Source of the DNA: Acidobacteria bacterium 13_1_40CM_65_14 | GTDB lineage: Bacteria; Acidobacteriota; Vicinamibacteria; Vicinamibacterales; CAVVIG01 | Assembly (NCBI GenBank): GCA_001917905.1 | Contig: MNEX01000088.1 | Span: 1 to 41,955, forward strand | DNA: 41,955 bases | Direction: 5' to 3' | In this document: positions 1-41,955 of the stretch, piece after piece | Position numbering within the stretch: position 1 is the first letter of the stretch | How the letters are laid out: every line of letters starts with the position of its first letter | Notes under the pieces: model-generated | Database searches by the model: none | The model's input: only the letters and a program-made list of their open reading frames with translations | What the model was told of the DNA's origin: nothing | Made by a program: the position numbers and the translations under genes

Positions 1-78
1 ACTTGGAAGAACCATCATGATAACACACGCATCGACTTGATGAGAAACATTTGCTTGTGCTGAACGAGCGAGGGCGAC

Positions 79-978
79 ATGGTTGATGGCGTGACCACGT
101 CGACTCTCGCGCCGTCAGGTGCCACTGGCGCCCGCGATTGGGCGCTGCTGATTCTGCCCGGCCTCATCTGGGGCGCGTCGTTCCTCTTCATCGCCGAAGG
201 GCTGCGCGCGTCCGCTCCCAACGGCGTCACCTTCATCCGCATCGCCTTCGGATTCGCCACCCTGTCGCTCGTGCCGAGCGCCCGCCGCCGGCTCATTCCG
301 CGCGATCGCTGGAAGGGCGTCCTGCTCGGCATCATCTGGATGGCGTTTCCGCTGAGCATGTTTCCGATCGCCGAGCAACACGTGTCGTCGGCGCTGACCG
401 GCATGCTGAACGGCGCCACCCCGCTCTTCGCCGCGGCCGTCGCGAGCATCGTCGCGCGACGCCCGCCGACGCGCATGGTCGCCATCGGTCTCGCGGTGGG
501 CTTCGTCGGGGCCGCGTTGACGGCGCTGCCGGGCCTCGTTGCCGGCAGCGGGGGCGACGCCGGCGGCCAGAAGCGCGGCGTGCTGCTCATTCTGACGGCG
601 CTCATCTGCTACGGCTTCGCGATCAACCTCGCCAGGCCGCTGCAGCAGCGCAACGGCGCATTGCCGGTCGTGTGGAACGCGCTCGCGGTCGCCGTGCTCC
701 TGACGGCACCGCTTGGACTGCCCGACGCCCTGCGCGCGCACTGGTCGCCCGCGCCGCTCGCCGCGCTTCTCACGCTTGGCGCATTCGGGACCGGCGCCGC
801 CTACGTGCTCGCCGCGACCGCGGCCGGGCGATTGGGCGCCACGCGCGCGTCGACGATCACCTTCATCATGCCGGTTGTCGCGTTCGTGCTCGGCGTCGTG
901 TTGCGGCACGAACAGGTCGCAGGGCTGTCGATCGCCGGCGCCGCGATCTGCCTGACCGGCGCGTGGCTGATCCGGTGA
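79..978 (+). CDS. DMT superfamily (EamA) transporter
   Basis: A 299-residue inner-membrane protein that is nearly all hydrophobic and reads as about ten helices in two homologous halves (about residues 17-145 and 165-297). This is the EamA duplication of the drug/metabolite transporter superfamily. The first half opens with the typical LIWGASFLF stretch. Members of the family mostly export small metabolites or amino acids; the substrate cannot be read here. The ATG at 79 is chosen because AGGG lies a few bases upstream and the first helix follows about 15 residues later. A metallo-hydrolase begins 13 bases after the stop, so the two may be co-transcribed. Family assignment is firm; the exact role is unknown. 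Confidence 0.9.
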   Translation: MVDGVTTSTLAPSGATGARDWALLILPGLIWGASFLFIAEGLRASAPNGVTFIRIAFGFATLSLVPSARRRLIPRDRWKGVLLGIIWMAFPLSMFPIAEQHVSSALTGMLNGATPLFAAAVASIVARRPPTRMVAIGLAVGFVGAALTALPGLVAGSGGDAGGQKRGVLLILTALICYGFAINLARPLQQRNGALPVVWNALAVAVLLTAPLGLPDALRAHWSPAPLAALLTLGAFGTGAAYVLAATAAGRLGATRASTITFIMPVVAFVLGVVLRHEQVAGLSIAGAAICLTGAWLIR

Positions 979-991
979 TAGCATACGCGTC

Positions 992-1912
992 GTGACACGC
1001 ACGGCCATCCTCGCCACATTATTTATAGCCGCGCAGGTACGAACCGCCGATCCGATCAAACGTGGGCTGAAGAAAACCGACTTCCCGCGCACGATCAGCG
1101 TCACCAGCAACGTCTACACCTACGAAGATTTCCACGCCGGCGACGAAACGTTCACGACGACCAACATGTTCGTCGTCACCGACGAGGGCGTCCTGGTCGC
1201 TGACGGTCAGGGCGATCCCGCGGCCACGAAGGGCTTGGTCGACGCGATTGCCAACGTCACGCCGAAACCGATCAAGTACGTCGTCATCTGCTCCGACCAT
1301 GGCGATCACACGGCGGGCAACGCCTCTTTTCCCCCCGGCGTGACCTACATCATTCATCCGACGTCGAAAGCGATCCTCGAGCGGCAGGCGGCAGGGCGCG
1401 CCGGCCGCGGCGGCTCGGGCTGGAGGCTGCCAGACGCTGCAGAGGTCGCGGCCGACAAGAAGACGATCACGCTGGGCGGCGAAGCCATCCAGATTCTGTT
1501 CCTCGGCCGCGCGCACACCGGCGGCGACCTGAGCGTGTATCTGCCGCGGCAGAAAATTCTCTTCATGAGCGAGATTTTCCTGAACCGCGTGTTCCCGGCG
1601 ATGCGCTCGGCGTATCCGACCGACTGGCTCGGCGCGCTCACGAAAGCCGAACGGATGGACGTCAACATCTACATCCCCGGCCATGGCTTCACGGAAAAGG
1701 GCGACGTCTCGCAAGAAGAGCTGCGCACGTACCACAAGGCACTCGACGCGGTGATTGCCGAAGCGACGCGGTTGCACAAGGCCGGTGTGCCGGTCGAAGA
1801 CGCCATCAAGCAGGCGAACTGGGGCGAGTACGCGTCGTGGACGCTGGCGAAATCGCAGGGGCCGATCGCGATCCGAAAAGTGTACGAGCAGCTCGAAGGC
1901 AGGCTCCAGTAG
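992..1912 (+). CDS. Metallo-beta-lactamase-fold hydrolase with altered metal motif
   Basis: A 306-residue protein that starts with GTG and has a weak hydrophobic N-terminus. The fold is recognisable from 'VLVADGQGD' (strand and Asp), the zinc loop SDHGDHTAGN at residues 101-110, GRAHTGGD with His175, and IPGHGF with His231. The canonical zinc loop is HxHxDH, but here the first His is replaced by Ser101. The ligand normally supplied by an Asp or Cys after the third strand is in the stretch MSEIF, which has Glu. A single-metal or altered-metal enzyme is possible. The overall layout is that of the hydrolases related to subclass B lactamases and QuiP-type lactonases. The substrate is unknown. A palindromic repeat begins directly after the TAG. 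Confidence 0.85.
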   Translation: MTRTAILATLFIAAQVRTADPIKRGLKKTDFPRTISVTSNVYTYEDFHAGDETFTTTNMFVVTDEGVLVADGQGDPAATKGLVDAIANVTPKPIKYVVICSDHGDHTAGNASFPPGVTYIIHPTSKAILERQAAGRAGRGGSGWRLPDAAEVAADKKTITLGGEAIQILFLGRAHTGGDLSVYLPRQKILFMSEIFLNRVFPAMRSAYPTDWLGALTKAERMDVNIYIPGHGFTEKGDVSQEELRTYHKALDAVIAEATRLHKAGVPVEDAIKQANWGEYASWTLAKSQGPIAIRKVYEQLEGRLQ

Positions 1913-1930
1913 GTCCGGCTGAAGCCGGAC
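1913..1930. repeat. REP-like palindrome GTCCGGC-TGAA-GCCGGAC
   Basis: A perfect 7-bp inverted repeat around a TGAA loop begins at the base after the TAG of the metallo-hydrolase and ends 7 bases before the ATG of the dehydratase. The same arms recur at 2943, 2980 and 10097, so this is a dispersed element rather than a gene-specific terminator. It can form a hairpin at the 3' end of the upstream message. Confidence 0.8.
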
Positions 1931-1937
1931 ACCACAA

Positions 1938-2900
1938 ATGGCATCGTGGCCCACGTCCGCTGACGTCGAGAGCGCGGCGTCGCAAATCGCCGGCGTCGCG
2001 CATCGCACGCCGGTGGCCACCTCGCGCCTGGTCGACGACCGCGCCGGCGCGCATCTCTTCTTCAAGTGCGAGAACCTCCAGCGCAGCGGCGCGTTCAAGT
2101 TTCGCGGCGCCTATAACGCGCTGTCGCGGCTGTCGCCGTCCGAGGCGAAACGCGGCGTCGTGACCTTCTCGTCCGGCAATCACGCGCAGGCGATTGCGCT
2201 CGCCGGTCAGGTGCTCGACATCCCGCGCGTCATCGTCATGCCATCGGACGCGCCGTCGGTGAAGCGCGTCGCGACCGAAGGGTACGGCGGCGAAGTCGTC
2301 CTCTACGACCGCGACCGCGAGGATCGCGAGGAGATCGGCCGCCGGCTCGCGCGCGAGCGCGGGCTGACGCTGATTCCGCCGTACGACCATCCGCACATCA
2401 TCGCCGGCCAGGGCACGGCGGCACGCGAGCTGTTCGAGGACGTCGGACCGCTGGACTTCCTCTTCATGCCGTGCGGCGGCGGCGGACTGCTTTCAGGCTC
2501 GGCGATCGCCGCACGCGCGATGTCGCCCGGGTGCAAAGTCATCGGCGTCGAGCCGGCCGCCGGAGACGATGCGAACCGATCGTTCCGATCGAAGCAGCTG
2601 CAGACGGTTCACAATCCGACGACCGTCGCCGACGGCGCGCGCACGCCGTCGCTCGGCACGCTGACGTTCCCGCTCGTGCTGGAGTATGTGAGCGACATGG
2701 CAGCGGTGGATGATTCGACGCTGCTCCGGACGATGTTCTATCTCTGGGAGCGGCTGAAGCTCGTCGTCGAACCCACGGGTGCGCTCGGTGCGGCGGCGGC
2801 GCTCGAAGGCGCGCAGCCGATTCTCGGCAAGCGCGTTGGCGTGATTCTCAGCGGCGGCAACGTCGATCTCACGCAGGTCTCTCAGTGGCTCGCCATGTAG
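1938..2900 (+). CDS. PLP-dependent threonine/serine dehydratase family protein
   Basis: A 320-residue fold-type II PLP enzyme of the catabolic threonine dehydratase/serine racemase group. The PLP lysine is Lys54 in SGAFKFRGA. The substrate loop SSGNH is at 78-82, the glycine-rich phosphate cup CGGGGLLSG at 179-187, and the C-terminal SGGNVDL near residue 309. There is no C-terminal ACT regulatory domain, so feedback regulation of the biosynthetic IlvA kind is not expected. Likely chemistry is deamination of L-threonine or L-serine, or racemisation of serine; 3-hydroxyaspartate lyase is a close alternative. The ATG at 1938 fits the normal N-terminal length. No clear ribosome site lies ahead of it because a repeat palindrome fills the gap. 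Its last 16 bases overlap the next ORF. Confidence 0.9.
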   Translation: MASWPTSADVESAASQIAGVAHRTPVATSRLVDDRAGAHLFFKCENLQRSGAFKFRGAYNALSRLSPSEAKRGVVTFSSGNHAQAIALAGQVLDIPRVIVMPSDAPSVKRVATEGYGGEVVLYDRDREDREEIGRRLARERGLTLIPPYDHPHIIAGQGTAARELFEDVGPLDFLFMPCGGGGLLSGSAIAARAMSPGCKVIGVEPAAGDDANRSFRSKQLQTVHNPTTVADGARTPSLGTLTFPLVLEYVSDMAAVDDSTLLRTMFYLWERLKLVVEPTGALGAAAALEGAQPILGKRVGVILSGGNVDLTQVSQWLAM

Positions 2901-4012
2901 ACCGCGCGATTGCCTGGATCGTCGCGTTCGTCCTCGTGGTCGGTCCGGCTCACGCCGGACACCACTTTTTATATGTGACGTCCGGCTTGAGCCGGACTCT
3001 CTACGCGCAGCAGGAAGAACCGGGGTCGCCGCGCGCGCCGGCGCCGCTCACCATCCTGCAGATCAACGACGTCTACTCCACCCTGCCGGTCGACGAGCTC
3101 GGCGGGCTCGCCCGCGTCGCGACGCTGAAACAGCAGCTCGCCGCTGCGGGACGCACGCCTTTTCTCATCTTCGCCGGCGATTTCCTGTCGCCCTCGGCGG
3201 CCTCGAGCACCTTCAAAGGCGAGCAGATGATCGCCGCCCTCAACGCTGTGGGTCTGGATCTCGCGACGCTCGGCAATCACGAATTCGACTTCGGCGACGA
3301 TCTGCTGATTCAGCGGATGCGCGAGGCGAAATGGCAATGGGTCGTGTCGAACGTCATCGACACGAAGACCGGCAAGCCGATTGCCGACGCGGCGCCGTAC
3401 GTGGTGAAAATGTTCGGACCGCTGAACGTCGGGTTCATCGGGTTGTGTCTGAACACCAGCGAGATCAGCGAGGCGAAGCTGACGCACACGCGACTCGTCG
3501 ATCCGCTCGAGGCCGCAGCTCAGTACCTTCCGATCCTGAAGCGCGAAGGCGCGACCGTGATCGTCCGTAAAACCTACAGCCTCACGACGCCGGACTTCAT
3601 CCTCAAAGGCGGCGACGGCTACACGATGTTCGCCGGCCAACGCGTCCTCATCCAACCCGAGTCGGGCGACCTGCTCGTCTCTGGGGCGGGATGGGCAGGA
3701 CGGGCGGGATGGACGGGACGCCCGCTTTCCCATCCTGCCCATCCTGCGCATCCAGCCTATCCCGCCGATCCCGCCCATCCAGCCCCAAACCACGCGCGCG
3801 TGCTGGGGGCAACGTCGGACGGTGCCGTCGTCAGATCTCGTTCGAGCCGCCGGAGATCCTCGATCGTGTCGACGTCGTACGCCGGTTGGATGATCCGCGG
3901 AGTGAGGCCGAATCGCGTGGCGGCGGCCACGGTGTCGGAGAACACGGTCGCCGTGCCCCACTCGATCACGTCGAACAGTCGAGACTCGGCGGTCCGCAGG
4001 CCGATCACATAG
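2885..4012 (+). CDS. Internally deleted 5'-nucleotidase/metallophosphatase, probably a pseudogene
   Basis: An open 375-codon frame starting GTG. Residues about 55-222 are the N-terminal metallophosphatase domain of the UshA/5'-nucleotidase family (LTILQINDVYS, FAGDF, TLGNHEFDFG). At about residue 229 the frame jumps straight into the end of the C-terminal nucleotide-binding domain (YSLTTPDFILKGGDGYTMF), so by comparison with full-length family members roughly 250 residues are missing. Those include the second half of the metal site (the GHxH region). The signal peptide carries an inserted palindromic repeat (2943-2997). After about position 3685 the frame runs through a G-rich repeat and then antisense through the neighbouring glycosyltransferase. 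The true homologous part therefore ends near 3685. It is unlikely to be an active enzyme. An assembly error at the junction near 3570 is a possible alternative. Confidence 0.75.
   Translation: MARHVDRAIAWIVAFVLVVGPAHAGHHFLYVTSGLSRTLYAQQEEPGSPRAPAPLTILQINDVYSTLPVDELGGLARVATLKQQLAAAGRTPFLIFAGDFLSPSAASSTFKGEQMIAALNAVGLDLATLGNHEFDFGDDLLIQRMREAKWQWVVSNVIDTKTGKPIADAAPYVVKMFGPLNVGFIGLCLNTSEISEAKLTHTRLVDPLEAAAQYLPILKREGATVIVRKTYSLTTPDFILKGGDGYTMFAGQRVLIQPESGDLLVSGAGWAGRAGWTGRPLSHPAHPAHPAYPADPAHPAPNHARVLGATSDGAVVRSRSSRRRSSIVSTSYAGWMIRGVRPNRVAAATVSENTVAVPHSITSNSRDSAVRRPIT
2943..2997. repeat. Double REP-like palindrome inside the 5'-nucleotidase signal region
   Basis: Two copies of the GTCCGGC-N4-GCCGGAC palindrome (2943-2960, loop TCAC; 2980-2997, loop TTGA) lie 19 bases apart. 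They are translated in frame within the N-terminal signal sequence of the 5'-nucleotidase remnant. The hydrophobic stretch ends just before the first copy, and the expected mature start (YAQQEE) follows the second. Confidence 0.8.
3689..3790. repeat. GC-rich inverted repeat between convergent genes
   Basis: A stretch of GGGATGGGC/GGGCGGGAT-type units is followed by the reverse-complement CCATCCTGCCC/CCCGCC units. One exact pair is 12 bp (3689-3700 with 3733-3744, 32-base gap), and more imperfect pairing flanks it. It lies where the 5'-nucleotidase remnant and the minus-strand glycosyltransferase meet. It supplies the last residues of the latter (FGAGWAGSAG) and replaces the end of the former. 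It could act as a bidirectional terminator, but there is no T-run. Confidence 0.65.
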
Positions 4013-4452
4013 TAGCCACCATCGTCGGCCGGACCGAGCACGATGTCTTCGCTCGCTTGCAATTGCTCTCGCGCCGCGGCGACGTGCGCGGCGGTCAGCA
4101 ACGGAATGTCGGAGCCCATCAGAATCGCTGACCCGTACGCGCGATCAATCAGCAGCTCTTCGAACGCGGACCGCATGCGCTGACCGAGGTCGCGGCCGCG
4201 CTGCGGCCGGCGTGTGAACGATCCACGCGCCAGCGCGGCAATCTCGGCGTCCGCCTCGTCCGGCGTGAAGAAGACGAACCGTTCGACCTCCTCCACCGCG
4301 GAGACCACGTGAAGGACGTCGGCGACGAGCGCGGCCCGCAACGAACGCAGACGCGCATCGGAGAGGTGCGGCGCGAGTCGGGTTTTACCCGGTGCTGACG
4401 GCGCCCGCGCGATTACACCGATCGCCGTACGGGATCGGGACTCTTTTTCCAC
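3757..4452 (-). CDS. TIGR04282-type small glycosyltransferase (DUF2064/MobA-like fold)
   Basis: A nucleotide-diphospho-sugar transferase-fold protein of about 231 residues. It has the family N-terminal signature GVIARAPSAPGKTRLAP, the central metal/nucleotide motif MGSDIP and the substrate stretch LGPADDGGYYVIGL. This is the TIGR04282 family, named for arsenosugar loci, where it accompanies TIGR04283 proteins. The frame is open upstream to 4557, but the signature starts only about 8 residues after the GTG at 4452, which overlaps the end of msrQ by 40 bases, so that start is preferred. The C-terminal 15 or so residues run into the G-rich repeat and are not part of the family. It is the last gene of the minus-strand operon. 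The acceptor is unknown. Confidence 0.8.
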   Translation of the reverse strand: MEKESRSRTAIGVIARAPSAPGKTRLAPHLSDARLRSLRAALVADVLHVVSAVEEVERFVFFTPDEADAEIAALARGSFTRRPQRGRDLGQRMRSAFEELLIDRAYGSAILMGSDIPLLTAAHVAAAREQLQASEDIVLGPADDGGYYVIGLRTAESRLFDVIEWGTATVFSDTVAAATRFGLTPRIIQPAYDVDTIEDLRRLERDLTTAPSDVAPSTRAWFGAGWAGSAG

Positions 4453-5087
4453 GTCACCGCCGTCCGAAGCCGGGACCACCACACGCGAAAGATCAGAAGC
4501 GCTCCGACGACAATGCCATAGGCGAGCGGGCGGCGGATGTCGGCTTTCACGAGCCACCAGTAATGGACGACGCCCAGGATCGCCGACACGTAGACGAGCC
4601 GGTGCAGCTGATTCCAGCGCTTGCCGCCAAGCCGCCGAATCATCCCAGCCGTCGACGTCAGCGCGAGCGGCACCAGCAGCGTGAACGCGGTGAAGCCGAC
4701 GGTGATGTACGGCCGCTTGTAGATGTCCTCGCCCACCGACTTCACCAGCTCACGAAACACAGACGGCGTGACGTATCCGTTCGTCAAATCGAGACCGGCA
4801 TAGCGGTCCGCGATCGCATAGATGAGGACATGCAGCGAGCCGTAGAAGAATGCGAACAGACCGGTCATGCGCCGGAAGCGGATGAGCGCATTCCAGCCGG
4901 TCAGCCGCCGCAAGGGCGTGATCGACAGCGTGACGCAGAGGAAGCGCAGCGTCCAGACGCCGGTTTCGTGGGTGAGATCTTCGAGCGGGTTCGCGCTGAG
5001 ATTATTCGTGAGCGCAGCCCAGATCAACCAGGCCACGGGCCCCAAGCCCGCCAGAAATACCGCGGGCTTCAGGAGCCACCGGATCAA
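4413..5087 (-). CDS. msrQ: MsrQ, haem-binding membrane subunit of the MsrPQ system
   Basis: A polytopic inner-membrane protein of the ferric-reductase-like YedZ/MsrQ family with about six helices. It passes electrons from the quinone pool or flavin to periplasmic MsrP, which repairs oxidised methionine residues. Family traits include NPLEDLTHETG near the N-terminus, RRLTGWNALIRFRRMTGL, a helix with FYGSLHVLIYA (haem His) and WNQLHRLVYVSAILGVVHYWW (further haem His). No ATG lies near the expected start. TTG at 5087 gives a normal N-terminus (MIRWLLKPAVFL). The frame extends to a TTG at 5162, but those extra 25 residues are translation of a repeat hairpin. msrP is immediately upstream. Confidence 0.88.
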   Translation of the reverse strand: MIRWLLKPAVFLAGLGPVAWLIWAALTNNLSANPLEDLTHETGVWTLRFLCVTLSITPLRRLTGWNALIRFRRMTGLFAFFYGSLHVLIYAIADRYAGLDLTNGYVTPSVFRELVKSVGEDIYKRPYITVGFTAFTLLVPLALTSTAGMIRRLGGKRWNQLHRLVYVSAILGVVHYWWLVKADIRRPLAYGIVVGALLIFRVWWSRLRTAVTWKKSPDPVRRSV

Positions 5088-5170
5088 TGCGGAATGCGGA
5101 ATGCGGAATGCGGATTTATTGTCGACTGAATCCACAATAAATCCGCAATCCGCAATCCTCAATCCGCAAT
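5085..5170. repeat. 'aatgcggaatgcgg' inverted repeat between msrP and msrQ
   Basis: Three to four direct GCGGAAT units are followed by a perfect 13-bp stem (5110-5122 with 5134-5146, 11-base loop) and then by complementary ATCCGCA units. This is a dispersed intergenic element. Here it fills the msrP-msrQ gap and overlaps the apparent start of msrQ, so it can set both mRNA structure and translation initiation there. Confidence 0.75.
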
Positions 5171-5171
5171 G

Positions 5172-6143
5172 TCAGTAGTTCCGTCGGAGATCGAGTCCGG
5201 TGTACAGCGAGGCGACCTGATCGCCGTAGCCGTTGAACATCACCGTTTTGCGCCGCAGGAACTCGCCGATGCGCCGCTCGGTGTTCTGGCTCCACCGCGG
5301 ATGATCGACGCCCGGGTTCACGTTCGCGTAGAAGCCGTATTCGTCAGGCGCCTGCTGCTGCCACGTGTTGAGCGGCTGCCTCTCGACGAAGCGCACTTTC
5401 ACGATCGACTTGATGTGTTTGAAGCCGTACTTCCAGGGTACCGCGAGCCGCAGCGGCGCGCCGTCCTGGTTTGGCAGCACCTCGTCATAGAGTCCCGCGA
5501 CGAGGATCGTCAGCGGATGCATCGCTTCGTCCATCCGCAGCCCTTCGACGTACGGCCAGCGGAGGACCGGCACGCGCGTGCCCGGCATCTGCTTCGGGTC
5601 GTACAGCGTGTAGAACTCGACGTACTTCGCCTTCGAGGTCGGCTCGCATCGTTTGATGAAGTTCGCGAGCGGGAAGCCGACCCAGGGAATGATCATCGAC
5701 CACGCTTCGACGCAGCGATGTCGATAGACGCGCTCCTCGAGCGTTTCGCCCTTGAGCACATCCTCGAGGTTCATCACGCCTTTCTTGTTGCACTCGCCGT
5801 CGATCGTGACCGTCCACGGCTCGGTCTTGAAGTTCCGCGCCATCTCGGCGGGATCGGACTTGTCGCTCCCGAACTCGTAGTAATTGTTGTAGCTGGTGAT
5901 GTCTTCCCACGCGTTGACTTTGTCAGGCGCGTTGAGCGCGAACCCTTTTTTGATGGTCGCGAGCTTGCGTCCGTGGGGCGCGCCCTTGGCGGCAGCGCTC
6001 ACTGGGGCCAGCGCTTCGGCGCCCAGCAGCCCCGCGGCGGCTCCCGTGATCGCCGCGGCCCGGATGAACTCCCGACGATTCAGATAGACCTTCTTGTCGG
6101 TGATTTCCGAGCTCCGGATGTCCGACGCCTGTTTAATCAGCAT
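5172..6143 (-). CDS. msrP: MsrP, molybdopterin-dependent protein-methionine-sulfoxide reductase
   Basis: A 323-residue catalytic subunit of the periplasmic MsrPQ repair system (formerly YedY), of the sulfite-oxidase Mo-cofactor fold. A twin-arginine signal starts at about residue 22 ([19 protein letters not shown]), in keeping with export of a folded Mo-enzyme. The Mo-ligating cysteine is Cys144 in YRHRCVEAW. Other family stretches include [12 protein letters not shown] (read here as [11 protein letters not shown]), [20 protein letters not shown] and [14 protein letters not shown]. Length is normal for the family. It overlaps the upstream glycosyltransferase by 11 bases and is followed by msrQ, its membrane electron donor, so the complex is complete. 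Both are in a minus-strand operon. Confidence 0.95.
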
Positions 6144-6813
6144 GAGTGCATTTTAACCGTTCGGGCGCGACCCCGAGGAAATACAACAGAATCAGCCGCA
6201 GATGCTGGGACGTGACCCGAACCCACCCGAGACGCTCCCAGCGCCGCGCCGAGGTGACTGCCACGTTAGATGCGCGCCAGAGGCGCCCGGTTTCGCGAAG
6301 GCGCCGGACCAGGTCCACGTCTTCCATAATCGGGAGCGCGGCATACCCGCCGACGGCCTCGAACGCGTCGCGCCGCACGAAGATCGCCTGGTCGCCGTAG
6401 GGCAGGTCAAACAGCGCGACGCGGAGGCGAACGCCGAGCTCGATCGCGCGCGCCACGACTCGCGGCGAGTCGAGCGCGAACCGGAAACATCCGAAGACGA
6501 CCCGGGAATCGCGGTGCGCGCCGGCGATCGCGGAACGCCAGTCACTCGGCAATTGCGTGTCGGCGTGTAAAAAAAGGAGCCACAATCCGCGCGACACGGC
6601 GGCGCCGGCGTTCATCTGCGCCGCGCGCCCGCGCGCGGCGTCCACCCACTGGACGTCCGGGCGCGCCGCACGCAGTGCCGCCAGCGACTCGGCATCGTCG
6701 GCCGTCGACACCACGATCACGTCCGCGTCGCCGAAGTCCGTCGACGCCAGCGTGCGCGCGAGCGCGGCAGTATCGCGGTAAACGGGAATGATGACGGAGA
6801 TGCGGATCATCAC
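6133..6813 (-). CDS. TIGR04283-type family 2 glycosyltransferase
   Basis: A soluble GT-A-fold glycosyltransferase of 226 residues. The N-terminus is [11 protein letters not shown], followed by the family-specific [10 protein letters not shown], the metal motif LHADTQLP (DxD-like), and [20 protein letters not shown] with [12 protein letters not shown]. These match the TIGR04283 group described from arsenosugar loci, whose usual partner TIGR04282 is found three genes on. Start is ATG at 6813, with a second ATG at the next codon. It is the first gene of the minus-strand operon and overlaps msrP by 11 bases. Acceptor and sugar are unknown. No arsenosugar gene such as a radical-SAM ArsS is present in the window. 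Confidence 0.85.
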
Positions 6814-6935
6814 GAAGAGACTCGAAGATACGCCCTTCGATAGGCTCAGGGCGAGCGCTCATGGTGAGCCTGTCGAACCACGTGATCTTCGCGTGTCTTC
6901 GCGGCTTCGCGAGAAGCCGTGCCGGTGCGATAGGC
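6801..6935. repeat. Dispersed 'cttcgataggctcaggg' repeat with inverted flanks
   Basis: The core 6833-6880 reads CCTTCGATAGGCTCAGGGCG then CATGGTGAGCCTGTCGAACC. Its two ends are imperfect inverted copies (TTCGATAGGCTCA and TGAGCCTGTCGAA). Outside it, ATCACGAAGA (6809-) is mirrored by TCTTCGCGTGTCTTCG (6886-). I recognise this as a common dispersed element of bacterial, often environmental, genomes. It overlaps the first codons of the minus-strand glycosyltransferase. Confidence 0.65.
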
Positions 6936-7166
6936 GGACATACTCCGCATGCGCAACCGACGAACTACCGGGGTGTCTCCTCGGATTGCGACCCGGGCCG
7001 CTCCGCTCGCACCCCACCGCGCGGGCGTGCGCGGCAGGGGACCCCGCGCTCGCACCCCACCGCGCAGGCGTGCGCGGTGGGGACCCCGCGCTGTCGCGGG
7101 CCCGAAAATCGCGCTCGAAGGCTCGTTGTCGCTAGCTGCTAGGACTCCTTCAGCGGATATGGTCCA
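6814..7166. other. Repeat-filled spacer, no gene
   Basis: No coding region is supported here; frames in this stretch are translations of repeats. It contains the 'cttcgataggctcaggg' dispersed repeat with flanking 'cgaaga/tcttcg' arms at about 6801-6935 and a tandem hairpin unit at 7004-7088. Promoters for the minus-strand operon would be expected near 6820-6870, but none is clear. Confidence 0.6.
7004..7088. repeat. Tandem pair of 42-43 bp GC-rich hairpin units
   Basis: Two adjacent near-identical units start at 7004 and 7047. The second contains a perfect 11-bp stem, CCCCACCGCGC (7055-7065) and GCGCGGTGGGG (7072-7082), around a 6-base loop. The first has the same stem with a small change. 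They could form transcription-stopping hairpins between the minus-strand operon and the next minus-strand gene. Confidence 0.75.
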
Positions 7167-7481
7167 CTAGATGGCCTTGCGCACGAAGGCGGCGAGCCCA
7201 AAAAGTATCGTGCCGACGAGCAGCAGCTTTGCGGCGTCTGGCACCGCCGGCATATTCACCGCACCTCGCGTTGCGCGGTCAGCGGCCGGCGCCGTGATGA
7301 CGACCGACGAGGTGACGGCAGCGGCTGCGGTCGAGGCGACCGCAGTCGTCGGAAGATGGCTCACGTGGACGGCCTGCATCGGCGCGGAATCGAGCGACCA
7401 CGCGAAGCCAACCGGCACGGCGAGAGCGGCGACGATCGCCGCGAGCAACAACACCCGATATCGTTTACGCATTCCCCGCAT
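7167..7481 (-). CDS. Small secreted protein with PEP-CTERM-like C-terminus
   Basis: A 104-residue protein. A basic start (MRGMRKRYR) and hydrophobic core to about residue 28 form a signal peptide. The middle is an Ala/Thr/Val-rich, low-complexity mature region of about 45 residues. The tail reads VPDAAKLLLVGTILFGLAAF then VRKAI: a short Pro-acid motif, one hydrophobic helix and a basic end. That is the architecture of PEP-CTERM exosortase substrates, with VPD in place of VPEP. Start is ATG at 7481 (a second ATG is at 7472). It lies divergently from the histidine kinase and beside an exosortase-style polysaccharide locus. No function is known. A short bitopic membrane protein is the alternative reading. 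Confidence 0.6.
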   Translation of the reverse strand: MRGMRKRYRVLLLAAIVAALAVPVGFAWSLDSAPMQAVHVSHLPTTAVASTAAAAVTSSVVITAPAADRATRGAVNMPAVPDAAKLLLVGTILFGLAAFVRKAI

Positions 7482-7797
7482 CTCTTCGAACCACGACCTG
7501 GATTCGGCGATCGTCAGGTCGACCGTATCGCTCGCGCAATACGGAGGTTACAAGCGATATGTCACGACTGTCTCTAGCGCGCACGCGGGGCATCGAAAAC
7601 GCGGAACTTCTCGGAAACGGCAATGGAGTCTGCATGTGTTCTCTACGGGCTCTGCGATTTCGGCGTTGATCGACGCGGTTTCGCGGAACGAGTTTTCTCA
7701 ACTTGGAGACTGGCTTGGAGTGCGCCGCCCTTGTGTTACGCTCAACCGTGCGCCGAACGATGACGCTCGACAAGCTCATCAGAGCGCACGATGCCCT
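7482..7797. other. Divergent intergenic region
   Basis: A 316-base gap between the small secreted protein (-) and the histidine kinase (+) that should hold promoters for both. No convincing -24/-12 or -35/-10 pair could be picked out. The kinase frame is open upstream through most of this stretch, but the translation there shows no domain and I treat it as non-coding. Confidence 0.5.
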
Positions 7798-8526
7798 ATG
7801 GCGATCTCTCCGAACAACGCATACCCGCAGCTTCTCTCGCTTGCCGTCCACGAATTCCGGACGCCGGCGAGCGTCGTCGGCGGCTATCTCCGAATGCTCC
7901 AGCGCGACGGCGAGACCGCGCTGACCGAGCGACAGCGGAAGATGGTCGACGAAGCGGAGAAATCGTGCGGCCGGCTCGTGGCGCTCATCACCGAAATGAG
8001 CGACATTTCCAAACTCGACGCGGGTCTGATTTCCCTCGCGCGGCAGCCGTTGGACCTTTTCACACTCGTCGGCGAAGTGGCCGAGCTCGTGCAAGAGGCG
8101 AGGGATCGCGAGGTGCGTTTGGAGGTCCGCGGCGAGGCGGCCGGAGCGTCGGTGGCTGGCGACGCGGCCCGGTTGCGAAGCGCGTTCGACGCAGTTTTAC
8201 GGGCAATTTTGCGTGAGAAACCCGGCCCATCGACCGTCATCGCCGAGCGGCGCATCGACGCACGCGGCGGCATCACCTCCGCCGTAGTCGTCATCGCCGA
8301 CGCGGCGAGCGTACAGGCCGCATACGACCGCGCGCCCGGGCCGTTCGATGAGAAGCGCGGCGGCCTCGGACTCGCGCTGCCGCTGGCGCGCCGTGTCATC
8401 GAAGGGCACGGCGGCCGTCTCTGGTCGCCGGCGCCGGCCGAGGGCGCAGCCGACGGCACGGGAAACAGCGACGCGCTGTCGCGCGGCTCGGCTATCGTGT
8501 CGGTTCCGCTCGTCGGGTCTCAATAA
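7798..8526 (+). CDS. Minimal cytoplasmic histidine kinase with degenerate ATPase domain
   Basis: A 242-residue HisKA protein. The H-box is LAVHEFRTPASVVGGY with His18 as phosphoacceptor, so there is no sensory or membrane domain from this start. A dimerisation helix pair follows to about residue 85. The C-terminal half has the G2-like GGLGLALPLARRVIEGHGG, but the N-box position reads RLRSAFDAVLRAILREK and lacks the catalytic Asn. ATP binding or kinase activity is therefore in doubt. It may act as a phosphatase or need another kinase. ATG at 7798 is the only good start; the frame continues upstream without a recognisable domain. A sigma-54 response regulator follows 6 bases downstream and is the likely partner. 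Confidence 0.8.
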   Translation: MAISPNNAYPQLLSLAVHEFRTPASVVGGYLRMLQRDGETALTERQRKMVDEAEKSCGRLVALITEMSDISKLDAGLISLARQPLDLFTLVGEVAELVQEARDREVRLEVRGEAAGASVAGDAARLRSAFDAVLRAILREKPGPSTVIAERRIDARGGITSAVVVIADAASVQAAYDRAPGPFDEKRGGLGLALPLARRVIEGHGGRLWSPAPAEGAADGTGNSDALSRGSAIVSVPLVGSQ

Positions 8527-8532
8527 CCCGCG

Positions 8533-10095
8533 ATGGATGGGCCTCAATGGCCCGTTGTGGAGTTGCCGTCGTTGAGGAAACCTTACGTCACCGTCGTTGA
8601 TGACGATTCCGCGTTCGCGAACTATCTGCGCACGTTCCTCTCGCTGCGCGGGTACGAGACACGGTCCTACTCGCGCGGCGACGAGATGCTCGCGGCCGTC
8701 AAGCAAGGCGATCCGCCCGACATCGTGCTGCTCGACGTGATGATGCCCGGCATGAACGGCCTCGAGACGCTGCGCGCGCTGAAGGCGGCGAAGCCGGATC
8801 TCCAGGTCATCATGCTCTCGGGCCGCGAGCATGCGTCGACGATCGTCGAAGCCGTCCGCCTCGGCGCCGCCGACTACGTCGTCAAGCCCGACGATCCGGA
8901 AGGCCTGGGCGAGATCGCGCTCGACGCGGCCATCAAGAGCGCGATCGAGAAAACGCGGCTCGTCTCCGAGATCACCGAGCTGCGCCGCCAGTTGAGCGAC
9001 GATCAGGATCGCGCCTTTCTGTTCTGGGGCGACAGTCCCGACATGAGGTCGATCGCGCAGGTCGTCGAGCAGGTGTCCGACAGCGACGTCACCGTGCTGA
9101 TTCGCGGCGAGAGCGGCGTCGGCAAAGAGCTCGTGGCCCGCGCCATCCATACGCGCTCGCCGCGCAAGGATCGGCCGTTCGTGAAGGTGAACTGCGCCGC
9201 GCTGCCGGCCGAGCTCCTCGAGAGCGAGTTGTTCGGCCACGAGAAGGGCGCGTTCACCGGCGCGGCCACCACGCGCGTCGGCAAGTTCGAGCAGGCCGAC
9301 ACCGGCACGATCTTCCTGGACGAGATCGGCGAGATGAAGGGCGCGCTGCAGGCCAAGCTGCTGCACGTCCTGCAGGACGCGCAGTTCACGAAGCTGGGCA
9401 GCAACAAGCCGATCAACGTCGACGTGCGCATTGTCGCCGCCACGAACCGCGATCTCGAGCTGATGTTGCAGCGCGGCGAGTTCCGCGAAGATCTGTATTA
9501 CCGGCTGAAAGTGATCGAAGTGACCGTGCCGCCGCTCCGCGAGCGCCGCAGCGAGATTCCGCATCTCACCGACTTCTTCATGCACCGTTACGCGCGGCGC
9601 TACAACCGGGCGTCGCGCGAGCTCTCGCCCAACCTCGCGCAACTCTTCCAGTCGTACGACTGGCCCGGCAACATTCGCGAGCTCGAGAACATGATCAAGC
9701 GGATCGTCGTGCTGCAGGACGAGCAGCTCGTGGTCCGCGAGATGACGCGCGCCGGCCGCCCCGTCGCGGCGTTCGCCGGAGCCGGAGCCGGCATCGGCGC
9801 CGTCGCGCGTCCCGTCGGCAACGTCGTCGCCGAGGAGGCCGAGGAAGCCGAGAGCGACACCGGCGATCTGGCCGAGGCGGTCGAAGAAGACGATGTGCCG
9901 CAGGAAGCGGCCACGCCTCCCGGATCGCGACTCGCCGACGTGGCGAAAGCCGCCGCGCTCAAAGCCGAACGGGCGATCATCGAGGACACGCTGCGCCAGG
10001 TGCACTGGAATCGCCGTCGAGCGGCGGAGCAGCTCGGCGTCAGCTACAAGACCCTCCTCAACAAAATCAAAGAGTGCGGCATCAGCCGAAAGTAG
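8533..10095 (+). CDS. Sigma-54-dependent response regulator (NtrC/PrsR-like), first copy
   Basis: A 520-residue activator with three domains. The receiver (about 17-135) has the acidic pair DDD and phosphoacceptor Asp68 in LLDVMMPG. The AAA+ domain (about 165-400) has Walker A GESGVGKE at 192-199, the sigma-54 contact loop GAFTGA at 239-244, Walker B IFLDEIGE and arginine finger region FREDLYYRL. The Fis-type helix-turn-helix (about 478-518) reads NRRRAAEQLGVSYKTLLNKI. A Glu/Ala-rich linker of about 70 residues separates the last two. It should bind enhancer sites and remodel sigma-54 polymerase when phosphorylated. It follows the histidine kinase by 6 bases. Domain pattern and neighbours fit the regulators of exosortase/exopolysaccharide loci. 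A hairpin repeat abuts the stop codon. Confidence 0.93.
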   Translation: MDGPQWPVVELPSLRKPYVTVVDDDSAFANYLRTFLSLRGYETRSYSRGDEMLAAVKQGDPPDIVLLDVMMPGMNGLETLRALKAAKPDLQVIMLSGREHASTIVEAVRLGAADYVVKPDDPEGLGEIALDAAIKSAIEKTRLVSEITELRRQLSDDQDRAFLFWGDSPDMRSIAQVVEQVSDSDVTVLIRGESGVGKELVARAIHTRSPRKDRPFVKVNCAALPAELLESELFGHEKGAFTGAATTRVGKFEQADTGTIFLDEIGEMKGALQAKLLHVLQDAQFTKLGSNKPINVDVRIVAATNRDLELMLQRGEFREDLYYRLKVIEVTVPPLRERRSEIPHLTDFFMHRYARRYNRASRELSPNLAQLFQSYDWPGNIRELENMIKRIVVLQDEQLVVREMTRAGRPVAAFAGAGAGIGAVARPVGNVVAEEAEEAESDTGDLAEAVEEDDVPQEAATPPGSRLADVAKAAALKAERAIIEDTLRQVHWNRRRAAEQLGVSYKTLLNKIKECGISRK

Positions 10096-10117
10096 AGTCC
10101 GGCTGAAGCCGGACTCT
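10094..10117. repeat. REP-like hairpin AGAGTCCGGC-TGAA-GCCGGACTCT
   Basis: A perfect 10-bp stem with a TGAA loop that shares its first bases with the TAG stop of the first response regulator. It has the same core as the palindromes at 1913, 2943 and 2980. It could end or protect the upstream transcript before the sigma-54 promoter of the next gene. Confidence 0.8.
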
Positions 10118-10304
10118 ACATTTGGTCGGTAAGAATTGGTCGGGACCGTAAAGACCCGCCGCTGTTCCATTCTGAGAACTTTCCTTCCGCGCGTCGCCGA
10201 AATTTCCTCCCGCTGACCGCGCCTTCGGCCGGAAAAACGTTCGGTTTTCGCCAACAACGCTAACTTTTTTCACCTCTGGCACCTGCATTGCTCAACAGGT
10301 CCGC
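10096..10304. other. Regulatory intergenic region before second response regulator
   Basis: A 209-base gap. From left to right it holds the REP-like hairpin, a direct repeat TTGGTCGG at 10122-10129 and 10136-10143 (possible activator site, about 150 bases upstream of the promoter), an A/T-richer inverted stretch near 10230-10250 (GAAAA...TTTTC), and the -24/-12 promoter at 10277. No gene is seen. Confidence 0.55.
10277..10292 (+). promoter_or_regulatory. Sigma-54 (-24/-12) promoter, TGGCACCTGCATTGCT
   Basis: Matches the consensus TGGCAC-N5-TTGCT exactly, with GG and GC separated by 10 bases. The following CAAC is also shared with the promoter at 40099. The predicted transcription start is near 10303, immediately before the GTG/ATG of the second response regulator, so either that mRNA is leaderless or translation begins at the internal ATG at 10356. 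Confidence 0.85.
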
Positions 10305-10307
10305 GTG

Positions 10308-11888
10308 ATGAGTACGACTCAGCAGCATGATGCGCCCGGCGCGAACGGATCCCCCATGAACGGCAGACCCCAGATCATGGTCGTCGACGACGACCTGTCG
10401 ATGTGCAATTTCCTCCGATCGTTTCTCGTGGACCGCGGCTATGCGGCGATCACGCTCGACAGCGCGGAAGAGGCGGTGAAGCGCTACCACGCGGAGCGGC
10501 CCGCGGCCGTCATCCTCGACGTCGTGATGCCGGGCAACATGGATGGGCTGGCGGCGCTCGAGGCGCTCAAGAAAATCGATCGCGACGTGCCGGTCATCGT
10601 GCTCTCCGGCAAGGGCGGCACGAACACGGTCGTGCAGGCGATGAAACTCGGCGCGACCGACTTCGTCAGCAAGCCGTTCGACGAAACGGACCTCGAAGTG
10701 CCACTCGCCAACGCGCTCAAGCAGCGGCAGCTCACGCGCGAAGTGGCGACGCTGCGCGAACAACTGCAGTCGCAGAGCAAATACAACATGCTCTTCGGCA
10801 ACAGCGAGCGGATGGCCGAAGTCCAGGACCTCATCGACCGTGTCGCCGACACCGACGTCACGGTCCTGATTCGCGGTGAAAGCGGGACGGGCAAGGAACT
10901 TGTCGCGCGAGCGCTCTCCGCCTCCTCGCTCCGGCGCGACAAGCGGTTCGTGAAGGTGAACTGCGCCGCACTGCCGACCGAACTGCTGGAATCGGAACTG
11001 TTCGGATTCGAGCGCGGCGCGTTCACCGGCGCGATTCAGCACAAGCCGGGGAAGTTCGAGTTCGCCAACCACGGCACGATGTTCCTCGACGAGATCGGCG
11101 ACATGAGCTCTCCCCTGCAGGCCAAGCTGCTGCAGGTGCTGCAGGACGGCGAGTTCGCGCGGCTCGGTGGAAAGCACGACGTGAAGGTCGACGTCCGCGT
11201 CATCGCGGCGACCAACCGCGATCTCGAGCACATGGTCGCGCACGCGCAGTTCCGCGAAGATCTCTTCTTCCGTCTGAACGTCGTCTGCATCAACCTGCCG
11301 CCGCTGCGCGATCGCCGCGAGGAAGTCCCGATTCTGACCGAGTACTTCTTGAAGAAGTACTCCGTTCAATACAACAAGCCGTGCTCGGAGATCTCGCAGG
11401 ACACGATGCGGCTGTTCATGGACTACGACTGGCCGGGCAATGTGCGCGAGCTCGAAAACCTGATCAAGCGCGCCGTCGTCCTCTGCAGCGAAGCGCCGAT
11501 TCGCAAGGAAATCAGCCACGGCATCGCGATGGCCGCGCATCGCGTGCAAGCTGGCAGTCAACCGCCGGCGGTCAACAGTCAACAGGCGACCATCGCCGGT
11601 CATCGGTCCGGCGGGCGCGCCAACGGATCGGCCGTTTCGGCCGTCGCCGTCGCGCCGCCGCCCGCGCTGCCGACGCCGGCCGAAATCGCGAACGCGGCCG
11701 CCGACGCCGGCAACTACTCGCTCAAGGACATTTCCCGGGAAGCCGCCCGCCAGGCCGAGCGCGAGCTGATCTTCAAGATGCTTCAGCAGACGCGTTGGAA
11801 CCGCAAGGAGACCGCTGAGATTCTCGGCATCAGCTACAAGGCTCTCCTCTACAAGATCAAAGAAAACGGTCTGGACAAGGCTTCATAA
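10308..11888 (+). CDS. Sigma-54-dependent response regulator (NtrC/PrsR-like), second copy
   Basis: A 526-residue activator with the same plan as its upstream neighbour. The receiver has phosphoacceptor Asp71 (ILDVVMPG). The AAA+ domain has Walker A GESGTGKE, GAFTGA at about 237-242, and FLDEIGD. A Fis-type helix-turn-helix sits at the end (NRKETAEILGISYKALLYKI). Its own gene has a sigma-54 promoter ending a few bases before the start, so it may be activated by itself or by the first regulator. ATG 10308 is listed, with GTG at 10305 and ATG at 10356 as alternatives; the promoter position favours 10356. The linker at 11555-11600 contains what looks like an in-frame dispersed repeat. The two copies are paralogues, probably from tandem duplication, but their linkers differ fully. 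Confidence 0.92.
   Translation: MSTTQQHDAPGANGSPMNGRPQIMVVDDDLSMCNFLRSFLVDRGYAAITLDSAEEAVKRYHAERPAAVILDVVMPGNMDGLAALEALKKIDRDVPVIVLSGKGGTNTVVQAMKLGATDFVSKPFDETDLEVPLANALKQRQLTREVATLREQLQSQSKYNMLFGNSERMAEVQDLIDRVADTDVTVLIRGESGTGKELVARALSASSLRRDKRFVKVNCAALPTELLESELFGFERGAFTGAIQHKPGKFEFANHGTMFLDEIGDMSSPLQAKLLQVLQDGEFARLGGKHDVKVDVRVIAATNRDLEHMVAHAQFREDLFFRLNVVCINLPPLRDRREEVPILTEYFLKKYSVQYNKPCSEISQDTMRLFMDYDWPGNVRELENLIKRAVVLCSEAPIRKEISHGIAMAAHRVQAGSQPPAVNSQQATIAGHRSGGRANGSAVSAVAVAPPPALPTPAEIANAAADAGNYSLKDISREAARQAERELIFKMLQQTRWNRKETAEILGISYKALLYKIKENGLDKAS
11555..11600. repeat. 'agtcaac' repeat translated inside a response-regulator linker
   Basis: The stretch GGCAGTCAACCGCC, GGCGGTCAACAGTCAACAGG has three GTCAAC units and resembles a short dispersed intergenic repeat. 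Here it is in frame between the AAA+ and DNA-binding domains, in a region that tolerates length change. Its identity as a repeat element is inferred from pattern only. Confidence 0.45.
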
Positions 11889-11890
11889 CC

Positions 11891-12373
11891 ATGACGAGCA
11901 GTTCTTTCTACGAAGAGGGCTCAAAGCTCTTGACGCCCGGCGCGTTCGAGTTCGTTCTGGACTCCGAGCTCAAGCGCGCGGTGCGGTCCCAGAACTATCT
12001 CACGCTCGTGACCGTGGAAGCGGCGCGGGAGTGGGACGGCGTGCTGGTGACCGCCGACGACGGGACGGTCCACGAGGTGGCCGAGATCATCGGCAAGGAG
12101 GTCCGCGACACGGATCTCATCGGCCACACCGACAAGGGCACCCTCGCCGTGGTGCTGCTCGACGCCGACTACGAGCACTCGACGCGGGTGATCGATCGTC
12201 TGGTCTCGCGCATCGAGAACTACGAGTTCCCCACGCAGATGCGCATCGCGGTCGGGGCGGCCTGCTATCCCACGCACGCCGTCGACGCCGACTCGTTGAA
12301 GCAGGAGGCGCTGTCACACCCGATCGTCAACTCGCGGGTCGGTGTGTCGGACAAGACCTCTTCGCGGCATTAG
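11891..12373 (+). CDS. Degenerate GGDEF-domain protein with intact RxxD site
   Basis: A 160-residue soluble protein that aligns by eye to most of a GGDEF domain: IGKEVRDTDLIGHT, then the active-site loop, TLAVVLLDADYE, and the closing IAVGAACYPTHAVDADSL. The signature five residues are DKGTL (81-85) instead of GGDEF, so cyclase activity is not expected. The product-binding I-site RxxD is present as RDTD (72-75), with exactly the normal five-residue spacing to the signature. That combination is known in c-di-GMP receptors such as PelD and PopA. It starts 2 bases after the response regulator stop and sits just before the polysaccharide genes, so a role as c-di-GMP sensor for the locus is a reasonable inference. 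Confidence 0.7.
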   Translation: MTSSSFYEEGSKLLTPGAFEFVLDSELKRAVRSQNYLTLVTVEAAREWDGVLVTADDGTVHEVAEIIGKEVRDTDLIGHTDKGTLAVVLLDADYEHSTRVIDRLVSRIENYEFPTQMRIAVGAACYPTHAVDADSLKQEALSHPIVNSRVGVSDKTSSRH

Positions 12374-12381
12374 GCGGCCTC

Positions 12382-13632
12382 ATGCCCGGTGCCGCCCCGG
12401 TGCGCGTGGAGTGGCGGCGCACGGTGCCGGACATCGACGACGTCGCCCCCGAGTGGAGGGAGCTCGAGACAGTCGTCCGGGCGCGCACCGTCTTCTCGAC
12501 CTTCGACTATCTGGCCACGTGGTACCGGCACTACGCGGGCGCCGACGGTGGCCAGCCCCTGATCGGAGTCGCCCGGCGCGGCACGCGGCTGGTCGGGATC
12601 GCGCCGCTGGTCGTGCGTCCCGCACGGCTGGCGCGCGTGCCGATTACGCGGATCAACTTCGCCGTCCACGACGCTCACGCGGGAGAATTCCTGGCGCAGG
12701 ACGACGATCCGACGATCGTGTCGGCGTTCATCGACTCCCTCGTCCGCACCGTCCGGTTCGACGTCATCTGCCTGAACGGATTCGATCCGACGTCGGATCC
12801 GTTCCGCGCGCTGCAGCAGGCCGGATGCGACCACCGCCTCGCCTTCGAATCGGCCCCTCAGTTCCATGCGCTCGCCGATCTGCGCAACGGCTACGACGGC
12901 TACTGCCGCGCGATGAGCCGCAACTTCCGGCGCAGCGTCAAGCGCCAGGCCAAGCGGGTTGCTGCTGCCGGCCACCCGATCGTGGACGGTGTGTTTCTCG
13001 AGGAGCGGCTCGATCAGTACGAGGACGCGATCGGCCGCTTCATCGCGATTACCGAGGCGAGCTACAAGCTGAAGGGTCAGCGTCTCGCCGCGTGCCACAG
13101 AAACTTTTTGTCGGAGCTCGTGCGCCGGTTCGCGCCGCGCGGCATGGTGGCCTCGCCAATCCTCTCCATCGATGGCTGCGATGCCGCGTTTCTCGTCGGC
13201 CTGGTGGAGCGGGGCTGCTTCTACGACGTCTCTCTCGCTTATGCGGACAGGTTCGCGAACCTGTCGCCGGGCACGCATCTCATGCAGAAAGCGCTGCAGC
13301 AGCTTGCCCGAGCTGGCGTGCACACGATGATGTCGCACGGCGCACACGAGTACAAGCGACGGTGGTCGACGGCCTTTGTCTCGACCGTGCAGGTGCTGCT
13401 GTTCGCCAGAACCATCCGCGCGACGGCGAGCCGCTTCATCCGTTCGTCGCTCGGTCGTGTGGTCCGACATCTCAACCGACCGCGTGGCGACACGCACGCT
13501 GGAAGGAACCACACCACTTCTTCACCTTGTTGGCACCCAGCGCAACGGGCTGCGCATCGAATAGGAAACGCCGGTGCCAATAAGGGAAATCGAGCAACAC
13601 ACCCTTCCACTGCAGGCAGAACATTTCTGTGA
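12382..13632 (+). CDS. FemAB/BioF2-like GNAT acyltransferase (first of three)
   Basis: A 416-residue protein of the double-GNAT 'BioF2-like' acetyltransferase family common in exosortase and capsule loci. Family features are STFDYLATWYRHYAG at the N-terminus, GIAPLVVRPARL, SRNFRRSVKRQAKRV in the middle and YADRFANLSPGTHLMQKAL near the end. Likely function is N-acylation of an amino sugar or a lipid-linked precursor in the cytoplasm. ATG 12382 has AGGCGG about five bases upstream. The last 60 or so residues are Arg/His/Thr-rich and look unlike the family, possibly a read-on past an older end. It begins 8 bases after the degenerate GGDEF gene and is the first structural gene of the polysaccharide operon. 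Confidence 0.8.
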   Translation: MPGAAPVRVEWRRTVPDIDDVAPEWRELETVVRARTVFSTFDYLATWYRHYAGADGGQPLIGVARRGTRLVGIAPLVVRPARLARVPITRINFAVHDAHAGEFLAQDDDPTIVSAFIDSLVRTVRFDVICLNGFDPTSDPFRALQQAGCDHRLAFESAPQFHALADLRNGYDGYCRAMSRNFRRSVKRQAKRVAAAGHPIVDGVFLEERLDQYEDAIGRFIAITEASYKLKGQRLAACHRNFLSELVRRFAPRGMVASPILSIDGCDAAFLVGLVERGCFYDVSLAYADRFANLSPGTHLMQKALQQLARAGVHTMMSHGAHEYKRRWSTAFVSTVQVLLFARTIRATASRFIRSSLGRVVRHLNRPRGDTHAGRNHTTSSPCWHPAQRAAHRIGNAGANKGNRATHPSTAGRTFL

Positions 13633-13644
13633 ACGGTTATTGCA

Positions 13645-14304
13645 GTGGCACCGAACCACGTGGCTGATGCGTATCGCAGCGGCCACTCGGCGGCGATGGA
13701 CGATGCGGCGAGTGAACAGAACGGATCACGCACCGAAGGGGGCGAAGCCTTGCCGGAGACGAGCGGCGACACCATCCAGTCAGCGACGGCGGCGTGGTAC
13801 GCCATCTGGACGCGCAGCAACTGCGAGCATCTCGTCGCGCAGCAACTCGCGGCCAAAGGGTTTTCGCCGTTCCTGCCGGAGATCCACACGCGATCGATCC
13901 GCCGCGGGAAGGCCGCGCTCGTTCGCGCGCCGATGTTCCCCGGCTACCTGTTCGTCCGTCAGGCGATGGACAAGCGCTGCTACGTGGACATGCTCGGAGT
14001 TCGCGGCGTCGTGCGGATCCTCGAAGACGGCTGGACGCGACTGACCCCGGTGCCCGATGCCGACGTGACCGCGATTCAGCGCATCGTCGAGGCCGACGTC
14101 CCGGCGTTCGGCTATCCACATCTTTCCGGAGGCGAGCGCGTGACGATCGTCGAGGGACCGCTCGCGGGACTCGAAGGCGTCTTCGTGCAGAACAAGACCA
14201 ACCGGGGATCCTTCGTGATCTCGATTGACCTGCTTGGGCGAAGTGTTGCGGTGGAACTCGACCGCGCGGCGGTCGTCCCCATTTCTTCCCACAGAGCAGC
14301 GTGA
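13645..14304 (+). CDS. NusG-family antiterminator (RfaH/UpxY-like)
   Basis: A 219-residue protein with an NGN domain (about 49-145: AWYAIWTRSNCEHLVAQQL, FPGYLFVRQ) and a C-terminal KOW domain (GERVTIVEGPLAGLEGVF from residue 163). Specialised NusG paralogues of this kind ride on RNA polymerase and let it read through long surface-polysaccharide operons. The position, directly ahead of about 19 kb of co-directional polysaccharide genes, fits that role exactly. The first 48 residues are extra and disordered-looking. GTG 13645 is listed; ATG 13696 is an equally good start and would shorten this tail by 17 residues. The next gene overlaps its stop (GTGA at 14301). Confidence 0.88.
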   Translation: MAPNHVADAYRSGHSAAMDDAASEQNGSRTEGGEALPETSGDTIQSATAAWYAIWTRSNCEHLVAQQLAAKGFSPFLPEIHTRSIRRGKAALVRAPMFPGYLFVRQAMDKRCYVDMLGVRGVVRILEDGWTRLTPVPDADVTAIQRIVEADVPAFGYPHLSGGERVTIVEGPLAGLEGVFVQNKTNRGSFVISIDLLGRSVAVELDRAAVVPISSHRAA

Positions 14305-15488
14305 GCATACGTATGCGTCACATCTTCCTCGTCGTTCTTGCGGTCGAACTGATTGCGGCGCCGCCCGCCCGGGCCCAGCAGACCAGCGCGACCTTCGTCC
14401 CGTCGCTGTCGGTTGGAACGGTCTACGACGACAACCTGTTTGCCAAAGCCAATGGCGATGCCGGCACGATCAACCTGCTGCGTCCCTCGCTCGAGGGCAT
14501 GTACGAGTCGCCCACGCTGTCGATCCAGAGTCTGTTCTCGTTCGACATGCAGCGCTCCAATCACTCCGCGCTGACGACGCTCGACGCACGGCGTCACGGC
14601 GACTTCGACATCCACCAGCGAGCCACGCCACAGACCACGCTCGGGCTCGGTCTTCGATACGACCGAACCGAGACGCCGGGCGAGTTGAATTTGGACACGG
14701 GCATTCTCGGCGAACGACGGATCGCCGAGCGCTGGGAAATCGTGCCGTCGATCGCCTATCGCGTCAGACCGCGGACGACGATCAATGCGAGCTACAACGG
14801 CACGACCGAGACGCTCATCGACGACATCCGCGGCACGCTCCACGTCGGCCGCGCCGGCGTCACGCGCCAGGTCTCGACGCTCGACGAGATCACGGTCGGC
14901 TATCTCGGCCGGCAGTTCGTCGACGCGCTCGAGACGCACACGTCGAACGCCGTGCTCGTGGGATGGACGCGCGAGCTCGCCTACGCCACGCGCCTCACGC
15001 TGCAGGCAGGACCGCGGCAGTCATCGGACAAGGGACTCGCGGCGGAGATGCTCGCGGGCTTCACACGGACCATGGCTCGCCTGCGACTGGCGGCGGACTA
15101 CTGGCACGGCGAAACGATCATCCTCGGGATTCACGGTCCGGTCGCGGTCGACACGGCGACGGCTCGGCTCGTGTGGCCCACGACGCCACGAACCGAGATC
15201 GGACTGCACACCGGCATCACCAACAGCACCACGCTCGAGGATCACAACGTCCGCGTCTATCGCGCGATCCTCCTCGGCGCGTGGACGCCGCACGGCGGGC
15301 CGTACACCGTGTCGGGATCCTACGGAACCGAGCTTCAGCAGGGTCTCATCCGGCGCTCGGTGTTCATCGACGACCAGGTGATGCGCCAGACGTTTCGCGT
15401 GACCTTGACGATCGCGCCTCGATGGAGTCGCACATTCCGGCCCACTGGTGAGCCACCCGTGGTCCGCCGTCCTGGAGTTGCCCAATGA
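14301..15488 (+). CDS. Outer-membrane beta-barrel protein of the polysaccharide locus
   Basis: A 395-residue exported protein. The signal peptide ends near residue 26 (ARAQQ). The rest is made of alternating short amphipathic strands (for example ETHTSNAVLVGWTRELAYATRLTLQAGPRQ) typical of a 16-20 strand barrel. Strands often begin or end in Thr/Tyr/Arg, as in the outer-membrane proteins that accompany PEP-CTERM/EPS loci. It probably helps the Wza-like protein pass the polymer across the outer membrane. GTG 14301 overlaps the antiterminator stop; ATG 14313 is an alternative and would trim four residues. The stop overlaps the export gene ATG (15485). No assignment to a named porin could be made. 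Confidence 0.75.
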   Translation: MSIRMRHIFLVVLAVELIAAPPARAQQTSATFVPSLSVGTVYDDNLFAKANGDAGTINLLRPSLEGMYESPTLSIQSLFSFDMQRSNHSALTTLDARRHGDFDIHQRATPQTTLGLGLRYDRTETPGELNLDTGILGERRIAERWEIVPSIAYRVRPRTTINASYNGTTETLIDDIRGTLHVGRAGVTRQVSTLDEITVGYLGRQFVDALETHTSNAVLVGWTRELAYATRLTLQAGPRQSSDKGLAAEMLAGFTRTMARLRLAADYWHGETIILGIHGPVAVDTATARLVWPTTPRTEIGLHTGITNSTTLEDHNVRVYRAILLGAWTPHGGPYTVSGSYGTELQQGLIRRSVFIDDQVMRQTFRVTLTIAPRWSRTFRPTGEPPVVRRPGVAQ

Positions 15489-16105
15489 ATCGTCGGCTAG
15501 CAGCTGCCATCCTCATGTGCGTGTCGCTGACGGCGACCGCGTGGGCCCAGCCACCAACTGACCGCACGCCGAACGACCGCGCGCCCGAGACGGGCAGCGA
15601 GGCGATCGCCGTCGATCCGCGCGGCGCCGCCTATCTGATCGGACCCGAGGACATTCTCGACGTCCTGGTGTGGAAGAACGCGGATCTCAGTCGAACGGTT
15701 CCGGTCCGTCCTGACGGCAAGGTGTCGCTGCCGCTCGTCAACGACATTCAGGCCGCCGGCCTGACGCCGACCCAACTGCGCGAGCAGCTCACCAAGCGGC
15801 TCTCGGAGTACGTGGAATCGCCGGAGGTCTCGGTGATCATCCGCGAGGTGCACAGCGTCAAGGTGGCGGTGGTCGGCGCCGTCAAGGTGCCGGGCCGCTA
15901 CGAGGTCAAGAGCCCGGCGACCGTGCTCGAGCTGATCGCTCAGGCGCAGGGGCTCACCGAGTTCGCGTCGCGCGATCACATCCTCGTCATCCGCCAGAAC
16001 GGAGGTACGACGACGCGCGTGCCGTTCAATTACCGGAAGGCCGCCGAGGGATCGGAGAAAGACAACTTCTTCGTCCGCGCCGGCGACATCATCTTCGTGC
16101 CCTGA
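15485..16105 (+). CDS. Wza-type polysaccharide export protein (Poly_export + SLBB)
   Basis: A 206-residue periplasmic/outer-membrane OPX protein. The signal peptide ends AWAQ at about residue 22. The Poly_export domain occupies about 48-120 (YLIGPEDILDVLVWKNADLS, VRPDGKVSLPLVNDIQAAGLT), then one SLBB domain about 125-180 (VAVVGAVKVPGRYEVKSPAT). There is no lipobox. The length is that of the short OPX proteins of exosortase-type loci rather than of full Wza, so it probably needs the upstream beta-barrel to cross the outer membrane. The ATG overlaps the barrel stop by 4 bases, implying coupled translation. Confidence 0.92.
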   Translation: MNRRLAAAILMCVSLTATAWAQPPTDRTPNDRAPETGSEAIAVDPRGAAYLIGPEDILDVLVWKNADLSRTVPVRPDGKVSLPLVNDIQAAGLTPTQLREQLTKRLSEYVESPEVSVIIREVHSVKVAVVGAVKVPGRYEVKSPATVLELIAQAQGLTEFASRDHILVIRQNGGTTTRVPFNYRKAAEGSEKDNFFVRAGDIIFVP

Positions 16106-16115
16106 GAGGTCATCG

Positions 16116-17735
16116 ATGCCCCGCGATCCGCTGTCACCCGCCGCCGACGAATCGGTCATCCTGCGTGCCTGGGAGATCCTCCGGCGCCGCCGGTTGCTCG
16201 CCTTCGTCGTCTTCATGACGCTCGTCGCGTCGGCTCTCGCATTCGCGACGTACCTCCCCGACCTCTATCAGGCGACGGCCGTCGTGCTCGTGGAGCGGCA
16301 GGTCTCCGAGGCGGTGGTGAAGCCGCCGGCCAGCGGCGAGCTCGAAAGCCGGCTGCAGGTCATCAAGCAGGAGATTCTGAGCCGGGCCCGGCTGTCGGCG
16401 CTCGTCGAGCAGTACAACCTCTATCCGCGACTGCGCAGCCGCGCGCCGCTGGAGACGGTGCTCGATCAGACCCGCCGCGATATCCAAGTCGAGTTGACCG
16501 GCCCCGAGCAGGTCAGCGGCCGGACGAAAACGGTGGCCTTCAGGCTGATCTACACGGGCGAGCAGCGCGACACGGTCGCGGATGTCACCAATGCGCTCGC
16601 CGCCTTTTACGTCGCCCAGAACGACCGCATGCGATCGGAAGAGGCGCTGCGGACCGCGGAATTCCTGAAAGGGCAGCTGAGCGAGGCGAAACGCCAGGTG
16701 GATCATCACGAGCAAAACGTGCGGGCGTTCACCGGACGGCACGTCGGCGAATTGCCGCAGCAGACCGGCATGAACCTCGCGACGCTCAGCCGCCTCAACG
16801 ATCAGCTCCGGTTGAACGGGGAGCAGCAGTTGCACGTCCTCGAGCAACGCGAGCGGCTGCTCGAGGGGATCGCGGTCGACTCGGACGCGCTGAATATCGC
16901 CGCCGCCGCGCCGGCGGTCTCGAACACGAGCGATCCCGTGGAGCTGGCCAAACGCATCGACCGGATGAAGGACGAGCTGCAGCAGCTCGAGACCCGATCC
17001 ACCGCCAAACATCCCGACGTCATCCGGCTGAAGGAACAGATTGCCGCGCTCCAGCGGGAGGCCGCGGCGCGCGAAGACGCGGATCGAAAGGCTGCGGAGT
17101 CGAGCGAGAAGACGCCGGCGCCGTCGCGCGATCTGCCGCCGGCCCGGCGGCGCGCGCTCGAGAACCTGGACGGGGAGCTCAGTCGACTGAAGAAAACCGA
17201 GGCGGACGTCCGCAACGCGATCACCGCGTTCGAGCGCCGTCTGGAGGGCGCGCCCGAGCTGCAGAACGAGTTTACCTTGCTCTCACGCGATCAGCAGGCC
17301 GCCAAAGATCTCTACGACTCCCTGATGAAGCGCTACGACGAGGCGCAGCTCGTCGCGAGCATGGAGACCGATCGCCAGGGCGAGCGGTTTCGCATTCTCG
17401 AGTCCGCGGTTCCTCCGGACGGCCCGAAGGCCCCGAACCGCCTACGGCTGCTGATCCTTGGACTCCTGCTCGCCGCCGCGGCGGCGGTCGGCGCCGTGCT
17501 CCTTGCCGAGCAGCTCGATCCGTCGTTTCATACGCTCGATGAATTGCGCAAGTTCACGAGGATTCCTGTGATCGCGGCGATTCCCTGTATCGACGCGGCG
17601 CCTGGCGCGCGGCGCGCGCGGGTCGCCTTCGCGATGGCCTCCGCGCTGGTCGTGATCGTACTCGCCGGCGCGTTGTCGGCGCACGTCGCTCGCGACAATC
17701 AGCAACTGGTCCGCTTCCTGGTTCGAACGAGTTGA
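16116..17735 (+). CDS. Wzz/GumC-type polysaccharide copolymerase (chain-length determinant)
   Basis: A 539-residue inner-membrane protein. Helix 1 lies near residues 28-47 (LLAFVVFMTLVASALAFATY) and the Wzz domain follows. A long periplasmic coiled-coil region with many Gln/Glu/Arg heptads runs from about 180 to 400 and includes STAKHPDVIRLKEQI. Helix 2 is near 443-465 (LLILGLLLAAAAAVGAVLL). A further hydrophobic helix lies near 507-525 at the extreme C-terminus, so the C-terminus may return to the periplasm, which is unusual. It has no fused kinase; the separate BY-kinase follows 6 bases later. The pair sets polymer length with the Wzy protein. A GAGAGG ribosome site precedes the ATG. Confidence 0.92.
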   Translation: MPRDPLSPAADESVILRAWEILRRRRLLAFVVFMTLVASALAFATYLPDLYQATAVVLVERQVSEAVVKPPASGELESRLQVIKQEILSRARLSALVEQYNLYPRLRSRAPLETVLDQTRRDIQVELTGPEQVSGRTKTVAFRLIYTGEQRDTVADVTNALAAFYVAQNDRMRSEEALRTAEFLKGQLSEAKRQVDHHEQNVRAFTGRHVGELPQQTGMNLATLSRLNDQLRLNGEQQLHVLEQRERLLEGIAVDSDALNIAAAAPAVSNTSDPVELAKRIDRMKDELQQLETRSTAKHPDVIRLKEQIAALQREAAAREDADRKAAESSEKTPAPSRDLPPARRRALENLDGELSRLKKTEADVRNAITAFERRLEGAPELQNEFTLLSRDQQAAKDLYDSLMKRYDEAQLVASMETDRQGERFRILESAVPPDGPKAPNRLRLLILGLLLAAAAAVGAVLLAEQLDPSFHTLDELRKFTRIPVIAAIPCIDAAPGARRARVAFAMASALVVIVLAGALSAHVARDNQQLVRFLVRTS

Positions 17736-17741
17736 TCGCCC

Positions 17742-18449
17742 ATGAGACAACATCTTGATCCCTCCCTGGTGAGCCTGAAGGCGCCGGCCTCGTTCGCCGC
17801 CGAACAGTACCAGGGCCTGCGCATCACGATCGAACAGTTGAAGCGTCTGCGGGACGTTCGTTTGATCGCCGTCACCAGCCCGAGCGCGGGGGACGGGAAA
17901 ACCGTCACCGCCCTCAACCTCGCGGGGGTGCTCGCGTGCGGGTCGGACGCTCGCGTCCTGCTCATCGACGCCGATCTGCGGCGTCCCACGGTTGCCGCGC
18001 GCCTGGGAATCGGCGCCGCGGATCCGCGCGGCCTCGTCGACGCCATCGCCGACACGAACGTGTGGCTCGACCAGGTCACGCGCCAGGTGGACGGCTTCAA
18101 CCTGTCGGTCATTCCGGCCGGTGTGACGCGCGTCCCGATCCACGAGATTCTTCGGTCGCCGCGACTCGAGCGCCTCCTTCAGGAGGCGCGGCAGCGCTAC
18201 GACTTCATCGTGCTCGATACACCTCCGCTGCTACCGGTGTTCGACGCGGCCACGATCTCCAAGCTCGTGGACGGACTCATCGTCGTCGTGGCGGCGAATC
18301 AAACGCCGCGCAAGCTGCTTGCGGAAGCCCTGACTCTTCTCGATCCGGCGACGGTGCTGGGCCTCGTGTTCAATCGAGACGTCCAGCCGTTGTTCGGGTA
18401 CTACAACTCGTCGTACCGCGGGTACTTTGGTGAGGCGCGGACTGCCTGA
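17742..18449 (+). CDS. BY-type tyrosine kinase, cytoplasmic
   Basis: A 235-residue P-loop ATPase of the CpsD/Wzc-C family. Walker A is AGDGKT (Gly50-Thr54), Walker A' is VLLIDADLRRPTVAARLG and Walker B is FIVLDTPPLLPVFDA. The C-terminus is a tyrosine cluster (GYYNSSYRGYFGEA) that is expected to be autophosphorylated. It is encoded apart from its membrane activator, the Wzz-type protein directly upstream, as in Gram-positive and exosortase-type loci. It controls polymerisation and export cycles by cycling phosphorylation. Confidence 0.92.
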   Translation: MRQHLDPSLVSLKAPASFAAEQYQGLRITIEQLKRLRDVRLIAVTSPSAGDGKTVTALNLAGVLACGSDARVLLIDADLRRPTVAARLGIGAADPRGLVDAIADTNVWLDQVTRQVDGFNLSVIPAGVTRVPIHEILRSPRLERLLQEARQRYDFIVLDTPPLLPVFDAATISKLVDGLIVVVAANQTPRKLLAEALTLLDPATVLGLVFNRDVQPLFGYYNSSYRGYFGEARTA

Positions 18450-18479
18450 CGCCCCAAGTCACCCCTGAGGCCGCCTACC

Positions 18480-19763
18480 GTGAACCCTGAGTCGCGTACT
18501 CGCCATCCTGTTCTCCTGCCGGCGCTGGTCATCATCGCGGCATCCACGCTGTTGGCAGGCTGCTACGTCGGCATTCCTCCCGTTGATCTCGGAGCCTTGT
18601 CCGCCGTGTTCGTGCTGGCGGCGGCAGTCCCGCCGATGCGATCCCTGTGTGTCGTGATGCGCCAGCGGCGCCAGCGGAACCAGCGCACGGTCATCCTCGG
18701 ATCCGGTCCGATGGCGGCCAAGCTCCTCGAGGAAATCGAGGCCCTCGACCGCTGTTACCACCGCGTCATCGGCGTCATCGACGATGAACCGCTGCCGACA
18801 TCATGGGCGGCCCAGGCCAGGTGGCTCGGTCCCGCCAATCGGCTCGCCGAGATTGTCGAACGCGAGCGACCGGGGCGCATCGTGGTCGCGTTTGCCGATC
18901 GTCGTGATCGGCTACCGCTCCAACGCCTGCTCGAGCTCCGGGTCCGCGGCATGATCGTCGAGGACGCGCTGGAGTTCCACGAGCGCGTGACCGGCAAGAT
19001 CGCCATCGAGGCGCTCAACCCGAGCGCGCTGATCCTCTCCTCGAAAGGGTTTCGAAACGATGGCGCGTCCGAGCTGGCGGCGCGGATCGTGAGTCTCGTC
19101 GTGTCGGCGATCGGACTGGTGCTCTCGGCGCCACTGCTGGCGGTGATCGCCGTCGCGATCAAGCTCAGCTCCCGCGGTCCCGTGCTGTTCGTGCAGAACC
19201 GCGCGGGGCGAGACGGCCGTCCGTTCGGCTTGCTGAAGTTCCGAACGATGCACCCGAGCGAGGAGCGACAGTCGGAGTGGGTGCGGGACAACGCCCACCG
19301 GATTACCGGCGTCGGCGCCTGGCTGCGACGGTTCCGGCTGGACGAGCTCCCGCAGCTCGTGAACGTCCTCAAGGGCGACATGAACCTCGTCGGACCGCGG
19401 CCGCATCCCACCTGCAACCACCAGATCTTCACCGAGCGGATCGCGTACTACCCGATCCGCTCGATCGTGCGCCCCGGCGTCACCGGCTGGGCGCAGGTTC
19501 GCTACGGCTATGCGAACGACCTCGCGGAAGAAACCGAAAAGATGCGGTACGACCTCTACTACATCAAGAACCGATCGCTGTGGCTGGATGCGCGGATCCT
19601 GTTGCACACGATCGTCGTGATGTTGAGCGGCGACGGAGCCGCCAGAGTGCGGCGGCAGCCGCGCGATCCCGGTGTCGCATGGGCTCCCGAGCGCACCGAC
19701 GGGACGCCGTACCCCTCATGGCTCGTCAGGCCGGGCGCCGCGCCTTCGGCCGGGCGGGATTGA
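18480..19763 (+). CDS. Undecaprenyl-phosphate sugar phosphotransferase (initiating enzyme)
   Basis: A 427-residue polyprenyl-phosphate hexose-1-phosphate transferase of the WcaJ/PssY type, which starts each repeat unit on undecaprenyl phosphate at the inner membrane. Only two N-terminal helices are present (about 12-30 and 37-56) rather than four or five. A Rossmann-like domain follows (VILGSGPMAAKLLEEIEAL). The catalytic domain begins with the re-entrant helix near 205-228 and holds LKFRTM, RLDELPQLVNVLKGDMNLVG with PRP, and RPGVTGWAQVRYGY. Start is GTG at 18480 with GAGG upstream; no ATG would keep the N-terminal helices. The next gene starts 5 bases after the stop. Confidence 0.92.
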   Translation: MNPESRTRHPVLLPALVIIAASTLLAGCYVGIPPVDLGALSAVFVLAAAVPPMRSLCVVMRQRRQRNQRTVILGSGPMAAKLLEEIEALDRCYHRVIGVIDDEPLPTSWAAQARWLGPANRLAEIVERERPGRIVVAFADRRDRLPLQRLLELRVRGMIVEDALEFHERVTGKIAIEALNPSALILSSKGFRNDGASELAARIVSLVVSAIGLVLSAPLLAVIAVAIKLSSRGPVLFVQNRAGRDGRPFGLLKFRTMHPSEERQSEWVRDNAHRITGVGAWLRRFRLDELPQLVNVLKGDMNLVGPRPHPTCNHQIFTERIAYYPIRSIVRPGVTGWAQVRYGYANDLAEETEKMRYDLYYIKNRSLWLDARILLHTIVVMLSGDGAARVRRQPRDPGVAWAPERTDGTPYPSWLVRPGAAPSAGRD

Positions 19764-19768
19764 CCTCC

Positions 19769-21133
19769 ATGTTTCCTCGCGCGGGGGCGGCAGTCCCCTA
19801 CTCACCAGCGCCAACTGTGTGGTGGCGTCAAGACGACGGCGGCGTCGACGAGGCTCCGGCCCCGACGACGACGACCGGCCGCGTCGCCTTCGCGTCGCTC
19901 GTGGTGTTCACCGGCATCCTGCTGCTGTCACCGCAAATCTGGCTGCCAATTCTCGGGTCGTTGAGAATCGCGCTGCTCGCGGCGGGTCTTGCCATCGCCG
20001 CGCATCTGCTGCAGCGGCTCGCGGACCATCAGCCGACGCCGTTTGCCACCGAAGTCGTGCTCGCGGTCCTGCTCGTGTGCTGGGCCGTGATCACCGTTCC
20101 GGTCTCCTATTGGCCCGGCGGCAGCGTGAACGTGCTCACCGACCACTACCTGAAGGCGGTCGTGTTCTTCTGGCTGATCGGCGCGCTGGTCGCCACCACG
20201 TCGCGCCTGCGCGTGTTCGCGTGGACGCTCGTCGTCTGTTCCATCCCGCTCGCGGCGACCGCGCTCAACAACTACGTGTCGGGTGTGTTCCTGTCGACCC
20301 GCGTCCCCGGCGTGCACCGCATCTACGGCTATTACGGAGGATCGGGCATCGCGGGGAATCCGAACGATCTTGCGCTGATGCTGAACCTCGTCATCCCCAT
20401 GGCCGCGGTCATGATGATGAGCGCACGGAGCGCGACCGGTCGCTGGCTGGCGGCGGCCACGCTCGTGCTCGACGCGGCCGCGGTCGTCGTGACGTTCTCG
20501 CGTGCGGGGTTTCTCACGCTGGCGACGACGCTCGTCCTCTTCGTGTTCTGGCTGGTTCGGCGCCGGGCTGCAGGCACGGCGGCCGTGCTCCTTCTGGCCG
20601 GACTGTTCGCGCTGCCCTATCTCCCGCGAGGCTACGCGGACCGTCTGAGTACGATCACCGACATGGCGGCCGACCGGACGGGATCCGCGGCCGGACGGTG
20701 GAACGACTACCAGGTCGCGCTCGGCGTGGTCGCGCACAATCCGATCATCGGCGTCGGCATCGGCCAGGACGTGCTCGCCATGAACGAGTACCGCGGCGTG
20801 AGCGACTGGATCTCGGTGCACAACGCGTTTCTTCAGTACGCCGTCGATCTTGGCGTGCCGGGTCTCCTGCTCTTCTTGTGGCTGTATGTGATGTGTCTGC
20901 GCAGTGCGCGAGCGGTCGAACGGCGCTCGGCCCGCGAACCGGCGCTCGGCGATCTCGCTCACCTGGCGGCGGGCGTCCAGATCGCGCTCGTCGCGTTCGG
21001 CGTCGCCGCCTTCTTTCATCCGATCGCGTACCAGTTCTATTTCTTTTCAATCGGCGGGATGGCGGTCGCTCTCAAGCGCGCGTACGTGACAGCGAGCCAG
21101 GCGGCGGCGCCCGCCGAATCGCAGGCATCATGA
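19769..21133 (+). CDS. Wzy/O-antigen-ligase-like polymerase
   Basis: A 454-residue polytopic membrane protein with about 11-12 helices. The Wzy_C-type core has SRAGFLTLATTLVLF, a large periplasmic loop with RLSTITDMAADRTGSAAGRW, then NPIIGVGIGQ and HNAFLQYAVDLGVPGLLLF. This is the family that includes O-antigen polymerase, O-antigen ligase and the exosortase-associated ligase-like proteins; sequence reading cannot tell these apart. Given a Wzz-type protein and a flippase in the same operon, polymerase is the simplest role. ATG 19769 is chosen because upstream in-frame sequence is antisense-like shadow of the sugar transferase. The stop overlaps the next ATG (ATGA at 21130). Confidence 0.88.
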   Translation: MFPRAGAAVPYSPAPTVWWRQDDGGVDEAPAPTTTTGRVAFASLVVFTGILLLSPQIWLPILGSLRIALLAAGLAIAAHLLQRLADHQPTPFATEVVLAVLLVCWAVITVPVSYWPGGSVNVLTDHYLKAVVFFWLIGALVATTSRLRVFAWTLVVCSIPLAATALNNYVSGVFLSTRVPGVHRIYGYYGGSGIAGNPNDLALMLNLVIPMAAVMMMSARSATGRWLAAATLVLDAAAVVVTFSRAGFLTLATTLVLFVFWLVRRRAAGTAAVLLLAGLFALPYLPRGYADRLSTITDMAADRTGSAAGRWNDYQVALGVVAHNPIIGVGIGQDVLAMNEYRGVSDWISVHNAFLQYAVDLGVPGLLLFLWLYVMCLRSARAVERRSAREPALGDLAHLAAGVQIALVAFGVAAFFHPIAYQFYFFSIGGMAVALKRAYVTASQAAAPAESQAS

Positions 21134-23508
21134 ACGTCGTGGACACTCGCGTACCTGATGCACGCGCGCCGCTCCGGCTGCTCAAGGTCGTGCCGACGCT
21201 GTTGTGCGGGGGAACCGAGAACCAGGTCATGGCGCTGTGCCGATCGCTCAACCACGGCCGAACGGATCTCGAAATGGCCTGCCTGCGCCGGCTCGGACCC
21301 TTCGTCAAGGAAATCGACGACCGGCGCATTCCCCTCGCGGAGTATCCGATCGAATCGTTCTACAGCCTGAACGCGCTCGCCCAGCAGGCGAAGTTCGCGC
21401 GGCATCTGACGCGACGCCGCACCCAGATCGTGCACGCCTACAACTTCTACGGCAACGTCTTCGCCGTCCCCCCCGCCAGGCTGGCGGGAACACCGGTGGT
21501 GATCGCCTCGATTCGCGATCTCGGACTCTACCTCACGCCGATGCAGAAGCGCGTCCAGCGGTACGTGTGCAAGCTCGCCGACCGCGTCCTCGTCAACGCC
21601 GATGCGGTCAAGGACTGGCTGGTCCGCGACGGCTACGCGCCGGAAAAGATCGTCGTGATTCCCAACGGCGTGGACGTCAGCCGCTTCAGCGCTCCGCGCG
21701 AGCCGTCCCGACTCCGGTGCGAGCTCGAGCTCCCACCTGATGTCCCGCTGGTGGCGGTGGTGTCGCGATTGACCCGGCTCAAAGGACTGGAACAGTTTCT
21801 CGAGGCCGCCGCGCTCGTCGGCCAACGATTCCCGCAGGCGCGGTTCCTCGTCGTCGGCGAAACGCCGCCGCATGACCCGACGTACCTGGACGACCTGAAG
21901 GCGCTGGCCGGGCGGCTGTGTATCGGCGACCGCGTCATCTTCACCGGCTTGCGATCGGACGTGCCGGCGCTTCTGGCCAACGTCACCGTCTCGGTCATGC
22001 CGTCGTTGAACGAGGCGTTGTCGAATGCGCTTCTCGAGTCGATGGCCGCGGGCGCACCGATCGTCGCCACGCGTGTCGGCGGCACGCCCGAGGTGCTCAC
22101 CGACGGCAAGACCGGTCTCCTCGTGCCGGCCGCCGACGTCCCGTCCCTGGCGACGTCGATTGCGCGGCTGCTCGACGCGCCGATCCTGGCGGCACAGCTC
22201 GGCCGGGCGGCGCGGCAGGTGATCGAGGAGCGATACTCCATCACGCGCATGGCGGCGACGACGGAAAACCTCTATCGCGACCTCCTGACACGCCACGCGC
22301 GCAAAACTGAACGGCGAGGAATCCGGCACGAACGCGCCGCGCGAGAGACCCACGGCCAATGGCTCGGCACTCTGACGTCCCTTGTCGATCGCCCGGCGCT
22401 ACCGATCGCGGAGCCCGCGTGCTCCGTGCACGTGGTGACGGATGACGCCGAGTTCCTCGCTCTCGAAGCGGAATGGAACGAGACCGTCGAGCGTGCCCGG
22501 ATTGGGCATCCATTCCTGCGTCATGAATGGCTGCGGACGTGGTGGGAGTGCTTCGGCCGCGGTTGCCGCCTGCACATCCTCATCGTGAGACGCGGCGGCC
22601 GGATCGCAGCGATTGCGCCGCTGCTGTCCGACACCACCCGCTCGTACGGGATCTCGATCCGACGACTCCGACTGCTGCACAACGATCACACGCCGCGGGC
22701 CGACTTCATCGTTGCGGAGCAGCCGGAGGAATCGTATCGGGCCATTTGGAAAGCGCTGTGCGAGCAGCGCGACCGTTGGGACGTGTTGCAGTTGAGTCAA
22801 CTGCCGGAGGGTTCGCCGACGCTCGACACCGTGTCGTCTCTCGCGGCCGAAGACGGGTGTCTCAGCGGCGTCTGGCCGAGCGGTGATGCACCGTACGTGC
22901 GACTCGCCGGGAACTGGGACGAGTACTACAGCAGGCTGAGCTCGAAGTTCAGGCAGAACGTTCGCAATCGGCTGTCACGCCTGACACGCCTCGGTGAGCC
23001 GGCGCTCGAAACCGTCATCGACGGCGCCGCGCTCCTCGGTGCACGCGAGGACGCGTTCCGGCTCGAAGCGTCGGGGTGGAAGGCCGAGGCGGGAACCTCG
23101 ATCGACTCCGATCCAGCCGTCCACCGCTTCTATGCGCTACTGGCCGAGCGGGCGTCCCAACACCGCTGGCTCCATCTGCTCTTCCTCACCGTGAACGGCG
23201 AGCGCATTGCGACGTCGTACGGCGCGCGCTACGGGAACCGGCTCTTTCTTTTCAAGACCGGGTACGACCCCGCACATGCGCAATGCTCCCCCTTCAAGCT
23301 CCTCATCTACTTCGCCGTCCGGCACGCGTTTGCGGAAGGCCTGACCGAGGTCGACTTCCTCGGAGACGCCGAGCCGTGGAAGTTGGAATGGACCCCGACC
23401 ACCAGGGCCCATCACTGGTTGTTCGTGTTCGCGAACACCAGCCGCGCGCGCGTGCTCCATCACGCGAAGTTCCGGCTTGCGCCCGTCTTGAAGCGCTGGA
23501 GAGCGTGA
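21130..23508 (+). CDS. Fusion of GT4 glycosyltransferase and FemAB/BioF2-like acyltransferase
   Basis: A single 792-residue frame. Residues 1-400 are a complete GT-B glycosyltransferase of family 4: VPTLLCGGTENQVMALCRSL, IPNGVDVSRF, VSRLTRLKGLEQF, and the nucleotide-sugar motif SLNEALSNALLESMAAG (E-x7-E). A short basic linker (about 400-420) leads to a second complete domain, 425-792, of the double-GNAT family: HPFLRHEWLRTWWECFGRG, AIAPLLSDT, SSKFRQNVRNRLSRL, FFKTGYDP-like LFKTGYDPAHAQCSPFKLL. No stop and no ATG lies between them. A second gene starting at one of the GTG codons near 22426 cannot be excluded. Together they could add a sugar and acylate it. Its stop overlaps the start of the aminotransferase. 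Confidence 0.82.
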   Translation: MNVVDTRVPDARAPLRLLKVVPTLLCGGTENQVMALCRSLNHGRTDLEMACLRRLGPFVKEIDDRRIPLAEYPIESFYSLNALAQQAKFARHLTRRRTQIVHAYNFYGNVFAVPPARLAGTPVVIASIRDLGLYLTPMQKRVQRYVCKLADRVLVNADAVKDWLVRDGYAPEKIVVIPNGVDVSRFSAPREPSRLRCELELPPDVPLVAVVSRLTRLKGLEQFLEAAALVGQRFPQARFLVVGETPPHDPTYLDDLKALAGRLCIGDRVIFTGLRSDVPALLANVTVSVMPSLNEALSNALLESMAAGAPIVATRVGGTPEVLTDGKTGLLVPAADVPSLATSIARLLDAPILAAQLGRAARQVIEERYSITRMAATTENLYRDLLTRHARKTERRGIRHERAARETHGQWLGTLTSLVDRPALPIAEPACSVHVVTDDAEFLALEAEWNETVERARIGHPFLRHEWLRTWWECFGRGCRLHILIVRRGGRIAAIAPLLSDTTRSYGISIRRLRLLHNDHTPRADFIVAEQPEESYRAIWKALCEQRDRWDVLQLSQLPEGSPTLDTVSSLAAEDGCLSGVWPSGDAPYVRLAGNWDEYYSRLSSKFRQNVRNRLSRLTRLGEPALETVIDGAALLGAREDAFRLEASGWKAEAGTSIDSDPAVHRFYALLAERASQHRWLHLLFLTVNGERIATSYGARYGNRLFLFKTGYDPAHAQCSPFKLLIYFAVRHAFAEGLTEVDFLGDAEPWKLEWTPTTRAHHWLFVFANTSRARVLHHAKFRLAPVLKRWRA

Positions 23509-23510
23509 TC

Positions 23511-24659
23511 ATGTTCGTACCGACGTATCAGGGACTCTCCGCGAAGGACTTCTTCAGATCCGCCGGCTTGCCGAGCCAGTGGTTTCCGTTCAACGCGCCG
23601 CACGCCCTGCGCTTCTACAGAGCGCGCAACGCGATCTACTACCTGTTCAAGGCGCTGTGCGCGAGCCGGCCGAACCTGACCGTGCTCGTGCCGGATTATT
23701 ACAGCGGCAACGAAGTGCTCGCCATGCGGGCCGCCGGCGCGAGACTTCAGTACTGTCCTGTCGGTCGGCACATGCAGCTCGATCCGAATGACGTCGAGCG
23801 GCTGTGCGCGCGCGACGAACCGGACGTGCTGTACGTCATCCACTACCTCGGATGGCCGCAGCCGATGAATGCCCTCGTCGAGTTGTGCGCCCGGCGCGGC
23901 ATGCTGCTCTTCGAAGATTGTGCGCTCGCGCTTCTGAGCGAGCTCGATGGCAAGCCGCTCGGATCGTTCGGCGACTGGGCCGTGTTCTGCCTGTACAAGA
24001 CGCTTCCGGTCCCGAACGGCGCGGTGCTCGTGCAGAACACCGCGAAGCTCGAGTCGCTCGAACGGCTGCGGCTGCGGCACGTGGGACCCGCTTCGGTGCT
24101 CGGACGCACCGCCGAGCTCTTCGTCCAGCGGGCCCGGAGCCGCGCCGACCGGCTGGGCGCCGCGCTGTGCGCGGTGAAGCGAGGCCTCGGCCGCGCGGCG
24201 GGAGCGCTGGAGGTCCACCGCACGCCGGTCGGCGACATGGGGTTCGACGTGACCGCCGTCGATCTCGCGATGTCGCGATTGTCGGAGCGCGTGATCGGCC
24301 GGCTGGACTTCGCCGAGATCAGACGCCGGCGCGTCGCGAACTTCCGCCGCCTGTCGCAGGGACTTCGAGGCCGGGCGAGCCAGGTGCTGCCGGATCCGGT
24401 GGAAGGCATCTGCCCGCTCTTCTTTCCGGTGTTCGTCGAGGACAAAGCGGCGGCGGCGACAGCGCTGCGGCAGCGCGGTGTGGATGCGCTCGAATTCTGG
24501 AACGACGGCGTCGAGGCGGACGGTCTCGAGATGTCCCCGGCCGCCAGCTTCCTTCGCGCTCACGTGCTCGAGTTGCCCATTCATCAGGACCTGACGCCGG
24601 AGCACGTCGACTACGTCGCGCGTCAGGTGTCGACCTTGAATCTGCGGATGGCTGCGTGA
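23511..24659 (+). CDS. DegT/DnrJ/StrS-like PLP aminotransferase
   Basis: A 382-residue fold-type I PLP protein. LLFEDCALALLSE holds the PLP-pyridine Asp (about 136), and the Schiff-base lysine is Lys163 in VFCLYKTLPVPNGAVLV. The spacing and LGSFGDWAVF context are those of the sugar aminotransferase family DegT/DnrJ/EryC1/StrS, although the N-terminus is divergent. It probably makes an amino sugar or serves as a variant that modifies a sugar intermediate for the polymer. ATG 23511 is chosen; GTG 23505 two codons earlier would overlap the previous stop. The next gene overlaps its stop (GTGA at 24656). The two flanking acyltransferases would be natural users of its amino-sugar product. Confidence 0.82.
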   Translation: MFVPTYQGLSAKDFFRSAGLPSQWFPFNAPHALRFYRARNAIYYLFKALCASRPNLTVLVPDYYSGNEVLAMRAAGARLQYCPVGRHMQLDPNDVERLCARDEPDVLYVIHYLGWPQPMNALVELCARRGMLLFEDCALALLSELDGKPLGSFGDWAVFCLYKTLPVPNGAVLVQNTAKLESLERLRLRHVGPASVLGRTAELFVQRARSRADRLGAALCAVKRGLGRAAGALEVHRTPVGDMGFDVTAVDLAMSRLSERVIGRLDFAEIRRRRVANFRRLSQGLRGRASQVLPDPVEGICPLFFPVFVEDKAAAATALRQRGVDALEFWNDGVEADGLEMSPAASFLRAHVLELPIHQDLTPEHVDYVARQVSTLNLRMAA

Positions 24660-25765
24660 GGCTGGAAATCATCGACGACGGCGACGGCGTCGCCCGGCTG
24701 GCGCCGCAATGGAACGAGCTGCTGGAACACAGCGCCGCCGATTGTCCATTTCTGACCGCGGAATGGCTCGGTGCGTGGTGGAGATTTCTGAGTGGCGCGC
24801 ACAGACTCCAACTGATCGCCGTGTTCGACGGCGCCCGACTGATCGCGATTGCGCCGCTGCTCGTCGCGCGCGGGCCCTTTGGGCTGTTTTCGCGTCTCGA
24901 GTTCCTCGGCACGGGCTACGCGGGCTCGGACTATCTGGACCTCATCGTGCGGCTCGGGCACGAACGAGAGGCGTTGCCGGCGCTCGCGGGCGCCATCAAG
25001 CAACAGAAGCGAACCCTCCGGCTGAATCACGTGACCCACGCGTCGACGGCCGCGCGGCTGGCGGAACAGCTCGTCGAGGACGGTTGGACGCTGAGGCGCA
25101 CACACGCCGGGATCTGTCCGGTCGTGACGCTGGCGGGACAGACGTGGGATTCGTATCTCGCCTCCCTCGGCGCCTCGCATCGCGCCAATTTCCGGCGGCG
25201 GCTCAGGGCGCTCACCGACCGGTTCGATCTCCGCTTCGACCTGGTCACCTCCGACGCGGAGCGGCGGGACGGGCTGGCCACCCTCATCCGGTTTCACGAA
25301 CAGCGGTTCGGGCCGCGTGGATCGACCGCGTTTCTCACGCCGGCGGTCCGCGCGTTCCAGGCCGATGCCACCGCGCGAGCGCTCGCGCGCGGCTGGCTGC
25401 GCATGTACGTCCTCTGTCTCGACGGCGAGCCCGCCGGGGTGATGTACGGCTTCGCGTACCACCAGCGTTTCTATTTCTACCAGCACGGATTCGATGCCTC
25501 GCACGCACGGCTCAGCGTCGGACTCGTGTTGATGGGATTGACCATTCGGGCCGCGCTCGAAGAAGGCGCGTGTGAATTCGACATGCTGTACGGCACCGAG
25601 ACGTACAAATCGCTCTGGGCCCGGGACGAGCGGCAGTTGGCTCAACTCCAGCTATTTCCTCCGCACTTGGGCGGCGTCGTCGATCGACGAACCGCCGAGG
25701 CCGAGCGAACGATGCGTACCGTGGCCCGGCGCATTCTGGCGATTGGAGCCGCGCGTGCAACCTAG
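24656..25765 (+). CDS. FemAB/BioF2-like GNAT acyltransferase (third)
   Basis: A 369-residue double-GNAT protein of the same family as 12382-13632 and the C-terminal half of 21130-23508. Family stretches are CPFLTAEWLGAWWRFLSG, LIAIAPLLVARG, SHRANFRRRLRALTDRF, GEPAGVMYGFAYHQRFYFYQ and DMLYGTETYKSLWA. The GTG start overlaps the aminotransferase stop by 4 bases, which implies translational coupling and a linked function, most simply N-acylation of the amino sugar made by that enzyme. It is cytoplasmic, with no signal peptide. Confidence 0.85.
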   Translation: MRLEIIDDGDGVARLAPQWNELLEHSAADCPFLTAEWLGAWWRFLSGAHRLQLIAVFDGARLIAIAPLLVARGPFGLFSRLEFLGTGYAGSDYLDLIVRLGHEREALPALAGAIKQQKRTLRLNHVTHASTAARLAEQLVEDGWTLRRTHAGICPVVTLAGQTWDSYLASLGASHRANFRRRLRALTDRFDLRFDLVTSDAERRDGLATLIRFHEQRFGPRGSTAFLTPAVRAFQADATARALARGWLRMYVLCLDGEPAGVMYGFAYHQRFYFYQHGFDASHARLSVGLVLMGLTIRAALEEGACEFDMLYGTETYKSLWARDERQLAQLQLFPPHLGGVVDRRTAEAERTMRTVARRILAIGAARAT

Positions 25766-25766
25766 G

Positions 25767-26852
25767 ATGAGCGCGCGATGGCGATGGCGCGTGAGGTCGA
25801 CGCTCGCCTCGGCGATCGCCAGCGCGCATCGTCACCGGCTCGGCGCGCGGCTCGCCCGGCCGGTCGCTCAGCCGCTCATTGTCGGCTACCACCGCGTCGT
25901 CGAGGACTTCGCGGCCGCGGCGCGAACCGACCTTCCGAGCATGCTCATCGGCCGCGCCATGTTCGAGCGGCACGTCGATCTGATCGGACGTCACTTCAAG
26001 TTCGTCAGCCTCGACGACATCGGCGAGCGCATCGCGAGTGGATCGCCGTTCACCGAACGGGTCGCGGCCATCACCTTCGACGATGGCTACCGCGATGTGT
26101 ACGAGCACGCGTATCCGCTGCTCAAACGCAAAGGCATCCCGGCCGCCGTGTTCGTCGTCACCGATCTCGTCGGGCGCTCGAGCTGGCAGCCTCACGACAG
26201 ACTGTACCGCCTCATGGCGAAGGCGTTTGCCGTGTGGGATCGACCGCAACGTCGGTTGCTTGCGCTGTTGGGCGACCTCGGCCTTCCCGCGGCTCAACGA
26301 CTGGACGCCGGCGCGACCACCGACAGCCCGTTGAGGATGGTTTCGACGCTGATGCCGGAGCTCTCTCGAGCCAATGTCGGCGTGGTCGTCGCCGGCCTCG
26401 AGGCGGCGGTCGGCAACGGATTCGGCCCCGCGCCGCGCACGCTGACGTGGCCCATGCTGCTCGAAATGCGCCGCGCCGGCTTCGTCGTCGGATCGCATAC
26501 CGAGGCGCACGCGTCGTTGCCCACGGAGTCAGCGGACACGGTCGCCGACGATCTCGAAAGTTCGAAGCGCACATTGGAGCGCCACCTCGGCGAACCGATC
26601 GCGCATTTTGCGTATCCCGGCGGTCAGTTCACCGACGCCGTCGTCGAGGCGGTCGGCCGCGCCGGCTATCGATTCGGTTACACCGCCTGTCCACACGGCA
26701 ACGCGCGCCATCCACATCTGGCGATCGAACGGCTGCTGCTGTGGGAGGGATCGTCGGTCGATGCCGACGGCCGTTTTTCGGAGGACATCTTGCGCTGTCA
26801 GGTCCACGGTCTCTGGCCGCCCATCCGCAAGTGCCGGGTGCGTCACGTATGA
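25767..26852 (+). CDS. Polysaccharide deacetylase (NodB/CE4 family)
   Basis: A 361-residue CE4 enzyme. Motif 1 is TFDDGYRD with Asp105 and Asp106, where the second Asp is a metal ligand. Motif 2 is GSHTEAH with His244 and His248 as the other metal ligands. Motif 3 is FAYPGGQFTDAVVEAV. About 110 residues are inserted between motifs 1 and 2, more than in NodB and similar to exosortase-locus deacetylases. There is no clear signal peptide, only an Arg-rich start, so it may act on lipid-linked units in the cytoplasm before flipping. The ATG follows the previous stop by 1 base. The stop overlaps the flippase ATG by 4 bases. Confidence 0.9.
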   Translation: MSARWRWRVRSTLASAIASAHRHRLGARLARPVAQPLIVGYHRVVEDFAAAARTDLPSMLIGRAMFERHVDLIGRHFKFVSLDDIGERIASGSPFTERVAAITFDDGYRDVYEHAYPLLKRKGIPAAVFVVTDLVGRSSWQPHDRLYRLMAKAFAVWDRPQRRLLALLGDLGLPAAQRLDAGATTDSPLRMVSTLMPELSRANVGVVVAGLEAAVGNGFGPAPRTLTWPMLLEMRRAGFVVGSHTEAHASLPTESADTVADDLESSKRTLERHLGEPIAHFAYPGGQFTDAVVEAVGRAGYRFGYTACPHGNARHPHLAIERLLLWEGSSVDADGRFSEDILRCQVHGLWPPIRKCRVRHV

Positions 26853-28339
26853 AGCAACGGCTCCTCGACGCGCTCCGCGGTCCGGCGATGGTACTCATCG
26901 CCGGACGTGCCGTCGGATTCGCCGCGCTGTTCATGATCCCGGTGGTCCTGGCCCGCGTCTTCAATCGGGCGGAGTTCGGCACGTACAAGCAGTTGTTCCT
27001 GGTGTTCTCCACGCTCTACGGGATCGCGCAACTCGGGATGGCCGAGAGCTTGTACTACTTCGTGCCGCGCAGAGCCGGGGCGGGCCGCCACGTGTGCAAC
27101 GCGGTCGTGACGCTGGCGTGCGCAGGACTCGGTTGCCTGACCCTGCTCTACGCGGCGCGGACGGCAATCGCCGCCTGGCTGACCAACTCGCAGCTCGCCG
27201 ATCATCTCGTCCTGCTGGGGCTGCTGCTGGCGCTGACACTGGTCGCCACCGTGTTCGAGATCGTCATGATCTCGCGCGGCCAGCATGTCAAGGCTGCCGT
27301 CACGTACGCCGGCTCCGACTTCGCTCGGGCGCTGCTCTTCATCATTCCAGCGCTGGGATTCGGCGGCGTCGGCGCCGTGCTCATCGGCGCCGTGGCATTC
27401 GGCATCCTCCGCGTGGCGGCGATGCTCGCCTATCTGTGGCAGGAATTCGACGGCGGCCTGCGGATCGACGTCGGCCTCTGGCGGCGTCAACTGGCGTACG
27501 CGCTGCCCTTCGCACTGGCCGTCGGCGTCGAGGTCGTGCAGACGAATTTTCACCAGTACGTCGTGGCCGCGCGATTCGACGCGGCCACGTTCGCGATTTA
27601 CGCCGTGGGATGCCTGCAGATTCCGCTCGTCGATCTCGTGATGACTTCGACCGTCAACGTCATGATGGTCCAGATGACCGCGCACGCGCGGGAAGGCGAT
27701 CGGCGCGCGGCCGTGTCGCTTTGGCACAGCACGATCTCGAGGCTGGCGATCGTCATGTTTCCGCTCGCCGCCTTCCTGCTGGTCGCGGCGCGCCCAGTCA
27801 TCGTCGCGCTCTTCACGACGAAGTATCTCGCCAGCGTGCCGATCTTCATGGTGTGGACGCTGACGATCCTGCCGTCGGCGTTCGCGGTCGACGGGGTGCT
27901 GCGCGTCTACGCCCAAACACGTTTCCTCCTCGTGATGAACGTCTTGCGTTTCGCGCTCGTCGTCGTCTTGATTTGGCCGTTTCTCTCGATCTTCGGCATG
28001 AGCGGCGCGGTGCTCGTGACCTTGCTGGCGACGAGTGTGGCGAAAGGCGTCGGCGCCGTGCGAATCGCGCGACTCCTCGGCGCGGGGCTGCACGATGCGC
28101 TGCCGTGGCGGCGACTGGCGGGCATCGTCGCCAGCGCTGTCATCGCGGCGGTGCCGGCGTTTTGGATCATCCACACAGTCACGCTGCCGGCGCTCGCCGT
28201 GCTGGCGTGCGCCGGCTTCGCCTATGCGGGCGCCTACGCGGCTCTCCTGTTTGGATCCACGACCGCGGCGCGGCAGATCGTCCCCTCGTCATTTGCGATG
28301 AGGCGCCGGCTGGCGGCGTGGATGACCCCGCAAGGTTGA
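26849..28339 (+). CDS. Wzx-type polysaccharide flippase (MOP superfamily)
   Basis: A 496-residue membrane protein with about 14 helices and the N-terminal pattern of polysaccharide-synthesis proteins (LIAGRAVGFAALFMIPVVLA, RVFNRAEFGTYKQ). It should move undecaprenyl-linked repeat units across the inner membrane. A conserved family stretch is FALAVGVEVVQTNFHQYVVA. The ATG overlaps the deacetylase stop by 4 bases. The stop codon lies inside a short GTTGA repeat that runs up to the ribosome site of the next gene. Confidence 0.9.
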   Translation: MKQRLLDALRGPAMVLIAGRAVGFAALFMIPVVLARVFNRAEFGTYKQLFLVFSTLYGIAQLGMAESLYYFVPRRAGAGRHVCNAVVTLACAGLGCLTLLYAARTAIAAWLTNSQLADHLVLLGLLLALTLVATVFEIVMISRGQHVKAAVTYAGSDFARALLFIIPALGFGGVGAVLIGAVAFGILRVAAMLAYLWQEFDGGLRIDVGLWRRQLAYALPFALAVGVEVVQTNFHQYVVAARFDAATFAIYAVGCLQIPLVDLVMTSTVNVMMVQMTAHAREGDRRAAVSLWHSTISRLAIVMFPLAAFLLVAARPVIVALFTTKYLASVPIFMVWTLTILPSAFAVDGVLRVYAQTRFLLVMNVLRFALVVVLIWPFLSIFGMSGAVLVTLLATSVAKGVGAVRIARLLGAGLHDALPWRRLAGIVASAVIAAVPAFWIIHTVTLPALAVLACAGFAYAGAYAALLFGSTTAARQIVPSSFAMRRRLAAWMTPQG

Positions 28340-28359
28340 ACAAAGTTGACAGAGTTGAT
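28335..28359. repeat. Short GTTGA repeat at the flippase stop codon
   Basis: Three GTTGA units (28335, 28345, 28354) spaced 9-10 bases apart resemble a fragment of a dispersed 'aagttgacagagttgata' element. The first unit provides the TGA stop of the flippase. The ribosome site GGGAGG for the next gene follows immediately. Confidence 0.5.
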
Positions 28360-28373
28360 AGGGAGGCATTGAC

Positions 28374-30290
28374 GTGTGCGGCATCGCCGGCATCGTCCGG
28401 TGGGATCGGGCCACGGTCTTCGAGCATGAAATCCGGTCGATGTGTGGCGCGATGGTGCATCGCGGACCCGACGAGGAAGGCGTCTACCTGGGCGACGGCG
28501 TCGCCCTCGGCATGCGCCGGCTGAGCATTATCGATCTCGACAACGGCCAGCAGCCGATCTGCAACGAAGACGCCTCCGTCTGGATTGTGTTCAACGGCGA
28601 GATCTACAACTACCGGGAGCTGCGCGCTCAGCTCGAACGGAACGGGCACACATTCCGAACGGCGAGCGACACCGAGACCATCGTGCACTTGTACGAGGAT
28701 GTCGGCGCGCGTGTCGTCGATTACCTTCGCGGCATGTTCGCGTTCGCGATCTGGGACACGCGCACACGACGGCTCCTGCTCGCGCGCGACCGGCTCGGCA
28801 TCAAGCCGTTGTTTTTCAGCGAGCGTGACGACGAGCTGGTGTTCGCCTCCGAGCTCAAGCCGATTCTGCAGTTGTCCACCGTCGAGCGCTCCGTGAGCTG
28901 GGAGGCTGCCAGCCACCTCTTCACGTTCCTGGCGACACCATCCTCGCAAAGCATCGTTGACGGCATCCGAAAGCTCGAACCCGGTCGGATCGCCACCGCC
29001 GTCGGCAATTGTGGACTGCGCATCGAGCGGTATTGGGACGTCGACTTCGTGCCCGACGAGGCGACCACGGAGGACGCGATCGTCGAACGCCTGCGCGAGC
29101 TGCTCGTCGAATCGGTCACGCTGCACCGGATCAGCGACGTCCCGATTGGCGCGTTTCTGAGCGGCGGCATCGACTCGAGCGCTGTCGTCGCCACGATGGC
29201 GCGGGTGGCCCCCGATCCCGTGAAGACGTTCTCGATTGGATTCGCAGAAGCCGGGTACGACGAGCTCGCTCATGCCCGGGAGGTAGCGGCGGCGTTCGGC
29301 ACCGACCACTACGACTTAGTCCTTCGTCCCGACGTCATCCAGATCGTCGAGGACCTCACGTGGTATCTGGACGAGCCGTTCGGCGACACGTCGGCCATTC
29401 CCACCTACATGGTGTCAAAGCTGGCCGCCGAACACGTCAAGGTCGTCCTGTCCGGCGACGGCGGCGACGAGCTCTTTGCCGGCTACGAGAAATACGTCGT
29501 CGAAAGCCGGGAACGACGCTTCGACAAGATACCGGCATGGCTTCGGCGAGCCGGCGGCGCCGTGGGCGACGCGATGCGGGACGGGATGCGGGGTCGACGA
29601 TTCCTGCAGCATCTCGCGCTCGATGGCCCTGCGCGCTATCTCGATGCCTCGACGATGTTCACCAGGGATCAGATGCGGCGGCTGTTTCACGACGATGCGT
29701 TCGACGAGATGTCTCGTCACGATCCGTGGCGCGCCTCGCTCGCCGCGTTCGCGCCGACCGGCGGCGGCGAGTGGCTGGCCGCCGTTCAGCACCACGACCT
29801 CCAGACCTATCTGCCGCTCGACATTCTCACCAAGGTCGATCGGATGACGATGGCGCACTCGATCGAAGCGCGACCCCCGCTGCTCGACCACAAACTGGTC
29901 GAGTTCGCCGCGACCATTCCGGCCCACATGCGCCTGCGCGGCGGCACGACCAAATATCTGCTGAAGCGGGCCATGCGCGGCATCCTGCCCGACGCGATCA
30001 TCGACCGGCCCAAGCATGGATTCGCGGTGCCCCTGGCACGCTGGTTCCGCGGGGACCTGTCGGAATTCGCGCGCGATCTCCTGTTGTCAGACACCTGCCG
30101 GCAACGAGGGTTCTTCAACACCAAGTACATCGAAACCCTGTTTCGACAGCACGACCGGGGGCGCGATCTCGATCTCCAGCTCTGGACGATCCTGTCGTTC
30201 GAGCTCTGGTGTCGGCGATTCCTCGATGCACCACGCGCAAGCGCGCGACGGTCCCATCCGGTGACCACTCTTATTGCAGAGACGGCCTGA
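28374..30290 (+). CDS. asnB: Asparagine synthase-type glutamine amidotransferase, first copy
   Basis: A 638-residue class II amidotransferase. Starting with GTG gives MCGIAG, so Cys2 is the glutaminase nucleophile after Met removal. The glutaminase half has RRLSIIDLDNGQQPI and NGEIYNYRELR. The synthetase half has the ATP pyrophosphate loop LSGGIDSSAVV near residue 260, LSGDGGDELFAGYEKYV, and ARPPLLDHKLVEFAA. AsnB proteins in exosortase/EPS loci are thought to amidate sugar carboxylates or amino-acid substituents rather than to make free asparagine. A strong GGGAGG site lies 7 bases before the start. Length and motifs are complete. Confidence 0.92.
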   Translation: MCGIAGIVRWDRATVFEHEIRSMCGAMVHRGPDEEGVYLGDGVALGMRRLSIIDLDNGQQPICNEDASVWIVFNGEIYNYRELRAQLERNGHTFRTASDTETIVHLYEDVGARVVDYLRGMFAFAIWDTRTRRLLLARDRLGIKPLFFSERDDELVFASELKPILQLSTVERSVSWEAASHLFTFLATPSSQSIVDGIRKLEPGRIATAVGNCGLRIERYWDVDFVPDEATTEDAIVERLRELLVESVTLHRISDVPIGAFLSGGIDSSAVVATMARVAPDPVKTFSIGFAEAGYDELAHAREVAAAFGTDHYDLVLRPDVIQIVEDLTWYLDEPFGDTSAIPTYMVSKLAAEHVKVVLSGDGGDELFAGYEKYVVESRERRFDKIPAWLRRAGGAVGDAMRDGMRGRRFLQHLALDGPARYLDASTMFTRDQMRRLFHDDAFDEMSRHDPWRASLAAFAPTGGGEWLAAVQHHDLQTYLPLDILTKVDRMTMAHSIEARPPLLDHKLVEFAATIPAHMRLRGGTTKYLLKRAMRGILPDAIIDRPKHGFAVPLARWFRGDLSEFARDLLLSDTCRQRGFFNTKYIETLFRQHDRGRDLDLQLWTILSFELWCRRFLDAPRASARRSHPVTTLIAETA

Positions 30291-30294
30291 AACT

Positions 30295-33201
30295 ATGCGT
30301 GTTCTCGCGTCACGCACGATCACGATCGCGGTCAGTGTGCTCGTCATGCTGACGACTGCCGCCGCGCCTGGCAAATGGACGCGCGGCACGGCCACCGCCA
30401 TGTCGAGCGCGACGAGAGCGGCCGAGCCTCCGCGGGCCTTCGTCGACACGACGTTTCCGACGCTTGGGCGGCACACGATTCACGTGCCCGCCGGTGGCGA
30501 CCTGCAACGGGCGCTCGACCAAGCGCGGGGCGGCGACCTGATCACGCTGGAGGCACGCGCCGTGTATCGCGGCCCGTTTCATTTGCCGGCGAAAGAAGGG
30601 ACCGGCTGGATCGTCGTCTCTGCGCCGCTGCCGGGCCTCCCGGCACAGGGACGCCGGATCGACCCGTCGTACGCGTCGGTCATGCCGAAGCTCGTCGCCT
30701 CGTCCGGCGCCGTGCTCGCCGCCGACCGCCGCGCCCATCATTATCGCTTCGTCGGTCTGGACATCGCCCCGGCAGACGGCGTCTTCCTCCACGCGCTCGT
30801 GCAACTCGGGCACGACGACGTCGGCGTGGAGACGCTGCCGCACCATCTCATCTTCGACCGCTGCTACCTGCACGGGGACGCGACGCGCGGCGGCCGTCGG
30901 GGCATCGCGATGAACTCGCGGCAGACGGCTGTCATCGACTCGTACCTGTCGGACTTCAAGGAACGCGGCGCCGACTCGCAAGCGATCGCCGGCTGGAACG
31001 GCGACGGCCCGTTCAAGATCGCCAACAGCTACCTCGAAGCTGCCGGCGAGAACATCATGTTCGGCGGCGCCGATCCCACCATTCGCGATCTCGTGCCCGC
31101 CGACATCGAGATCCGCCAGAATCACCTGGCGAAACCGATGTCGTGGAAGATCGGTCACGAGGCGTTCGCCGGCGCCGAATGGACCATCAAGAACCTGTTC
31201 GAGCTCAAGAACGCCCGGCGCGTGCTCGTTGACGGTAACCTGTTCGAGTACAACTGGCCGCAGGCCCAGAACGGCTTTGCCATCCTCTTCACGGTGCGCA
31301 ATCAGGATGGTCGCGCGCCCTGGTCGACCGTCCAGGACGTCGTCTTCGCGAACAACGTCGTCCGGCACGTCGCGGCGGGCGTCAACATGCTCGGCCGCGA
31401 CGACAACTACCCGAGCCAACGGCTCGAGCGTCTCGAAATCCGGAACAACCTGTTCCTCGACGTCGGTGGATCCTGGGGCAGCGGGCGGCTCTTCCAGCTC
31501 CTGGACGGCACGAGCGACGTGCTGATCGATCACAACACGGCGCTTCAAACCGGTGGGCTGCTATCTGGCGGCGATCATGCGCCGCACACCGGGTTCAGGT
31601 TCGAGAACAACATCACGCTTCACAATCGCCACGGCATCGCCGGCAGCGGCACCAGCGCCGGCCTTCCTGCGCTGGACCGCTACTTTCCCGCGTCGGTCGT
31701 GCGCCGCAACGTCATCGTCGGAGGCAGCGCGTCCGAGTATCCGCGCGACAACTTCTTCCCACCCGCGCTCGACGATGTCGGTTTCGCGTCGCATCGAGAC
31801 GGGCGCTTCCGTCTGACACGGCACAGTCCGTTTTCGCGCGCCGCGACCGACGGCCGCGATCCGGGCGCCGACATCGACGCGCCCGGTCCGGCCGCCAGCA
31901 GTCTCGCGCTGCTCGGCGCTCGAGACGACACGGCGCGAACGCCCGGGGCCGTGCTCCCCGCCGGAGGTGCCGCACCCGAGATCGGAGTGGTCCTCTTCTG
32001 GCTGGCATTTGCGCTCTTGGGTTACGTGTATCTGGGGTATCCGCTCGTCGCGGCGTTGACTGCGCTCGTTCAGTCCAAGCCGCACCATCGAGCGCCGATC
32101 GAGCCGACCGTGTCGGTGATTGTGCTCGCATACAACGAAGGCGAGCGTCTCGCGGCACGAATCGAAAACCTGCTCGCGCTCGACTACCCGCGGGATCGTC
32201 TCGAGATTGTCGTCGGCTCCGATGGATCGACCGACGATACGGTCGCATGCGCGCGCCAATACGCGCAGCGGGGCGTGAATGTGCGGCCGTTCCCGGTGCG
32301 CCGTGGTAAGCCGGCCGTGATCAACGAGCTGGTGCCGAGCGCGCGAGGGGAGATCGTCGTCTTCGCCGACGCCCGACAACGCTTCGATCGCGGCGCGGTG
32401 CGGGCGCTCGTGGCCAATTTCGCCGACCGGCGCGTGGGGGCCGTGAGCGGCGAGCTGATGCTGAGAGCGCACCACGACGCGGCCGCGGCTGGACACGGCA
32501 CCGCCTTCTACTGGCGGTACGAGAAGCTGATCCGATTGACGGAGAGCCGCGTCGATTCGACGGTGGGTGCAACCGGGGCGATCTACGCCATTCGCCGCGA
32601 GCTCTTCGAACCGGTTCCAGCCGACACGATTCTGGATGACGTGCTCATTCCGCTGAGAATCGTCCGCCGCGGGTATCGGGTGGTCTTCGAGCCCGAGGCG
32701 CGGGCCTACGATCACACGTCGACAACGGCGGGTCAGGAGCTGGCGCGACGGGCGCGAACCATCGCCGGGACGTTCCAACTGTTTGCACGCGAGCGGTGGC
32801 TCCACAATCCGCTGCGCAATCGTTTGTGGCTGCAAACGATTTCTCACAAGGGACTGCGGCTCATGCTGCCCGCGCTGCACGTGCTGTTCTTCGCAGCGAA
32901 CGTCGCGCTGGTCCAACTCGCGCCGTATTGCTGGATGCTGGCGGCGCAATCGGCGTTCTACGCCGCCGCGCTCGTGGGGTGTGGCCGACGCCCGGCGCAA
33001 CGGCATCTGAGAATCGTCAGCGTCCCCCACACGATTTGTCTTCTAAGCTGGGCCACCATCATCGGATTCGCGAGGATGGTGACCCAGACTCAGCCCGTGA
33101 CGTGGGAGCGCGCGTGCGGACTCGCGCCGGCGGCTCCGCTGAATCAGCCCCGCGGCTTCGCCTTGCCGATGGATGGCAACGACGGCGGCCGCGCGAACTG
33201 A
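30295..33201 (+). CDS. Fusion of secreted beta-helix domain and membrane family 2 glycosyltransferase
   Basis: A 968-residue protein. A signal-like helix (about 5-25) precedes a right-handed parallel beta-helix (about 60-530), seen from regular repeats such as VLVDGNLFEYNW, VVFANNVVRHVAAGVNML, LEIRNNLFLDVGG and VLIDHNTALQTGGLL, as in pectate lyases and AlgG-type epimerases. A membrane helix near 562-590 leads to a GT2 domain (about 602-810): VSVIVLAYNEGERLAARI, GSDGSTDDT, FADARQRF (DxD region), AIYAIRRELFEP, DDVLIPLRIVRRGYRV and QLFARERW. Further helices run to about 935. The predicted topology puts the beta-helix in the periplasm and the transferase in the cytoplasm. It overlaps the convergent gene by 58 bases. 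The beta-helix activity cannot be named from sequence. Confidence 0.88.
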   Translation: MRVLASRTITIAVSVLVMLTTAAAPGKWTRGTATAMSSATRAAEPPRAFVDTTFPTLGRHTIHVPAGGDLQRALDQARGGDLITLEARAVYRGPFHLPAKEGTGWIVVSAPLPGLPAQGRRIDPSYASVMPKLVASSGAVLAADRRAHHYRFVGLDIAPADGVFLHALVQLGHDDVGVETLPHHLIFDRCYLHGDATRGGRRGIAMNSRQTAVIDSYLSDFKERGADSQAIAGWNGDGPFKIANSYLEAAGENIMFGGADPTIRDLVPADIEIRQNHLAKPMSWKIGHEAFAGAEWTIKNLFELKNARRVLVDGNLFEYNWPQAQNGFAILFTVRNQDGRAPWSTVQDVVFANNVVRHVAAGVNMLGRDDNYPSQRLERLEIRNNLFLDVGGSWGSGRLFQLLDGTSDVLIDHNTALQTGGLLSGGDHAPHTGFRFENNITLHNRHGIAGSGTSAGLPALDRYFPASVVRRNVIVGGSASEYPRDNFFPPALDDVGFASHRDGRFRLTRHSPFSRAATDGRDPGADIDAPGPAASSLALLGARDDTARTPGAVLPAGGAAPEIGVVLFWLAFALLGYVYLGYPLVAALTALVQSKPHHRAPIEPTVSVIVLAYNEGERLAARIENLLALDYPRDRLEIVVGSDGSTDDTVACARQYAQRGVNVRPFPVRRGKPAVINELVPSARGEIVVFADARQRFDRGAVRALVANFADRRVGAVSGELMLRAHHDAAAAGHGTAFYWRYEKLIRLTESRVDSTVGATGAIYAIRRELFEPVPADTILDDVLIPLRIVRRGYRVVFEPEARAYDHTSTTAGQELARRARTIAGTFQLFARERWLHNPLRNRLWLQTISHKGLRLMLPALHVLFFAANVALVQLAPYCWMLAAQSAFYAAALVGCGRRPAQRHLRIVSVPHTICLLSWATIIGFARMVTQTQPVTWERACGLAPAAPLNQPRGFALPMDGNDGGRAN

Positions 33202-35219
33202 CTCGACACCGTCGATGCAGCCGAAGGCGCCAGGTTCGACGCCGCTCCGATAGCGATGTCGCCGACCCTGGCGTCCATGTCGAAGAAGATCGCGTGGACG
33301 CGCTGGCCGTCCGGCGCCTGGTTCGCGCTGGTATAGAAGACCGAACCGTTCTTCACATACTTCGCGGTTCCGTTCTCAATCAGGATTCCGAGCGTGTCTC
33401 CACCCTGAAAGGACGTTTCGCTCTTGTAAGATCCCGACTCGCGCACCTCGACGGTCCCGTTCTGCAGCCGCAGCGCAAAGCTCAAATCGCCCGCCTGAGT
33501 GCCGGTGCTGCCAAGGCTCAGACCAATGAAGCGCAAGCTATTCGCTTCTGTCGCGGTGAACTGCAGACGACCGGCTGACGCCGCCACCCGTTGTTGAGAC
33601 ACCGCGCTGGCATCCGGGCAGCCGCCGCATCCAGCGGTCTTCTGCAGGCTGTTACCTGAGGCCGTCATGTTGATGAGGCTCATCCACTGCGCACTTCCGG
33701 ATGCCGGAGGCGGCGTCGGAGTCGGCGTCGGTGCAGGTGGCGGAGTCGGTGCCGGCGCGGGAGCCGGCGCTGGCGCGGGAGCCGGAGTTGGAGTTGGACT
33801 TGGCGTGGGCGCCGGGCTTGGTGACGCGCCGAGCTTTTCGTACGGAATGCGCACGATATACGCGTCGAGCCGGCTCGTCCCCGAGTTCGCGGTCCAGATG
33901 TAGTACTCCCCGGTCACGTCGAGATTGCCCTTAGGATATTTCCAATAATCGTCGGTGCCGCCGCCCGCTGCGTTCAGATCCGTGATGTTCGGCGCCACGA
34001 TCACCGTCGTCAGCGATCCATCGAGCTTGAAGCACAGGATCTCGTTCGCTCGAGGCAGATTCTTCCGGCTGGCGTTGGCGCTGCAGGCGTATTGCTGATC
34101 GGCCGGCACGCCCGATCGCGCGTTCCCCCACGAGACGTGGCCGACGTCGGCGTCCCACGAGGAGGTCTGGTACACGAGCGTTCCCTGACCAGACGTCGAC
34201 GCCACCGGCTCGCCACCGGTCAAATCGAGATTGAAATTCCAGAGCCGCACGGCGCCTGGCTGCGGATTCATGTTGTCCGCCGCGAGCATGAAGCCGTACC
34301 CGTTGTCGGAATGGCCGCCCGCGCCGTTGCGATCCAGGAGATCGTGTTCGGCCCCCGTCTGGAGATCGATGATGCGATCGTCGACCTCCGACTTCGAATC
34401 GACACCCAGCTTTTCCTTGATCACCAGCCAGCGGCCGCTCTTGTCGACCTGGCATTCGTCGTAATTCAGGCCCTTCTGCGGATAGTAGAAGAACTGCCCC
34501 GTGTCCTCACGGTAGGCGAGACAGCCAAGGTCGGCATAGCTCGACTTGTCCTTCAACGTCGCCGAATGCACGCGGTCGTCACCGCTCGAGTGGAACTGCC
34601 AGATGTACCGGTTCCCACCGAACAGATCGGGGCGCGAGGCGACGTCGAAGACCGTGCTGAACGAGTGATTGAGGACGTCGTAGCGCTGGAGGCTCGACCC
34701 TCCAGGCGCGGTGAGATAGATCGTCGTCGGCTGCCGGTCGCTGAAGTACCAGCCTTCGCCGCTCGCCCAACTGTATGGACTGTCGGGCGAGAAGAGCGGA
34801 CCGAGGTTGCGCGTCTCGCCCGTTTGCTTGTTGTAGCTGAAGAGTGTCGGGCCAGAGCCGCCCTTCCGGCGTTCGAGCCCGAGGAACGCGAGCAGCGTGT
34901 CGCTGCCAGCATGGTTGTTGATGTTGTTCCAGTAGGAATACCCGACCGGCTGGACGCAGTCCGCGCCGCCGCAGTCGTTGCCGTTCGTCAAGCGAATGGC
35001 GGTGGTGCCGTACGGGGCGGGAAACGTGAATCGGCCACGCTCCGGCATGAATTTCTGGACTTCTCCGGCGGAAAGCGGAAGTCGCGAACCCGCCGACGTT
35101 GCCGACTCCAGGAATCCGCCTTGCGCAGAAGCGACGCCAACGCCCGTTCCGAGCGTCGCGAGAGTGATCAAAACGAATCGGATGTATGTGAAGACACGAT
35201 GACTGGGCTTCCAGATCAC
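33144..35219 (-). CDS. Secreted beta-propeller-like protein with Pro-rich linker and jelly-roll C-terminal domain
   Basis: A 691-residue exported protein. The signal peptide ends ASAQG at about residue 33. Residues about 40-475 contain WD/TolB-like blades (TLFSYNKQTGETRNLGPLF, STVFDVASRPDLFGGNRY, GRWLVIKEKL) plus Cys pairs. A Thr/Pro/Ala-only linker of about 40 residues follows (33700-33815). The last 150 residues form a concanavalin-like jelly roll (VEVRESGSYKSETSFQGGD, YVKNGSVFYTS). GTG 35219 has AAGGAGA 7 bases upstream. It is the only minus-strand gene in the polysaccharide region. It may bind or process the polymer outside the cell; the activity is unknown. Its 3' end overlaps the convergent beta-helix/GT2 gene. 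Confidence 0.78.
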   Translation of the reverse strand: MIWKPSHRVFTYIRFVLITLATLGTGVGVASAQGGFLESATSAGSRLPLSAGEVQKFMPERGRFTFPAPYGTTAIRLTNGNDCGGADCVQPVGYSYWNNINNHAGSDTLLAFLGLERRKGGSGPTLFSYNKQTGETRNLGPLFSPDSPYSWASGEGWYFSDRQPTTIYLTAPGGSSLQRYDVLNHSFSTVFDVASRPDLFGGNRYIWQFHSSGDDRVHSATLKDKSSYADLGCLAYREDTGQFFYYPQKGLNYDECQVDKSGRWLVIKEKLGVDSKSEVDDRIIDLQTGAEHDLLDRNGAGGHSDNGYGFMLAADNMNPQPGAVRLWNFNLDLTGGEPVASTSGQGTLVYQTSSWDADVGHVSWGNARSGVPADQQYACSANASRKNLPRANEILCFKLDGSLTTVIVAPNITDLNAAGGGTDDYWKYPKGNLDVTGEYYIWTANSGTSRLDAYIVRIPYEKLGASPSPAPTPSPTPTPAPAPAPAPAPAPTPPPAPTPTPTPPPASGSAQWMSLINMTASGNSLQKTAGCGGCPDASAVSQQRVAASAGRLQFTATEANSLRFIGLSLGSTGTQAGDLSFALRLQNGTVEVRESGSYKSETSFQGGDTLGILIENGTAKYVKNGSVFYTSANQAPDGQRVHAIFFDMDARVGDIAIGAASNLAPSAASTVSSQFARPPSLPSIGKAKPRG
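33700..33815 (-). repeat. Low-complexity (Thr/Ala-Pro)n linker coding repeat
   Basis: Tandem GGxGxxGGxGxx units on the + strand read on the minus strand as alternating Ala-Pro and Thr-Pro for about 38 residues. Such a tract can change length by slippage and forms an extended linker between the propeller and the jelly-roll domain. Confidence 0.8.
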
Positions 35220-35631
35220 GGCAATTCTCCTTGGGTCGATACCTGGTGCGACCGAGAGGGTGGTTCTCGCGATGACCGATCAGGAGGCGACTGCTGCGAG
35301 GAGCCCCGGAGACCGAGTGATCAGCGAGCGCAGTGGGCCCCTCTTCCACGCTTCGCGGTGGACGCCGACGTCCCAGACGACAGACACAGTTCGATTTAGC
35401 GTCAGCCGGTCGTATGGGCGATTCAGTTTGGGGGGCGAAACTGCCGCTAGGTGAAGGGCAAGCGGAATGCCGCGAGAGTGATTATTCTAAGTGCTGATAG
35501 GAGAACTACTTACGGTTGCGCATTCGCTGAGGTTTCGGTCCGCGGATTACAGAATTGCAGGCCGATGCACAATTCGGTAAGTCGTCGCGCTTGGTCGTAT
35601 CGTGGCACATCGATTGCCACGAAAGGCGTCC
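35220..35631. other. Divergent intergenic region, 412 bases
   Basis: Lies between the minus-strand secreted protein and the GT4 gene. The right half (35470-35600) is clearly less GC-rich than the flanks. It ends in a sigma-54 promoter directed rightward at 35603. No promoter for the leftward gene could be identified, and no small gene or RNA is supported. Confidence 0.55.
35603..35618 (+). promoter_or_regulatory. Sigma-54 (-24/-12) promoter, TGGCACATCGATTGCC
   Basis: TGGCAC-N5-TTGC with the required 10-base gap between GG and GC. It should start transcription near 35629, which argues that the GT4 gene begins at GTG 35632 or later rather than at the GTG at 35602 inside the promoter. Confidence 0.78.
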
Positions 35632-36819
35632 GTGCCCGCCGCTGAACGCCGCCGTTTGCGAGTCGCGATCGTCGCTGCGTCGCTCCGGATTATCGGTGGA
35701 CAGGCCGTTCAGGTGCAGTGCCTGGTCGACGGGTGGGCCAGCAGCCGGGATGTCGACGCCTGGCTTGTTCCGATCAATCCCTTACCTCCCAAGCCGTTCC
35801 GCTGGCTGCTGGCCATCAAGTTCATCCGGACGCTCGTGACCGAGCTGAGCTATTTGCCGCTGCTCGTCCGGGCGCTCCGGCGCGCCGACGTCGTTCACGT
35901 GTTTTCCGCGTCGTACACCTCTTTCTTACTTGCCACGCTTCCCGCGGTGATGGTGGCGAAACTGATGAGTCGCCCTGTCATCGTGAACTATCACAGTGGC
36001 GAGGCGCCCGACCATTTGCGTCGATCCGCGATTGCCAGACTCGTGATGAAGAGATGGGTCGATGCGGTCGTCGTCCCGTCGACGTTTCTGCGCGGCGTCT
36101 TTGCCGCGTTCGGCATCAGCGCTCATGTCGTAGCGAACACGATCGATGTAACACGTTTCGCGTACCGTGTGCGCGATCCGCTGCGTCCCCGGCTGATCTC
36201 CACGCGCAACTTCGAGCCGCTCTACAACGTGTCGTGTACACTGCGCGCCTTCGCGCGCGTCCAGGCTCGCTGTCCCGAGGCGTCGCTGACGCTCGTCGGC
36301 GACGGATCGCAGCAGCGCGCACTGCGCGCGCTCGCCGACGATCTGCGGCTGCGGAACGTGACCTTCGTCGGTCGCGTGGATCCCTCCCAGATCCACCGCT
36401 ACTATGCCGACGCCGATCTCTACGTGCAAACGCCCGCGATCGACAACATGCCGCTCTCGGTGCTCGAAGCCTTTGCCAGCGGGCTGCCGGTGGTCGCCAC
36501 GCGCATCGGCGGTGTTCCGGCGATCCTGGCGGACGGCGTGCACGGCGTCCTCGTGCCTGCTGACGACCACGAGGCGTTGGCGGCGCAGGTGATGAAGCTG
36601 GTCGAAGAGCCCGCGTACGCGCGCCGGCTCGCAGCCGCTGCGCGCGAAAGCTGTGCGGCCTATGAATGGCCTGTCGTGGCCGCCCAATGGCTGGCCATCT
36701 ACCGATCGCTGGCGTCCTCCGTCACCGACGACGTGATGATCGCGTCCGCTGACGGACCCCGCCCGGCCGAGCAGGTCGCCGAGACGAGCGAGCCCTGGCG
36801 CCCTTCCGAATCTGCCTGA
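35632..36819 (+). CDS. GT4-family glycosyltransferase
   Basis: A GT-B-fold glycosyltransferase of about 395 residues. The N-terminal domain starts LRVAIVAASLRIIGGQAVQV (Gly-rich acceptor loop). The C-terminal nucleotide-sugar domain has STRNFEPLYNVSCTLRAF, LTLVGDGSQQRAL, and VLEAFASGLPVVATRIGGVP. The usual E-x7-E is D-x7-E here (Asp in AIDNMPLSVLEAF). The frame is open from GTG 35602, but that codon lies inside a -24/-12 promoter. GTG 35632 is listed, and TTG 35656 directly before RVAIVAA is possible. It is the first gene of a three-gene unit; its TGA overlaps the next ATG by 1 base. Confidence 0.87.
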   Translation: MPAAERRRLRVAIVAASLRIIGGQAVQVQCLVDGWASSRDVDAWLVPINPLPPKPFRWLLAIKFIRTLVTELSYLPLLVRALRRADVVHVFSASYTSFLLATLPAVMVAKLMSRPVIVNYHSGEAPDHLRRSAIARLVMKRWVDAVVVPSTFLRGVFAAFGISAHVVANTIDVTRFAYRVRDPLRPRLISTRNFEPLYNVSCTLRAFARVQARCPEASLTLVGDGSQQRALRALADDLRLRNVTFVGRVDPSQIHRYYADADLYVQTPAIDNMPLSVLEAFASGLPVVATRIGGVPAILADGVHGVLVPADDHEALAAQVMKLVEEPAYARRLAAAARESCAAYEWPVVAAQWLAIYRSLASSVTDDVMIASADGPRPAEQVAETSEPWRPSESA

Positions 36820-39473
36820 TGAAGCGCGTCCTGGATCGCCTGCGTTCGATGCCGCTCGACGAGCTGGCATGGCGCGCGCGCGTGTTCGCGCGCAGCGAGA
36901 CGCAGCGCGCCGTCGCGCGGATGCGATCGCCGCGGTGGGACCGCCGTCAGCTGCGCCGCGCGCTGGCGCACCGGGTGATCGATGCCGGGCTGCGCCGCGC
37001 GATCGGCGCCGGAGACTGGCTCACGGTTCACGACGCGCTGGCTGGCCATCTCGAGAGCCGGCCTTCGTCGTTCCTGCTGGACCCGTCTTCGGCCGATTCG
37101 CTGGTTGCCGAAGTGCGCGCCCGCTGGCCGGGCGCCGCATCCGATGCCGCCGCCCGCGCCGACCGCGTGCTGGCTGGCCGTTACGACATCCTCGGCTACC
37201 AGAACCTGGTCGTCGCGCCGCCCGGACGCGCGGTGGATTGGCATTACGATCCGGTCCACGATCGGCGGGCGCCGGCCGCGTTCTGGGCCGACGTCCCGTA
37301 CCTCGATCCCGCTCTCGGCGATCACAAAATCATCTGGGAGATCAACCGTCATCAGCACTGGCTCACGCTCGGGCGCGCGCTCTGGCTCACGGGCGACCCT
37401 CGCCATCGTGTCGCGATCGTCGAGCGCCTCGAGAGCTGGCTCGCGGCAAACCCGCCGCTCGTGGGCATCAACTGGGCGAGCATGCTGGAAATCGGGCTGC
37501 GCGCGCTGTCGTGGACCTGGGCGTTGCACTTCCTCCTGTCGACAAACGGCCGCGATCGATCATCGTCATCCGCTGCACCGGATCGTTCGCGCGAGATCCC
37601 ATGGCTCGTCGACCTGTTCATGGGGATTGACCGGCAACTCGCGCACGTCGAGCAGCATTTGTCGTACTACTTCAGTCCCAACACGCATCTGACCGGCGAA
37701 GCGCTCGCGCTGTACGCCGTCGGCCTCGCCATACCCGAGTTGGCGGCGAGCGATCGATGGGTCGAGCGTGGCCGCGGCATTCTGCTTCAGGAGATTGACC
37801 GTCAGATCCACGCCGACGGCGGACACGCCGAAGCGTCGATGCACTATCACCGATACACGCTCGACATGTACGTCCACGCGTTGCTGGCGGCGAGACGCGC
37901 ACAGGACACCGCCGCCATTCCGCGTTTCACGGATGCCGTGACGCGGTTGGCGGCGTTCGCGCGGGCCGCCGCTGACGACCGCGGAATGCTGCCGCTCATC
38001 GGCGACGATGACGGCGGCATGCTCTGGCCCTTCATGGGCCGCGCGTGTCGCGACGTCCGCGATTCGCTGGCGCTCGCCGCGATCGTGCTCGTTCGTCCCG
38101 ATCTGGCGCCCTGGGGCGTGCCGGAAGAAGCGTTCTGGGTTGGCGGTCGCCTGGCCGTCGAGCACGCAGGATTCATCGACGCGAACCGCGATCGGGCGGC
38201 GGCCGCACCGTCGCGAACCTTTCGTGACTCCGGTTATGTCGTGGCCCGGGATCCGAGCGGAGGCCACGCCATATTCGACGTGGGCGCTCACGGCTACCTG
38301 AACGCGGGCCACGCGCACGCGGACGCCTTGGCCATCACGCTCGGCATCGCCAACCGGCCATTCCTCGTCGACCCCGGCACATCGACCTATGTCATGGACC
38401 ACAGGCTGCGCGATCGGATGCGCGACAGCGCGAGTCACAACACGGTGATCGTCGATGAGCGCTCGCAATCGATTCCCGGGGATCCGTTCCGTTGGCAGAC
38501 GCGATCGGACGCGCGCCTGCACGCGTGGCGGCACAACCCGTCGTTCGACTGGGCCGAAGCGTCACATGACGGCTATGCACCGCTCCGGCACCGGCGCACG
38601 CTGCTTCGGACCTCGTCAGGGTGGCTCGTCGCTGACGAGATCCTCGGCGGCGGCGTGCACACGGCGAACGCGCATTGGCACTTCGATCCGGCCTGGGACG
38701 TGACCGCCGACGCGCATGGACGACTCCACGCGACCAGCGTCGATGGCGACAGCGTATGGCTGCTCTGCGATGCCGACGCCGTCCGCATCCAACGCGGCGA
38801 TGAACCGTCGGGTCTGGGATGGTACGCACCGGTCTACGGGACGCTCATCCCGACGTACTCCGCGCAAATGACGCGGCAGGCCGTCGCGCCGTTCGCGCTG
38901 GTCACGTGGATCGGCCTCGCCGAGAACGGGAGATCGCCATCGCTCGAACATCTCACCGCGACGCCGGCTGCGGCCGGGGATGCGATCGCCGCGCGCGTCA
39001 TCGCGGGCGAACGGGTGTCGGCGTTCCTGTTGCGGCCGGATGGACCGGCGTCTCGCAGCACGCCGCGCAGCGTGGAGGTCGTCGACTATCGCACTGACGC
39101 TCGCGTGCTGCATTGTGCGGCCAACGCAAAAGGCCTGCGCGCGCTCGATCTGATCGACGCCAGTTACGCGACGCATCGCGACGGCCGGCTCACCGTGACG
39201 GCCGATTCGCCGATTGCGGATCTGCACGTTGCGATCGAGGGCGCGGCACTGGATCTGCGGGCGTCCGAGCCGCCGCCGCAGCTTCGACTTCTGGGAGATG
39301 TCCTCGCAGCGGCGCGAACGATCCGCCTCAACGGCCGCGAGTGGCCGATGACGGCGGTCGAAACATCCGACACGGCGGTCGTGATTGAAGGTGGACTGTG
39401 GCCGACTGGTGTGCCTCTTGCTATCGGCAGAGTCGCGGATCGGCCAATGAGTGATTCGCAGGAGACGCTATGA
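36819..39473 (+). CDS. Heparinase II/III-family polysaccharide lyase
   Basis: An 884-residue protein. The N-terminal half is an alpha-toroid (DHKIIWEINRHQHWLTLGRA, NWASMLEIGLRALSW, SPNTHLTGEALALYAVGLA, GGHAEASMHYHRYTLDMY with the usual Tyr/His pair). The C-terminal half is the beta-sheet Hepar_II_III domain, with GHAHADALAITL (His498, His500) and LVDPGTSTYVMDHRLRDRMR followed by SHNTVIVDERSQ. These lyases cleave uronic-acid polymers by beta-elimination. It has no obvious signal peptide, which is odd for a lyase of an exported polymer and is also seen in exosortase-type loci. The ATG overlaps the GT4 stop, and its TGA overlaps the lipoprotein ATG. Confidence 0.9.
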   Translation: MKRVLDRLRSMPLDELAWRARVFARSETQRAVARMRSPRWDRRQLRRALAHRVIDAGLRRAIGAGDWLTVHDALAGHLESRPSSFLLDPSSADSLVAEVRARWPGAASDAAARADRVLAGRYDILGYQNLVVAPPGRAVDWHYDPVHDRRAPAAFWADVPYLDPALGDHKIIWEINRHQHWLTLGRALWLTGDPRHRVAIVERLESWLAANPPLVGINWASMLEIGLRALSWTWALHFLLSTNGRDRSSSSAAPDRSREIPWLVDLFMGIDRQLAHVEQHLSYYFSPNTHLTGEALALYAVGLAIPELAASDRWVERGRGILLQEIDRQIHADGGHAEASMHYHRYTLDMYVHALLAARRAQDTAAIPRFTDAVTRLAAFARAAADDRGMLPLIGDDDGGMLWPFMGRACRDVRDSLALAAIVLVRPDLAPWGVPEEAFWVGGRLAVEHAGFIDANRDRAAAAPSRTFRDSGYVVARDPSGGHAIFDVGAHGYLNAGHAHADALAITLGIANRPFLVDPGTSTYVMDHRLRDRMRDSASHNTVIVDERSQSIPGDPFRWQTRSDARLHAWRHNPSFDWAEASHDGYAPLRHRRTLLRTSSGWLVADEILGGGVHTANAHWHFDPAWDVTADAHGRLHATSVDGDSVWLLCDADAVRIQRGDEPSGLGWYAPVYGTLIPTYSAQMTRQAVAPFALVTWIGLAENGRSPSLEHLTATPAAAGDAIAARVIAGERVSAFLLRPDGPASRSTPRSVEVVDYRTDARVLHCAANAKGLRALDLIDASYATHRDGRLTVTADSPIADLHVAIEGAALDLRASEPPPQLRLLGDVLAAARTIRLNGREWPMTAVETSDTAVVIEGGLWPTGVPLAIGRVADRPMSDSQETL

Positions 39474-39982
39474 AGGTAAAGTCGATCACGTCGTCGCTCG
39501 CGGTTTCTCTCATCATCGTCATCTCGTTGAACACGGCGTGCGCTGATAAGTCAACGCCCACGGCACCGTCGAATCCCGCTCCGCCACAGGCGGCGGCGCC
39601 TCCCCCGGCGCCGGCTCCGGCGACGGCCAGCGTGCAGCTCACGATCAACCCCAATCCCGTGCCGTTCAGCGGTCAGCCCATTACGGACTCGTCCGGCTGC
39701 GCTGGCTCGAAGAACACCTGGTTCTACGAGCAAGTGGCGAAGGAGACGGGAGGAGTCGCTGTGACGTTTACGTCGCGGATCGACAAGTTCGATGGCCGCG
39801 TGGTGAACACCGTGAGCAACTTGAACATGGTGGTTCCTGCAAACGGGACGGTGTCCGTCAAATCCCGGTGGTGCAGCTCGCAAGCGGTCGCGCACACCGC
39901 GCAGACGACATTCAGTGGCATTGACGACAAGGGTCACACGCTGACCGTCGAGGCTCCGGTCGCCAACCTGAAGTCGCCCTAG
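39470..39982 (+). CDS. Small putative lipoprotein
   Basis: A 170-residue exported protein with a signal peptide (MKVKSITSSLAVSLIIVISL) followed by NTAC, where Cys24 is a likely lipidation site though the -3 position (Asn) is unusual. Next comes a Pro/Ala-rich tether (about 30-52), then a compact domain of about 115 residues with mostly beta-strands and conserved-looking Cys in SSGCAGSKNTWFYEQV and SRWCSSQ. The family is not recognised. The ATG overlaps the heparinase stop by 4 bases, so it is probably made with it. It may anchor or assist a periplasmic step. Confidence 0.75.
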   Translation: MKVKSITSSLAVSLIIVISLNTACADKSTPTAPSNPAPPQAAAPPPAPAPATASVQLTINPNPVPFSGQPITDSSGCAGSKNTWFYEQVAKETGGVAVTFTSRIDKFDGRVVNTVSNLNMVVPANGTVSVKSRWCSSQAVAHTAQTTFSGIDDKGHTLTVEAPVANLKSP

Positions 39983-40195
39983 GGTCGGCGGCTACAGAAT
40001 TCTGGTAAATCCCTTCCCAAAACCTTCCTCTGCTGCCAGCCGCTCCGGCGCGTTTCCCACAACGATGGAAAGCGCCGGAGCACATTCCGGAAAACCGGTG
40101 GCACCTCGCTTGCTCAACTGAGCGTGTGGCCGACTTCGTCGTAACGCTCAGCTTCTATTCCAACGGGACCCGGCGGCGCGTGCAGGCAGTCTGAC
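39983..40195. other. Regulatory intergenic region before second asparagine synthase
   Basis: 213 bases without a gene. An inverted repeat GCTCCGGCGC (40045-40054) and GCGCCGGAGC (40072-40081) forms a 10-bp stem with a 17-base loop and could be either the terminator of the lipoprotein unit or an activator site. It ends 18 bases before the sigma-54 promoter at 40099. Confidence 0.6.
40099..40114 (+). promoter_or_regulatory. Sigma-54 (-24/-12) promoter, TGGCACCTCGCTTGCT
   Basis: An exact TGGCAC-N5-TTGCT with 10-base GG-GC spacing. It shares TGGCACCT, TTGCTCAAC with the promoter of the second response regulator (10277), so both probably answer to the same activator. It predicts an untranslated leader of about 70 bases before the asparagine synthase ATG at 40196. 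Confidence 0.85.
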
Positions 40196-41955
40196 ATGTG
40201 CGGGATTGCCGGTCTCGTCGGCGCCGATGGTCTTCACCCTGACGATCGCGCGCGCGCCATCCGGATGCGCGAGGTGATCAGACACCGCGGTCCAGACGAA
40301 GCGGGCCTTTGGGGCGACGACCGCGCGCTGCTCGCGCATCGCCGCTTGAGCATCGTCGATCTGAACAGCGGTCAGCAGCCGCTGGCCAACGAAGATCGCA
40401 CCATCTGGATCGCCTTCAACGGAGAAATCTACAACCACGCCGAGATCCGTCGCGACCTCGAGGCGCACGGCCACGCGTATCGAACGCGTTCGGACACCGA
40501 AACGATCGTGCACGCGTACGAGCAGTGGGGCGACGAGTGCGTGCATCGTCTCCGCGGCATGTTCGTGTTCGCCGTCTGGGACGCGCCGAAGCGACGGCTG
40601 CTCCTCGTGCGCGATCGCCTCGGGATCAAGCCACTCTACTGGGCTCGCGTCGGTGACACGCTGCTGTTCGGCTCGGAGATCAAGGCGATCCTCGCAAGCG
40701 ATCTCATCACGCCGCAGGCGAACCGGGAGGTGTTGTCCGAAATCCTCAGCACGCGCTACACGTCGGCCACCGACACGATGTTCCGCGGGATCCACAAGCT
40801 GCTGCCGGGGCATCTTCTCGTCTACGAGCGCGGCGGGATCACGACGCGCCAGTACTGGGACGTTCCAGCAGGCAGACCTGAAGGGCTGCGCGACGCCGGC
40901 CGTCGCGCAGGCCTTCCTTCCTGCCGTGACGGCGACATCGTCGCTCGGTTCCGATCGCTGCTCGAAGAGTCGGTGCGGCTGCGTCTGATGAGCGACGTTC
41001 CGCTGGGCATGTTTCTGTCCGGCGGGATCGACAGCTCCGCCATCGCGGCGCTCATGGCGCGGATGATCGATCGGCCGCTGCAGACGTTCTCCGTCGCGTT
41101 CAAAGAGCGCGCGTTCAACGAGCTCGCGTACGCGCGCGAGGTCGCGCGCGCGATCGGCGCCGACTCGCACGAAATCGTCATCGACGATCGAGACTTCTTC
41201 GGCGCGCTGCCGAAACTGGTGTGGCACGAGGACGAGCCGATTGCGCACGCGTCGAGCGTGCCGCTGTATTTCGTGTCGGCCCTCGCACAGCGGCACGTCA
41301 CGGTCGTCCTCACCGGCGAAGGCAGCGACGAGCTGCTGGCCGGCTACGGCAAATATCTGCGGCTCGCCTGGAACTGGCGGGCCGGTACCGTCTACGAAAG
41401 GTTCGTCCCGCAGGCGGTGCGGACGTCGATCGCAAACCTCGTCGTGCCGCTCCTGCCGGGCGCGCTGGCGCGCCACGCCAGGCGGACGTTCCTGGCGATG
41501 GACCGCACGCCCGAGTCGATGGTGTTCGACAACTTCGCCGCCATCCGGCTCGACGACCAACGGTCGCTGCTCGCCCCTGCGCTGCGCGGCACAGCGACCC
41601 GCGAGCAGGCGTACGGGCCGTCTCGCGCGTACTTCGACAGGCTGAACGGCCAGAGCACGCTGCTCGATCGTCTGCTCTACGCCGACATCAAGACGTATCT
41701 GGTCGAGCTGCTGATGAAGCAGGACCAGATGAGTATGGCCGCGTCGATCGAGAGCCGCGTCCCGTTCCTTGATCACAAGCTCGTGGAATTCGCGGCGCAG
41801 CTGCCCGACGAGTGGAAGCTGAATGGGTTCACGACCAAGCGCGTGCTGCGCGAATCGATGAAGGGGCTGCTGCCCGAATCGATTCTCAATCGCCCGAAGA
41901 TGGGCTTCCCCGTGCCGTTCGCCGCGTGGACACGTGGACCGTGGAACGCGGTCGC
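40196..41955 (+). CDS. asnB: Asparagine synthase-type amidotransferase, second copy (cut by window end)
   Basis: At least 586 residues, open to the last base of the window. MCGIAG puts Cys2 as glutaminase nucleophile. Further motifs are HRRLSIVDLNSGQQPL, NGEIYNHAEIR, the ATP loop LSGGIDSSAIA, LTGEGSDELLAGYGKY, ESRVPFLDHKLVEFAA and LNRPKMGFPVPF. The linker between the two domains (residues about 224-246, AGRPEGLRDAGRRAGLPSCR) is an in-frame dispersed repeat and not family sequence. It is a paralogue of 28374-30290 but clearly diverged. It is driven by its own sigma-54 promoter. The likely role is amidation of a polymer or sugar acid. The 3' end lies beyond the window. Confidence 0.9.
   Translation, partial: MCGIAGLVGADGLHPDDRARAIRMREVIRHRGPDEAGLWGDDRALLAHRRLSIVDLNSGQQPLANEDRTIWIAFNGEIYNHAEIRRDLEAHGHAYRTRSDTETIVHAYEQWGDECVHRLRGMFVFAVWDAPKRRLLLVRDRLGIKPLYWARVGDTLLFGSEIKAILASDLITPQANREVLSEILSTRYTSATDTMFRGIHKLLPGHLLVYERGGITTRQYWDVPAGRPEGLRDAGRRAGLPSCRDGDIVARFRSLLEESVRLRLMSDVPLGMFLSGGIDSSAIAALMARMIDRPLQTFSVAFKERAFNELAYAREVARAIGADSHEIVIDDRDFFGALPKLVWHEDEPIAHASSVPLYFVSALAQRHVTVVLTGEGSDELLAGYGKYLRLAWNWRAGTVYERFVPQAVRTSIANLVVPLLPGALARHARRTFLAMDRTPESMVFDNFAAIRLDDQRSLLAPALRGTATREQAYGPSRAYFDRLNGQSTLLDRLLYADIKTYLVELLMKQDQMSMAASIESRVPFLDHKLVEFAAQLPDEWKLNGFTTKRVLRESMKGLLPESILNRPKMGFPVPFAAWTRGPWNAV
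40867..40933. repeat. Dispersed 'ggcagacctgaaggnctgcg' element inserted in frame in asnB
   Basis: The 67-base stretch has the inverted ends GCAGGCAGACCTGAAGGGCTGCG and CGCAGGCCTTCCTTCCTGCCGTG split here only for description. The two halves are imperfect reverse complements. I recognise it as a common dispersed repeat of Acidobacteriota-like genomes. It keeps the frame and falls in the flexible junction between the glutaminase and synthetase domains. Confidence 0.7.

Follow-up and report, generated by a model that had tools for sequence, protein, structure and literature searches.

The window, the whole 41,955-nucleotide stretch of DNA analyzed here, carries a cluster of polysaccharide genes on its forward strand. 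The Wzx/Wzy-dependent set is complete in this cluster: genes for Wza, Wzz/Wzc, and a tyrosine-kinase-like ATPase of the export system (positions 15485 to 18449) are accompanied by an initiating sugar-phosphate transferase (Bac_transf; 18480 to 19763), a Wzy-type polymerase/ligase (PF04932; 19817 to 21133), and a Wzx flippase (Polysacc_synt_3; 26849 to 28339). An asparagine-synthase-like amidotransferase (28374 to 30290) ends 4 bases before the gene studied here (30295 to 33201, +), which joins a beta-helix to a glycosyltransferase of family GT2, and a heparinase II/III-like gene belongs to the same cluster (36819 to 39473). The export, chain-length, kinase, sugar transferase, ligase, and amidotransferase genes resemble XrtA/PEP-CTERM exopolysaccharide cluster models, six of which were matched, all below cut-off. 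In many related clusters a nucleotide-sugar dehydrogenase lies immediately upstream of the beta-helix gene, with heparinase II/III genes near, suggesting uronic acids. The nearest dehydrogenase in the window's genome, 75% identical to that of G027 (a relative discussed below), starts a different contig; this position agrees with how genes are ordered in relatives beyond the end of the window, and the contigs were kept separate. A TolB-like protein is encoded on the opposite strand (33144 to 35219, −), convergent with the fused gene, such that the two 3′ ends overlap by 58 bases. The C-terminal domain of this protein (about 120 amino acids) recurs behind free secreted beta-helices in G026 and G095 (L047 and L053; 40 to 51% identity, up to three copies) and is possibly a shared glycan-binding module.

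Translation of the fused gene gives 968 uninterrupted codons followed by TGA, and full-length homologues are known. The encoded protein consists, in order, of a signal peptide, a beta-helix, a linker, transmembrane helix TM1, a GT2 domain, and TM2 to TM4. The beta-helix and GT2 halves are alike in codon-position composition (GC3 of 0.85 versus 0.80; GC2 of 0.48 versus 0.49), and therefore both are coding in this frame, which bears out the single-frame fusion reported in a preliminary description of this DNA. That description had also envisaged that homologues might always occur as two genes, with a frameshift or missed stop here; this origin of the frame was ruled out by seven other Acidobacteriota genomes in which the fused gene is intact, in one frame and with the same domain order. 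Other long frames nearby (853, 653, and 1278 codons) were considered as further fusions and rejected, as the gene model broke each of them up into genes that overlap but use different frames. The two halves may still be made or processed as separate chains, by internal initiation or by proteolysis: in the window copy, a GTG near the TM1 boundary is a possible internal start, although across the fused genes no recurrent internal start with a well-placed Shine-Dalgarno sequence was found. The full-length AlphaFold model of the fused protein, built from six sequences, was poor (mean pLDDT of 50.5) and was used only for coarse fold matching.

The interdomain linker (31901 to 31983, +) is unconserved. 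As a separate observation, part of the linker in the G121 fusion is encoded by a palindromic interspersed repeat, GTCCGGCTNNAGCCGGAC, giving the peptide VRLKPDTT, which also occurs in G129 (L040, L042). The same repeat is found in the window at positions 1913, 2980, and 10097, and its pattern occurs 76 times in the window's genome and 86 times in G121 (reversed control, 0).

Four transmembrane helices were assigned from hydropathy and charge counts: TM1 (residues 564 to 587; 31984 to 32055, +), predicted to run from outside to inside, and TM2 to TM4 (residues 856 to 929; 32860 to 33081, +). We counted lysine and arginine within 15 residues of the helices and summed over eight fused proteins. 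The flanks of TM1 held 38 such residues on the inner side versus 14 on the outer side. Ahead of TM2 there were 28, whereas the TM2-TM3 loop had none and the TM3-TM4 loop had 23. Hydropathy and the positive-inside counts agree, and the predicted topology, which puts the beta-helix outside and the GT2 domain inside as first proposed, is supported. Free GT2 proteins of this family start immediately before TM1, so that their N terminus is already predicted to lie outside and a secreted domain could be added with the topology unchanged.

To place the fusion, we searched 193 genomes of the class to which the window's genome belongs, 198 relatives, and 396 genomes of the phylum; these sets overlap, and all are assemblies, many of them metagenome-assembled genomes (MAGs). 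The one-frame fused homologues (G121, G047, G129, G019, G025, G191, and G026; 56 to 63% identity) span several families, and three of the seven genomes (L035 to L037) are Acidobacteria MAGs, two of them labeled groundwater. G151 also has the fusion; there the first part of the beta-helix is in another frame and about 43 codons are missing (L048, around 11204 to 11207), suggesting that its beta-helix part is broken or misassembled. All occurrences observed outside the class had the beta-helix and the GT2 domain encoded by two genes, most of them next to exopolysaccharide genes of like kinds. The two genes are neighbors in G353 and G449; in G346 tens of kilobases separate them, and in G510, G386, G310, and G332 they lie on different contigs. 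Within the class, the free GT2 gene of G150 comes after two genes for the beta-helix; a tandem beta-helix pair beside a GT2 gene was seen in both G150 and G449 (L050, L086).

One genome, G027, carries the beta-helix and GT2 parts as separate, adjacent genes with a 4-base overlap: the TTG start of the GT2 gene overlaps the TGA of the beta-helix gene (TTGA) and is preceded by a GGGAGG Shine-Dalgarno sequence. G027 falls within the fused clade in the tree of each half, and a fused core without G027 was rejected in both the GT2 and the beta-helix tree (AU test, P of about 1 × 10−4), indicating that G027 is a secondary split. A re-split nested in the fused clade in turn means that the fusion is old and no artifact. 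A single origin that includes G191 was not rejected in the GT2 tree (P = 0.51) but was rejected in the beta-helix tree (P = 0.0014), a conflict that points to either a second fusion or an exchange of the beta-helix. The groups in all of these tests were chosen after the trees had been seen, so that the P values serve as a guide only.

The first half of the protein begins with a signal peptide (hydrophobic core at residues 3 to 21; 30295 to 30357, +), recognized by hydropathy, followed by a predicted periplasmic, right-handed parallel beta-helix (residues 41 to 535; 30415 to 31900, +). The window's own copy has no Pfam match in this half; PF13229 (Beta_helix) was matched by 21 of the 35 family members (best E of 1.9 × 10−12). 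Together with the AlphaFold model of the domain (five sequences; pTM of 0.75, mean pLDDT of 67) and its fold matches, this agrees with the signal-led beta-helix of the preliminary description. The nearest solved structures are right-handed beta-helix enzymes: PL6 alginate lyases and chondroitinase B made up 14 of the 17 best fold matches, with TM-scores to PL6 of only about 0.2 to 0.55 for what is a moderate model. In profile searches, similarity to known lyases was confined to the N-terminal cap. PF14592 (Chondroitinas_B) matched none of the 35 relatives at E ≤ 0.1, and we do not claim PL6 membership, as this Pfam model is unmatched. A PF14592 search for PL6 enzymes in the phylum also gave no match, as did control genomes, so that absence was not shown. 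The comparison with the AlgG active site suggested earlier gave a negative result, as none of the 35 relatives carries the DPHD motif. WcaM, which belongs to the colanic acid cluster, was considered as a relative and rejected (hhalign probability of 0.5%). A free secreted paralogue, 48% identical, lies on another contig of the window's genome (G000:C28:2598-4037; L055). The family is frequent in Acidobacteriota, and no function is described for it in the libraries searched.

Conservation in this family bears on what the domain does. The 35 relatives share 29 invariant columns, including E, K, R, Q, W, and N positions, and the invariant columns with charged residues are common to fused and free forms. 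The most conserved stretch, FELKNARRV...TVRNQDG (31198 to 31311, +), is a candidate active-site region. The PL6-like fold, the invariant charged columns, the uronic-acid gene context, and the precedent of RbmB (see below) lead us to infer that the domain cleaves, trims, or otherwise edits the glycan of its own pathway, most likely as a PL6-like lyase. Alternatively, the beta-helix could be non-catalytic and, in a role like that of AcsB, bind the glycan or act as a scaffold, thereby guiding the glycan or anchoring the complex. No recognized catalytic motif was found in it, and a GT2 synthase that is fused to its periplasmic partner and later cleaved is known from AcsA-AcsB (PMC4877109). However, the invariant columns better fit an enzyme, as does the occurrence of the same domain secreted alone or joined to other extracellular domains, and we regard a purely scaffolding role as unlikely.

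The second half contains a GT2 catalytic domain (residues 604 to 835; 32104 to 32799, +), predicted to be cytoplasmic. It matched PF00535 at 71 bits (cut-off of 23.3; E of about 1 × 10−19), and the nearest solved relative both by sequence (4.5 × 10−20) and by fold is PcManGT (PDB 6YV7). The features of GT2 (GT-A) membership are present, including the first aspartate motif, SDGSTD (32218 to 32235, +), and the acidic pair LDD within TILDDV at the TED/ED position (32626 to 32643, +). The catalytic motifs noted in the preliminary description therefore stand as far as GT2 membership is concerned, but the processive-synthase set is incomplete. Alignment to E. coli PgaC placed ADARQ at the DxD position (32365 to 32379, +), with the second Asp replaced by Arg; this site reads DxR, as ADARQ or an equivalent, among the homologues examined, and TED is LDD. 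At the Q(Q/R)xRW position, aligned to KQRLRW of PgaC, the window has ARRARTIAGTFQ (32743 to 32778, +), without the Q and the W, and this site is R(K/R)xRT in all 20 homologues examined, fused or free. As a side observation, G125 encodes two related domains of the same GT2 family in one predicted frame (L058:7885-10299), possibly a further fusion.

These motifs bear on whether the protein is a true synthase, in which a GT2 with divergent motifs would polymerize and translocate a chain that the beta-helix edits on exit. The GT2 domain in the fusion is a membrane protein with TM helices on both sides, BcsA is among its fold matches, and there is weak similarity to the PgaC, NodC, and BcsA models and to E. 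coli PgaC itself. However, alanine mutation of any residue of the Q(Q/R)xRW motif inactivates NodC (PMC4132801), the protein has only 1 + 3 TM helices, and the cluster holds a full Wzx/Wzy set. Scores against curated models were also far below cut-off (PgaC_IcaA, 64 of 422 bits; CelA, 31 of 699; NodC, 36 of 550). A polymer-making processive synthase is not supported by these motifs, and we consider a true synthase improbable. The earlier suggestion of a new type of processive synthase is thus not upheld, and its corollary, that the polymer is edited as it emerges from this GT2, is unlikely given the non-processive motifs, the kinship with PcManGT, and the Wzx/Wzy cluster. With the sub-cut-off scores, the same evidence makes a repeat-unit transferase the economical reading of the predicted activity. 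Similarly improbable is a neutral fusion, in which a stop was lost between neighboring genes with no functional coupling and proteolysis or internal initiation may part the halves: the two genes are adjacent in related clusters, G027 returned to separate genes, and the linker is unconserved and in places built of genome-wide repeats, but the fusion has been kept across several families and may have arisen a second time in G191.

Taken together, these data favor a bifunctional membrane protein of a Wzx/Wzy-type pathway, probably for a uronic-acid-containing exopolysaccharide, with the GT2 responsible for adding one sugar and the beta-helix for editing the glycan; we assign this reading a probability of about 0.55. 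The cytoplasmic GT2 would extend the lipid-linked repeat unit by a single sugar, Wzx would flip and Wzy polymerize the glycan, and the periplasmic beta-helix, most likely a PL6-like lyase, would then cleave, trim, or edit it. Editing after flipping or polymerization is plausible, and the fusion would keep the periplasmic enzyme tethered to the complex that carries out synthesis. Conservation of this link between a cytoplasmic transferase and an extracytoplasmic domain suggests that both work on one polymer. A more specific form of this proposal, a trans-membrane make-and-edit chain that couples a repeat-unit glycosyltransferase to a periplasmic lyase or epimerase of a new polymer-specific lyase family, with fusion at least twice, is more tentative and seems to us doubtful as a whole. 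The fusion connects a beta-helix family that has yet to be classified to a specific pathway and so offers a concrete substrate for testing. A covalent link between a synthesis step of an exopolysaccharide on one face of the membrane and an editing step on the other would be rare.

Among open-licence papers we found no report of a beta-helix/GT2 fusion, and each half has its own closest counterparts. PcManGT, a mannosyltransferase of Pyrobaculum calidifontis, is a membrane-bound GT2 like the transferase half and has three TM helices (PMC10569066); it differs in being archaeal and in having no extracytoplasmic domain. The PL6 lyases (alginate lyases and chondroitinase B) share the right-handed beta-helix with the first half; however, identity is 10 to 13%, PF14592 is unmatched here, and PL6 enzymes are not fused to a transferase. 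AlgG is a periplasmic beta-helix epimerase that acts on a nascent uronic-acid polymer; in contrast to the domain described here, it is a separate protein that carries the DPHD motif, and the 50 best fold matches of our model did not include it. RbmB of Vibrio cholerae, which is among the fold matches, is a beta-helix lyase that has a signal peptide; its gene lies with the exopolysaccharide genes on whose product the enzyme acts, and the authors who described it drew a comparison with PL6 (PMC11637428). RbmB differs in being a separate, matrix-acting protein, and no sequence match between it and the beta-helix half was found. The AcsAB cellulose synthase of Gluconacetobacter hansenii likewise combines a GT2 synthase (AcsA) and its partner (AcsB) in one polypeptide that is later cleaved (PMC4877109), but AcsAB is processive and proteolytically processed, its GT2 comes first, and its partner is not a beta-helix.
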